Below, piece by piece: positions 1 through 64,000 of a DNA stretch of 64,000 nt. The stretch lies in contig OX442429.1 in assembly GCA_949361645.1 (NCBI GenBank), positions 2,855,231 through 2,919,230 on the forward strand, written 5' to 3'. The position numbers and the translations under genes were made by a program. The notes under the pieces were generated by a model. That model did not search any database. It worked only from the letters and a program-made list of their open reading frames with translations, and had not been told where the DNA came from. Within the stretch, counting starts at the first letter, position 1; each line of letters starts with the position of its first letter. The DNA comes from Spongilla lacustris (taxonomy: Eukaryota > Porifera > Demospongiae > Spongillida > Spongillidae).

Positions 1-1
1 A

Positions 2-904
2 CTTCTCAATCGGTGTTACTACTGTCGTTACAAAGGGAAGCTCCAAGTCGACCCAATAGAAGAAATATTCTTCCTTGTCTTGATTGGGTGCTGCATTATT
101 GAGTTGACTGAGTCATTTCAATGGCTGCTACTTTTGAAAAATGATATACCTTGCATAGCCTTAGGGGCAGTCAGGGAATATGTCTTGATTAGCTTGTTGG
201 TCATTGTGGCATGCATGGGTATCCAACTGCTCATTTTAATGACACAGCCCAAGTGTCTACAGGTCATAAAAGAAGAGAAGCTGAAAAGATACAAAATGCT
301 TCAAAAGTTTTACTTCATTGCCTCATTTCTGGTGCCCATCATCTTTGTACCGTGGCCTTTCATTACAATGCAGTATGGAGAGAGTGGATATATTTGTTGG
401 TTAGCAAGCCCTAGCCCTTGCATTAACTCTAGTAGTGCTGCTGCATCAGACGTTCTTTTTGGCTTGTTTATGTGGTATTTGTGGGCTATCCTAGTATGGC
501 TTTTTGCAGTGGCAGTGGTTGTTCTCGCTCTTTATAAGTATTGTGCACATAGACGTAATTCCATCTCAAAAATGAAGTTCAATGCAAACATCTGCACTAT
601 AATATCTTTGTTGACCCTATTCATTTTAGATGTGGTGATTAATGCACTTCTGTTTGTGTTGGGATCAGCATCAAGAAAATCCACTTTTCCCATAGCCCTT
701 CAGGTTGCTATTCTCACACCTCTTTTGCTGGCAATATATTCATTCATTCTAGCAGTTCGACAAGTGAGAAATATCAGAGCTGGGCCCAGAGAAGTTGCTG
801 GAACTAAAAATGTGTCCATAGCCACACACAGTAAATCATGTGAAGCAGCAACATTAATATCTCAAACTCATTTCAGATTTCCAGAAGATGAATGGTATTC
901 ATAA
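2..904 (+). CDS. Seven-transmembrane receptor-like protein, 3' portion (cut by window edge)
   Basis: The reading frame is open from base 2 to a TAA stop at 902-904, so the true start lies before the window. Six hydrophobic segments can be seen, matching TM2-TM7 of a G-protein-coupled receptor: around 62-140, 170-245, 310-375, 460-545, 590-670 and 690-775. A Cys-containing loop (GYICWL) lies between the fourth and fifth receptor helices. Basic loops (KEEKLKRYK, AHRRNSISKMK) fit the cytoplasmic side, and a hydrophilic Ser/Thr-rich tail of about 45 residues follows the last helix. TM1 and any N-terminal domain are missing. I see no DRY or NPxxY motif, so the GPCR class is not assigned and the ligand is unknown. 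A multi-pass membrane protein is certain; receptor function is inferred from topology. Confidence 0.6.
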   Translation, partial: LLNRCYYCRYKGKLQVDPIEEIFFLVLIGCCIIELTESFQWLLLLKNDIPCIALGAVREYVLISLLVIVACMGIQLLILMTQPKCLQVIKEEKLKRYKMLQKFYFIASFLVPIIFVPWPFITMQYGESGYICWLASPSPCINSSSAAASDVLFGLFMWYLWAILVWLFAVAVVVLALYKYCAHRRNSISKMKFNANICTIISLLTLFILDVVINALLFVLGSASRKSTFPIALQVAILTPLLLAIYSFILAVRQVRNIRAGPREVAGTKNVSIATHSKSCEAATLISQTHFRFPEDEWYS

Positions 905-2295
905 GTTTTCTCCTTATTGAGTTGACCTTAACATTATGTTGATGCAGTTCTTGATTTTGGTGTAAATGTACTTGTTCACTATTATTGTTGCAGGACAATT
1001 TGAGCAGCGATGAGTGCAGAAACATACCTTTATACTACCAATAAATTGTGCAGAATGAATTAATGCTAAATATACAAAAACTGAATATGGGATGGTTGGC
1101 TTAACATATGGATATAAAGCAATTGGTGTTAAAGTGTGCTTCAAGTGTAAAATGGAATGCAATTTACAGCTTTCATGTAATAGTACTTGCAACAAGTTGT
1201 CTAATAACACGACTAGTTTGAGTACAGGCATTACTGATCTACATATAAATTATACAATAGTACTGTGTAGCTTAGCCTTTGGTGTAGTGTTTCAGGAGGT
1301 TATTGTTGGAAATGATGAAGCATTGTACTCATGGTTATTAACAACATTGCTGACATTCTGGGAAATGGAGCTGTTAGTGCTGTTTTATATAACATCAAAA
1401 CTACCATCCAATTCTGTTGTGTATATCAGTAGTATTAGTAGAAGGTGGGGGCGCATAGACTATCATAGAATCATTGTTAACATTCATGGAGTTAGGGCCT
1501 TCACTTCTCCCTAGTGGCCTAGCCACAACCATGCCCAGATTTGAATACAAAGATTTAACTAAGTGTCAGATAAATAGGTTTCATGTCTCTTGGCTTCATC
1601 TCGACTATGAACCTACCACTGTGATAGTAATTTACTTGCTGACCTACCCCATGTTTTTCACCATGGGAGAAGAGGACCCTCTATAGTTTGGACATGAGAA
1701 TCGATACTCTGAAAAGCGAAGATAGGATCTTTGAAATTCACTAGACATAACTTATAATTCTCAACTTTATCTTCACTTATTCCACTTGGATTTCCTTACT
1801 ACTTTGGATACTTCATTGCACCTTATGCCATGTGTATATTTAAGGCTGTACTAGAAAGAAACTATGGTGATTAGTTATTGCCTAATTTAAAAATAATAAC
1901 CCCTTGTTAAATTAATAATTATTAAGTTTTTTCCCCTTCTACTACTGGAGGTAGTGGTGCTTTGCTGCAAGAATGGATTTTCATTGCTACACTGCCTCGT
2001 ATCATATGCATTCGATCATCATACCATTGCCCACTTGGTCTCTTGCAAGACCACCCATCAACCCCACTTGCTCTACTAGCCAATTATGCTGATGCATTCC
2101 CCTTAAGTTGTGAGAACACATCATATTATATCGTTTAATGCTTCTATAGTACACAACATAAATGCTATTACTCTCTTTCGACATGCATACACATTATAAA
2201 AAGTGTGGTCAGATATCTGGATTGCAGTGCTCTGGCAGCATTGGACCTCACCAATGTTAGATAACCTCCCATGGGGTTAACTATTGTACTACACA
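905..2295. other. Intergenic, convergent 3' ends
   Basis: This stretch lies between the stop codons of two convergent genes. It presumably holds both 3' UTRs. AATAAA-like strings occur, for example near 1032. The ORFs here (such as 1092-1514) have no recognisable domain or compositional support, and I treat them as chance. Confidence 0.5.
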
Positions 2296-5200
2296 TCACT
2301 GTATTACACATTGCTTCTGTTTTCGACCATTCTCAGCATTTTTGCAGCGTGTAGTTAGGCTTGTGTCATTCTCATCATTTACTTCTCCCTTTTTCATAAG
2401 TTCATCATGATCATCATCATGATGATGATCAACTTGATGATGATCTTCATTGTCATCACCATCATGATCATCATGATCATCACCATGATGATGATGATCA
2501 TCATCGTGATCTTCATCATCATCACCATCACGATCATCATGATCATCACCACCATCATGATCATGATCATGACCAACATCACCATCCTTATCGTCTTTTG
2601 TATTGATGATTGTATTCAATTCTTCTGGGCTGGGAAGTGTGGATTCATTGTGCATATGTTCCTCTAGTTTGTTCTCCTGACCAATCTTATTCTCCCCACT
2701 AGGCTCTGGGGAGCACCCTAAGCTATCAGGTGTGCATGATGGATTTGGATTGCTTTGTTTCTTTGTGTTTTGTCTCTTATATGGAGATGGTTTGATTGGC
2801 TTCATTAGTTTCTCTGAGCTGACTTTCTTATCTTCCATTTCATTAATGAATGGGTCATCACTGCTGCTTGGGTTATTCGTTTCATTTTTCATGCCAGTTT
2901 CACTTAATTTTGTCCTATTCCCTTTATCAGCACTCTTTGCAGTTAATGTTGGTGGAGGTGGTGCTGGCCTTCTTGCTGTGGTTGTTTTCTTCAGACTGTC
3001 ACATTCTCCCTTCTTATCATTTTCTTTTTTTTCAAGTTGTGCATTCATGTCTGTCAAGAATACACTATTGCTGTCTGGTTTTTTGGCTGTGTTTGATGAA
3101 TTTGGTGGATCTGCCATAACTGCATTGTCTGTTTTGCCCGATTCATGAGATTTTTTAGTTGCAATTTTGGGATCATCTGCTCTTATACATGATGGTGGAG
3201 GCCTAACAGGTTTGTTTAATTTCCTTTGACCAGTTTCATCTTCATCCTCTCCATCACTAATGTCTGGATAGGTATCCTTGTCTGCCTTATTACGTTTCTC
3301 TGGTTTGCTGCTCTCCTCTACCTTGTCACTCTCCTTAGCCCTATTGTCCAATTTTACTGCCTTATCCCTTGCCTTGTCTGCTTTCTCTACCACATCACCC
3401 TTTTTAGCTTTTGTCTCACTCTGCTTTGGCTTCTGAGGTCGTTTTTGCTTGCCTAGGTTTCTTGATCTATCATTTGTGTTACTCCTTCCACTTACTTCAG
3501 GCTTGGTACTGTCTCCTTGTTGACCAGATTCAGCAGGCTTGTGCTGTTCAGATATCTCAGATGCAGTGATCTCTGTTCCATGTTTGTGCATCGTTTTACA
3601 TTCTTGTGGCTTGTATTCTGTGGAGTGTGATTTGTCAAGTTCTTTTTCAGTATCAGGTTTATGTGGCAAAGGTGGCTTGTCAAACCTACAAATGAATCAT
3701 ATCATTTATATTTTAGTTCATAATAAAATGGTTAGAAGTTTACTTGATGTGATCAGGTGCTCTTTCATCTGACCCTTGTCTTGGTGAAGTGTTTCCATTA
3801 GTATGTTCCTACAGTACAAACAATTACGGTTTGAAATGAATCAATATCACACAATGTGCTTTTGTTTCCAATTTAGCAACTATTAGAACTGTAATATGAT
3901 GTTAGGTTTGGTACTCTAATTCCAGAAATGTGCTTTAGAAACAAGAATTTGCTACATGAAATTCATGACTGATAATGACAATGACCAAATGACCACACAT
4001 ACAGATACTATTACACAGATGACATGTAAAAAAAAGTAAACAAAGGGTGAAATCATAGAAATAATCACACATGTCAAATGTAACTGATGAAACATCATCC
4101 TACTGATGTGCTAAACATACGATTATTTATTTCACTCTTGCCTTTAAATCCTCATTGAGATTATTTATTTACTGTATAGAAATACAATTTTGTACCTTTT
4201 CTATTTCCTCATTCATCTGCAACGTATCAGATGGTGTGCCTAACAAATTCAAGAGTTTTGAAATAGTAAGAGTAATTACATAAAATATATTATGTGCACA
4301 CTACTGATGCACATGTCAGGTAAAATTCTATAATGCTACAATTGTAATAATTAACATAACCTACATATCCTGAAATGTTACATGCATGAAACCTATCTTG
4401 TAAGGCTATTTGTGATTGACTTTGTGCAGTTATTTTCAAAAGTTGTGCTCTTGTTGGTACTTCATACATGAAGGAAAGGTGCATGTGTCACGAAAACCAA
4501 CCACTTCACATATGTACATGTAGATATGGTAACAATTACCCACTGCATGAATGAGTGCATGAGCTGAATGTTTTCTGTTTTCTATCTTACATATACATGT
4601 ATTGCAATTACTTGATATTCTATGAATGAACCCCGGCTCTCGCACATATGAATATACAACTACTTACAATGCAAGCTCTCATAGGTATGTATGTAAGAGT
4701 GCACCTGTACATGAACTACTACATACTCTTTCACAGCATACCATCTTCAAGCTCTTTTTCATTCAGGTTGTCTGAAAGATGGCAGGATTGACTCAAAATG
4801 TCCCCCACTTCATTAGTGTTTTCAATTGTTTGCTTCATTTCATCAACAATACTCTGTAACCATCAAATGATATCAATCATTCAATCAGTGAAGTGAATGT
4901 TAAGGTCACGTTTTACATGTACATCTCATTACACACAATATCAGTTTTCAAGTGGTAGATGATGTACATGTTTAGGAGAAAATGTACTATCAGTTAAATA
5001 ATTCTAGAGAGTGTTAGAGCATAATTCATTTTGTATTAACCTATGCTTGCATGGTATTATATTTAAATGTATGCATCAGGCTGCTATTGTCAAAGTGATG
5101 TGTAAACCATTGTAACATGTTTGAAGCATATAATCAGTTCTGAATGGCAGCTGTATAGGCCTGCTGGTGTATTGCAACCTGCAGTTAAGTAGGACGATGA

Positions 5201-7436
5201 CTATTCCACAAACATTAACTAATGCATACCGCACATTAGAATTTACATGTTATACCTCCATTTCATCTGGAGTAGTTTTGATGCACTTGCTTAATGCCTT
5301 GGCACCTTCTCGCACAGCATCCAATGTTTGTGCATGTTCAACAGCATGTTGAGCTTCTCCTAAACTTAATGAAAGGCTCCTTATAACCTCTAACTGTTGC
5401 TCACAATTTTTTTTCCTCTGTAATATTTTCAATGATCGCCGCCTGGCCCTCTCCTGTAGTAATATTGTGGTGATATAATACAAGACAAAATGGTGTATGT
5501 TTATAAGGCAGCACAAAAAGGTTATAATTTTTTTGTCATCAAAGGGGATGGTTGCTATTCATTGCCATCATTGGTTATAATGATTAACTTCAGACACAAA
5601 ACAATATTTGGATTGGTTCAGAACACATGAGGTATGAAAACCAGGCTCAACTGTTGTGATATGAAAAATTGGCAGGCTTTAAATATCTTGTGTTCTGGGG
5701 TATACCATGCAATTACATACAGCACAGGGCCTCAATGGACAAACCATATACTATTATTGATACTTATACCCGAAAGATTGAAAGTTGTTATATCCAGGGT
5801 TGCCAAAAGACAGGCTGAGGTCCTGCCTTCGTACTCAGACCATTCATACATAACCTTTCATAATGCCTAGTAAGCTATTTATAAATATCCAACTAATGGT
5901 GTTGTTCGATTGTTCAGGTTTGCAGCTTCCATGCGTACGTTTTGATGATGATTAGCCATTGAGCGATAGAGGCGGAGATATAGCAATGCGTGGATCGAGC
6001 AATAAATGTGATATTATGTTACAACTCTATCAGCAATTCTGCTTAGTATCTATTCAAAATAGCGGCGTATTTACATAAACACGACGAAATTTTGCGAACC
6101 AAGAACGTTTCAATCAGAGACAATCACATCCTAACTCCTAAGCGTAGACGAAACATCGTCTTAAGACCATTGAATATGACGTAACTGAACCTCCCCCCCC
6201 CCCCCCCCCCCCCCCCCCCGACAGCTGCAACTTACATGTATATATTTTTAAGCCTAGTCTGGCGTATAATAGCCACACCCTTGCGTATCCACACCCTTGC
6301 GTATATCCACGTAGGGTCTGACTTGTTCTGATGAGCAATTATTGCGTTCTACGGCACGCACGTCACGTAATGAGGAATGCATCGAAATTGGGTCAAATTG
6401 GCTTGCAAATTAGCAAACAACACCCGCGCGAACATGGCAGAAGATAAGTCCGTGAGACAAAACAGATTATTGCTGAACGACCACACCGTTTTAGTTTGTC
6501 GAATACCCCTGGCAAGCATCCATTATTACCCATAGCAGAGATTCTTGTCATATCCAACAGCAAATACATTCCGTCCAACGAACTCAACTACCACTCGGAG
6601 TTACATTTCTAGCAGCCCAGCTCTGTCACCACCTCAACTACAACCATTTCTAAATTGCCTTCAACCACCATATGTGCGGACGGAATGTATTTGCTGTTTT
6701 ACCACCGGATATGACAAGAATCTCTGCTATGGGTAATAATGAATGCTTGCCAGGGGTATTCGACAAACTAAAACGGTGTGATCGTTCAGCAATAGTCTGT
6801 TTTGTCTCACGGACTTATCTTCTGCCATGTTCGCGTGAGTGTTGTTTGCTAATTTGCAAGCCAATTTGACATTACGTGACGCGGCGTGTCGTAAACGCAA
6901 TAATTGCTCATACAATCAGGCATTTCCCCAGACCCTATGTGGATACGCAAGGGTGTGGCTACGCCAGACTATCAATGCTAGGGCTTACGTGCTCCGTTTC
7001 CAGTATCTATATTCTAGATACAATCTATATGGTGTTATCGTGCCTGCTTAGTTCAATATCTTATGAAAACTTTTAGACTACTACGTACTAATATATGGAC
7101 TAACGTGGTATTAACATAAAAAGCCGACCTTACAAGGCCCATCGCTCATTTCTTTCCATCTTCTTATGTTTTCTTTTAGCTGTGATTCCACTTTAGCTAA
7201 ACTTTTCTCGGTTGCTTCCTCTGCTTTTTCTGCCTGAAAAAAAGTAGAATGAGAGGTATAACTGTATACTTCGGTAGTACTGGTAACGTTAGCTATAAGC
7301 ATAGGCGGCGGGTTATGAAAGCTTTATGTGAATATTTTAGTTTTAGTTTGTTCCGTACCTTTTTAATCCCCTCGTCTAGTGATAGAGGGAGCGCCTTCTT
7401 TTTTGTACATTTACCTACCAATCGATTTGAAGCCAT
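2296..7436 (-). CDS. ESCRT-III Snf7/CHMP-family protein with long charged tail (7 exons)
   Basis: Minus-strand exons: 7436-7359 (start ATG), 7233-7129, 5453-5256, 4853-4742, 4239-4196, 3808-3744, 3685-2296 (stop). Every junction is GT-AG and phases match, giving 1992 nt and 663 aa. Residues about 27-180 form the helical, basic-then-acidic Snf7 core typical of CHMP proteins: a basic helix (ERARRRSLKILQRKK), a long helix with alternating charges, then the acidic NEKELEDG and MNEEIEK regions. Snf7 proteins polymerise on membranes in endosomal sorting, cytokinesis and nuclear-envelope sealing. CHMP4 and CHMP7 are the closest in feel. The last exon adds about 460 residues of low-complexity tail: KPxxPxPP-type proline motifs (KPPLPHKP, RPPPSCIR, RPAPPPP, KPIKPSPYKR) and a His/Asp run near the end. 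Usual CHMPs are 200-450 aa, so this tail is odd. There is no CHMP7-type winged-helix N-terminus. The start is preceded by no in-frame exon that I can see. Confidence 0.72.
2396..2590. repeat. ATC/ATG trinucleotide-rich tract inside coding exon
   Basis: Imperfect CATCATGAT repeats on the plus strand. Read on the minus strand in the Snf7 gene frame they encode the His/Asp-rich run. The tract is prone to length change. Confidence 0.9.
6193..6219. repeat. Poly(C) run, 27 nt
   Basis: An uninterrupted C27 in the second intron of the Snf7 gene, 30 bases before the left arm of the 6250-6985 inverted repeat. Similar poly(G)/poly(C) tracts lie at or near the ends of other inverted-repeat elements in the window. 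Confidence 0.9.
6250..6985. mobile_element. Fold-back element with ~320-bp inverted arms
   Basis: Bases from 6250 (AAGCCTAGTCTGGCG) to about 6573 recur in inverted orientation from about 6985 back to 6668, with small indels. The central loop is about 90 bases. No protein is supported, and the ORFs in both arms mirror each other. It sits inside intron 2 of the Snf7 gene. I see no clear target-site duplication, so the family is unknown. Confidence 0.8.
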
Positions 7437-8806
7437 CCTAGCGCACACTTCGTACACCACATTAAGTAATACAAGGCTGCATAGCTATATAGCCTCTAGA
7501 GACGCTAAGGGGGATAAAAATATCCCTGGGACTTCCCCGCCAAATATCGTGCACGTGTCTTGTGTAGCAGCATTCCTCCATGCAGAGGCATTTGACCGCT
7601 TCATTATAAGCAGAACAGCACGCAATGCGATGTGGGTACACCGAATTCCTGCTACACACGAAATAGTGAAGTTCCTACATGTACAAGATGTAAAAAACAT
7701 TCTCTCTGAGAAAGTTAGTGGTATATAGGATTTGAAGGCAATGGTGGTGTAAAAAGGAAGGGAACAAGGGAGTGGAGATACAATAATTATTCCTATATTT
7801 AGCACTTAGTAGAACGGCATGCATTATATTAATGTTGCTAAATATAGGAATGATTATTGTATCTCCGAGACTCCCTTGTTCCCTTCCTTTTTACACCACC
7901 ATTGCCTTCAAATCCTATATACCACTAACTTTCTCAGAGAGAATGTTTTTTTATATCTTGTTTCATTCACTTTTTTACTACTAGTACTAGTATACTTACA
8001 ACCGGCCCGTACGTTTGTATGACAAGCCTTATTGCCTAGCAACACAATGTTTACATTTATGTTACATTTGCAGCTGTTCTACATCGAAACTCGCGCGCCA
8101 AGCTTTATGCACTGTAGCAGACGCTCGCTTTTTTTCAGGATCCGCGCGCATTGTACGTTGCTAAATATAGGACTATTCACAAATCACGTTGATCCAAATC
8201 GTAACTCTGCTCATCACAGCATACACCTCTTTTAATAGAAGCGCGGTTCGCATTGTACCGAACCCGGGAGGTTTCTAATTCACCGTCTCGGTTTTCCTCT
8301 CTACGTTTGGCTCTTCCCTGTCGTTGAGTCGGTTCCCATGAAGGCATTTTGACAACGCTAGTTGAACAAACAACAAACCATTATGGTACCATAAATTTCT
8401 AATTATACGTATAGGTATTGTCATGGGAACGCTTGTGTTAAGTACTCAATATGGCGTTTTGTACCAATGATCGTCTTTCCATTGTGGCCCGCGATAGCAA
8501 TAAAGAGCTAAACTATCCGTTTCTCGGTTCGTGAGTTATATGCAGGTCGCGGTTTTATAATGATTTCATGATACGGCACAAATCCTATATGAGAGACGGT
8601 AATCTTCATATTAAGCGTATGGGAACGAGACTATCGTAGGACAAGCACACCCACCGGACATTAATACCCCCTGTACCCTGCCCTCCCTTTGGAAATACCT
8701 GGGGACACCACTGTCCTCTGTTATGACGCTGGGGGATGGGGGAAGGTTAGAATAGTAGATAGCTGTTTTTGCTTTACACAGTGTAGTGGTATTGGTATTG
8801 CAAATA
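7437..8806. other. Intergenic between the HPF1 3' end and the Snf7 start
   Basis: This interval should contain the HPF1 3' UTR and the Snf7 promoter. It holds one palindromic MITE (7684-7960) about 250 bases upstream of the Snf7 ATG. The remainder (7961-8806) shows no convincing exon. A copy of the MITE-centre word GCTAAATATAGGA recurs at about 8158. Confidence 0.5.
7684..7960. mobile_element. Palindromic MITE, ~120-bp arms
   Basis: The left arm 7684-7803 (starting CAAGATGTAAAAAACATTC) is an almost exact inverted copy of 7839-7960. The spacer is about 35 bases. It has no coding capacity. It lies in the presumed promoter of the Snf7-family gene. Confidence 0.85.
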
Positions 8807-11800
8807 CTATACAGCTTTACAAGTGATGCAAAAGTTCAAAGGTATTCTTCCTCTGTGGTGGATGTGCTCCTTAATGATTCTAGCGTATTCATCCCTACAC
8901 AGGAGCTCATATGCCAGAGGAAGCAAACCGAGAACCAGGCTGTGGAACTGGTCCCCATGCATGAACAGATCCAGGCCTAGTTCCAATCCCATACCATAGT
9001 CACACTCATCATTAGCAAATTGGACATAGGTAACGATCTCTTGTAAAGGTTCCATTAGGGATGAACGTTTTGACTCAACAGTGCAGCCTGTTATTCTGTC
9101 CAGGATCTTCTTCAGCTCTCCTTAAAAAAGAGGGGAACAAATGTTAGGAAGAAGACCAAGGTTATGCCACATTGTTACATAATAAATATGCTTTGGTGTT
9201 GCATGTAGAGAGTTGTAGGCAAAGCGTACTAATGTGCAAAAGGCTGATGAGAACATTGTACCAACACCCACTTCTACTTATGTATAACCTATATAGTACT
9301 AACAATAAACAAGATGAGAATGAGAAACAGAATGTTCAGAAAAACGAATGGGATCTATGGTGATGCATGGTAAATGTGTATGTACAGGTATATTAATCAT
9401 AGCATGAGAATTGAACACATCACTGTGCATCTATACTGTTCATGTGATAAATGGTACGGATTATTATCTTATCCTTGATTTGTACTAAACCCTACAATTA
9501 CGCCTATGCTCTCTAGAGAAGCAACATCCATAGTAAAAATCACAGCACAGTCTCACATTTGTACCTGCACCCAAGGATCAGGCTGGCTGGATTTAGTAGA
9601 ACAGAACGTACAGCCAATGCACTAAAAATTACATTCCCCCTGTTACTCACCATCAGTCACTGATAACGATCTATATCCCACTTGTGTGCTTTTGTCAAAT
9701 GGAACCGATATTCCAATTTTGTGAAAGCACTTTGCGTTTATTGTCCTGTTGCGACTTGCCATAAATCCTTTTGGTTCCTGCATATCCAAATGTGCTGCTT
9801 TCCCCTCTTTATTAATTAAAGATTCGATGTGTTCCAGTTCTTGCTGCTTAGTTTTGTCAATAGATCTATCCTGTAGTGAGTTTTTCAGCAAGGACCTTGT
9901 GTGCCAATGTGTGTAGGTGAGATGTACAGCTTATGTGTGTCCAGGTACATGTACATGTATGCAGGTGGTGTGTACAGACATGTACATGCATGTGCCCAGG
10001 TGTGTGGTTTCATATTCATATACACTGTTCATTACATTAAAATGGTATAGCCTATACATGTACCAAATCATGTACCTGACTGCTGAGAAGAGGTTACTTC
10101 CTTCTATTCTAAATTCACAACCTACATTTGCACAATTGGAGGCAACGAGACAGTCCACTGACTTTGGATCATCTCTGCAGATGTAGGAAATACATACATA
10201 ATGACAGGTGCACAATAAGAAATAACTTCAAATCAGCAAGTTATTATATTGAGCCAGGCATTTTTCACACTACACACTACCATGTAAAGCATGTGCAAGT
10301 TGGGTGTGCAGAAATTTAAAAATGAAAGAACTTTCAATACGACAATGATGCACATTATTGTAATGATCACACATGGTAAATAGCACCAAAGTACATATGC
10401 ATGTACATATACATGTAGATGGCTTGAACCACTCCCCCTCCCCCACCCTTTTAATACACTCCTGCTGCTTGAATGAGGGGAATAAAGAGAACCGGTTATG
10501 TATGGAGTGGTACAGGGGGGGGGGGGGGGGCTCGGAACAGTGGAAAGTAACACCTCGCAACAGTGGAATTTATTGCATATTTCGGGTGCAGTAATTGGAT
10601 TGTATAAGTAAACGGTGGTCGCTGTTGCGTACTTCCTGTCATTCGCAAAGCATTTTTAACATGCGTCAACATCAATGACACAATAGAAATGTGGTCAAAT
10701 TGCAAACCGCTATTGAGTAAAACACAGTCACATTGCGTCTATTTTTAGCAATTACGCAACTAGGACACTGCTTATAAGTTCAAAACCATGCATGCATTGC
10801 CTTTCAATTTAAGCTTAAAAGTAACAAAAGAAGGAACATGTTCAAGGCGGTGTGTCACCACAATAAAATGTATGCATGCAACACAAATCAATTGAAATGA
10901 AAATGAGTATTGATTTATAACGGTTGTACCATTTGGTGTCGTAAGCAAAAATGCCTACATTGTTGTACCAATGCGAGTGTGAACTTGTGGGTGGACGGCA
11001 CTGTATGTTGTGTCTGTGTGCATGTGTGCATTTGTGTATTGGATTTGTGCACAAGTGTGATTTGTGTGCATAAGTGTGTACATGCATGTGTGTTAAAATG
11101 TGCATTTGGTACAACAATGTAGGCATTTTTGCTTACGACACCAAATGGTACAATCATTATAAATTAGTACTCATTTTCATCTCAATTGTGTTGCATGCAT
11201 ACATTTTATTGTGGTGACACACCGCCTTGAACATGTTCCTTCTTTTGTTACTTTTAAGCGTAAATTGAATAGCAATGCATGGTTTTTGAACTTATAAGTG
11301 GTGTCCTAGTTGCGTAATTGCTAAAAATAGACGCAATGTGACTGTGTTTATTCAATAGCGGTTTGCACATTGCTATTGCGTCATTGATGTTGACGCACGT
11401 TAAAAATGCTTTGCGGATGACAGCAATTACGCAACAGCGACCACCGTTTACCAATTACGGCGCCCGAAATATGCAATGAATTGCTGTAATTTTCCACTGT
11501 TGCGAGGTGTTACTTTCCACTGTTCCGAGCCCCCCCCCCCCCCCCCCCCCCCCCTGTACAGTAGTAGGTGGAGCCATTTGACTACTTTCATCAACACAAA
11601 TAGTATTACAGTGGGGGCTCGACTTTTGACATGTTCATTGTTATCTTAGATCCAATTGCAAACGTAAACACTGCTAGGTGTTGCAGATTAAAATAGCGCC
11701 TGCATTGCGTAACCTTTGTGTACTTAGTAAACCCACCTGTGGTTGTAAGTTCTAAATGGATTCACTGTTTATACGCGCCTTTACTCGCTAAATATTTATT

Positions 11801-14800
11801 TTCCTTCTCTGAGCCCTGCCTACCTTCGACGCTACGTGTACGCAAGCCAGAATAAAGCTTTAACCTTGCTTTGTTACCTTGGTCGAGGGATGGACACAAC
11901 CTGAGTACCCAACCCCAAAGACGGAAACTTTCACTATACAGTACACTGTTCCTTCCATTTTACCTCACGTCTTCCATTCTTGATGACACACATGCACCCT
12001 TTTCCTCTCTTGGTTATGCACCTTGGTTGAGCACCTGACCTTGTAACACCTCAAGCTGAGAGGACCAGAGTAGGTATACATTAATAAACATTAAAAAGGA
12101 TGTACCTGGAATATCACCCTTGCCGCAAGGTTCCAAACATCGTCAATCTTCTAAATTTGGTGTATTAAGGGAAGGGAGGAGTGCAGTTATCCTAATCCTA
12201 CCATACCACAATAACTCATCTTAGTTTCGGCAATGAGCACACTATTTTCTGCTGAGCAAGGACAAAAAAGCACAACACAGGAAAAAAGTGATGTTGTGTG
12301 GAGTGATGTAATGGTATTTTCACCGGGTTGGTATGACAAATGTGTATGGTACCACACATTGTAGCTGCAGCATTACGTGTCAAAGATGGGGCACCAGAAA
12401 CTGCTTTATATTTAGGACAGCTTCACCAAACACTCATACAGAGAACACAGATCAATTGCGTTCAGGTCTCTGGCTCATTGAGGCAGATGGACATTGCGAA
12501 CAAATGTCTGTGGCATACGATCAGGTTAGGCTGGCTGCCACGGGGATTAAGCAGCATTACATGTAGCTTAATCCCCATGGCAGCCAGCCTAACCTGATCG
12601 TACGCCACAGACATTTGTCCACAATGTCCATCTGCTTCAATGAGAACGCAATTGATCTGTGTTCTCTGCATGAATGGTTGGCAAAACTGTCCTAAATATA
12701 AAGCAGTTTCTGATGCCCCAGTTTTGGCATGTAATGACAATTTGTACGGTACCATACACATTTGTCATACCAAATGACCATTTCCATCAATATGTTGCAG
12801 ATGCATGAGCATCCACACACTGTACCTTTTTCTTGTGACGTCCTTTTCATCATCACACAGCTGAAAAGGGTGTGCTTAATGTGTGTGCATGTACTGTACA
12901 GTTTTAGATTATTAATAGCTATGTACAGTGTGTACATGTATTGCTATGCACAAGTATGTATGTTTCCTACACATACAAAAGAAGCAGCATAGCATGTAGC
13001 TTAATTCCCATGGCAGCCAGCCTAACCTGATCGTATGCCACAGACATTTGTTCGCAATGTCCATCTGCCTCAATGAGCCAGAGACCTGAACGCAATTGAT
13101 CTGTGTTCTCTGTATGAGTGGTTGGTGAAGCTGTCTTAAATATACATGTAAAGCAGTTTCTGATGTCCCATCTTTGACACGTAATGCTGCAGCTACATGT
13201 ACGATGTATGGTACCATACACATTTGTCATACCAACCCGGTGAGAATACCATTACATCACTCCACACAACATCACTTTTTTCCTGTGTTGTGCTTTTTTG
13301 TCCTCGCACAGCAGAAAATGGTGTGCTCATTGCCGAAACTAAGATGAGTTATTGTGGTATGGTAGGATTAGGATAACTGCACTCCTCCCTTCCCTTAATA
13401 CACCAAATTTAGAAGATTGATGATGTTTGGAACCTTGCGGCAAGAGTGATATTCCAGGTACATCCTTATTAATGTATACCTACTCTGGTCCTCTCAGCTT
13501 GAGGTGTTACAAGGTCAGGTGCTCAACCAAGGTGCATAACCAAGAGAGGAAAAGGGTGCATGTGTGTCATCAAGAATGGAAGACGTGAGGTAAAATGGAA
13601 GGAACAGTGTACTGTATAGTGAAAGTTTCTGTCTTTGGGGTTGGGTACTCAGGTTGTGTCCATCCCTCGACCAAGGTAACAAAGCAAGGTTGAAGCTTTA
13701 TTCTGGCTTGCGTACACGTAGCGTCGAAGGTAGGCAGGGCTCAGAGAAGGAAAATAAATATTTAGCGAGTAAAGGCGCGTATAAACAGTGAATTCCATTT
13801 AGAACTTGGAGAGGACAACCACAGGTGGGTTTACTAAGTACACAAAGGTTACGCAATGCAGGCGCTACATGTATCTTAATCTGCAACACCTAAAGGTGTT
13901 TACTTTTGCAATTGGATCAGGGAGCCTAAGATAACAATGAATCATGTCAAAAGTCCACTGTTCCGAGCCCCCCCTGTATTTTCAACTGCAAATTGGACAT
14001 ACAATATGAAAAACAGCTAGCAATGATTTGAAAACTTTTGCCCAATCCTCAACTCCATTATTATGTCCCTCAATCCTCTTCCCACACATATAAAAAAAAG
14101 TATGATCGTATGCTTGTTCAGCAGACTGAGCATCTGTAGCTTTTTGCAAACTGTTCAGACCACCTGCGGTGTTAAGACTGTTTCTCTGCAATTTATATCT
14201 GCACATGTACATGTACATACATGGCAGATTTATTTAAGTTGATGAGGTTTCATAATCCTTATATTCTTGCCGGAAAGGGAAACCTGCCTTAAGCCCCCTA
14301 GAGCTTATGTATGGCCATGGAGCTGTTCCTAACAGAAATGGCCTTGAAGAGTACAAAGTTTAAATTGCACCAGAAATTTACACCACCAAATATTTATTTT
14401 TTGATAAAAAGAACAGCCACAAGGTCATATGCCCCCTTCCATCTAATGTCCCTAAATTTCTCAGCAGGAATATAAAACACCTAATAATACTTACATGTAC
14501 ACGTACTGCATTTGCATAAATGACATCATACAAACAGCCCTCAGCAGTAACACAATGGCTTCAATCCCCTGCAGTACTAACAACAGCTGCCCTCAGCCTC
14601 ATGCAGTACTATTGATCAGCACCTACATATGTACATGTACATGTACCTGAAATAGCCAAGATGAAAACCTTTGTCGTCATCCGAACACAATACAGTCACA
14701 AACTCAGGTGGGTCATAGAAGTACCGATAATGCAGCACACACTGCTGCCATGGCACCCCTGTCAGTAGACCTCCAAGTACATGAAACGGACCAACCAGTT

Positions 14801-16718
14801 TGAGGTTTAGGGTGGGCATCAGAGCTACTGTGGAAGGGGTGTAATTATCTATTAAAAACAACAAACCATAAGCAGATCTGCCACACATGCTTACGTTCAG
14901 GGTGGGATGGGTTGAGTTTTTTGCAGAAATCCCAAAATAGGGTGAAGTCTTTGGGCATATCAACCAGGAACTGCTCCTTAACATTCCTACACTGATCTTG
15001 AATACCAGGTGGGCTGATGGAAGAATTGTTAATGGTTTTAAACTCCACAGATACATTGATTCTTTAGCATCTGGGGTCACTTTTTCAAGGAGTAAAAATA
15101 TATTTTATGCATCAAAGATAATTATGAAACTCTCATTTTTGTGTTCATAAGTACAATGTAAAATCAGGGTTCAAACATGAATCATTTCTTAAATTGTGGT
15201 AGGGCCAGATTCTCCACTTTCAATGTTTACTCACACATACATTTACCTGCATACATGCACACCGACATACAAACATACACCCACACATACACACATGGAC
15301 ACATGCATGCACACACATACACATCCCACACACCCACACCCAAGTCACTGAAGTGTATAAATAGTACAGAAGGCACACATTGTGGCCTTCTGTAATTATT
15401 TGAAAGAGGACAGAGGCAGCCAAAGATTACAAAGGTACATGTACATGTACTTTCCCACGTTTGGAGACATCACCAGTTCTATAAGTAAAGCTGAGCATTA
15501 ATTCATGAGGAAAATGGGCTGCGTGAAGACGACTGACAAATGTGGATAGTTTACAAACGAGAGTTATATGTAATGTACAGGGGGAACGGCACATGTGGCA
15601 CTGTGTATCACTGGTATCTAAGAACTATTTCAGACAGACCTAGAAACATGCAGTTTAGCTACTAAACCTTCCATCCTTTGAGCTTTCAGCCAATGCCAAA
15701 AGCACGAAGTAGAGGAGTGGGCCGATTTTGATGATGGCGCTCGATCGCCTCATATTCTGTTCTGTATGTTTTCTGCAATAGTGTACAGCATTTTAACATA
15801 ATACATGTAGCTTGTTGCACTGGCTATCAGAAAAGGTTTAGAAGCTTATAGGCCCTCCTGTACACATCGCACAGTTGCACCACACATACTGCATGTAGTA
15901 TATAATACATGGATTACGGGATTTCATGCTGCAATACAAGTGACTGCATGACTGCTAACTGATGATAAGCCAACTAAACAAGCCTAGGACAATTGTACAC
16001 GTTTTGTGACAAAAAGTGATCATTTTGTATATCTATATCACCATTAATTGTACATGTGTACGTGTATGCTTGAATATAACTGCTCATGTAATTGTTTCCA
16101 AGCCTTAAAAATGCCACAGAGCAATACTTGCTGCTATATAGAAAGTGGTAGGACACAAAACTTCAAACAAAGTGGTTGTGTTCAATGAGGAAGTTAGATA
16201 ACACAACCAAATGATCTTGTCATACATTGCATGCAAAAAAAAGTTTGTCACAACTATTTCAAAAACGAGTTACGGACTAAGTGACGCCAAACACAGGCTT
16301 ACATGCAGCGTTTTCAAATTATACATGGTCGCACGAATCCTTGGTCTGACTCGCTCAAAGCGCGTATTACTAGTAGTACGTACTGTACATGTACATGTAC
16401 AAATGGCAGCATCAATAAGTTACTTACATGTCTACCGACCCTGCAGTGACAATCGTCTTGGTGTGAGTAGCCATTTCGTCACCATCTTTCTTAGCCCTTT
16501 TCGCAACCGGAGGGCTCTCAGAGGATTGTTCTAGATCTTCATGGCCAGAAAGTGGCGGGGACTCCTGTTTTAGGACGTCATGCCAGCAGGAGGGTGCATG
16601 GTGGATGAGTAGATGATTTACTTACGTTTGCTGTACTCGGATGGAAAAAGTTGTGCAAGTGTTCAGCATTTTTTCTGTAGCAATTAGCTCCGTATTTACA
16701 AACCGGTTTACCCGCCAT
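8807..16718 (-). CDS. HPF1: Histone PARylation factor 1 with N-terminal PBZ zinc finger (7 exons)
   Basis: Exons on the minus strand: 16718-16626 (ATG), 16564-16428, 15013-14895, 14848-14647, 10174-10076, 9895-9651, 9120-8807 (TAG). All are GT-AG with matching phases, giving 1209 nt and 402 aa. Residues 4-27 form a PAR-binding zinc finger (C7, C13, H20, H26 with CYRKN). The body matches HPF1: VDMPKDFTLFWDFC near 96, YFYDPPEF near 160, GYFR at 181-184, then VGYRSLS. In this last motif Y291-R292 should equal the human Y238-R239 PARP-contact pair. NDECDYGMGLELG near 335 follows, with E337 matching human E284. HPF1 completes the PARP1/PARP2 active site in the nucleus and switches ADP-ribosylation to serine. 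The human protein is 346 aa; the extra length is mainly the zinc finger and linker. Intron 4 (4.5 kb) has been invaded by two large palindromic elements. The third-exon acceptor (15014) is the least certain junction. Confidence 0.9.
10513..11556. mobile_element. TA-flanked fold-back element A with poly(G)/poly(C) termini
   Basis: The element begins TA-CAGGGG(n)CTCGGAACAGTGGA and ends with the inverted copy followed by TA. The G tract is 16 on the left and the C tract is 25 on the right (11530-11554). Inverted arms run about 460 bp to a loop at about 10975-11105. The sub-terminal word AACAGTGGAA appears twice per end. The loop contains a TG-rich microsatellite and one end of the 301-bp MITE family found at 26040-26340. 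TA duplication and CAG ends suggest a Tc1/mariner/pogo-type non-autonomous element. Confidence 0.85.
11609..13976. mobile_element. TA-flanked giant fold-back element B, related to A
   Basis: The left end is TA-CAGTGGGGGCTCGACTTTTGACATG. The right end, read inverted, is CAGGGGGGGCTCGGAACAG, again followed by TA. The arms are near-perfect inverted copies for about 700 bp from each end and continue through an inner repeat array to about 12770 and 12995. The terminal motif is shared with element A just 50 bases away. No transposase is seen. Confidence 0.85.
12325..13250. repeat. Three copies of a ~225-bp unit, one + and two inverted
   Basis: The unit begins GGTATGACAAATGTGTATGG. It lies forward at about 12325-12556 and immediately inverted at about 12557-12775, forming a tight palindrome with almost no spacer. 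A third, inverted copy is at about 12995-13250. Short ORFs in all three mirror one another and are not taken as genes. Confidence 0.8.
13982..14218 (-). other. Unassigned ORF in HPF1 intron 4
   Basis: A 78-residue open frame abuts the right end of element B. Its sequence is non-repetitive. It is not needed for the HPF1 chain, because the exons ending at 14647 and starting at 10174 join in phase without it. It could be an optional exon, an older element fragment, or chance. Confidence 0.2.
15220..15345. repeat. CA/ACAT-rich microsatellite
   Basis: Degenerate CACACATACA-type repeats in HPF1 intron 2. Confidence 0.85.
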
Positions 16719-17999
16719 TGTGCTGTAATACGTCACTTCCGCAAAATAAAATATAAATACTGAAGGGACACCCCCACCCCCATCGTCCAGCTTAACGAGA
16801 GTCACTATGAAAAAGGTATTGTTATACACTACTGTATAACAGTGTGTATATAGACGTTATTGCGTATACGTGTGTATAATGTCTCAAGTTATACACCGCT
16901 AATTGATGTTATACACTAGTGTATAACAGCCCTTTTTACACAGTGAGTATTACAAATCTGCTTTCAAAATTACAATCGGAACGAGGGATCATAAAGGGAA
17001 GCGTAGGGACACCCATCACATTTTCAAAATGTTTTTTATTTTATTTGTTTCGCTTCGGATTTACATGGGCCATGGGGGTAGCATTAATGTATTCCTTCCA
17101 ACCAAAGAACCTCACTGAGATCTCACACAAAATAACTAAGATGTTAGCGCAATCCAGGGATTGTCCTGCGCAAGCCCTGGATCTATGGTTATTTAACCCA
17201 ATCGATCATGTAATACTTCGAATTAAAGCTACATTTAGGACCGAAGCTATCACGAAGGCACTACTTGTTTCTTCTACGCCAGAACCGTTTACTGTACACG
17301 CAGATATCCTGTCTGTCTGGGTCTCCAAGCAGTTTGGGACTGTAAGTTGTGTAGGAACTCATATAGGGGGGCCTATCCATTGCATGCTAGGCGTTATTTA
17401 GAGCGGCTCGTTTTAATATATGCGATAGATGCTCAAAAGAAAGTTTTGGTGGATGTATTTATCTCCAGGAAAGAAATCATGGAGTAATGTGGTTTCAAGA
17501 GCAAAGGGCAACAAGAGCGTTGCGCTTTTAAAAGGGACTTTACCGATAGCGATTCCCATTTGAAGGTTTGGATAAAGTCACGCAAATTCCCGCTAATGTC
17601 CTATCCTGCGCTTGGACTATCTGATGTATTCTGTTCGCCAGCCAAGAAAAAGGCGAGCGTTAGAAATATGCATGTGATATGGATTTATGACATGTTTAAC
17701 TTTTGTACAGGATTCTAGTAGCTAGTTGACACAATCGCGTACGCGGGTCCCGTAAATAGTTGATCTACAGGGTTTGTACACATAATTATGTTGTCAAAAT
17801 AAGACCTTTATAATGCTTTTATAATGCAAAAAACCATACTTTTTAACACATGTACTGAACAAGCAAATGTACACCCCAGAGCACAGTTATACATGCTAAT
17901 AAATAGAGTTGTACAACAAAATGTACTTCAATGAGTACAATGCTTTGTTAGTCACTATCAAGTGCATTCATTTCATCCTCCTTTCCTAACACTTTCAGC
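16719..17999. other. HPF1 upstream region with ATACAC palindromes; no gene assigned
   Basis: This region lies directly upstream of the HPF1 ATG. It contains clustered palindromes built on GTTATACACTAGTGTATAAC (16910-16929) and relatives at 16824-16845 and 16875-16905. An open frame at 16919-17401 (+) has no domain I recognise. The remainder is AT-rich without supported exons. Confidence 0.4.
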
Positions 18000-19075
18000 T
18001 TTTGCTGCAAAGTTATCAGCAGAAGAATTCAAAGCTTCTATGTCTGGTGACAACCTCTTTTTTTGGCCTTTTCATCAATTTTATCCAATATGGCCTTCCT
18101 CTTCTGCATTTGCTCTTCATTTTTCTTGAATTCATTAGCTTTCTCCAGATGGGATGTGTACCTCTGCCTTGCAAGACTACAAGAAGTCATCAGCTCATTG
18201 ACTAGTTAGATCTCAGAGACTCCACCTGCTTTTACAGCTTCAAAAACCACCCTTTGTGCAACAATACTTTGTTTTCAACCTCAACCGCTTTGTTCACTGA
18301 AAATCCACGCTCCACACTTGCCTGCCCATCCATGGGACAAAACTAATAACATCTTAATAAGAGAAAAAAGTTTGAGAAATGACTTCAATTGTTCTGAGTA
18401 GAAGCTATCCACTCTTGTACAGACAGGGTTGAAATTGCAAAACTTATAACCACAGGAATAGTATCCAAGTATACCATCACAATCTCTTTCATTTAAGTTG
18501 AACCAAAAATGCAAAAACATTTTTCAACTTCTTGGTGCATTGGCAAGGACTAGAAACCTGTAGTCGTGGATCCCAAAAGTTGAACTAGTGTAGAAGATTG
18601 AATGTAACCGGACTTTTGTGCATTAACTTCTTGGCTAATGCAGCTAGAAAAATATCTCGAAAAGATAAGTACCAAAAAACAAAAACAAACCATAAGAGCA
18701 TCTGTTTGATACGTACTTAAAAATGGAACTAATTGATTAGCAACACTGAACAAAAAATGAAGTTTAGCTGTTAAAAATGGATCTGAAAGTGCCGCTTGGT
18801 CTAAAACATTAAAAGAATTGTTTCCAGGATTAGAAAGTGATTATTCTTTTACAGCTCTCACAAAAAGTCCCAAAGAGTCAACCATTTCTAGTGCTCGCTC
18901 AGCAACTGGTACATTTTCCAGCCAACGATGGGAAACAAACTTTAATGGGAACTCAGAGAAACCAGTTGTTGTAGTGTAATCTTTCTGAAAAAAATCGTGA
19001 TAAAGTACGCTCGGATTGCTGTGAATGAACCTTTGAGTTGCTAGCTGAGGCACTTGTATTTATGAAGAAAGGTCA
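18000..19075 (-). pseudogene. hAT-family transposase relic
   Basis: Minus-strand fragments in broken frames read in transposase order. First is a segment with KFVSHRWLENVPVAERALE (19053-18841). Then comes ALSDPFLTAKLHFLFSVANQ and a YQTD motif (18830-18550). Then LNERDCDGILGYYS and a helix-rich stretch (18520-18281), and last the words GQASVERGFSVNK near 18330-18270. The last resembles the C-terminal dimerisation region of hAT-type transposases. Several frameshifts and stops separate the pieces, so it is dead. No terminal repeats were found. Confidence 0.65.
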
Positions 19076-19224
19076 GTAGCGTTAAAACCGAAACTTACAT
19101 TCACCTTCAAGAGTTTTTCGCTCATCCAGTTGGATTCTTTTCTTAATGCAGATTTCTTGGAGACTGATTTTTGTTAGTAGAGCGCGTGCTTGATAAAGGT
19201 AATATACAAGCATGAATGCTAATA

Positions 19225-19570
19225 CCTCTGTTAATGCTATGTTGTCTTCATCAACAGGAACAGTGTCCCTTCTTTATCTGATGTTTCTCCATCCACTGTC
19301 TGGATCCTTTCTTTATCGCTCTCATCTTCGTCCATCTCACTTTCTTCACCCATCATCCTGTCTTGAATAGATTGCATCTTCTCAGCTGACCCTATACATA
19401 CATACAAGAATGCTGTTGCTGGGCAGGCATGTGTGAATACATGTTACATACCCATTGCATTAATAGTAGAGTCATACTCAACTCTGTCAGTCCACTTGAC
19501 ACGACATTTCTCTCCTTGATCTGCTTGACCCTCTTCAAAGGCACAATCACAATAGTGTCATCAGACTAAA
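19225..19570 (-). pseudogene. Acidic exon-like segments upstream of the hAT relic
   Basis: Two minus-strand segments look coding in composition. One reads GEKCRVKWTDRVEYDSTINAMG (19530-19450), preceded by DDTIVIVPL in another frame. The second is SAEKMQSIQDRM followed by an acidic stretch (19395-19250). A splice-like TAG-G boundary separates them. They resemble N-terminal parts of BEN-domain-type proteins I have seen in sponges, but that is a loose match. They may belong to the hAT relic. Confidence 0.3.
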
Positions 19571-20104
19571 AGGGGACAACCGCGTGAGTAGAAGCTATAT
19601 ATGAAAAGAAGTAACATATTAACACCGCTTCCGTGAAACTAGACGACTTTTTAAGCCCATTTTGTCGAACACCTAAAAATAAAAATTAGTCTTATATGGT
19701 CTGTTTGTGAAATAACCTGCTGAGTCTCGTAGAGCAACTCTTTTACATGACGTTTTGCTAAATACCTAGGCCGTACTGATAACCGACTATTACCTTCATG
19801 GTTTAAAGTTGCGGGGTTTAGCCCGTAGCTGAAATCGGTACACATTTTTCCTACGCTTTATGCACTCAAAAATGAACGCATTTAGTTGGATATAGCCGAA
19901 TTCGCACTAAATGTGTCGTGTAGATACACGCGTGCTTGCGTTACACAAGTTTCTTACCTGTCGAGTGATTCAATGGCTCTTCGCTCGTACCCAGACTTAC
20001 TTACGTTAGCGATTATTTACATCAACTACATATACGTGTACACGTACGAGGGCCCAAATAAAAACAAAATGTGATTATATCACATACACGATGTATACTA
20101 ATGG
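19571..20104. other. No gene seen
   Basis: AT-rich, with short ORFs only (19651-19845 minus, 19886-20074 plus). None has a recognisable motif. Confidence 0.4.
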
Positions 20105-21312
20105 TGGCAGTCAGACAGTAAACTAAAGAATAGATGAGACCTGTGCAACCTTTGTAATCAAGTCGACAGGGGAGTGGTTAAAGACATGGCCTATAGTTGA
20201 TCGAGCTCCTCTGATGCACATGATTGAAGAGCTTAGAAGGGAGAAGAAGAGATGACATCGAATCCAGGCCATAGTTGAACTATAAGAGTGGCCCCACTTC
20301 GCTGAGAGCTGGGCAGCGATGCGTTTGTAAACCACTGTGGCCTCCCTTCCTAAGCCTCCAGTGGCAGAGAAGATGAGTGGGCTGAAGGAGGCATGCTCAA
20401 CTTCGAGCATCCGATGCTTATAGGCTCGTTTCTTTGAAGCCTCATGGGTACAGTAATCTGCAAGGCAGATAGTTGAGGTCGTCTATATGAGGGGGCGTAG
20501 GGGTTGAAAACCTTTTCGTCAAAGAATGCCCTCTCAAAACGATTCCCCCAGAATCCGTCAGCTGCTACATCAAGTCGAGTACCATCCTGGAAGTTGGCTG
20601 AGGCAGAGGTGGGAACCTCACCTGTGATGGGTTATAGATGAGGCTCAACTGAAATATTGTGGCAGATTTCTGACAGGAGATAGGCAGTATAGTCTCTGAT
20701 CTCATTGTGCCTGATGGAAGGGAAGCCACCTTTTGGACATGACAGTGCATGCTCAACAGAGTAGGCAGCACCACAAGCACAGCTGGTGGGCATGTGTAAC
20801 CAGCTATACCTAAGAGCTAGTGCATCTTGGAAGGCAGTCTTGTGAAGGGTAAACCCATACACCTCAGTCTATAGGTAGCACTGTAAGCCAGCTGGATGTT
20901 CCTTTTTCTTGACATACATGTAGGTCCATCGCTAGCTGGAGATTGGAAGGCAGCATGGCTCTGAGTTGGGTAGCAGCAGTACTGTGTCTGTTAAGTTTCA
21001 TTTTCATTACTTCCTTTATCGATGTTTGTTGCTCTATGAGTGTTTCTTCATTGTATAGTCATACAAGATGTTGTTTACATTAGGTTGAGATATGAGACTG
21101 TTCGAGTGGAATTCAGACTGGGATAAAGTGGATGGGTTTATTAAACCCATTCCAACTAATATGACTGGCAGGGAGAACAGCTCTCTCTCAGTGTCGGAAG
21201 GAGCACTTCGACCTTTGAGGTTGGGTATCAGTTTGGATCGGATTATGTCTTCCAGTGGCTGCATCAGGTGACTGGTGTTTGGAATGGCTCTGGCCAGGAA
21301 TGTCCATCAGCT
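20105..21312 (-). pseudogene. Non-LTR retrotransposon (LINE) 3' fragment
   Basis: Minus-strand pieces follow the C-terminal half of a LINE ORF2. The order is the post-RT helix region (PLEDIIRSKLIPNLKGR, VGMGLINPSTLS at 21264-21034), a zinc-binding segment (SCACGAAYSVEHALSCPKGG, RHNEIRD at 20862-20632), and a terminal segment (FSPLIFSATGGLGREA at 20410-20123). No reverse-transcriptase core is present, so the copy is 5'-truncated, as expected of LINEs. Frames are broken between pieces. The same family appears at 59265-60680, where the RT core is preserved. Confidence 0.7.
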
Positions 21313-22291
21313 TGAAATAAGTAAAATCAGTATCAGTCTGTATCCATGTGTTGCTTTATACGACGTTTCTTCAGATTATGGCGGATTAAGTAGGCCTGTA
21401 GCTCTTGTTTATCTCGTGGGCAAGATCATTTGTAGCCGATCGTGCTTGCAGCCTTTTCTCAACACTCACACAATAAGACACATGCTTGCATTGTGCAACG
21501 GGAGGGACTTCAAGATGGACAGTAACAGTGCCTTCCATGGACCATGCGCTCGATAAATACCTTTCTCGGCCGACCGCGCTTGCATTTACAACATTGGTCT
21601 ATATAATTTTGCAAGAAACATTGCGTCATGTTGTCTGGGAATGAGACTAAAGCGAAGGTCCGGGGACCAACGTTCACACTTAAAACTGCAAGTTATCACA
21701 GAAAGAGGCTACATACGAGCTTGATACTACCTGGGTCCTTTGTTTATGCAAAATGAAGCCTTGTGGGTAAGCCAGATTCAAATACAATGGCCTAGGAAAA
21801 AAATGTACTATGCAATGTTTTACCGCAACTAAAACGGGGACGATCCCACTATAGATCAGTATGGCTCATTACTGGAAATAGATAAAAGCTTAGGAATTGC
21901 TCGTGACAGCTCAGCGAGAGATTAGCTTTCTAATGAAATATTTTATGTAGCATATAGAATCAATGAGACTAATTTTCTGAATATTGAGTTCGACCAAAAA
22001 GGTCATCTAATTTCACGGAAGCGGTGTTAACGATTAAAATAATCTGATCCTAAGTGAATATAACCCATGAATTTGAAATGCATCAATAGTATATACTCTG
22101 GATATTGTATAGGAAAAATGTCCTAGTCTAGCCTCTATTTAAGCATTTATTGTATAAAACCCTTATCAAATGCATTTGGTTAATAAAATTCTATAACATT
22201 GTAAAGGTCTGTAGTTTACTAATATATATTTAACTCAAGTGTAATTAATGATTTTGGGTCTACAGCGGCACTTCAAGTACGGTTCATTAAT
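21313..22291. other. No gene seen
   Basis: AT-rich spacer. One half of the palindrome used by the neighbouring piggyBac-like element (GTCCTAGTCTA) occurs at 22120-22130 as an isolated copy. Confidence 0.4.
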
Positions 22292-22631
22292 GGCTGTCCT
22301 AGACTAGGACATTGACCTTTTAAAAATAGCCTTGTATTCAAGTATGCTGCAAAAAACATTTCAGTACTTTCACACCAACATATGTGTGCCAAAGGTTATA
22401 CAAAATTACTCATTCTTAAGAAAGAAAAAAATCAAGTGACAATTTTTCAGTTCACGTCCATGCTTTTAGTCAGTGCTTTGCAATGTGCTTGCCATACCAA
22501 ATCTTGCACATGGCTCTAGGAGCACTGCAAGAACAATAATAAGAGGTTTTGGCTGAACACTCTTTACACCTGAGCTGCACATATCTGCTTTTCTTAGACT
22601 TGTTTGGTTTGAATGCCTGTAACTTTATGTT

Positions 22632-24133
22632 TCAAGATCTGTATGGCGGAAATGCCCGCAATAGATGACTAGGAGATTCAGTCATTTCCTTGCGTCTTTT
22701 TGACCTTGGAGTTGAATCTTCATACTTCTCTTGTTGGAAAAGCTCTAAGGCAAGTGCCTTCCGAAACTCACTGTGAGTTTTATATTCCTGAGGATCAGCA
22801 AATGCTCTGTATGCAAGCCATGCATTGGCCTCTGATACCCCCATAACAAGTGCAAATACCATATGCATCCAAGTTTTAGTGCTCCACACTTCTTCAATTC
22901 CTCTAGTACCTTGTCGCACATTGTTGTTGTCATCTATACTGTGTTGTGATACATAGTAATCATAAAAAAGCTGAGGACGATTGAAGTCTTGTGAAGGACC
23001 TCGTGGAACATATTTACCTGTTGGATTGAAGGTACCAGCAGTTGACATTGCAAGCACCACATGGTCGCTGTCACGCAAGCAAGCCACAAAGAATGGAACT
23101 GGCTGTGATCCAAGTTTAGATGCAAGACCACACTTTGCAACACATTTGCCCAGTTCAAGTGAAGCAGCACCAGCTCTAATTGCATCCCCATCTATATGTC
23201 TAGGCCAATACCTTTTTAAAAAATAATTGCAAATGCATACAGTTCAAGTGAAGCAGCACCAGCTCTAATTGCATCCCCATCTATATGTCTAGGCCAATAC
23301 CTTTTTTTTTTATAATCGCAAATGCATACAATTACCCATCCAGGTTTTTCCCACATCATCATTGATTCATCCAAACATACTGACCAACTTGGAGAAAAAA
23401 CTGATTTCAATTGCAAGTTTCATGCCTCTATAAACGGACGTATCTCCCAAAACTGGTCATCAGGGTAAGGTGGTGGATATGTGGACAGTGCAATTGCAGA
23501 GGTGATGGCTTCAAATCGCTGATTAGACATGCCAAATTGACCAAAGTTTAAAGCAGGAGTCAGAGAATCTTTGGGTTCAACTTGCCATGCATTTGTGCAA
23601 CTACTAATGTGACAGACACAGAGTGCCCACCAGATTCCCATCCAGTGCCGCAGTTCATGTACTGTTAACTCATACCAGTAAGGCATATTTATTGCAGTAG
23701 CATGCCTGTTGGTGGCTGGAATGATGACATCCCTGATATAGGTAACTGGCATAAAAGCCTTAATAAAGCTTGCAGGAGATGAATGGGATGGGTTCCTGAT
23801 TAGCAATTGCGCGGGAAAGCGAGGCTGTGTTCTTGCATCAAAAACTATATCGCTGAAGCCTGACTCCCAGTTAATGGTAGTTGTAGAGTTAGCTGATGTA
23901 GCAGTACGTGGGTCATTCTCATCGCTGTCATCTTCATCTGATAGCGTCAATTCTATGTCCTCTTCACAAACATCAGACAAAGGGCCTACCACAGTGACAG
24001 GTAATTGTATGCTACTGCCTTCGCTGATACCGCAGATAGACGAAGACTGGCATGGTGCAGCCATAGTTACTGTAACCTGAGTGCCCTTTAACTTCCATGT
24101 TCTTCCATTGTACTGTACTTCAATTGTGTGCAC
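22632..24133 (-). pseudogene. piggyBac-type (DDE_Tnp_1_7) transposase, broken
   Basis: From 24133 to 23420 an N-terminal acidic region is followed by the helical domain (YWYELTVHELRHWMGIWW, FGMSNQRFEAI). An in-frame TGA at 23420 then interrupts IEA-NLQLKSVF, where family members often have Trp. The catalytic first Asp lies in VCLDESMMMW (about 23370-23340). An 89-bp tandem duplication (23151-23328) shifts the frame. The C-terminal part (23087-22632) reads ACLRDSDHVVLAMST, WSTKTWMHMVFAL and MGVSEANAWLAYR, then a basic tail. The gene is inactive: one nonsense codon and one duplication frameshift are visible. Confidence 0.8.
23151..23328. repeat. 89-bp tandem duplication in the transposase gene
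   Basis: CAGTTCAAGTGAAGCAGCAC starts both 23151 and 23240. The two units are almost identical apart from an A/T homopolymer near their ends. A length of 89 is not a multiple of three, so the duplication breaks the transposase frame. Confidence 0.9.
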
Positions 24134-24732
24134 TTATTCACCAACTCGCGAAGGCGGTACAAAGGTCAACATAGTCAAGTTGTGAAGCTTTTCCTTTTGC
24201 CAAGTAAGAGGAAATTTAGTCTTAACCCATCTCTATCCAGTGACTTCGCATATACACTGATGATTGCACCAACACCCAAAGATTTGCTCTGTCACCCCAT
24301 CTGAAGGCCTTGAAATCAAAAACATTTCGCACACCTGTAGCTAATTGAGATAACCATAAATGGCAGTGGTACAGCCCCAAAACCACATGCATGGATGTTC
24401 TAGATAAGAATGAACTTCATTTTTTACTGACAGCTCTTATTCATTCATTTGCAAGGTATCAGAGTGCATTAAAAAAACTTTATTCATAAAATTATTACAT
24501 GTCCTAGACTAGGACAAAACGTCCTAGTCTAGGACAGTCGATAGAATATCCATCTAGAATGGTATTTCCCTTACCAGTCCAGGTTGCTGTAATCTTTCTT
24601 AGTGACATAGCACCGATGAACACGAGGAAGTAATATGCAGCTAATATTCTTATTGTAGATTAACAGCAGCTGTTCATTCAAGAAATCGCAGCAATCTGAT
24701 ACATCACATTTAAATTTCAGTGGCGGGTGCAA

Positions 24733-25860
24733 TATGAATTCAGCCGATCGGGGTAAGCGGAAGAGAGAGTTTCTGCAAAGCGGAACGGAAGATGGCATTC
24801 CCACAAGAACGAAGTCTCGGTTGAAAAAACTTCTCAAGAGGTACTGGACAGTTTAATTGCTGCTAATTATACATCCATCATTTTTAATGACACAGATCAA
24901 TGTCGTATACGCGGGCAGACAACATACAGGTCCAAGGTAAATCTTTCTGATAAATATGTCGTGTACACCAATAATTCCTATTGTTAGAGCAAAATGAAAT
25001 TTTAAGCACTGATACTCATTTGAGTACCATGTCAGCTGAAGACTTTTGTGATAGCTTTCAATGCAAAACATCAGAGGCACATGCTGAAAGTATTGAAAAA
25101 TGCAGTGATACCTCTATAATGGAACAAAAATTTCAGTTCTGCAGTATCATTCAATAATTTTGCAGTATTCATTGAAGCATTGCAAAACCACTATTAATGA
25201 TTGCTTGCATTAATTGCTGATTTACTTCCACGACCCAACAAAGCTGCATGATCTGTATACAAGCATGAAAAATTCTTTTCTGTTTTTGAGAAACAGTCTT
25301 TTATAGAAAAGCACCAGTTCTGCACTTTGTGTCGTCATCTTTTTGATGAAACCGAAACTTTATGTCCTAATGAATGCATTTCAACGGTTGAGAACTTCCT
25401 GATCTGTGACATTGAATCCCAAATCCAAAGTGCCTTGTCAGGTATTTATATAGCCACATAACAATTTTATTTGCTTCTTTCATAATTCCTTATTAGATCC
25501 TGATACTTGGAATGCTTTACAGAAGAGGTTTGATCATCATGTTAACAATGAAGATTGCATAAGGGATATATATGATGGCGAGCAATACAAAAAACAAAAA
25601 CATTCACAGCATCATGGTTTCCTTTCATTCACATACCCAGCAAGCATTTCATTCACAATTAATACAGACGGAGTTCAAGTATTTAATTTATCTGAAGCTG
25701 AAAGTTGGCCAATATGGCTCAGTATAAATGAACTACCACCGAAATTGAGGTAATATGAAATATTGCACATAGCACTTCTTACGAACTGAATTAATTATTT
25801 TAATCGTAGGTTTTCAAAACAACATGTATTGCTTGGTGGAATTTGGTAGTGGACATATTT
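24733..25860 (+). pseudogene. Tnp2/CACTA-like transposase gene fragment with introns
   Basis: Three or four exon-like blocks lie on the plus strand. Block one is 24733-24855 (M, then basic RGKRKREF, ending LLKRYWTV-stop). Block two is about 25262-25440 (EKHQFCTLCRHLFDE, then CPNECISTVENF, a CxxC-type region) with a GT after LS. Block three is about 25497-25750 (CIRDIYDGEQYKK, FTINTDGVQVFN, WPIWLSINELPPKLR) followed by GTAATA. Block four starts after TAG at 25810 (FSKQHVLLGGIW-stop). NTDGVxVF, INELPxxLR and LLGGIWFG are hallmarks of the Transposase_21 (Tnp2, EnSpm/CACTA) family. The downstream catalytic part is replaced by the Gypsy relic. Confidence 0.6.
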
Positions 25861-25874
25861 CGAAGAGGTCAATT

Positions 25875-28190
25875 AAATAGTCAACAATGAATGATCAAGT
25901 AGTCCTTTCCTTTGTTCCAGAACAGATCCAGCCCCACCTTATGCCATGGCTGGTCTGGAATCTCATGTGCTCTGATCTCTTGTTTGTCTTGTGCTGGCAT
26001 GTTCTCTTCACAGACTCGATCTAGGACAGGTTTTGGTTACAGTGCCGTCCACCCACAAGTTCACACTCGCGCGTGCTCGACACGAGCGTGACTCGATCGA
26101 GTGCAATAATGACTCGCGCGCCTTAACTCAAAGCAAAACAGCTGGAACAAAAACATTTACTATTAATAGCTTGAAACTAACGTAATCATCTGTAGCAATG
26201 GCGTAAATTGATATTTGAGTGACGCTCGCAACAGCGCTCGTATCGAGGGCTAATTGCACTCACGTGCGACTCGCGCGTGACTTGCGCACGACACACAATA
26301 CACTCGCGTGCGAGTGTGAACTTGTGGGTGGACGGCACTGTACCTGCTTGATATCTTCCAACGTGCCTGGCCAATAGACCACATCTCTCGCTCGACGGAA
26401 TGTAGACTGTTGACCTTGATGACTTGAAATGCAGACGACGCAAGATCTCCTCTCTCAGTGATCCCGGTACCACCACTTGACCACCTTTGTATATCTCGCC
26501 ATCCTGAGTGGTTAGCACCTCTCTGAAATTCCAGTACTTCCGTGCACTTTCTGGTACCTCCACTGTCTTATTTGGCCACCCATCACTAATGACCTTCTGG
26601 AGTACTGTCTGTTCCACATCCTTCTTTGCAGCCTCCTTCATGGCAGTCAGTCTCATGGCAGTTATCGGGATGAAATCCTGCTCCAAAATCACTTCCAGTT
26701 CTTTGAACAGTGCATCTTTGAAAGACCTGATCCCTACAGGCAGTATCTTTTGGAGGAGGTGCTGTGGACAGGGTATCTGCCACCACTTGTTGCGAACCAG
26801 AAAGATACACGACATTTAAGTCATACCTCTGTAACTGCAGCAGCATCCGTTGGCGTCATCTTGTGGCTGCCACCTTCTTGATGATCACTTCCAAGGGCTT
26901 GTGGTTGGTTTCCACTGTCACTCTCTTCCCATATATGTATTGATCAAATTTCTGGCATGCAAAGACTGCTGCCAAACACTCCATTTCCAGCGCTACATAG
27001 TTGCGTTCACTTTTGGTTAGTGATCTGGAGACTGAGACAACCTGACGTCCTTTTTGCAAGAGTGTAGCTCCAAGACCTTCTGTGCTGGCATCGCATTGGA
27101 TTACAACCGGTTTGCGAACATCGTAGCTGGTTAAAAACTGTTCCTAGCTGATCATATTCTTTAGGTTCCAGAATGCAGACTTTTCTGCCTCAGTCACTGA
27201 AACTCTGCACTTCCTTCTGTAAGGTGTCGAAGAGGTTCACTAGTAGTGGACAGCTGGGGCATGAACCACGCCAGATAGATGTACATGCCCAGAAAACGAC
27301 GCACAGCTGGTGGCGATGTGGGCTCAGGCATGTTTTTTATAACTGTCACTTTAGCGGCGTCTGGCCTCAATCCACTGATGGAAATGTGGTGCCTAATATA
27401 GACAAGCTCCATTAGATGCAAACACAGTTTGTCCTTGTTGAATTTCAACCGAACCTCTCTCACCCTTTGTAACAGCTTGACCAACCTCTCGCCATGACTT
27501 ATTCTTGCCTTTTTTTTCTGTTGCCCCACTTCCATAGACCAGCACTTCGTCAGCTACAACTTCCACTCCATCCAGACCTTGCAGTGCTGCTTGCAAACGA
27601 CGCTTAAATTCTTCAGGTGCTGAAGACAGACCAAAGGGTAGGCGCTATTACCGATACCGACCATTAGGACTCCAAAAGGTTGTTAAATAACTGCTCCACT
27701 CCGTCAGCTTGACATAAAGGAATCCATTCTTGGCATCTAAGAAACTGAATATTTCAGTTTTGGGAGAACATCATCGAGTCGGCATGTTAAAATCATTCCT
27801 CCTCACCGTCCTATTTAAGTCACGAGGGTTGAGACATACCCGTACTTGTTTCTTGTCCACATTCCAGACAGCAGTTAGATTGCTGATCCATTCGGTTGGA
27901 CATTCTACTGGTGCCAAAACTCCACACTGTACCAATGACCTGATCTTCTCTTCAACTGCTGATTGAACCTTCCGTGGTCTATTTTGGACAGGAGTTATGA
28001 CACTGTCCAATTCGATATTGTATTCTCCCAGTAGACACCTGATGCCACTGAAGAGATCGAGTACTCCTCACAAATTTGGAACGTGCGAGCTCCTGATTCG
28101 AGTGTACAATACATACTTTCTCAGTATTGTACTTTAGTAGTCCTAACTCCAAACAGGGTGTTGCATTGGTTTCGTTTTTAGACAATCAGC
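25875..28190 (-). pseudogene. Ty3/Gypsy retrotransposon pol relic
   Basis: Reading on the minus strand: protease-RT linker (28185-27979), then RT start with VITPVQNRPRKVQSAVEEKI, CPTEWISNLTAVW and VRVCLNPRDLN (28010-27771). RT palm has VEVVADEVLVYG (about 27560; the usual second Asp is Glu). RT thumb and connection follow (27535-27194, RRFLGMYIYLAWF), then RNase H (27059-26856, YVALEMECLAAVFACQKF) and the H2C2/integrase start (26815-26343). The integrase core resumes beyond a MITE (26037-25875, DQPWHKVGLDLFW). It has many frameshifts and no LTRs were recognised. It is interrupted by the 301-bp MITE at 26040-26340. Confidence 0.8.
26040..26340. mobile_element. 301-bp MITE with TA target site
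   Basis: Both ends read CAGTGCCGTCCACCCACAAG in inverted orientation and each is flanked by TA (26038-26039 and 26341-26342). The interior is GC-rich with CTCGCGCG words. It splits the integrase region of the Gypsy relic, so it inserted later. One end of the same family lies inside element A at about 10972-11004. Confidence 0.9.
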
Positions 28191-28681
28191 ATGCACAAAC
28201 ATGTGTCATTATGATGTTTAAGATCTGGCTACTACCAATTTGAAAGTCATATTCTGGATCATCTGACCCATCTGAATGGTGCATCACCTGTGTGTGCATG
28301 TAAGCTATGGTGCTATCATTGCGATAGACTTTCCACATTATGAAGTACTCAAGACACTGCAAAGTTCAACAAATTCTGCATGCTAGCATTGAGCCATAAA
28401 TGTACTTTTTGGGAATAGATTAAGCACATATACAGTTGTACTGTACATGTAAGTGCTAGTATAGTCAATATAGGCTCGCATAAAGTTACCATCACTTCTC
28501 ACAATGAGATCAGAATATGTACTAGCTGGAGCATTTTATTTTATCCTGTGTCTCGATCAACGACAGATGTCAGCCCAAAATTGAAATGCAAAGGTGGCGT
28601 GCCGTGGCCCTACTAATTAACATTAAACAGAGGTAGTAATTCAAATAGTTTATTGTGATTTAGTGTGATACGTGGCCATAC
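28191..28681. other. No gene seen
   Basis: AT-rich spacer between the Gypsy relic and the Cys/His-rich ORF region. No motif or repeat was recognised. Confidence 0.4.
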
Positions 28682-28939
28682 TCAGTGCAATTGACCAATT
28701 TCACAATTTAACAAAGGCGGTCCACAGATTAAGCATGCCATGGTTGTCACTACTGTAGAGCCAGTTCTATCAACAAGCTTCAAGTAAGCAAGGCGAAATA
28801 ATTTGATAGCCTCATGGTGGTTGCAATAGTCATGAAATCCGTTCCTGTGGAACATATGATCCTTAGGTAAGAAGCAATGAGGGCAGGCGTCGTAGTGATG
28901 TAGGCCCGCCCCCCTATAAATGTGTCCCCCCAGCCCCAT
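28682..28939 (-). other. Cys/His-rich ORF of unknown kind
   Basis: An open minus-strand frame contains YDACPHCFLPKDHMFHRNGF, then DYCNHHEA and later MACLICGPP. The Cys-x2-Cys pairs with spaced His residues suggest zinc binding. No family is recognised. It is adjacent to the Ulp1-PHD relic and may be part of the same element. Its upstream end runs into the GC-rich short repeat at 28930-29035. Confidence 0.25.
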
Positions 28940-29035
28940 TTCCCTAGCGATTTGGGGCCGACCAACCTAGCAAATTGGGACCCCCTCAAAGCCCCATTTC
29001 ACTAGCAATTCGGTACCCCTTAGTGAAATTGGGCC
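28928..29035. repeat. Two-copy GGGGCC-rich tandem repeat
   Basis: AGCCCCATTTCCCTAGCGAT at about 28931 recurs as AGCCCCATTTCACTAGCAAT at about 28990, followed by an inverted partial copy (TTAGTGAAATTGGG). Confidence 0.7.
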
Positions 29036-29226
29036 CCCACATTAATTAATATTGGTTCAATGCGTATAAGGTACACTTAGAAATAGGGGCATGGGTCTTG
29101 AAGCTTTGTAATTTTCGAATGGTACCTGAGGTTAACCATTGGAGTTTTAGATAACAAGTACAAAATAGGGCAACTGTACTGATATACATATAAGACACAA
29201 CTCAGAAACTAGTTGTCTTTCAAGAA

Positions 29227-29960
29227 CTATTTGTCTTTCAAGCACAACAAACATTTCCACTGTATTGTTGCCCTTTTAATAGATGTACATACATAGTGGT
29301 ACCATTGGTAGCAAACTTCACACTGAATCATTTTGCCTGATTCAGGCATTCTGCAGGTACATTGAAGGATAATGACATGATGCCTCAGTGCACACCTCCT
29401 GATTGTATCTGTTGTGGTAGTTGCTTGAGGAAATGGTGTTATATATAGTTCACTTTGTGCAAAACAGGATAGCAGATGGGAATGCATCCTGCCTTGATAA
29501 AAAATAAGAGTCCTTAAGTTGTCTCCTATTGCAGGATAGTAAGCAAATGCAATACAAAAGAGGCCACAGTCTGTGGATCCTGACTGTTGCTGCACTGGGT
29601 ATGTGTGACAAACAAGGCTGAGTCATTTGCAGCACACTAGTACACAGTGCTAAACTGCTCTTTAAGACTCAATGGTAATGTTTCTGTTGTAACCCAATGT
29701 CCCTCGCCAGTGTAATGAATCTGTGCGCCTAGATATTGCACATGTTAAAGCAGCCATGATTATGTAATTACAACATACCATCTGTATTCATTGGTTTGAC
29801 GCCTTTAACCTGACAACACAGTGGGTTGAAAACCAGACATTGTGGGAAACTGATCTCGAAGAAGTATTAAAGCAGCATAATTTATCATCAAACAAGCCTC
29901 CTTGTTCTAGAATGCTCTTATATTTAGTCATTCCCAAGATCCAAGGAGAACACTGAAAAA
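29227..29960 (-). pseudogene. Ulp1/SENP-type protease fused to a PHD finger, transposon-type, broken
   Basis: The C-terminal part (29595-29227) begins with the Ulp1 catalytic Cys motif QQQSGSTDCGLFCIAFA. It ends in a PHD finger: CTC, then IQCEVC, then YHYVC and KCLLC. Upstream in another frame (about 29730-29600) is a HWVTTETLPL segment that would supply the catalytic His. That part contains an in-frame TAG and a one-base frame change before the Cys motif. A further exon-like piece is at 29960-29790. Ulp1 plus PHD is a combination known from large animal DNA transposons (for example KDZ/Zisupton-like). The exact family is not determined here. Confidence 0.6.
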
Positions 29961-30196
29961 AGGCGTGATTAAGAAAAAGCAAATAAATAAACTTTTTTAC
30001 TTCATTCGATTTTACAGTCCTCTTTGCTTTTTTACTTTCTTGTTCAGCATTACAGCACATATCTAAGCATATGGTTTAAGGATGCATTTTCATCTTATCA
30101 CTCTATATGTGATCTCTCACTTAATTGTGACTTCAAAAATCCATCTAATTATGCATGATTTTAAGTAAGGCCGCATTTTAATCATTATTTGTACAC

Positions 30197-30559
30197 TCAC
30201 CAGATGGCAAATTCAATGTTCTTGCGAGCTGAGGATCGTCCTTTGAGCATCCATCTAATTACAATTCGCCGTCTGCCTGCTATAGTGTGCATTTGCCACT
30301 GCTCTGCCGTGACCGAATTGTGCAAAAAACACATCTGTTGTATCTTCGTCAGACTCGTCATCTCCATAATCTGTGCTGATGTTGATAAGCCTAGCAAAAT
30401 AAGAGGCAACTTGTCTGTAATCGGCAAATGAAATTGAAGTATCACTGTATTCGTCAAAAATCCTTCTGTAAATTGTGCGAATAGAATAAAGTCACTCCAA
30501 TACGATTCCTTGTTTCCCATTTCAATAGGACATGCAAGGCATGTGGGTGGGCGGTTCAT
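30197..30559 (-). other. Unassigned coding-like segment
   Basis: The 120-residue open frame and an overlapping frame containing DDESDEDTTDVFFAQFGHGR (about 30380-30300) look compositionally coding. The FAQFGHGRAVANAHY string recalls the C-terminal His region of tyrosine recombinases, but the match is weak. It may be an upstream exon of the Ulp1-PHD element. Confidence 0.25.
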
Positions 30560-32226
30560 TATTCATTATTATAAATTGATTCATGTATTAACAAATCACA
30601 GCCTACACGATATGCAACTAAAAAAAGGTTGCCCTCACACAACGAAACTAAAGAAGCTCTTTACGGAAGGATGCTCAACAGATCACACGCCCACTAGAAG
30701 ATTCAATGCGAAGCACAGTCATGTAACGAAACGTGACGTCACGTCACGTCACGTAAATGTATATACTGTTTCTTCCAATCCCTTTATTCTACTATCTATG
30801 CTGGTGCCCGCCTCCGCTTTAACTAAATGTATCTAGGACTCTATAGATGTGCTTGGAAGACGTTGTCGAATAGAATCTTCGAAAAAATCGCGAAAGGAGT
30901 GTTCTGCTTCAATATTCCAAGGAAGTTAAGTAGTTTCCAGTATTTGGTGGAGGGGGGTGCTGGATGTATGGCGCACGAAATTTTTGGCAACCACGCCCAC
31001 TCAGCAGTGTATAGTCTAATAGAAATAGAACAGAGTTTAATGCGAACTACGTTCAATCGGCAAGAATGTTTGCAATCGCCAAGGATGGCGCCAAGCAAAT
31101 TCATCATACGCTAATTAATAGATGTATATGACGAACAGCCTCTAGCTTTATCCGCTTTAGCACACTAAATGATCCGCTGAGTGCGTTGCGAATACTGATA
31201 AGGGCTCTGGCAATGCAGCTTTAATACTGCGGATACAATCTGCTGATGGAAGACTGCAAACTTCACGTCGTTTCACTGTATACTGACATGCCAAGGATAA
31301 CTTTGGAGCCACTTGTCTTATGTACGTTGAAAGATGCATCCATTGGCACACTTCGAATGAGAAAAGTGCATGTAATCAGCACCTGGCTATCTTTGTCCCC
31401 ACAAAGCTTCCTACTACGCCAAAGTGTGGAGTAGTAACTAAAAAGCTGGAGGACGAGTAGCAGTCAACAGAATCCAACTAGGAACCGCTTAATAATCTTT
31501 TATAGTGATGTGAATAATAGAAGTGATTAGAATTAAATTACCGCGCTAAATGTAAGCATAACTATAGCTCGCGGCGAAGGGAAATTACACTATTTGAGTA
31601 ATTATGTTCATTCTTGTGTCGGAGGGGGGTGCCTTAGCCCCCTGAACCCCCCCCCCCCTAAATACGCCACTGGTTTTTCTAGACAAACACACATCAGATA
31701 CGTTCAAGATAGCCATAAAAAAAATTTCTATGATTAATATAATGGTACCTAATAATGGTGCGGGCGGGAAATGGGAAACAAGGAATCATATAGTTGTGGC
31801 CTAAGCATGAAGTTTTACGCCTCCGATCACAAATAACGAGCGGTTGTTTATTTTTCCCAGGAAGGTGGCTAAAACTGATTCAAAAGGTCTGATGAAGAGG
31901 AGGTCCTTATTACACATGTTGATGCTTCCTCCTCTAGAAATCTAGCGACCCCCTTGTTCGATCCTGTTAGGGATCTAGACTCTGAATACACTGGATAGAA
32001 GAACATTTGTTTGTTAGCAACATAAACATTCCTCGTGGAGCTGCGCCCATTGGAAATAGTATAAGGTAGCCAAATGCCTTGTCATCTAATTAGTATGTTT
32101 CGAGCTCAGTCGCCCTTGCAGGCATTCCTGAGCCTATTTATATTACCAGCAGTACATTTTCCACATACTCATTGTACAACTTTATGTACGCAGAACTTTC
32201 CACCCTCAACTCGTAGCACAAACCTA
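30560..32226. other. Spacer with CRE-like ACGTC repeats and an element tail
   Basis: No gene was recognised. At 30734-30755 the word ACGTC/ACGTG is repeated in tandem (GTGACGTCACGTCACGTCAC), creating CRE-like TGACGTCA sites. At 31615-31672 a GGGGGTGCC...C12 (31647-31658)...AAATACGCCACTGG string looks like the end of an element. A minus-strand open frame at 31157-31351 is unassigned. Confidence 0.4.
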
Positions 32227-32450
32227 CAGTAGCGGTCATAAAAAAAGTTTACGTATTTGATTACGCCGTGGCCGTTGTACGGTCTGCCGTACGTACGGTA
32301 CGCTATTACAGACGTACGGTACAATTACGGCTGTACATGAGTATCTAATAAGTAAACAGCTAGCTAGCGACTTACTCACTACGTAGTGCTTCAGCGATTT
32401 GAGCTCTTGCCCAATCCAGACGCCAGTGGTGTGGTGGCTACTTATTGGCT

Positions 32451-32515
32451 GGGGGGGGGGGGGGGGGGGGGGGCAACATGCATATTTTGGCGCCCCCCCC
32501 CCCCCCCCCCCCCCC
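32451..32515. repeat. G23 - 19 nt - C23 hairpin
   Basis: A run of 23 G (32451-32473) and a run of 23 C (32493-32515) flank 19 bases. They can pair exactly and each could also form a G-quadruplex on one strand. Confidence 0.95.
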
Positions 32516-34026
32516 ATCCCCTGAAGCCCATTTTAATGCTCGTATGAGTAAATTATAAAATATGTAACTATACATGCGCTAACTGAACGGTAGATTGCGA
32601 TGTTAAAGAAGTGCTCTGGACAATTCGGATGAACATTGCTGTACAATGGCCTTATTTGAAAAGCACATAAGAAGTTTCTTCTCTACTGTCATCAACATGA
32701 ACCCTTCTAACCTTTCTAGAGATAATACGTAGATCTCTGGCCTTTGATTCTTGCATCATGCATGGTATAGATCGGAGACGTGTTTTAACTTACTTTATAG
32801 TGCCGAAAAGCTGCGTACTGCAACTGGTATCGAATACTGCTTGCACAATTCAGAAAAAGCATTCAGAACGTGGTACTGCATGCATGAGGTTGCAGAGAAT
32901 TGATAATGCAATGGATAGTACCACGGTATAATTTCTGTCTATATTTATATATATATGTCATCAGTGACAGCTTGCTCAGTCTCTTCTTTGTCCTTACACC
33001 CATGTTCATGCAGATCAACATGCATGTTCTGATTCCTCGTAAAAGCTATAAAACTTATTAAAGACTGGAGCAAAACTTAACTTGATAACTTCTCTGCGCA
33101 TCCAAGTGTAAAGTCATAACCAAACCTACGCATACGTTTAGCTTCTTCATCAACACTTCCTTCTTCACTTTCATTTACGATATGATGCTCCAATCAGATT
33201 TCTTTCTTTTCCCTTTGTCTTCCATCGAACACTTCTTACAACTGAAAATATATTCCGATCAGACTACATGTATGCATGCGCGTGCGAGGTTCGAGCGTTA
33301 ACGTCTTTAAGATTGACAAAGAGATATACCGTGCTGTTCTTTAAAATCCTGTTGCGATACCAGTTCTTTAAATGTTGAAACAGGTATGCGGAAGCGTTAA
33401 TGATTACGAAAATCCGCTCGTTTAAACGCGAAACTTTTTTTTTTCGATGGGGGCGGAGGGGAGTATTCTAATTACACATGATACGGTCAAATTTCAATAG
33501 TACTAAATTGCATGGCGCCCGGGAGCCTGTAGGCCATTGTTCCAACAAGTGATTGCAGATTCAAATTTTTTTAAATTGCCTAGGCTATGATTTACGTATC
33601 GGAAAAATAAATTGTTGCAACCTTTCAGTTTTAAGGCGCCCCTTGTGCTTGGTGGTGCCCCCATTTTTAAGCCTCGCAGGGGGGGCATTTGCCCCCCCCG
33701 GCCCCCCCTGGCCACCACGCCACAGCCAGTCGCTTCACCTTGTTTGCATCACGAATCATCTGGCAATAAGCGCTACCTCGCCTTTCGAAAGTAGCCGTGT
33801 GGTGAGCAGACATCTCATGTGGTCATCGACAATTGCCATGATTTCTGCGGTAACTGCATCCTGTGGCTTGGTACCGCTTAATGAATTTGTGAATTCCGCC
33901 TCTTATGGCGCCATCAGTCCTTAGAAATGAATCTGCAGCTTCTTGTAATGCTAGGGACGTACCCAGTGGTACATGTACGTATGCAGCATCAGGCGTTATT
34001 ATTATATTAAACACGGGCGTTGTACG

Positions 34027-34113
34027 GCACTCATACGCAATCCTCAAGTTGTCTACACAGAAATGCGCACAACGAACAAGGATGTCAAGAGGTTTGACCC
34101 AGCCTTACAATTA
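34027..34113. repeat. 87-bp direct repeat, copy 1 (copy 2 at 34427-34512)
   Basis: TCATACGCAATCCTCAAGTT to TTACAATTACAG occurs here and again about 400 bases to the right with few changes. Copy 1 lies inside the right end of the 32227-34224 element. Copy 2 is in the minus-strand retroelement relic outside it. Confidence 0.9.
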
Positions 34114-34602
34114 CAGGTTGACATAACCCACCCGTGCCTATTGCCATGTACATTACGTTTACGGTTATACCGTACTACGGCCGCGGCGTAAATAATTACG
34201 TAAACTTTTTTATGACCGCTACTGTATTTCTCAATCAGGGTGTTGTCATAATGTGCGTCAGGAGTACAGAGTGCACGGCCTCATTCTTATACTGGTTTCT
34301 GTATGCTGTGAACCTGTATACCATTGAGGAGTTGGAAAAGTCATCGTACACAGATATTTAAAGCTGGGTGCTCCAAACGGAGTAGCATATCTTCTACAAG
34401 AGATTTACACCTTTGGAGCGCTCGGTCATACGCAATCCTCAAGTTGTCTACACAGAAATGCGCACAACGAGCAAGGATGTCAGAGGTTTGACCCAGTCTT
34501 ACAATTACAGGTAATCTGTTGCTGTTGCAAGTCATTTTTGTCGCAAGTCCTTCCATTTGGCAGACACATGAAATGATTCAGCTCGACACAATGCTTTATA
34601 CG

Positions 34603-36189
34603 CAGGGATTTATCTGGCTTTTATTTATGATGGGTGGGTAGGCAGCCGGGCACGGGTGGGTTATGTCAACCATGGAAGCTATAATGTGTCATATGCGTGC
34701 CAGAATTCAATTGTGTACAATCAATTCATGAATGATTCATACTGTAGTAATAGTTACAAGTATAAAGTACAGCATACACAAATCGATTTCCAGTGTTCGC
34801 AAAAAACATAATGATGCAAAGTTGATGCAAAAACTATTTTACCCTGTAATTATGCCATAAAGAAAAAATTTGCATTAATATGTTTCCTATATGCCTCAAT
34901 AGGAATGTCTGGTCCCTCCATTTCACAGAAACGTAGGTCTTCCAAGTGTCCCTCAGTCAATTTCGCAGGTTTGTCAAAATTCTGCTCATTGAAAATGCTT
35001 CAGCAGAACTTGATGGCAACAGCAACAATCTGATTGCAGCAAGCCTTTGACAGTAGGGTTTATGACAAATGCAGTTAGGTTGATAGTAGGTATACGACGG
35101 AAGATGTTACACTCTGTTTCTATGCTGGAAGCTAAAACAGGATCAAGACCGAGAGCTGTGTGCATTGAACACCAGTTAATAGAAAGTTTCTGTTCTACCT
35201 TATTAGGAAGCTCCTTGGATAATGTTTTTACAGTATCACTGAGGAGGAGCTCTTCCATATTGTCTGCAATGCGATCTCTATGTTTGGTGCACTCTGCAAT
35301 AACTTTATCTAAGAGCTGATGATTAGCAGTTCTATCATGAAATGTACACCAACATTAGCTTCAATGATTGGAATATTGCCAAAAGCATCTTGAATGATTT
35401 TATCAACCAAAAAACCCTCAGTTGTTGCTCTTGTAGCATAAATGCAGTCTTTTATGCTAGATGATGATGCCTGAAGACCAGTACTTAGAAAGTAATTTTT
35501 ACTAATAGTTTTTGCATAAACACAACTATTGAATATGTTTCAAAAGAACTCATCCACTTGACATAACCTGTTGCCTCTGCTGCACTGCTATCATCACCAT
35601 TTGCAATGGTCATCAGAGACAACATAATTGCTTCATACCTGTTGACTAGTCAAATACGACAGCCATCGGGTGTCACCCGGAATAACAACCTTGAGGAATA
35701 CTTGACCTAATGCTTCCTGAGCAGATTAACGCCTACCGATAGGCCTAATGGTACTAATTAATACCTCTTATAGTACACAAGCTCATTGAAAAAGGCAACA
35801 GTTAAGACCCTTCGTCCTTATGCAACAGTGTGGCTAAAAGTGCAGTAGCGGTGACAATTAGTACACGTATAATCGTATGTGACATACGCTTTGTCATTCC
35901 TACGCGACCGCTTTACTCGATTCGTCTTTACTCTATCATGGCGAAAAATGTGACGCAAACAGCACATTACGTGTACTTTTTTGTGACCGCTAATGAATAC
36001 CTGGGGGCAGAGGGGATTATAACAATGAAATCATTTATAGTCATGCAGCGCATTGAAACGATGACGCCCGCAACCAATTAACTATAAAAAGCTGTAATAT
36101 AATTTTTACGGGTGTGTAAAGCCCAAAAGTCACGGGTGGGTAAGCCCAAAAGTTACGCGTGGGTAGCGGGTGGGTCAGATAAATCCCTG
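34603..36189. mobile_element. Element with CAGGGATTTATCTG ends inserted in the BEL/Pao relic
   Basis: CAGGGATTTATCTG at 34603 is inverted at 36176-36189. ATACG flanks both sides (ATACGCA if the ends are drawn two bases in). Each end has several GGGTGGGT words. The interior has a minus-strand open frame (35258-34986) with no recognised domain. CAGGG ends suggest hAT, but an 8-bp duplication cannot be shown. Confidence 0.65.
35843..35995. mobile_element. 153-bp MITE related to the 32227-34224 element
   Basis: The ends CAGTAGCGGTGACAATTAGTAC and CATTAGCGGTCACAAAAAAGTAC (read inverted) share the CAGTAGCGGTCA terminus. It is nested inside the CAGGGATTTATCTG element. Confidence 0.7.
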
Positions 36190-37199
36190 ATACGCATCAA
36201 TGCTTCCATGTGACTTTCTCCTTCTGGAGAGGTAGACGCAACCTCCAGGACAGCAGCTTCATCCCATCAACGGGACGCTTGATCTACACCCATGAGACAG
36301 CCGTTTGAATTGAAACTGAATCTCACTAACAGGGTGTTGTCGATTTGGTGGTGCTTTCGGTAACCATTTGATGTATCAGTTTGAACATTGCAGTCCTGTA
36401 GGGTGTCAAAAATGTATCATCGATAATCATTTTCGTAGCTGGTTCTTGTGGTATGAGGTATCTCTTTGATGCAAGAGTCAAATTTTGCCCGATCAGAGGC
36501 TCACAAATCAAGGGTCAGTAAGCATTGATATGACATTCATTCCATCTCTTGTACAGATACTGAAATCAACCGCATCACATAGTTAGGATCTTCCATCTTC
36601 AGCAACAAATGTCCGTACCACCAAAGTCTCAGTTCTCTTTGTTGGTAGCTTAAGAACGTCTCGTATCCTGCATGTGACGTAAGATCTGTGGCTCCCAGCA
36701 CCAAATAGCACATGTGTATTCTGAGTGACTGCAGGAAAGCCTGGTGTGCAAACCATTACATTCACTGTCGGAAGAAGAACTTATGTCAAGTCCAGAAACG
36801 TAAATTAGGAGGCTGTGATGTACTGGAAGCCATGGTTGTTTTTCATTACGCAGGAGTACTTAGGACTAGATGTCCCCTGGCTTCAATATTGTGTCGGGGG
36901 AATGCGACTGCCCACAGTAGCAAATATTCACTGCCAAGGAGTTACTAACAGCTACCAATGTTGATACAGTTGAACCGCCCTTGACTGACCTTCTGTTGGA
37001 CTGGCTATTGTCCACAACTATATCTGCAAGCTTCTAGATCTTCATCAATGTGTCAAGGTCCAGAATTATTCTGAGACCTGCTGATTGTCATACACAACTG
37101 CTTCAGTAGATGTTTCATCAAAATAGATGACAACATAGATATTAGAGTAATGGATTGGAGATACAGGACTATGAATCTCATTTGCTACACATTTCGCGG

Positions 37200-37640
37200 C
37201 TGCAATGCTTGCTACGGAGTACCCCATACAGAGCACCCTATATGTAAAGCACACAACTAAGGATTGGACCTTATGGCTGACAGCTATATCGTATATGGAG
37301 TGGATCCTATGGCAATAAGCTATAGAGTATCGCACAGCGGATTCTTCGGCAGAAGCTACAGAGTACCCTACAGTGGAGTGGACTCTACTGCAAATGCCCC
37401 ACAGCTAACAGGTACTATATTTAGTGTACCCTATGGCAATATCAATTGCACACGTGCATCAAATGCTGCAACAGCTCTGCTATGGAGTACATGTACCCCA
37501 CAGCAAACAATCAACTATTTAGTGGACCCCATGGCAAATAGCTATGGAGTACCCCACAGCAAACAACTATTGAGTGGACCCTATGGCAGAAAGCTACGGA
37601 GTAGTACCCCAAAGCAAACAGATACTCCTTTGTCATATTC
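37200..37640. repeat. Degenerate minisatellite, ~55-65 bp period
   Basis: Seven or so diverged copies of a unit combine GGAGTACCCCACAGCAAACA and GAGTGGACCCTATGGCA with an AGCTA(T/C)GGAGTA core. The plus-strand open frame across it is a by-product of the repeat. The preceding 36766-37199 holds no supported gene. Confidence 0.75.
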
Positions 37641-37931
37641 ACCATGTTGGCGAAGTAAAATGCAATGAATTGATCAAGTTACATAAGTTCAATGCATGTC
37701 ACGGCTGTTTCAGGCCCACACGGTTGTTTGCGACTGGAAACTAAGTCAACAATTAGATCAATTACGGTATTACCACATTATTAGGAAACCATAGCTGCTT
37801 CTGTGAAGATGAGATGTTTAGAAATGCTGAGGATTGTCAGTGGTAGGTGGAGAAGCATCTGCCCTTATCCAAAATGAGGTCCTCATCCTCAGTGATGAAG
37901 AGAGGCAATCTTTGTTGGATAAGGCAGCACC

Positions 37932-38510
37932 ATGCAGGTCTGCCCACCTGGCCTCCACATAATGTTGGGGATCTTCACTAAGATGTTCCATTTACTGGAA
38001 GCTTTATGCTGTCAGCTGTACTTGGAATTGGCACGTCAAACTACTGATTTCGACTCTTCCAGCTTTTCCACGTACAGTCAGGCACTGCAGAGGCTTCCAG
38101 TGCTCCAAGCAGACCTTGAAAACACCCAGCATTCCCAGGAAGTGTTGCAGCAGCAGGTTACAACATGTGGCCTTAGTTCATGGGGAGAAAAACCCTCTAG
38201 CTGTGGATCTGCTGAAACAATCTGCTGAAAAAAAGAAATCAGTGAAGGCACTTGTATGTAATGATCCAACACAATTTATATTAAGTTTATGTCCACTATA
38301 GGAAGTAGAAGTGGCCAAATGCACAGCACTTGTGAAAAGAGGGTATTCTGAAAATGAAGGGCCCTTTGTCAAGGCACTCGACACTGCATTGCAATTTGAA
38401 ACGACATCAGTATTTTGGAGTGGCATTTATCGGTATCCGTGTCATAAGGCATTTATCGGTATCCGTGTTCATAAGGCATTGAGGGTAAACTGTGCTATGC
38501 ACGAGCTATG
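37932..38510 (+). pseudogene. Relic of a transposon-associated protein gene
   Basis: Two blocks separated by an intron-like gap are visible. The first is VCPPGLHIMLGIFTKMFHLLE plus a coiled-coil stretch (37932-38150). The second, after a TAG near 38300, has GPFVKALDTALQFETTSVFW ending in IRVHKALR. I recall similar CPPGLHI...GPFVKxLD proteins linked to transposons in sponges and cnidarians, but cannot name the family. A 32-bp tandem duplication (TTTATCGGTATCCGTG, 38428-38480) breaks the second block. Confidence 0.35.
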
Positions 38511-38900
38511 AATAATTCACACTGAAAGAAATTTCTCAGGTATCCAACATCCATACTCTTTACATGTCAATTTCACAATTGGCAGAAGAGAAATTGCCCT
38601 TCCGATCTGCTGAGGTTGCTGGTCATGTTCGAACTTCATCACTACATTCTCCTTATATGGAAAATGCCAAAATACTATGTGATGGGAACTTCGTTGATGA
38701 AGCACAAGCACATGCATTAGACCAGGTAGATAAACAATGTTTAGTGTACATGTCAAATATTGCATTAATTTCATTTTGTACGTGATTAGGAGCAATCCGA
38801 CATGTGGTAGCGAGTGCGCGGGAGGGAGGGAGAATGTACTCTAATCCAGTTCCAGCCGCAATATTGTGCATGGTCCTATTGATCCTGGTAAGCCAAGAAC

Positions 38901-41900
38901 ATGTCTGAACAAATTGCGAAAAGGAAACGGATGCGGGCTGGGCATAAGGCGTCCACACAGCACTTCCATTAGTGGCAGTAGAGCCAGCACTGGATGCTAG
39001 AAGAGCATGAAAACTTCCAAAGGTGGAGCTGAAACGATTTGATGGACGACTAACAGATAAGCCACGTTTTGGGACATGTTTCGATCCTCGGTACATAACA
39101 ACGCTGAGCTCACAGACATTGATCGATTTAACTACTTGCACTCATTGCTTGGAGGCTCTGCGGCAAATGCCATCTCTGGTCTCTCACTGACTACTGCCAA
39201 TTACTCAGAAGCGATCACTATCCTCCAGAGGAGATTTGGCAACAAGCAACAGGTAGTCAATAAACACATGGATGCCCTCTTGGAACATGATGCTGTCACA
39301 TTGATGCGGGACCTCAAGAGACTTCGCCACATCTACGACCAGGAGACTTCGCCACATCTACGACCAGGCTGAAGGCCACATTAGGAGCTTGAAATCACTA
39401 GGTGTACCATCAGAGTCATATGGAAGCCTGTTAGCACCAATCCTGATGAAGCGGCTACCTCATGATCTTTGTGTCATCATCAGTAAGGAAGTTGGAGCAG
39501 AATCCTGGAATCTGGACAAGATGATGGAAGTTGCAGAAAAGGAGATAGAAGCATGAGAACGAGCAGCCATGAATGAAGAGACTTCCAACGCACAGATGAA
39601 GAGGCTCAGCCATGACCGACCAACAGCAGCTGCCCTAGTTGCGACTAATCCACACTCACTGAGCTGTTATTACTGTGGAGAACAGCACTTATCTACATCC
39701 TGTAAGAATGTCACAAGTCCAGAAGCCCATAAACAAATACTGCTGAAGGCTGGAAGATGATTTGTCTGCCTCAAGAAGGGACACGTCTCAAGAGATTGCA
39801 AATCATCCCTCAAGTGTACCAACTGTCGCGGTAGATATCACATTACCATCTGTAATGGCTTGAGAAGAACAAGTCCTCCCGTGTCAGACCCTTTAACTTC
39901 ATCCCATCAGACACAGCAACCTCGGACATCTAATTTGGCTGCAACTCAACAACCTAGGAGCAACAACTCTACCTTGTCGATGTATGTTGATGCGCGCACA
40001 CCTGTGTTATTGCAGATGGCTACTACCATAGTGTACAGCAAGAACAGACCAGCAGTCCCAATGAAGGCCAGGTTGATTCTTGACAGTGGCAGCCAGAAAT
40101 CGTACATATACGTACTAAGGAATGAGCTGAAACTACCATCGGAGCGGTCTGTGACTCTGTCAATTAAGACATTTGGCTCGGAGACTGAGAGGATGCAAAC
40201 ATGTGATGCCGTTGAGCTAGGACTGAAGACAAAATTGTGCTTGGATCTTGAACTCACTCTATATGTGGTACCTTTCATATGTGAACTACTATCTGGACAG
40301 CCAACAGACATCGCAGTGGAGCGTTTCAAGTATCTGTCTGGATTGGACCATGCAGACCCAGATGACTCAGATAACCTACCCATCAGTATCCTGATAGGTG
40401 CAGACTATTACTGGAAAGTGGTCACAGGCAGGATCATTCATTCATGGAAGGGTTGGACCCACTGCTGTTCAGACTAAGTTTGGATAGGTGCTGTCTGGAC
40501 CTGTTACTGGACTTCACGGATCTGCAACGATGAACACTCTTTGCTCTCATGTACTGAATGCGGGGTGTACTCCACAACAGGATCTTTCTGACCTCGATAA
40601 GAAACTCAAGCCTTTTGGGAGCTAGACAGCATGAGGATCAGGCCAGAAGAGGACTCGGTCTACAGTAGGTTTACTCAGAGCGTCACATTACAGCAGGGTC
40701 GCTACTGTGTTCGACTTCCGTGGAAGGAACCACACCCTCTTCCTGACAACTTTGATCTTAGCAAGAGAAGACTCTTTAATCTCCTGAAGCAACTCCAATC
40801 TCCTCCAAACATCCTAAGCCAATATGATGCCATAATACGGGACCAGATGAAGAGCGGTATTGTTGTGACAGTGATGTCAGCAGGTGATGGGCCAATCGCA
40901 GGAGTTCACTATATCCCACACCATGCGGTTGTCCGAGAGGACAAACAAACCACCAAGTTGCGAATCGTGTACGATGCCTCGGCGTGAAATGGTGGACCGT
41001 CTCTCAATGGCTGCTTGTACACTGGACCCACATTTGGTCAGAACATTTTGGACATCTTGCTTCTATTTCGTCTCTACTATGTTGCAGTGACTGCTGACAT
41101 AGAGAATGCCTTCTTAATGGTATCAGTTGCTGAGGAAGATCGTGATGCTCTGCATTCCCTGTGGGTAGAAGACATCAAAAGTCCTCTACCAAGGCTGGTC
41201 ATTGCTCGCGTGGTATTCGGTGTGTCATCTAGCCCGTTTCTTCTCAATGCCACCTTGCAATGTCACATTGAACGCTACAGAAGCAGTGACCCATCGTTTG
41301 TGGACATGTTTATCCGTTCTATCTATGTTGATGATCTGACATCAGGAGCGGACACTGAAGAGGAGGCTCTACTTTTGGCAATGAAGGCAAGGGAGCGATT
41401 GGGGGAAGCTGGCTTCAATCTCAGGAAATTTGTGACTAACCTCCCTGCACTCCAAAAACATTAGACATCTTCTGGAATCCCAGCACCATAAATCGAGGGT
41501 CACTGAGAATCCTGTCACATGCGACGATGAGTCATATACCAAGAATACCCTTGGAGACAAGTTCGAGGCTCCAGAATTTGTGAAGATGCTTGGTGTCAAG
41601 TGGAAACCACTGGATGATCAACTTGTGTGTGGCCTCAGCTCTCTCCTCCGTGACATCACTGCTATGAAGCGTACAAAGGGGAACGTTATAGGCCTGTCTG
41701 CAAGGATTTATGATCCTTTAGGTCTTTTTTCTCCTATCACTGTTCAGTTTAAGATGCTTTTTCAGGATGTTTGTGCGGCAAGGCTGAACTGGGACGAGAT
41801 GCTGTCAGGGGTGTTGTTGACCAAGTGGAATTGCCTGTTGTCAGGTCTGGAGCAATCATGGACATTCTGCATTCCTCGGTGCTACTTCGATAGTTTCACT

Positions 41901-42157
41901 GGAACTACTTCTTGTACCTGTACCCTGATCGGGTTCTGTGACGCATCGCAGGAGGCGTACGCTGCTGTGGTATTCCTGAGAATGAGGGCAGCGGATCAAT
42001 GTGTCACATGCCTAGTAGCATCTAAGACGAGAGTTGCGCCCCTACATGGCCATACGATTCCTCGTGTTGTCTGCACTCCTGTTAGCCCGTCTTCTAACCA
42101 GCATCACTATAGCATTACAACCTGAACAAAATTTGGGCCACCCACTTTCATTCTTTT
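38901..42157 (+). pseudogene. BEL/Pao retrotransposon gag-pol relic, truncated by insertion
   Basis: Order: gag start (ATG 38901, MSEQIAKRKRMRAGHK), DUF1759 gag (KLPKVELKRFDGRLTDK, then 39076-39372), zinc knuckle (FVCLKKGHVSRDC near 39760), DUF1758 protease (ILDSGSQKSYIY, 40075). RT runs 40631-41460 with FIRSIYVDDLTSG. Pao connection (MLGVKWKPLDD, YDPLGLFSP) and RNase H start (GFCDASQEAYAAVVF, 41930) follow. Frames are broken at several points, including a 25-bp tandem duplication (39318-39367), a TGA at 39554 and a TGA after YDASA (40985). The homology stops at about 42157 inside RNase H, exactly where the AT-rich viral-type block begins. Confidence 0.88.
39318..39367. repeat. 25-bp tandem duplication in gag
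   Basis: GAGACTTCGCCACATCTACG begins at 39318 and 39343. The second 25-bp copy shifts the gag frame. Confidence 0.95.
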
Positions 42158-42168
42158 TAAAACTTACC

Positions 42169-42798
42169 ATGTTTAATATGGTATTTGCGGCTCCCAATAT
42201 TTCTCTATTAAAAGGTAATTCTATTCAATGTGACGACGGTACAAATATTATAACTGCAGTTTTGCCTAGTGGTGCATACGGAGTTGGTAGCACAAACGAT
42301 CTAGGTAATGCAGTAGCAGCGGCATTGACGGCAGCAGATGCAACTTCGGCGGCAATAACTTTTACATCAACTTATAACGATGCTACAAATTTATATACCC
42401 TCAGCGGCACCAAGCCATTTAAATTAATATTTAATTTATCAACTAGCATAAAAAATCAATACGGTTCTGATAATAGTACAGCTGTGGCAACATCTCAGAC
42501 GGCAAGTAGGTATCCAAATTTATACGATAATTATTTTCAGGTGCAAATATATGCCGATAATGCTACAACTCAATATGTTAAGATACCATCAAATACGGGA
42601 GTAACACAATGTAGTTTTGTTGTTCCTAGGCGAGTAGATTTTGGCGGGCAGCTATCTTTAACACAATCGGACATAACATCGCAATACATGAGATTTAATC
42701 GGTGCCCAACCCAAATTTCTTGGAACCTGACCCGCCCCAACGGACAGCCCTTAGAGCAACAGTTAGATTGGACCGCAGTGTTTGAAATAGAAAAATGA
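42169..42798 (+). CDS. Candidate single-jelly-roll (penton-type) capsid protein
   Basis: 209 residues, Thr/Ser/Asn-rich and predicted beta-rich. The pattern is a charged-poor start, then IQCDDGTNIITAVLPSGAYG, then an Ala-rich helix (DLGNAVAAALTAA), then strands (YTLSGTKPFKLIFNL) and a C-terminal region ending WNLTRPNGQPLEQQLDW. The strand, PSGxY, then NAVxxAL layout resembles minor capsid proteins of Polinton-like viruses and virophages. This is a pattern-level resemblance only. The frame is open upstream into the BEL/Pao RNase H fragment, so a chimeric ORF runs from 42034. I chose the ATG at 42169 because homology to BEL/Pao ends before it. It appears intact. Confidence 0.45.
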   Translation: MFNMVFAAPNISLLKGNSIQCDDGTNIITAVLPSGAYGVGSTNDLGNAVAAALTAADATSAAITFTSTYNDATNLYTLSGTKPFKLIFNLSTSIKNQYGSDNSTAVATSQTASRYPNLYDNYFQVQIYADNATTQYVKIPSNTGVTQCSFVVPRRVDFGGQLSLTQSDITSQYMRFNRCPTQISWNLTRPNGQPLEQQLDWTAVFEIEK

Positions 42799-43061
42799 TT
42801 GATAACAAAGTTCGCATGAAATCATAACTTAAAATCCAAACCTTAAATTATGGGCTTCATATAAATCAGTCTTCAGTCGGGCCGAGGTGGGATAGCTGCC
42901 TCCACAACTAAGACAAACGTAAGGTGCCTTTATCCGTTCACCATAATCAGTTAAGCAAAAATAGCCACTGTCTTTTTCACTCCAATGAACTTTCAACTCG
43001 TGAAGATTAAGTTCATCCTCGGTGTCTCAATTCATTGCACACATCATGCACCAAATTTTCT

Positions 43062-43349
43062 TCATGGTATAGGCTTTCTTAACTTTATATTTTCTAGTGC
43101 CACTAAGTAAGCCCATTGTTCTTTTTTCTTTTCTTCTGAAATGACAGTTGCCATGATCTGATCATATGCAGCTGGCTTTATACTTTTCCCCACTTGCTTT
43201 GTTCTAAACATAACACGTTTCACACTCTTCTGTGGGGGTTTTGGCTTTGCAGCGTCTTTCAGCACCGACCGCAACACCTCATCTTTTGTCAGCTTTGGAG
43301 GCCTAAGTGACTCAAAATCCACAACGTCTTTAATTGTCCTTGCCATCAA
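43062..43349 (-). CDS. Small basic protein of the viral-type block
   Basis: 95 residues, Lys-rich (KPKPPQKSVKRVMFRTKQ) and no known domain. Its start overlaps the stop of the upstream minus-strand gene (43346-43666) by four bases, as in compact viral gene strings. Probably co-transcribed with the next two minus-strand genes. Confidence 0.5.
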   Translation of the reverse strand: MMARTIKDVVDFESLRPPKLTKDEVLRSVLKDAAKPKPPQKSVKRVMFRTKQVGKSIKPAAYDQIMATVISEEKKKEQWAYLVALENIKLRKPIP

Positions 43350-43666
43350 TTTACCATTGACTGAACAGGTTCTATTCCAGGAGTTGACTGCAAAGCAGGA
43401 GGAGGTTCTGGTAACGACTGAGAAGGAGCTGACGGTTGTTCTAATTTTGGTGGCTCGTGAACTTTTTTCATTTTATTATGCGTATATACGGCACTCATTG
43501 AACCAGCATAAATAAGCATAAATTGTATATAGGATGGTATTTTTTTACTGCCTGTAAAACCTGAATCTATAAGCGTCATTACTAAGGCTTTTCGGCAACT
43601 TACTTTTGTAACTTCGCTAAATCCTGTGACGTCATAACGAAACGAAATCAACATATTTTCTATCAC
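43346..43666 (-). CDS. Unknown protein with hydrophobic centre and proline-rich tail
   Basis: 106 residues. The middle (IQFMLIYAGSMSAVYTH) could span a membrane. The C-terminus is Pro/Ser/Glu-rich (PSAPSQSLPEPPPALQS). It overlaps its downstream neighbour by four bases and follows the 43672-44115 gene with a five-base gap. Function unknown. Confidence 0.5.
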   Translation of the reverse strand: MIENMLISFRYDVTGFSEVTKVSCRKALVMTLIDSGFTGSKKIPSYIQFMLIYAGSMSAVYTHNKMKKVHEPPKLEQPSAPSQSLPEPPPALQSTPGIEPVQSMVN

Positions 43667-43671
43667 TGGAT

Positions 43672-44115
43672 TTACATTATATCAGCTTGTTTCGGAGGAC
43701 AAGTTATATCTTCGCCGACACTAGCTTTCAATTCCTGTTCTATAGCTTGCAACTTTCCCAATTCGGCACCGTCGGCCAAAACTTTATCAACTTTTGATTT
43801 TAATTTTTTACTAAATACTGCACCATCCGTTTCAAAAACGGAATAAGATTCTCTCCATCTCCTAAGTCTTCCCATCAATAACAATTCTTCCTTATCGTCC
43901 TCTGCATTTCTACTATCTGCTTCGGCTTTAGCAATACTTTTCATAAAAGCTACATCCTGATGCTGAGGAAATGAAACACGAGGTGGTTGTGGTTGCAGCT
44001 GTTCCTTCTTTTCATCTTCCATTTCCGATTCGGAAGAGTCTGAATCCTTTTCGAATAGAACGCTATTTACTCCACTATCTGGCGGAATAATTTTGTTAAT
44101 ATTTTTGTACTCCAT
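43672..44115 (-). CDS. Acidic coiled-coil protein of unknown function
   Basis: 147 residues. The N-terminal third is acidic and Ser-rich (SDSSESEMEDEKKEQ), followed by helical heptad-like sequence (MKSIAKAEADSRNAEDDKEE) and a Lys/Glu-rich C-terminus ending CPPKQADIM. It diverges from the 44165 gene across a 49-base AT-rich gap that must hold both promoters. No family recognised; a structural or scaffold role is possible. Confidence 0.5.
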   Translation of the reverse strand: MEYKNINKIIPPDSGVNSVLFEKDSDSSESEMEDEKKEQLQPQPPRVSFPQHQDVAFMKSIAKAEADSRNAEDDKEELLLMGRLRRWRESYSVFETDGAVFSKKLKSKVDKVLADGAELGKLQAIEQELKASVGEDITCPPKQADIM

Positions 44116-44164
44116 TTTGAATATATATCTGCTATGATGTTACTATTACCAATATTAATCTAAT

Positions 44165-44473
44165 ATGGAAGCGAAAGAAGATTATTCTACCTCTGAATCC
44201 GAATTTTCCGATGAAGAAATCTCTACCGAGCCAAAAGTGCCCAAATCCCAGCCAATCGCTGTCGAGAAATCTTCATCCACCCCAGACTCAAGAGAAATCG
44301 ACAAGTCAATAGCTGTCGACAAATCTCTTCCTAAGGATCAAACTCCTGGTCAAGTCCTCTCGAAAGATATTGAAAAAACACCTCCCCAGAGCAAATTTAA
44401 GGTAGATAGTTTGGCATATTATAAGGACCAAGCGAGGACCTTGGGCATCAAAGGTTTTTCGAAAAAGAGTTAA
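44165..44473 (+). CDS. Acidic protein ending in a SAP-like helix
   Basis: 102 residues: a long low-complexity Ser/Glu/Lys/Pro stretch, then VDSLAYYKDQARTLGIKGFS. That last part has the spacing of a SAP DNA-binding motif (LKxxAxxLGIKGxS). The stop at 44471-44473 cuts the motif; the following bases (KVLKELIAQKLNP) continue it in another frame. A frameshift in an originally longer gene is therefore likely. Confidence 0.45.
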   Translation: MEAKEDYSTSESEFSDEEISTEPKVPKSQPIAVEKSSSTPDSREIDKSIAVDKSLPKDQTPGQVLSKDIEKTPPQSKFKVDSLAYYKDQARTLGIKGFSKKS

Positions 44474-44823
44474 AAAGTATTGAAAGAGTTAATCGCTCAG
44501 AAGCTAAATCCTGAGAAAGTTAGCTCAGTAAATTCTGAAGAAGTTTCGAGTGTTGTCGAGCTATCTACAAACTATCTGAAGAAGACTTGACCAGGACTCC
44601 TCCCGCCGATAAAGAAATTTCGAGTGTTGTCGAGCCAGACGCCAGAGAAAAATCGATAATTAGCAAGCTAAATGGCCAGCTATGTGACCAACTTCGGCAA
44701 ATGTGTAGAGATTGCTCGCCCAGAATTACTATATCAAAATACGATAGTTCTCTGAAAATGACCCGACCAAAAAATAAAGAAGAATTGATCAAAGACCTAA
44801 CTGTTTATTGTCTAGAGCATTAA
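44474..44823 (+). CDS. Second SAP-like segment, probably the 3' half of the broken gene
   Basis: After the broken frame the sequence continues with SSVNSEEVSSVVELS and a stop (44588). It then continues, in the frame from 44587, with PADKEISSVVEPDAREKS and LRQMCRDCSPRI, ending ELIKDLTVYCLEH. The EEVSSVVEL/KEISSVVEPD words recur, so two similar modules lie in tandem. The current reading needs two frame changes. The open part alone is 78 aa. Confidence 0.35.
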
Positions 44824-44862
44824 TTTAAACGATAAATCTCATAAAAGTATTGACATAAAAAA

Positions 44863-45138
44863 ATGAGCGCGGAAGCTACTGCTAGAAAATACGCTGAAAA
44901 TTTGGAGACTTATCTACTTTCCAAATCCAATAATCTTGGCAAAGAGATATCTGACTTGATATCGAATCTTAAGACGATAGATTGGAAAAATATGTATTCC
45001 AAAACAATGATATATCGAATACTATCTGACGAGGAAAGGCTAAGTACAATAAAATCCAAACTTTCTTTTCTCACAGACGCCGAGTGCTCGCTAGTTAAGC
45101 AACATATAGATTATATAGTAGATTTAGCAGCCCTATAA
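44863..45138 (+). CDS. Small helical protein, unknown
   Basis: 91 residues, almost entirely helical in character (ARKYAENLETYLLSKSNNLG, then ISDLISNLKTIDWKN). The ATG at 44863 follows a stop-rich AT gap of 40 bases. No family recognised. It is intact and compositionally like its neighbours. Confidence 0.5.
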   Translation: MSAEATARKYAENLETYLLSKSNNLGKEISDLISNLKTIDWKNMYSKTMIYRILSDEERLSTIKSKLSFLTDAECSLVKQHIDYIVDLAAL

Positions 45139-45222
45139 TGGGCTTGCAATCGGAATGCTTAAGCATTCAAAACCATACCCTGCTAATGGGCTTGCAGCCC
45201 ATGCCCTATAATGGGCTTGCTA
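45135..45222. repeat. TAATGGGCTTGC x3 at convergent gene ends
   Basis: The 12-mer occurs at about 45137, 45184 and 45211, together with GCTTAAGC and GCAGCCCATGCCC palindromic words, between the stops of the convergent genes. It could act as a bidirectional terminator or a recombination repeat. Confidence 0.7.
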
Positions 45223-45504
45223 TTGGCTACCCTTACTTATTCTCTTACTATTGATCGAGCCGTCATATAGCCCAAAAGTATCTACTCCAGATTTTTGGTA
45301 AAGTCTAGATAAATGTTTACTAGATTTGGCTGCATTATTATCGGCAAATGCTTTTATTCTTTCTACTCTGGCAATACCTAATGTGGCACCAGCTGCTATC
45401 TTACTAATGATAGTCGATATTCCCACTATTCCAACTATTAGTAATATAATAATGCTGCAAAAGTTGATAATGCTCCATATATTCTTCGGCTACGCATTAA
45501 GGAT
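45220..45504 (-). CDS. Small hydrophobic membrane-type protein, probably frameshifted
   Basis: The minus-strand frame ending at 45220 contains INFCSIIILLIVGIVGIST, a membrane-length hydrophobic run, then IISKIAAGATLGIARVERIK and a polar tail. There is no ATG in this frame before the upstream TAG. An ATG in another frame (45504, MRSRRIYGALSTF) precedes it, so a one-base frameshift near 45440 is likely. A minor virion or membrane protein is a guess. Confidence 0.35.
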
Positions 45505-45623
45505 CTAACGTCTCATTCATAATCCTTAATAACATCTTGGCCTAACTTTTCACCCAAATTTTATCTGATTTCTAGATTCACAGGTTCCATTTCAAATAAT
45601 ATTTTCATCTTCTTATATTCAAC

Positions 45624-46050
45624 ATGGAAAAACTACGAGAAATATATTACTCCAAAAATGGATACTGGCACGGACAGAAGGCAATAGAAATTCTATGTAA
45701 AAAAACAGGACTATCTACTAGCGTTGTTTCTCACTGGCTAAAACGTCAGCCAATATGGCAGATATATTTACCTGGACCAAAATATATTCCTAGACCAAAG
45801 ATAGAAGAAGTAATTCCTAACGGTGTCCACCAAACAGATATATTATATTTGCCTCACACGGTTGGTAGAAAAACTTATAAATACTGTTTATGCGTGGTAA
45901 ACGTAGCTAGCAGATATAAAGATGCAGAGCCGTTACTAGATAAGACAGCTGCACAAACTACAGCGGCTATAATAAAAATATATCAACGTGGACCACTAAA
46001 ATTTCCAAACTTAATTCAGGTCGACGCTGGAAAAGAATTTTTAGGAACAT
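45624..46050 (+). pseudogene. Retroviral-type (rve) integrase, Polinton-type, 3' truncated
   Basis: The N-terminus (MEKLREIYYSKNGYWHGQKA) has a helix-turn-helix-like part (CKKTGLSTSVVSHWLKRQ). The core follows: first Asp in VHQTDILYLPHT, second Asp in IQVDAGKEF. Sequence in between (YKYCLCVVNVASRYKDAEPL) is a clear rve core. The region with the third catalytic acid is missing: from about 46045 the frame runs into the antisense of another gene and stops at 46110-46112. The copy cannot be active. Integrases of this kind insert Polintons and some virophages into host DNA. Confidence 0.75.
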
Positions 46051-46186
46051 ATATTATTTCTACTTTATTCTTATTAAACGTTTTAGCCTGTAACTTTTTA
46101 TCTTTCATATAAACTACCATATAAAACACACCATCACGTTTAACATTTTCTTTTTCAGTCTCAATTTTCAGCAGATAAGTCTCCAT
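46016..46186 (-). pseudogene. 5' piece of another element gene, fused to the integrase break
   Basis: A 56-residue minus-strand frame starts at ATG 46186 (METYLLKIETEKENVKRDGV, then FYMVVYMKDKKLQ). Its last dozen codons are antisense integrase sequence. The gene is therefore cut at the same junction (about 46045) that ends the integrase, and an internal deletion joined two head-to-head genes. Confidence 0.5.
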
Positions 46187-46202
46187 GGTTATATAAAATG
46201 CT

Positions 46203-46595
46203 CTAGAAAATTTTAATATAAAAAATTAATCCATTGGATACCATCGTTTCGATTTTTCTATCAAATATAATAGAATCTATATCGGGGTAGTAATAGACAT
46301 CGTGTTTAAACTTACCATTCATATATGCGTTAAATATAAATGACATCTTAATATATCGGTCAAGTTGGTATACACTTATAAGTAATTTACATTCATCGAA
46401 GGCTCTAGAGTTACCAGCAGTATAAATCACTTCAGCTTTAAGATGTGTAGAGTTTATAATTACTTTATATTTTCTTTTAAAATCTGCACAGCAGTTACAT
46501 TTTTTACAAAAGGTACCTACTTCAATATAAAATATTTTTTCAGTTTTGATTGACAACTGCGGATCAAAAGCTAGCACTGCATCGTACAGAGGCAT
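46203..46595 (-). CDS. Unknown protein with CxxCNCC motif
   Basis: 130 residues starting MPLYDAVLAFDPQ, with a Cys cluster CKKCNCCADFKRK near residue 33 and many Tyr/Ile residues. No family recognised. It is 16 bases upstream of the truncated 46186 gene on the same strand, so they probably formed one transcription unit. Confidence 0.45.
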   Translation of the reverse strand: MPLYDAVLAFDPQLSIKTEKIFYIEVGTFCKKCNCCADFKRKYKVIINSTHLKAEVIYTAGNSRAFDECKLLISVYQLDRYIKMSFIFNAYMNGKFKHDVYYYPDIDSIIFDRKIETMVSNGLIFYIKIF

Positions 46596-46656
46596 TCTTA
46601 TTATGACATATAACTTATTAATTCTAATAGATCTTTTTGTAATGATTTTAAATTTT

Positions 46657-47079
46657 CTAAGAAATGAATTTGCTCATAAAATAATCTTTGTTTCTCATCA
46701 TAACATTATGAGTTATTAAACATAATTTCATTTCTAGCATACCTATAATATGCTGTTGTATATCCATCAAATATTTTTTCTCTTTTTTACGATCTTCTAG
46801 ATCTCTTTGTTTTCTACGCTCTTCATTTTGTTTCATAAGTATATTATATTGTCTCTCACGTTCTTGCCGTCTTCTCAGTAATTCTCTTTCTCTCTGATAT
46901 GCTTTTGTGTAATACATTTGTTCTTCATTATGTTCCTTTCTCTCTTCCTCATAGGCCGCAATTTCTTCAGCCTCTTCAGCTTCTATATCATCAATTCATC
47001 AACCATTCTCATTATCTCTTCATCTTTACATTGTACATCTTCATAATCCTCGAGCGTTATCTGTCTATCGTCTGCCATT
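46657..47079 (-). pseudogene. Charged coiled-coil protein with one frameshift
   Basis: The start ATG at 47079 gives MADDRQITLEDYEDVQCKDE and reaches a TAG after MVDELMI (about 46990). The next frame continues at once with EAEEAEEIAAYEEERKEHNE and then RERELLRRRQERERQ, ending near 46657. A one-base frame change near 46995 divides one coiled-coil gene of about 140 codons. Function unknown. Confidence 0.45.
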
Positions 47080-47199
47080 TTGGTATATGTAATAGCAGAT
47101 AAATTTCTAACAAATATCAAAAATTATCTAGAGGGTTTAGCAACCAACATAAAGATTAATATCCCTTATCAATTAATCTTGACAACTTTCTATCACATA

Positions 47200-47401
47200 A
47201 AAAATTCCGAACAAAAATAGGGTAGAGGGTTCTGCTAATCATAATGAGATTAGTATCAAGTTTTTGTCAAGTTTTTGTCAACTTTGTGTAGCGAGTTAAC
47301 AACTTTTCCCAAAACGAAAAATTCCGGACAAAAATAGGGTAGAGGGTTCTGCTAATTATAATGAGATTAGTATCATGCGTTTGTCAACTTTTTGTGTAGC
47401 G
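47200..47401. repeat. 117-bp tandem direct repeat at the right edge of the viral-type block
   Basis: AAAAATTCCGAACAAAAATAG starts at 47200 and, with one change, at 47317. The second copy is about 85 bases. The sequence GGGTAGAGGGTTCTGCTAAT is shared. It could be a terminal or regulatory repeat. Confidence 0.85.
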
Positions 47402-49284
47402 ATTTTATGTCTCTCGGAGGCAATACGATTTGTCCAGCAGTAGTAATATGGTGGATAGACTGACATACGGACCCACCCATCTACAAAAGAGCCCGCCCAG
47501 GCCCAGTCAATCTATTAGTAACATACAAGTCTTAAACTAGTTGAAAAAGCTGTTCATCCTACACTCCACCGAGACTTGTCGTTTTTATGAAGTGAAAAAT
47601 CGATTCATGTTGGTGTTTTCGGAGAGTTTACTTTTGAATGCTTATTGGAATATGCAGAAGTCAGCAACTATACAGATAGAAACAAGGCTCTGACGGAGTC
47701 AATGAGATTACTATCGTACACTCCAGCGAGACTTGTCAAGACGGGGCGCCCTCGATAAATGAATGAAGCGATTAATCAATTAATATTGGGTTTTATCGAG
47801 TAATACCAAGTAAGACGTACAAGGCGTATCAGGACGTCACGTCCCGAAGGAGCACCTCGACATGTTTATAAGGGTTTGCGGGCTTCGTTGTAGAGGTTGG
47901 GTCCGAATGTCAGTCAAACCACCATATTACTACTGCTATAGAGATACACGCAAAGAAAGTCGAAGAGCGATGCAGTGGAGAATAAAGCCAAAAAGAAGAG
48001 GAAAACATATAACTGCATACAGTTTGCAAAGGATTTGCACTCCAAATTCCTTATCAACACCTCCCTGGACACGCACCCACCCACCCATCTTCCTTTTCTA
48101 TCCAGTGGTACCACAAACATGGGCCCAACAGTATTCCTTTTGAGTGGAAGGCCCACACAGAAGTTGACTGCGTGGTGATATAAAAATACATTTATAATTT
48201 TATATGCTGCATGTAGATGTGTATGTAATAGTACTCAGATATGTCATCCAAAACCACCTCATGCAGGCTGTCCAGCCCACAATAGTGCAGCTCAGATTTA
48301 CGTGGAATAGCCCCTGCCATGCAGACAGGCTTCTCAGCACAAGACCATATACTTGCCAGTACCAACAATCCAGACGTACTGGACCAACTTCAGTGTCCCT
48401 TGTGCCTGACAATTGTGCACCACTGAACCATTGGAGCTACTATGTAGGGCACTGGCTGCATCGGCATATCATACACTGGTTCATGGCTTCCAACTGCAGT
48501 AAGATCAAGTGTCCATGCTGCATCATGGACACTCCTTTGGCTCCTTCACCGCTGAAGCCCACACCACCATTCATTCAGACCTTGCTAGTGGTACATTGCC
48601 AGCAAACCTGTGGGAAGGAAATACGGGCTGGTGAGTACAGCACTCACACAAGTGTGCAGAAGAACCTGGACCTTCAGACGCTGATGTGCAGACAGCATGT
48701 CACACAGTCACTGGCTTCCACCAGCTCTCAACCGATCATCTGAGGGAGAAAGGAGCAGAGTCCATCCATACCAAGTTGACTTCTTGCAACGTACGTACCA
48801 TTCGGTACTTGACCCAGTTTAGAAGACTGTCCTTGATTATGAAGGAGCACCTGCTTCCTATAGGTCCACAAAATGAGGCAGCGATCTCTCCCCCTGATAC
48901 GTATACCGTTAAATCAGCAATACGCATCTCTAGCCCAAAAAAGGCGGCTATAAGCTGATAATGGAATCAGTTAGTACCTTCTGTTATCTCTAAGATTTAC
49001 TTGAATCAAAACGTTTTACCGGTGGGGAGCATGGAAAACTTACTTCAAAGTGGAGAGGTACGTCGATGGTTACCCGCTTTCACGAATCATAACTTGCCGT
49101 AGCGTCAAAACTGTAACACGAGAAACGCAGTATTTGTAGAAAGATGATGCTTCTTTTGTTTCGAGGTTTTAAATGATGCTGGTATAATTCCTGTTTTTGT
49201 ACAGGAGGCTCATGTTTCTTGGCTCTGGTTGCCTAGGACGTTGCTAAGGGAATACGTAATCATTTCAATATTTCGGGTTATAAA
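47402..49284. other. No assigned gene; possible coding patches
   Basis: BEL/Pao RNase H sequence is not seen resuming here. A plus-strand segment at 47975-48060 (AKKKRKTYNCIQFAKDLHSK) and a longer open frame at 48204-48743 look partly coding, but I recognise no family. An open frame at 48686-48958 overlaps in another phase. Confidence 0.35.
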
Positions 49285-50995
49285 CCTACTGTCCACAAAA
49301 TATATGGCCGCAAACACCTATGAGCAGGCAAGAACTGTATGTTGCGGAACTCAACACGAGGAAGAAGCGCCGAGACGAAGACTGGACATCTTTCGGAGAC
49401 GCCTTGCGGGTGTTATCTGACAAGGCCTACCCTGACTTGGAGGACAAGGCGAAGGAACGCCTATCCCTAAATCAATACCTGTCACAGATTGAAGACTCTC
49501 ATGTTGCCTTTAGAGTACAACAGAAACGGCCCAGTAATGTGGAAGAAGCTGTTGCGGCTACTATAGAACTTGAGTCGTACCTGAACGCCGCCGCGAGTTC
49601 TAGTAAGTCTCACCATCACGTTGACGTTGTAGAAATCAGCAAGAAAATCACAGTGGGGGGACGGCACTGAATCAGCAGCAGTTTCTGGTGTTGCTGGTGT
49701 CGATGAGAAACTACTAACAACATTGGAAAGCTTAAGTGAACGACTTCACAGGTTGAACAGGAGACGTCTATGAGAAGCAACAAAGATCACCCTCCGGCGA
49801 GGGTAGAGAAACAGCCAGACAGGCGTAGGCACATCGTATGTTGGAACTGTGGCATAAAGGGTCACATAGCTCTGGTTTGTAGAAACAGCTCCCCGCTAGC
49901 ACAGCAGGGAAACTTCAGTCCCTCGGGGGTAAGGGCCACCCTTGCGAGGGAAGATTTGTAATGGCCCATCCAGACAAAGTCGCTGTTCTCACCTATACAT
50001 CATTGTCTGCGTATTGTTGTTCTTGTTATTTCTGTCCCTATTGAAGCTTTAATTGATACAGGCGCCGCTGTCTCACTTCTGCACACCACGTTACAAGACA
50101 AGGGCAGCCTGTCACAACCACTGCAAAAGTGGACGGGACTGGGGCTTACTGGGGTCAATGGCAATGCTTTATCAATAAAAGGCTGTGCGCTCATCCCAGT
50201 CGTGGTGGAAGGAGGTAAAGAGTTCAAGGTATCATTTGTTATTACAGATGATATCATGGCGGGTGCAATTCTTGGGCTAGATTTCTTAGGGGCCAATAGC
50301 AGTGTCATTGACTGTGGTAGAAGGGTGCTTACCTTTCCCTCTGGGGAAATGTCCTGCTCTCTTACAGATGTCCCAATAAAGATCATTGGGCTAGTTAATA
50401 GTATAATGATAACCATACCTGCTATTAGTGAAATGAAAATCATGATACAACCGAAAAGTCCTGTTGGTAATGGCACGTGGATTGTGGAAGGTGATTATGT
50501 TGGTATAGACATGGGGTTATGGTTGCAAACGCTATAGTGCATTCACGCGGCTATTGGCAGTTCGAGGTAGAAAACGAGGATAGAGCAATGACTGCTTTCA
50601 GTACCCTGGATGGGCTATATATGATTTTAAGGTAATGCCATTTGGACTATGTAATGCCCCAGCCACATTTCAGAGATTAATGGATAGGGTATTGCATGGG
50701 TTGAAATGGCACAGTTGCTTCGTTTACATCGATGATATTGTTGTGGTTGGGGCCAACTGTAAGGAGCATTTATATAATCTAGCCTATGTGCTCAAAAGAC
50801 TGAGGGAGGCGGGGCTGAAGTTAAAACCCACTAAGTGCAACTTTTTATAAAAGGAAGTTAGGTATCTTGGGCACGTGATTTCAGAAAATGGAATTTCCAC
50901 TGATCCATTAAGACAGACGCAATTTGAAAATAGCCAACCCCACAGTGTATGCGGGAAATTTTGCAGTTTCTAGGCCTAGCTAACTATTATAGACG

Positions 50996-53508
50996 CCCTT
51001 CACCTGCGAAGGGCACATTATTGTGCCCGATAGTAGCGCTTGCGCAATGCGGAAGGCACATTAATGTGACGAGCGGGATGCGCGTACGAACAATATGCAT
51101 TACGCGGTTTACATTTAGAAACTGCAGCTGTCACTACATATTTACACACTACGTAACCTATAGAGTTTTTTATCGACGTCGATATCGTGATAGCATTCGA
51201 CATGGCGTGCAATAGAAAGCTCCCATCCGACCCCGAATTTCTTCTCCAGTATATGGAAGATATGGATAGCGATATGAGCGATGACGAGTTTGATGGCTAC
51301 GTTGAGGAGCAGGGAAATGACGTGTGTGTGGACGAGGAAACCACAACGGATGTGGGCATGCATGAAGCCATGCAAGTTGATGAGCAATATGTGTGTGAGG
51401 AGGCATTGGAGGAAGGAACAGGAGAAACAGTGATGGTGATGGATGTAGCAGCAGAGGAGGAAATTGTGATGGACGAAGCTGCAGAGGAGGAAGCCAGCCA
51501 TTTGATTCCTCCTTTTAGAACAACAACTGGTGTCACCAAGGATATGAGCAGCTTTGAGCCTGTAGACTTCTTCCTGGAACTGTTTCCTAAAGAACTGCTT
51601 GCCTACATTGTAAAGGAGTCAAACAGATATGGGCAGCAGTATATGGATAGTCGCGCTGCATACCTGGCACAGCATCCAAAGGCTAGGGCTGGGGAAACCT
51701 ATTATAGAAGAGGACATAAAGAAGTTCCTGGCCCTCGTGATAGCCATGGGTATAGTGAACATGCCAGACATGCAACAATACTGGAGCACCACATGGCCAT
51801 TTACCTCCACCAACTTTTCATCCATCATGAGCCATGACAGGTTTCTGCTCGTGCTGAAATTCCTGCATTTAGCTGACAATACAACGATGGCAGCGAAGGG
51901 TGAACATGGGTATGATCCACTGTACAAACTGAGGCACCTTTTGTCCACACTGGTCCAGTGCTACAAGCAGAGCTACACCATGAAGAAGGTCAGTGTGGAT
52001 GAAAGTATCATCTCCTACAAAGGTCGCTTGTCATTCCTCCAGTACATGCCTAAAAAGCCCCACAAGTGGGGCATGAAGGCGTGGGTACTTGCTGAGGCAG
52101 CAACTGGGTATACATGGAATTTCTACCTGTACACCGGCAAAGAGAAGCGACCAGCTGTTCTTCCACTTGGCACCCAAGTAGTCATCGATCTGCTGAAGGA
52201 TCTAGTGGGGAAAGGGCATCATGTTTACTTTGACAATTTTTACACGAGTCCTCAACTGTGCAAAACACTGCTTACGCAAGGGTTTGGAAGCTGCGGAACT
52301 GTCCGCCTTGACAGAAAGGATATTCCTCTCTCCTTCAAGCCCAAAGCAGTCCAGGTTGGGCAGGTGGTATACTACACAGATGGACCCCTTCTTGGCCTAA
52401 AATGGATGGACAAAAGAATTGTATCACTACTGACAACAATTCACGATGAGACTATGATAACAAAAACAAGGCGTATAAAGGGTGCACCACAAGGACAGCA
52501 GGTCATCCTAAAGCCACAAGGGATTGACGAATACAACAAATACATGGGTGGTGTAGACAAGGCAGGGCAACTGGTGCAGTATTACGGGTACAACAACTTC
52601 GCAAAGAAGTGGTGGAAAAGAGTCTTTTTCCACATGGTCGATGTTACATTAGTAAATGCCTATATCCTATACTACACTGTTACCACTGGGAAATGTTTAT
52701 CCCACCTCAACTTCAGGATCGCTGTAGCAAAAGGTCTGCTTGCTCAAACTGATGCAGAAATACCAACTTTTTCAGAAGACACTCCTGCTAGGTTATTTGG
52801 TCATAACCACTTTCCTGAGCCTGCAGATGGCAGGCAGGATTGCACGGTGTGTAGCAACAGAAAGGCTGGCAAGAGGGTCACCACCTCATACAGATGCTGC
52901 ACATGCAAAGCACCACTTTGTATACATCCCTGTTTCAAAACATATCACACTGTTATGAATTACTAACTATCCAGATTTACATGTATAAATGAACATGTTG
53001 TCAGTATGACATTTGTTTACTATGTATCGTAAATTTTACCTCCTGTGATGTATAAGGTGGAAACATATTCCAGAGATCATTTCTGATTAGCATCTGGAAG
53101 TTTGACGAATCATCTAGCATTCCAGCTGCCAATACAATCAATGTGGTTGATCAGTCCCGAAAGATATCTAAAAGTAAATGCATGTAAGTACACAGGAACG
53201 CTAGTGTAAACACTTACCGTACATAACTGAGGTATCAGGGCTCCTTCGAGAGCGAGCATAGCTCCACTGTTCCAAATACTCGCACTCAAAGTTCGGCAGC
53301 GATGCGTAAGTACACGCCTAGCGCTCAAATTATATAAATCGCTTAGAACAAACACTTCTCAACTCACGTTGAAAATATCAGCTCCATCGGACGCGTCGCG
53401 TTCGAGAAAAGCCCGCAAGCGTTTGTACGCTCGAATTTGAACATTTCTATTTAAAAATCCTCCGCATTACGTGTGCGCGTCATGAAATTAATTAGCGCAG
53501 GTCAAGGG
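50996..53508. mobile_element. piggyBac transposon, 2.5 kb, nearly intact
   Basis: The left end CCCTTCACCTGCGAAGGGC and the right end, read inverted, CCCTTGACCTGCGCTAATTA form the terminal repeats. TTAA follows the right end (53509-53512) but not the left, where GACG abuts. Internal palindromes (GGGCACATTATTGTGCCC) lie near the left end. The element interrupts the RT domain of the Gypsy relic. Confidence 0.85.
51202..52966 (+). pseudogene. piggyBac transposase with one frameshift
   Basis: ATG 51202 gives an acidic N-terminal region (SDMSDDEFDGYVEEQ and further Glu-rich repeats), then FRTTTGVTKDMSSFEPVDFF. A single-base frame change at about 51670-51695 moves to the frame that ends at 52966. 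That frame has the DDE core: VSVDESIISYKG (Asp 1), VYFDNFYTS (Asp 2), YMGGVDKAGQ (Asp 3). A C-terminal cysteine-rich finger follows (CTVCSNRKAG, YRCCTCKAPLC, HPCF). Total is about 588 codons, the normal size for the family. All three catalytic Asp and the zinc finger are present, so this is a recent copy, dead only through the frameshift (or a sequencing error). Confidence 0.88.
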
Positions 53509-55223
53509 TTAAAGATTTTGCGTCTGTTAGTAGACCACTCCAGCGTCTGACAGAGAAAAATGCCCCATTTTGCTGGACTGAACAGTGTCAAAAAGCATTT
53601 GACGATCTTCGCAACTGCCTGATTAATGCCCCCCATTCTAGCGTATCCGGACTACACAAATCCATTTGTTCTTGATACTGATGCTAGTATTAAATTCTGG
53701 GATAGGGGCAGTTCTGTCACAGGTCTAAGAGGATGGTACTGAGTGTGTTATAGTGTATACTAGTTGATCGCTAACCAGGCAAGAAAAAAGTATTGTGTCA
53801 CGCGTAGAGAGCTCTTGGCAGTTGTGGAGTTTACCCACCATTTTCGACCATATCTACTTGGGCGACAATTTACACTGAGAACTGACCATGGATCACTTGT
53901 TTGGTTAAAAAACTTCAAGGAACCTGAAGGCCAGCTGGCACGCTGGCTGGAAAAGCTGCAGGAGTATGAGTTTATCGTTATGCATCGTCAAGGTTCCAGA
54001 CATGGGATCCCGTGCAAACAGTGCGGAAGGGGTGTTTGACCGGTGTGGAAACGAAGATGATCAGGTAGTCGAAATTGGTGCTATTACGGGTCCTTTCTTG
54101 CAACTCAACAACCTAGGGGAAGTTCAACGCCTGCAAGCAGAGGATGACGACATTGACCCCGTACTGAATGCTGTCAAAGAGGGCAAAGTACCTCCAGGGG
54201 ACACTACCAAGTCTTGGAGCCGAGAAAGTCGCCTTCTCTTACAACAGTGGGAGATGCTAACGATCAAGCATGATGCACTTTGGAGACAGTTCTCAGATGG
54301 GAAAAAGGTGAGGCTCCAACTTGTTTTACCCTCCAGGTTACACAAAAAGGTCATCCGGGACTTGCATGAAGGTGCGGTGTCAGGGCATCTGGGAGAAGAA
54401 AAAGTGCTGTCTCAGCTCAAAGAACGATTCTATTGGCCAGGCTGTGGCGAGGCAGTAAAAACATGGTGTAGACAGTGTAAAATTTGTGCCTCCAGGAAGG
54501 TGACGATTTCAAGCAGAAAGGCAAAACTACAAACCATTCAAGCTGGTTATCCTATGCAGGTCGTAAGTGCATATATCATGGGATCACTTCCAGAAACAAC
54601 AGACGGTTGCAGGTATGTGCTAGTGGCTGCTGACCACTTAACGAGATGGGTGGAAGTGTACGCTATCAGAAATCAAGAAGCTATTACTGTAGCGAGGAAA
54701 CTTGTGGACGAAATGTTTTGTAGGTTTTCTCCCCTCGAACAGTAAAATAAAGGGGCCTAAGGGCTATCAATGCGTGCATTTCGACAGGCTGAAACCGTAT
54801 CAAGGAGAAAATAGAGAATTCCAGTCTGAAGCCCCACTCAGCCAATGGTTCACGGAACAGCAACTAATCCCTGAAGACCCGCCCCCACGCACCCCTGCAG
54901 CGATGGAGTTGTTGGATGATGACGAAGAAGAGCAACAGCTGGATGGGCAGGCGAACGAAGATCAGCCTGAAGTTGCACCCGCTGCGGATCCTCCTGCAGT
55001 CACGCCCGCTGCCGATCCTCCTCCTGGTCATCGGTACCCTGCTAGAGAACGCCGAGCCCCTCAGCCCCAGACCATTACGGACCGGACATTCAATTTTGAA
55101 AGGAGGGAGTGGTGTAACGTAATAGTGACGTCATTATTGCGCAGAGACAAGTGCGCATCCTCCAGAACTTATATAGCTGTATATATTTTTGTATATTGGC
55201 ATTCGTGTATATGTGTTTGTTAA

Positions 55224-57330
55224 GGCTGCATTGATTTCGGCACTCGAATCACATAAGACTGTGAATCATCGTCCTGAAGTTATCAGGCACTGAGCACAGA
55301 CTGTGTAGCTAGTGCATATCATCCACAGATGAATGGATTTATAGAAAGGTTTTATCAAACGCTAAAAGGTTCCCTAATTCAGGTTGTAAATGAAAAACAA
55401 AAGATAGACACATTGAAAAAAATCATGTATGTAGCTTTCTGTGTATTTGATAATAATATTTACATAAATATGTTTCTTACAGGACATACATATATATTAT
55501 AATATTATAATATAATTATATAATACTATATATATTCATGCTTCTAGAGACTATACCACATTATTTCTAATGCATTTTCGAGGCAAACCTTCCAGTTCAT
55601 GCGCAGTTGTAAAGTGCTGTGGGTGGTAGCTGCTTGTTGCCACAAATCCTTAGAATACCAGCAGAATAATCTGAGCACCTGAAACATACTAATGCAGTTA
55701 TTAATCGTCAATATTCAAGGTGGGGGACAAGGGTTGAAGTCACATGCAAGGAATAGTCACAGAATGGGAGGTAAACTAGAGAAGCCATGGCTTGGTCCTT
55801 ATATCATTAATCAAGACCTGGGCAAAGGTAGATATTGTCTGAAAACATTGGAAAGAAAACCATTGAAGCAAGTTAACCATCCATTGTGCTTGCCTTAAGC
55901 GTTTTCTTGATCCAGTAGTTGATATCATTGAGCAATGATGAATGAAGTTGAAGAATTGGAGAACAGTATACACTTGACAGCAATGCTAATGAGATTGCAA
56001 GTGAGCAAGAGGCAGCAGATGAAGAAGGAATAGGTGATAGAGTAAGCAGCATACTTGAACCAAAATCTCTTTACTCGAGGAGCAGTTATATTCTCCGAAC
56101 ATTTTACATCTATCAGTGGATCTCGAGGTCAGGAGCATGTACATCGCATTACGAAGCCAAAGAGGATGATAAAGAGTATGAGGTAAATTCTTGCTAATGT
56201 TGTTATGCACGCTGTTGTAATTATTTTAGAATATAGAACTGAATCTGCAGCAAGTGGAGTTTGCATTGAGTAAAGCCATATTTGTCTCTTTATAGATAGA
56301 CTTCCGTGGGTTTTATGGTAAGTTTCCATTGCAAAACCTGCAGATTAGTTTGCTGAATTCACAATCATACATTGGAATAGCATGTTGCTTGGTTAAAGGA
56401 ATCAAGCTGCTTAAAGTGTGGTGCAGATCCACCATGCAATGCATGGTTCCCTACTTTATTACTATATGATGTGATAGCTTTTTGAGAAATTATCAAGTTC
56501 TATTATTATGCATATAGGGATGCGGAGTGGGGGTTCCAAAATTCCTATAGCGGAAAAGGCTATGCTAAAGGATGCCTGTTTTCCTGAAGGGATGCCGAGT
56601 TTTCTGGAGTGGGGGTGCCAATTTTCCGAGGGTGCCAACACCGGCATGTCGGAGGATATAATGTCCCCCTGGAAAGTGTCCCCCCGGACAATATACCCTA
56701 GGCTATATTGTCCCCAGGACAATATACCTTAGGATATATTGTCTCCTCCCTGGATATATACTGTCCCCCTCCCCGGACACTATAAGTTATCCAACTGGGT
56801 ATTCAAAAAACCAAAAGCGATCATTCAGAAGAAAAGCGAAGCTTAACTTTCGAGTCAAATCTGGTGTCCTTAATTTACTATTATCATGCATGCCTCTTCG
56901 GTTTCGGCAGAAGAACGGCGAGTAACAACAGCAGATTAAGAGCGTTATCGCGTCATCACAAGCACTATAACTGTCATGCATCTGCTGAAGGTAAGCATCG
57001 TGGTGATATACAGTGTATGTCGGAGCCCTGGCGGCTATTCAAGAAAAGATCCGTATACTGTAAATGTATTTTAACGCAAAGTACGATGGATAATATAGAT
57101 CCTGTTTTACTATATCAAACTGCTGAGAATTATGTTTGCATTTGGGGAGGGACAAAACTTTTTCTGGGAAGATATATGATTGATGATTTATACATCAGTT
57201 TGAAATCTTGTGATACCTGCCAGCGAGCTAATGACACCAACTTTCCACCCTATTCAGTCCTGTGGAGTCTAAAGCGTGGAACCAGGTATAGAATTGCAAT
57301 CACATATTTTTGTGTATGCATTTCATGAGG
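55224..57330 (+). pseudogene. Integrase relics of a second retroelement or Ginger-like element
   Basis: Three scattered plus-strand pieces. AYHPQMNGFIERFYQTLKGS (about 55316-55375) is the C-terminal part of an rve core carrying the third catalytic acid. NSHRMGGKLEKPWLGPYIIN with GKGRYCLKTL (55757-55860) is the post-integrase segment. LKSCDTCQRANDTNF (57195-57240) is the H2C2 zinc-binding region, here placed downstream and therefore rearranged. An AT-repeat (55495-55545) lies between. All are broken. Confidence 0.6.
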
Positions 57331-57740
57331 GCAAATGCAATAGCCATCCTCTCAGTTGGCTCCCTAAAGTTTATACTGATTATTATTCCATGGTCTGCAA
57401 GTTACCGCACTAGTGTTATAACCTTTTGCGTGGAACGACAGGAATTCATACAAATCCTACATGTATCCAACAGTCATTGGTAAACTTGGTCTATGTGAGC
57501 CTGAAGTAGTAAATATTTTTGACAGCATGAGTGGAAAGGACGGTTAAGGACCTACCGACCAGAGCGAAGGAACAAATAACATCATGCGGCCGGTCTGTAC
57601 TCCACTATTTCTCAGAGGGGGACGATAGTGTCCGGGTGGGGGAAAGTTTCACCGGGGGGGGGGGGGGAGTGGATACATTATACGCTAGGGTATATTGTCC
57701 GGGGGAACAATATAAGGGGGGACAATATATACCACGACTA
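56660..57740. repeat. Repeated TATATTGTCC / GGACAATATA palindromes in two inverted clusters
   Basis: At 56686-56765 the sequence alternates GGACAATATACCYTAGG and CTATATTGTCC. At 57650-57735 the inverse order appears with a G14 run (57654-57667). The two clusters are inverted relative to each other and may be ends of one element. The interval 57331-58059 has no gene. Confidence 0.6.
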
Positions 57741-58059
57741 CCGCAATGAACTACGGTTGTGCACCACTGATTTGTCCCCCGGCCTCTTACATGTAGCCTG
57801 TGAATGATACGGCACATGATCTGTTCAGTTGCATGCATACATACATTGCAGCTGCGCCATCAAATTCCATGCAGCATCATAAGCAGGCAACACTGATTTT
57901 AATCCATTTCCCACCTCCCCCTCCATCCACCCCTACCCACAAACACCGATGACGCTGTACCATAAACAACTCTACATGTACAAACGTAGCCTATTGCCAC
58001 CAGTTAAGCTATACTGACATGTTTTAGTCTCTACATATACATGCATGCATGTAGAGCAG

Positions 58060-58853
58060 TTATTGATATTCGCATTTAGCATCACAATTGGCAGGCGGAA
58101 AGTTCTCAACACGGAAAGGATATGCCGTCAGGATGTCCGCTCCATTTACAATCACCAGTGCTACGGCAATGCCCTTCGTGTTATCACGCACACAAACCTT
58201 ACCATTTTTGATAACTGTCCTGCAATTAGGGGATTGATATAAAGCAATCAGATAGTCCACGGTGTCTTTTATTGTGCAAGCAAAGAACAATGCATTAGCG
58301 ATTTGTGGTGTTTTTGGCACAAAATTTATTGAGGCTGAGTCATAAATCTCAACCGTACTTCGGCATTCAAGCCCCTTGTACGCAGCACATGGCATCGCTG
58401 TTTTGGCACTGGTAGGATCGTTTCCACCTGGAAGTGAGTGTAGCCCTTGAGCGGCACCAGCCCTTGTTATTTCCCCGCAAAAAATGTGTGTCAAGGCAAC
58501 ACTTGGGGTCGTGTTACTACTCCACACTGGATTTCTTGGACTGTCCTTAGTGCATTGAAAGGTCTCAAATGGTACCTTCTGAAATAACAATTTTATAAAG
58601 TTGTTGCAACACATTATGTATTATGTCTATTGAAACACTTACAGTTAAAGGTGTGGTAGTAGTCATCATTTCTGCAGGAGCTCTGGGAAATGCTGAGTAC
58701 TCAAATGCATCTGCTTCATACTACGATGAACAAGCAAAAGTTAGTTTTGGTTATAATTAGTTGCTTGCACAAGTTTCTATTGTTTGTGGTCAAATAGAAA
58801 TGAGCAGCGAGTAACATTACCAAGTTAAATACTGAAACGTTCGTGCTCAGCTC
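58060..58853 (-). CDS. EndoU-type nuclease domain protein (3' exons)
   Basis: Exons on the minus strand: 58578-58060 (stop), 58720-58643 and possibly a 33-base exon 58853-58821, all phase 0 with GT-AG borders. The last exon holds the domain: THIFCGEITRAGAAQGLHSL supplies two candidate catalytic His, then RSTVEIYDSAS, VPKTPQIANALFF and GADILTAYPF at the end. This order resembles EndoU-fold RNases of the bacterial/contact-toxin type more than animal XendoU. The Cys-rich composition suggests secretion. No signal-peptide exon was found, so the 5' end is missing. In bacteria such domains are effector nucleases; in an animal, defence or digestion are possible. Horizontal origin is an inference. Confidence 0.55.
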
Positions 58854-58969
58854 CTGACCAAAAAGTATACAAGATATAAGGATTATCTCTGAGAAATTAA
58901 AGTTTGAATTTATAATATTATTAAATGTTTATTATCGAACGTTCCATATGTTTATAATTATTATAATTA

Positions 58970-59215
58970 TACATGCATACTATTCAAATCGCTATATCTT
59001 TCGTACCGTTTGTGCTGTTGACTTCCTATTTTCAAATCTTAATAAAATACATGGGGTCTTGCAGTTACTCCGTGCCAGTATTGCAACATTCCATACCCCA
59101 CCGGGTTAAAACCCGTCATAACTTTTGGTAGTAATCAAATCGTTTCAAATTCGGATTGCAACAATTTTTCCGAGTAATGCTAAATTACTATTCGAACGGA
59201 TAGGTTTTTGCGAAT
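58970..59215. repeat. Single diverged arm of the 62417-63223 palindrome family
   Basis: AATCGCTATATCTTTCGTAC, GACTTCCTATTTTCAA, TTACTCCGTGCCAG and AACTTTTGGTAGTAATCAAAT follow the same order as in the arms of the right-end palindrome. It is diverged and lacks its partner arm. Confidence 0.7.
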
Positions 59216-59264
59216 ATCCGAATAACCCGAATAACCTGATAACCGGTTACACACCCTAAGCTGC

Positions 59265-60680
59265 AGGAACGTGGTGATGAAGTGAATGCAGACCAAGGCC
59301 ACCATGTCTCAGGATAAGTGTGGCCTGCTTGCTGCTGGAAGTGTTAGCTCAATTTCAAAGCATTTTAGAACATCATTGTCGAATCGACTAAACACTGCCT
59401 CTGACATTGGTGAAGGACTGAGGTGTTGACCATGCTAGGTGGGCCAGCGTACAAAAACTAGCACTTGACCTCAGGATAGTGATAGCAACTTGAGGGTTGC
59501 ACATTTAGAGTAGAAGTGACAATAGATGAAAAGCATCTTTTCTTTTGAACTCAATGTATTGAGCACAATACACACCTAGCAATTCAAAGTGATGACAGGC
59601 TGAGCATGGAATGTCAGAAGGGAACATGGAACAGTTGACATTTAGATAAATTGATGTGAAGACCAGAGGTGTCACTGTTGGCCTGCAAGATCTAAAGCTC
59701 TTTGTAGTACATCTCTTGGTCCTGCCAGAGCCCCATCATCCAGGTACCAGCAGTTCAGCAGCATTTCTTTGCACTGGGGGTCTGCAGAGATTTTGAGAAT
59801 AATGCAGTGCAGAACAAGGGCAAAATGAAGAGGGCCCAAAGGGTCACCTTGTTGGATACCTGATGCTGATATTAACTGCCCCATTGGATGCCACAAGCTA
59901 TGAACAGCACCAAGTCACCCATGCATGGAAGAAGCTCAGGGAAGTGACAGCTAGTTAAATGCATTGTGCATCCACTTTTAAGATGGCAAAATCTCCATTA
60001 TTTCAGTTGTCCTCAATAGCTTGCCTGAGCTTATGCACAATTTTTTGGGTGCCAGCTGGACAAGCTACTCCGTACTGAAAAAGGAATGAAGAATTGTGTG
60101 ACCTTATCCTTCATTAAAAAGCAGGCACATTTACCCACAAGTGTCTCAAAATTTCTCCCACAGCAATTGGTTGAACATCCCATTAAGTGCCATTGGGTTG
60201 CAATAGAGATGTCAGAGAAATGGTGAGAGGGAGGTAGGGGCATTGTCAGTGAACAAAATATTCACTACTTGATGCAGTAAACTCTCCATTGATGAACATG
60301 CATGCTGTACCTTTAGGAAAAAGTTCGTAGAGGTGCACCAATATTGAAAGTTGGTGGGAATTGAATAGCTGGAATAGTGGTAGGCACACTGGGCATGTTG
60401 GGAGGGGTGGCATGTAGATGTTTGGACCTCAATAATTCAAACATAGTATCATTGTTGGGTGCAATGCTGTGGGATGTTAAGATGCAAGCCCTTCCTGTGC
60501 ACATGCAATTGTTGACGCCAGCTTCTTCTCAGGATCTGAACGCAATCTGCTAACCCTTTGGCTCATAAAAGCAACTCCTTGCCATGCATCCTTCCAATCT
60601 TGGCATAATGATTGTATTGGAATCATATGCTTTCCTTTTCCCTAGCTCCTCGAAGATGGCAACACACATTTAGACAACGT
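59265..60680 (-). pseudogene. LINE reverse-transcriptase relic
   Basis: Minus strand: an N-terminal linker with HATPPNMPSVPTTIPAIQFP and FNIGAPLRTFS (60504-60313), then ETLVGKCACFLMKDKVTQFF (about 60150). RT motifs GIQQGDPLGPLHFALVLH and WYLDDGALAG follow (59896-59672), then ILRHGGLGLHSLHH near 59300. Frames are broken many times. It is the same family as 20105-21312, which preserves the complementary C-terminal region. Confidence 0.75.
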
Positions 60681-62416
60681 AACTAATCTGGTCCAGGCTG
60701 CGATAGAGATTTCAAAGATCATTTTCTTTAGTGATGCTTGGGATAGAGTGGACAAAGATGTTACTTCATGATCAACAGATGTTAATTAAACACGACCGCT
60801 TATGATGAGAGAACCAGGATATGGCAACTGGTTTGTTGGCGATTTTCAGCCAACCACTGTTGCGGGACATTACCTATAACCAAAGGCGTGATCCTGTATG
60901 TGCTTACGAGTGTGGTTGGATGGAACTCCCTCGCTAGTTCCGCTTGCCATCAAAATAATTTATTCATTACTTCTATACATGCGACGTGTACACAATACAT
61001 GTAGCCCGCGAGAATGAGATAACAATACATGTAGGCTTAGCAACCGCGGGACATCCATTCTAAATGGGGCGCCCACGTCCCGCCCACAACAAACAGCAGC
61101 GGCGGAACAAGGGGAGGGTCCGTGAATTAAATAACGCAACTCAAATGAATATGGGTACAAGTTCCGCAAACTATCAGAATTGCGGAACTTTTACCCATGC
61201 ATACTGTTACATGTAGTCATTTGAGTTGCATACGACAAATCGCCCAGAAGTTGCACCGTGTATGCCAGCCTTTAGACTCGCAACTCGCAAGCCAGACCTA
61301 CATGTACTTCATTATTGAACGGGAACACAAAGTTGAAAACTGGGCTATCCATGTTTCTATGCAATTATGCTATGTTTTGTGGCTGAAAAATTGCAAAAGT
61401 TGCAAAGCAGCTGGGGCGGAGCCCCAGACCCCGATGGGGGAGCTTGCAGCGCTCCCCCATGCCCCCTAGCTGGGCGCGAGGGGGCTAGGCCCCCTCCTGC
61501 TCCCACCCCCGCTCTTAATCAGTTCCACCTTATTGCTTTCCCGAACCCCCCCGTCTCCCGACAGCCTACGGGCCTGCAACATAACTGACATGCAGCTGAA
61601 GGCTGGGACCACAGCAGCCTCTGTTGTGTTTGAAATTGAATGAGTAGCAGCTGGATGGCTAGGGTGATGCACCACTTGTTTGCGAGATTCTTCGGCAGCA
61701 CTTTGCTGAGCGGTCTGGTAGTAGCTATAGTGGCCGTCGTGGTATTCTAAACGCTACACGAAAGGTCGGTACTGGTAGTAGGTAGTGCGTTGGTGTTATT
61801 AAGGCAGCTTCGATGCTTCGCTGGGTAGCAGTCCTTGTAAGGTCGTCCCTCTCTAGCGCACGAGCACGATTTGCACCGGGCTTGGACCCCAAAAAGGGGG
61901 GGGGGGGGGGGGGGACAATTAACCGACAGGGCGCCAAAAATAGTTTACGGTGTAGTTTTCAGGCCTCCCCGACTAGTAATATTGCTTCGCATTTGATTAA
62001 CAGCTGTAGCTGCCCCACCGGCAAAGAATGCGTGATGTCAGCGCAAGTGGTTCATTAATTTCATTTTTTCGAATATCAGTCGTATGATGTATTAAAAGTT
62101 CGGCTGCACGGCATAGATTTACACGGTACGTAAATACGGCGCAAAGACAGTTTATATTCGCCTGCATGGCCGGCAGACCAAACGGAACTGATTCGCATTA
62201 TAGTCAAACCATTGCCGGGATGGCTGCGATGCCGCCTCCATTCAATCATAGATTGTTCAATGCACCCGGCCGACTGATCTGCATGAGGATCCCTTTCATC
62301 AAAGGGGCATGTTACGCATGTACCTAGTTTCCCTCTCTCTGTAAACCCAGTGTAATGTGAATCTAAGATCACTCAATTCTAAGCTAGCTAGAAGTCAACC
62401 AAAGTCACTGATGATT
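60681..62416. other. No gene seen; GC-rich element fragments and a hairpin
   Basis: 61410-61515 is a GGGGCGGAGCCCC-type GC-rich segment with internal palindromes, typical of MITE ends. 61896-61914 is G19 followed by ACAATTAACCGACAGGGCGCC, also end-like. No coding region is supported. Confidence 0.5.
61138..61229. repeat. Imperfect hairpin, ~35-bp arms
   Basis: CAACTCAAATGAATATGGGT and AAGTTCCGCAA are inverted as TTGCGGAACTTTTACCCAT and TCATTTGAGTTG. Confidence 0.8.
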
Positions 62417-63223
62417 ATTATAATTTGGGACAGTTTCCCCAATGAAACTACGTTTTACTGATAGCATTATAAGATAACGTTTGAATCGCTATATCTTCCG
62501 AACAATAAAGGCTATTGACTTCCTATTTTCAACACTTTATTTTACACCATTGCTCTATGATAAAATACATTTTGGTGTCTTGCACTTACTCCGTGTCAGC
62601 GTTCACCAGGTTCAAACCCAACATAACTTTCGAAATGTAGGAGTAATTAAATCGCTTCAAATTCGGTTTGTAGGTATAGAGAGGTCCTATACCTATTGAT
62701 TTGTTCTGTTCGGTAATTTTTATGTCATCCGTTACGGAGATACAATTGAACAAACTACGTGCACTTTTTCCCGCTCGATTCGAGCCAATGATACTACAAT
62801 CACCGCCTCCCATACATTGAGCGGGACGCGATTTGCCCAAATCATTGGCGCGAATCGAGCGGGGAAAAGTGCACGTAGTTTGTTCAACTGTATATCTCCG
62901 TAACAGATGACATAAAAATTAACGAACACAATAGGTATAGGACCTCTCTACCTACAAACCGAATTTGAAGCGATTTGATTACTCCCTCCTACAAAAAGTT
63001 ATGTTGGGTTTGAACCTGGTGGGGTATCCAATGTTGCAATGCTGGCACGGAACAAATGCAACACCAAACATAGAACAATGGTGTAGTATGAAGTGTTGAA
63101 AATAGGAAGTCGATAGCCTTTACCGTTCTGAAGATATAAGCGATTCAAACGTTATAACACGATAATTTAATAATAAAACATAGGACATTTTCACGGAAAC
63201 TGTCCCATTAGATTATAATTATA
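62417..63223. mobile_element. Fold-back element, ~390-bp arms
   Basis: The left arm from TTATAATTTGGGACAGTTTC to about 62815 is the inverted copy of about 62840-63223, with modest divergence and a loop of about 25 bases. Shared words include GAATCGAGCGGG, AAGTGCACGTAGTTTGTTCA and TACAAACCGAAT. Both arms have short mirrored ORFs and no protein. A lone relic arm lies at 58970-59215. Confidence 0.85.
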
Positions 63224-64000
63224 ACCTGCATTATAATACATTTATGCATACATATCGCTGATAAAAATACTAATAAAAACGTCGCATTTAAAAAAGGGGG
63301 GGGGCATATTTGCTATCCTGTGCCGGCAAATCATTGTACCGAATGTGCGGCATACTCACATTTGCATGCATACAAATATCTTGCACATAAAAGTGTAGCA
63401 GTTGAGTTCTCTTGCAAATTAATGGACAGTACTAACTATAATGACATGTGCACGCATTGCCTGTGTGCATATGTCTTATGTTACATATTGCTATAAAAGA
63501 GAGTACAAGTACTTTATAGATTTGGGATACTCGATCGAAACCTGCTGTGCAATTGCACCTATGTGATGCATTCCTGAGGTTTGCAAGATATTAAATTCAT
63601 GCAGTTGCATAAATACAAAAAACTCTTTCTGCTCTATCAACACAATAAGGCGCGACTTCTGTTCACATGCAATGCCATGGCTCAGGAAATGCTTGACTGA
63701 AGAATTGCTAATGATGTAAAATTCTATTTTTAGTCGCTATTATGCGATTGAATAGACCCTTTTCATCGCGTGATTTAAAAAGACACTGATTAAAATTAAA
63801 ATTCAATGTTGTCCACCATATTCGTACGTTCACAGTAAGTGATTGTGAGCTTACAGGGCACTGACATCATTCCATGGTAAGAATATAAATAATCCAAAAC
63901 TGTAACTTAAACACCAAGATGGCGGACAACATTGAATATGAATTCCATTGAATTATTTTTCCCGTGATATTTGACATCACATGTATAATCGATCAGTTTG
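63224..64000. other. No gene seen; short inverted repeat near the end
   Basis: AATTCAATGTTGTCCACCAT (63802-63821) pairs with ATGGCGGACAACATTGAATAT (63919-63939). The rest is AT-rich with G8 at 63296-63303. No exon recognised. Confidence 0.5.

Follow-up and report, generated by a model that had tools for sequence, protein, structure and literature searches.

A block of foreign DNA in the freshwater sponge Spongilla lacustris is, with a probability of roughly 90%, a truncated and decayed copy of a 27-29 kb integrating element with inverted terminal repeats that is predicted to be a Polinton-type virus. The block lies in a stretch of 64,000 nucleotides (the window; C16:2855231-2919230), and the genome searched comprised 248.6 Mb in 51 contigs. 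The original prediction, made from the letters of the window, was of a deleted Polinton-like element, and this is borne out by a longer copy in the same genome (C10) that carries a polymerase, an ATPase, a capsid gene and terminal inverted repeats. That the element represents an undescribed lineage, as was also proposed, is plausible, not proven; we regard it as probably an undescribed freshwater-sponge lineage of Polinton-type virus.

The extent first given for the block, 42158-47401, holds as regards its foreign nature, but its edges have been corrected to 42149-47937 from copy homology and the element terminus (Table 1). Specifically, a DNA comparison with seven other copies places the start of element homology at 42149 in four and at 42160 in three, and the right edge is the end of the inverted-repeat terminus. 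The block is not a chance assembly, because its DNA, excluding the BEL part, matches 26 further places in the genome (97 rows, 65-90% identity). The view that base composition sets the block apart survives in part: GC is low throughout (0.278-0.410 across the eleven 500-base intervals of 42000-47499), but it drops under every flanking interval at 46000-46999 only (0.278 and 0.290), as the 48 flanking intervals (30000-41999 and 48000-59999) include 35 at or above 0.42 and 13 lower, with a minimum of 0.330. Small, dense ORFs are indeed present on both strands, together with a retroviral-type integrase core at 45624-46112, which matches Pfam rve at E 5.8e-7, its 30.2 bits falling just short of the 32.6 cut-off. 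This fragment was the one match at E <0.01 in a Pfam scan of ten window proteins, in line with the expectation that most would match no family, although the "ten or so proteins" proved to come from nine genes, of which five are broken up.

These nine were recovered when 16 element proteins were searched against the whole window (tblastn, E 1e-4), and they correspond to the penton-to-integrase end of the element; the capsid protein, the fibre, the 604-aa and 221-aa proteins, the ATPase, PolB and the 208-aa gene were not found at that threshold. The window penton is without its first 37 residues. Likewise, the window integrase is without the last third of the 210-aa C13 ORF (PF00665, 45.8 bits, cut-off 32.6), which we take to be the site of the third acidic residue of the DDE motif, and for want of this third the window copy likely cannot move by itself. 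The product of the 152-aa gene appears zinc-finger-like.

Table 1. Features in and beside the truncated element (window positions), followed by the copies elsewhere in the genome with both ends found (lengths)
Feature	Position or length	Strand	Basis
Left flank, end of BEL/Pao fragment	42000..42148	+	8 BEL rows from 42000 (79-91%), ending 42120-42148
Whole truncated element copy	42149..47937	+	penton side left, inverted-repeat terminus right
Penton (vertex capsid) gene, predicted	42151..42798	+	C10 251-aa query, 87% over residues 38-251; fold match
152-aa gene, two pieces	42832..43232	-	C13 gene, tblastn 53% and 57%
293-aa gene, two pieces	43361..44115	-	tblastn 79-81%
215-aa gene, two pieces	44165..44820	+	tblastn 70-81%
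91-aa gene	44863..45138	+	tblastn 92% over residues 1-89
137-aa gene, two pieces	45223..45602	-	tblastn 77-95%
Integrase (rve)	45624..46052	+	residues 1-144 of 210-aa C13 ORF
138-aa gene	46209..46595	-	tblastn 79% over residues 1-136
144-aa gene, three pieces	46607..47075	-	tblastn 33-68%
Subterminal repeat, two 100-nt units	47179..47395	.	85% alike, spacing 117; collinear with C19 repeats
Terminal module	47436..47937	.	internal inverted copy of terminus from 47436; terminus itself to 47937
C10 copy	29,257 bp (29.3 kb)		5-bp duplication TGCCG
C5 copy	26,713 bp		5-bp duplication TGTTA
C21 copy	17,966 bp		5-bp duplication GCCCT
C2 copy	14,173 bp		5-bp duplication CGAGC

The C10 copy is bounded by 344-bp inverted repeats, 97.4% alike, at 908486 and 937742, between which lie PolB, an rve integrase, a packaging ATPase, a predicted double-jelly-roll capsid protein (MCP), a penton and a fibre-like protein. 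Searching the genome with the repeat gave 18 matches, including four pairs that frame copies, and a perfect 5-bp target duplication was present at all four copies with both ends found. The element terminus sequence is AGCAGTAG, and the terminal inverted repeats start with AG. Judging from their lengths, the C2 and C21 copies are probably internally deleted, and some of the length of C10, in the region of an OTU-type protease ORF (L052:3461-4066), may be a later insertion; the ORF itself may be either cargo or part of such an insertion. C10 and C13 are 85% alike over 4.2 kb of the element's last part, and the order at this end of C10 is capsid protein, 251-aa penton, the nine genes retained in the window, the 208-aa gene and the repeat.

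PolB was seen between repeats in the C10 copy only, as an 815-aa open frame (L066:2-2446) and a 359-aa ORF (L052:8916-9995), with an Endonuclease_7 stretch within the frame (E 8.3e-6). Neither piece by itself matches DNA_pol_B_2 (PF03175); the homologues P0029 and P0030, which share 89% and 63% identity with the C10 frame, match that family at E 2.6e-14 and 3.5e-18. The ATPase frame is broken in C10. ATPase matches occur at 19 places in the genome, and the C5 frame (L082) has a weak Pox_A32 match (23.2 bits, where the cut-off is 22.8), in which GPPGRGKS and VILDD are read as putative Walker A and B motifs. A repeat protein of 798 aa in C13, present as two ORFs in C10, appears fibre-like and has one weak PHROG match (E 3.1e-4), to a structural protein of virions. 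No family scored above its cut-off for the 221-aa and 604-aa proteins, and a Pfam profile scan of part of the element's ORFs gave no adenovirus-type protease.

The structural check that the original prediction called for on the product of 42169-42798 returned a capsid (penton) fold, again by modelling. The model (pLDDT 72) matches mavirus and adenovirus pentons, and every one of the 27 top rows of the structure search is a chain from a capsid or derived from one, in most cases an adenovirus penton base, at rmsd 5-7 and more; on this predicted fold the product is a penton. A lack of any capsid fold and full copies with an rve integrase only, the two outcomes named beforehand as speaking against the prediction, are thus not what was found. 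The capsid protein, 552 aa in C13, modelled poorly (pLDDT 53, pTM 0.35): its N-terminal jelly roll matches double-jelly-roll capsids, and the second jelly roll, in a model of this pLDDT, is unmatched. The scores of hexons are roughly equalled by those of non-viral rows (BMP9, 6.8; PNGase F, 6.7), and rows from BFVD reach TM-scores of at most 0.25 by query, among them one named Adintovirus (penton) at E 1.4e-6 and TM 0.19. By fold match, residues 384-503 of the capsid protein may also form an additional domain resembling one found on virions of mycobacteriophage Bxb1.

To the left, the block abuts a BEL/Pao retrotransposon, identified in Pfam by Peptidase_A17 (Pao; E 1.9e-37, in 41580-42125) and RVT_1 (E 2.8e-7). 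The Peptidase_A17 match covers profile positions 1-130 of 162, and the Pao domain is therefore cut short at the left junction. The element had been described as lying inside BEL/Pao; BEL/Pao does adjoin it on the left, but no BEL continuation was found on the right. The 975 bases past the break in a BEL copy on C15 had no match in the window by blastn or tblastx, and no repeat common to the left and right flanks of the block was found. On these two counts, insertion into BEL is not supported. Because the BEL rows stop at the junction and the next 975 BEL bases find no match in the window, the junction is best read as a joint deletion breakpoint.

Taken as a whole, the block likely records repeated germ-line invasion of the sponge by a little-known virus lineage, since this genome has predicted capsid genes at 35 or more sites. 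The 209-aa protein encoded at 42169-42798 has at least 43 genome matches, of which 15 others are near full length at 84-89%, with a further group near 50%. When matches are merged into loci, the penton accounts for at least 35 and the capsid protein for at least 39; the capsid gene lies within 1 kb of the penton in 32 of 35 penton loci, head-to-head in every one of the 32. The capsid lineages within this one genome are 43-51% identical. Among 16 near-full-length penton copies (84-100%) drawn from the 43 matches, 15 are free of stops, and the 120 pairs have a median dN/dS of 0.12 at a median dS of 0.45. For the window penton (15 pairs), dN/dS is 0.08 and median dS 0.79; its changes are mostly silent, so most of them are likely older than its decay.

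By homology with Polinton-type viruses, PolB would copy the linear genome, presumably by protein priming, and packaging would fall to the ATPase, which would load the DNA into a shell assembled from the predicted penton and double-jelly-roll capsid proteins. The integrase likely inserts the element into the host chromosome through a 5-bp staggered cut. In the window, the inserted element likely lost roughly its left three quarters (PolB, ATPase, fibre and capsid protein) and then decayed, and the same deletion event likely took the 3' part of the neighbouring BEL. We infer that particles were formed and that the element spread by infection, beyond intragenomic jumping.

A capsid-bearing transposon confined to the cell, spreading within the genome only and keeping its capsid genes for another use, is an unlikely alternative account, although it would sit well with many copies in one genome and with the absence of free capsid relatives in IMG/VR, where searches with the MCP, penton and ATPase gave no match. 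The penton dN/dS fits such an active transposon as well as it fits a virus. Repeated entry is nonetheless the better fit, if not decisively, to the low value of that ratio combined with the conserved MCP-penton pairing, the fibre-like repeat protein with its one weak virion-protein match, and the divergence of the capsid lineages in one genome. Still less probable is a virophage-type element that relies on a giant virus infecting the sponge or its protist symbionts: C10 appears to have the genes it would need to copy and package its DNA, the structural matches are not virophage-specific, and the copies sit in an animal-like genome, on contigs several megabases long. The virophage-like membership entertained originally is likewise disfavoured, as the element has its own PolB, although mavirus has one as well. 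Finally, a plain DNA transposon with an rve integrase (Ginger-like), lying next to unrelated ORFs, as suggested by the window alone, where the integrase is the sole family match, is scarcely credible given a capsid protein, ATPase and PolB inside one repeat pair in C10 and the collinearity of nine window genes with the C13 and C10 copies.

Returning to the predicted Polinton-type virus, we lean modestly towards a fuller picture, in which freshwater sponges have a lineage of their own with at least two capsid clades, a phage-type hexon surface domain, long host-attachment fibres, 5-bp integration and many germ-line entries. If true, a very early-branching animal would have its own adenovirus-like DNA viruses; to our knowledge, little is known of the DNA viruses of sponges. 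A capsid-bearing sponge lineage of this type would serve as an outgroup when tracing where animal Polintons and adenovirus-like capsids came from, and its many diverged copies lend themselves to being dated through orthologous insertions in sponges related to this one. If real, the phage-type capsid domain would be a decoration that tailed phages have in common with a jelly-roll virus of eukaryotes.

The named relatives of the capsid protein come from another freshwater sponge of the order Spongillida. Against 5.8 billion proteins, the capsid protein gave at least 15 matches, two of them named and both from Ephydatia muelleri; the penton search listed 13, one of which was the window's own. In E. 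muelleri, EMCRGX_G007882 joins a PolB domain (33% across 59% of the query) to a MATH domain; it is three gene numbers away from the capsid-like EMCRGX_G007879 and lies on a contig of equal length, which suggests that PolB and capsid are linked there too. Elsewhere, the IMG/VR contig IMGVR_UViG_3300028392_002905, which we read as a Polinton-like virus, resembles the element, in single comparisons, in its PolB (35% identical over 1237 columns), integrase (E 8e-7) and an ATPase-like ORF (BLASTP E 4e-6), and it appears to encode fibre-like, 477-aa capsid-like and 280-aa penton-like ORFs. Its gene order, however, is unlike that of the sponge element, and its capsid and penton profiles are dissimilar (hhalign probability 0.3% each, from shallow profiles that leave room for remote kinship). 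Mavirus and Tetraselmis viridis virus S1, which have protist and algal hosts, differ from the element in that its penton alignment matched no PDB chain at E 1, the mavirus penton included.

Among known systems, the Polintons/Mavericks of animals, including adintoviruses, stand close to the element. It shares with them a viral/organellar-type PolB, an rve integrase, a packaging ATPase, a predicted jelly-roll capsid protein and penton, terminal inverted repeats starting with AG, and insertion into animal chromosomes. It departs from known Polinton-type viruses in its 5-bp duplication, in capsid sequences without a family match, in the possible phage-like extra domain and in the protease not found among the proteins scanned; unlike Polintons/Mavericks, it also has a large fibre-like protein, and its two longest copies measure 26.7 and 29.3 kb. 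Judged from title and opening lines of the abstract, no paper among the open-access listings deals with sponge Polintons. For vertebrate Mavericks, one study gives a 6-bp target duplication (PMC8097293). With 5 bp in four of four copies, the element is therefore filed as a Polinton-type virus outside the vertebrate Maverick group. Cnidarian MCPs, according to another report, fall outside the main Maverick-Polinton group (PMC10120064), and a divergent capsid in an early-branching animal would therefore have precedent.

Among the 18 genome matches to the terminal inverted repeat, ends without a partner were found on contigs C12 and C16. Because an ATPase match lies 10 kb inward of the C16 end, this sequence likely represents a further partial copy of the element. 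The longest single DNA match to the window copy among those listed (86% over 3 kb) is on contig C24, where a terminus of the same sequence variety as the window's lies no more than about 200 bp beyond the integrase stretch. Like the window copy, this is a deletion form.

The C10 element also contains an ORF for an OTU-type cysteine protease (E 2.4e-7), which may represent either cargo or a later insertion; the adjoining ORF appears retrotransposon-like. Another ORF within C10, of 162 aa, gave weak matches to DUF5710 and Mut7-C, both below the cut-off.

Coordinates of the features discussed (L052, a piece of the C10 element; L060, another sequence piece)
Feature	Coordinates
Unpaired repeat ends	C12:208859-209125; C16:6291556-6291812
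C24 copy	C24:5826543-5829808
OTU-type protease ORF region	L052:2820-4066
162-aa ORF	L052:4421-4909
Terminus comparison	window 47179-47937 (right terminus); C10:937172-937742; L060:1367-2531

The right terminus of the window copy carries subterminal repeats and an inverted internal copy of the terminus. Such an inverted copy is present at the PolB end of C10 and absent from both integrase ends examined (C10 and C13). The integrase end of the window copy may have been exchanged for the element's other end. This possible replacement hints that linear genomes with inverted repeats may exchange their ends.
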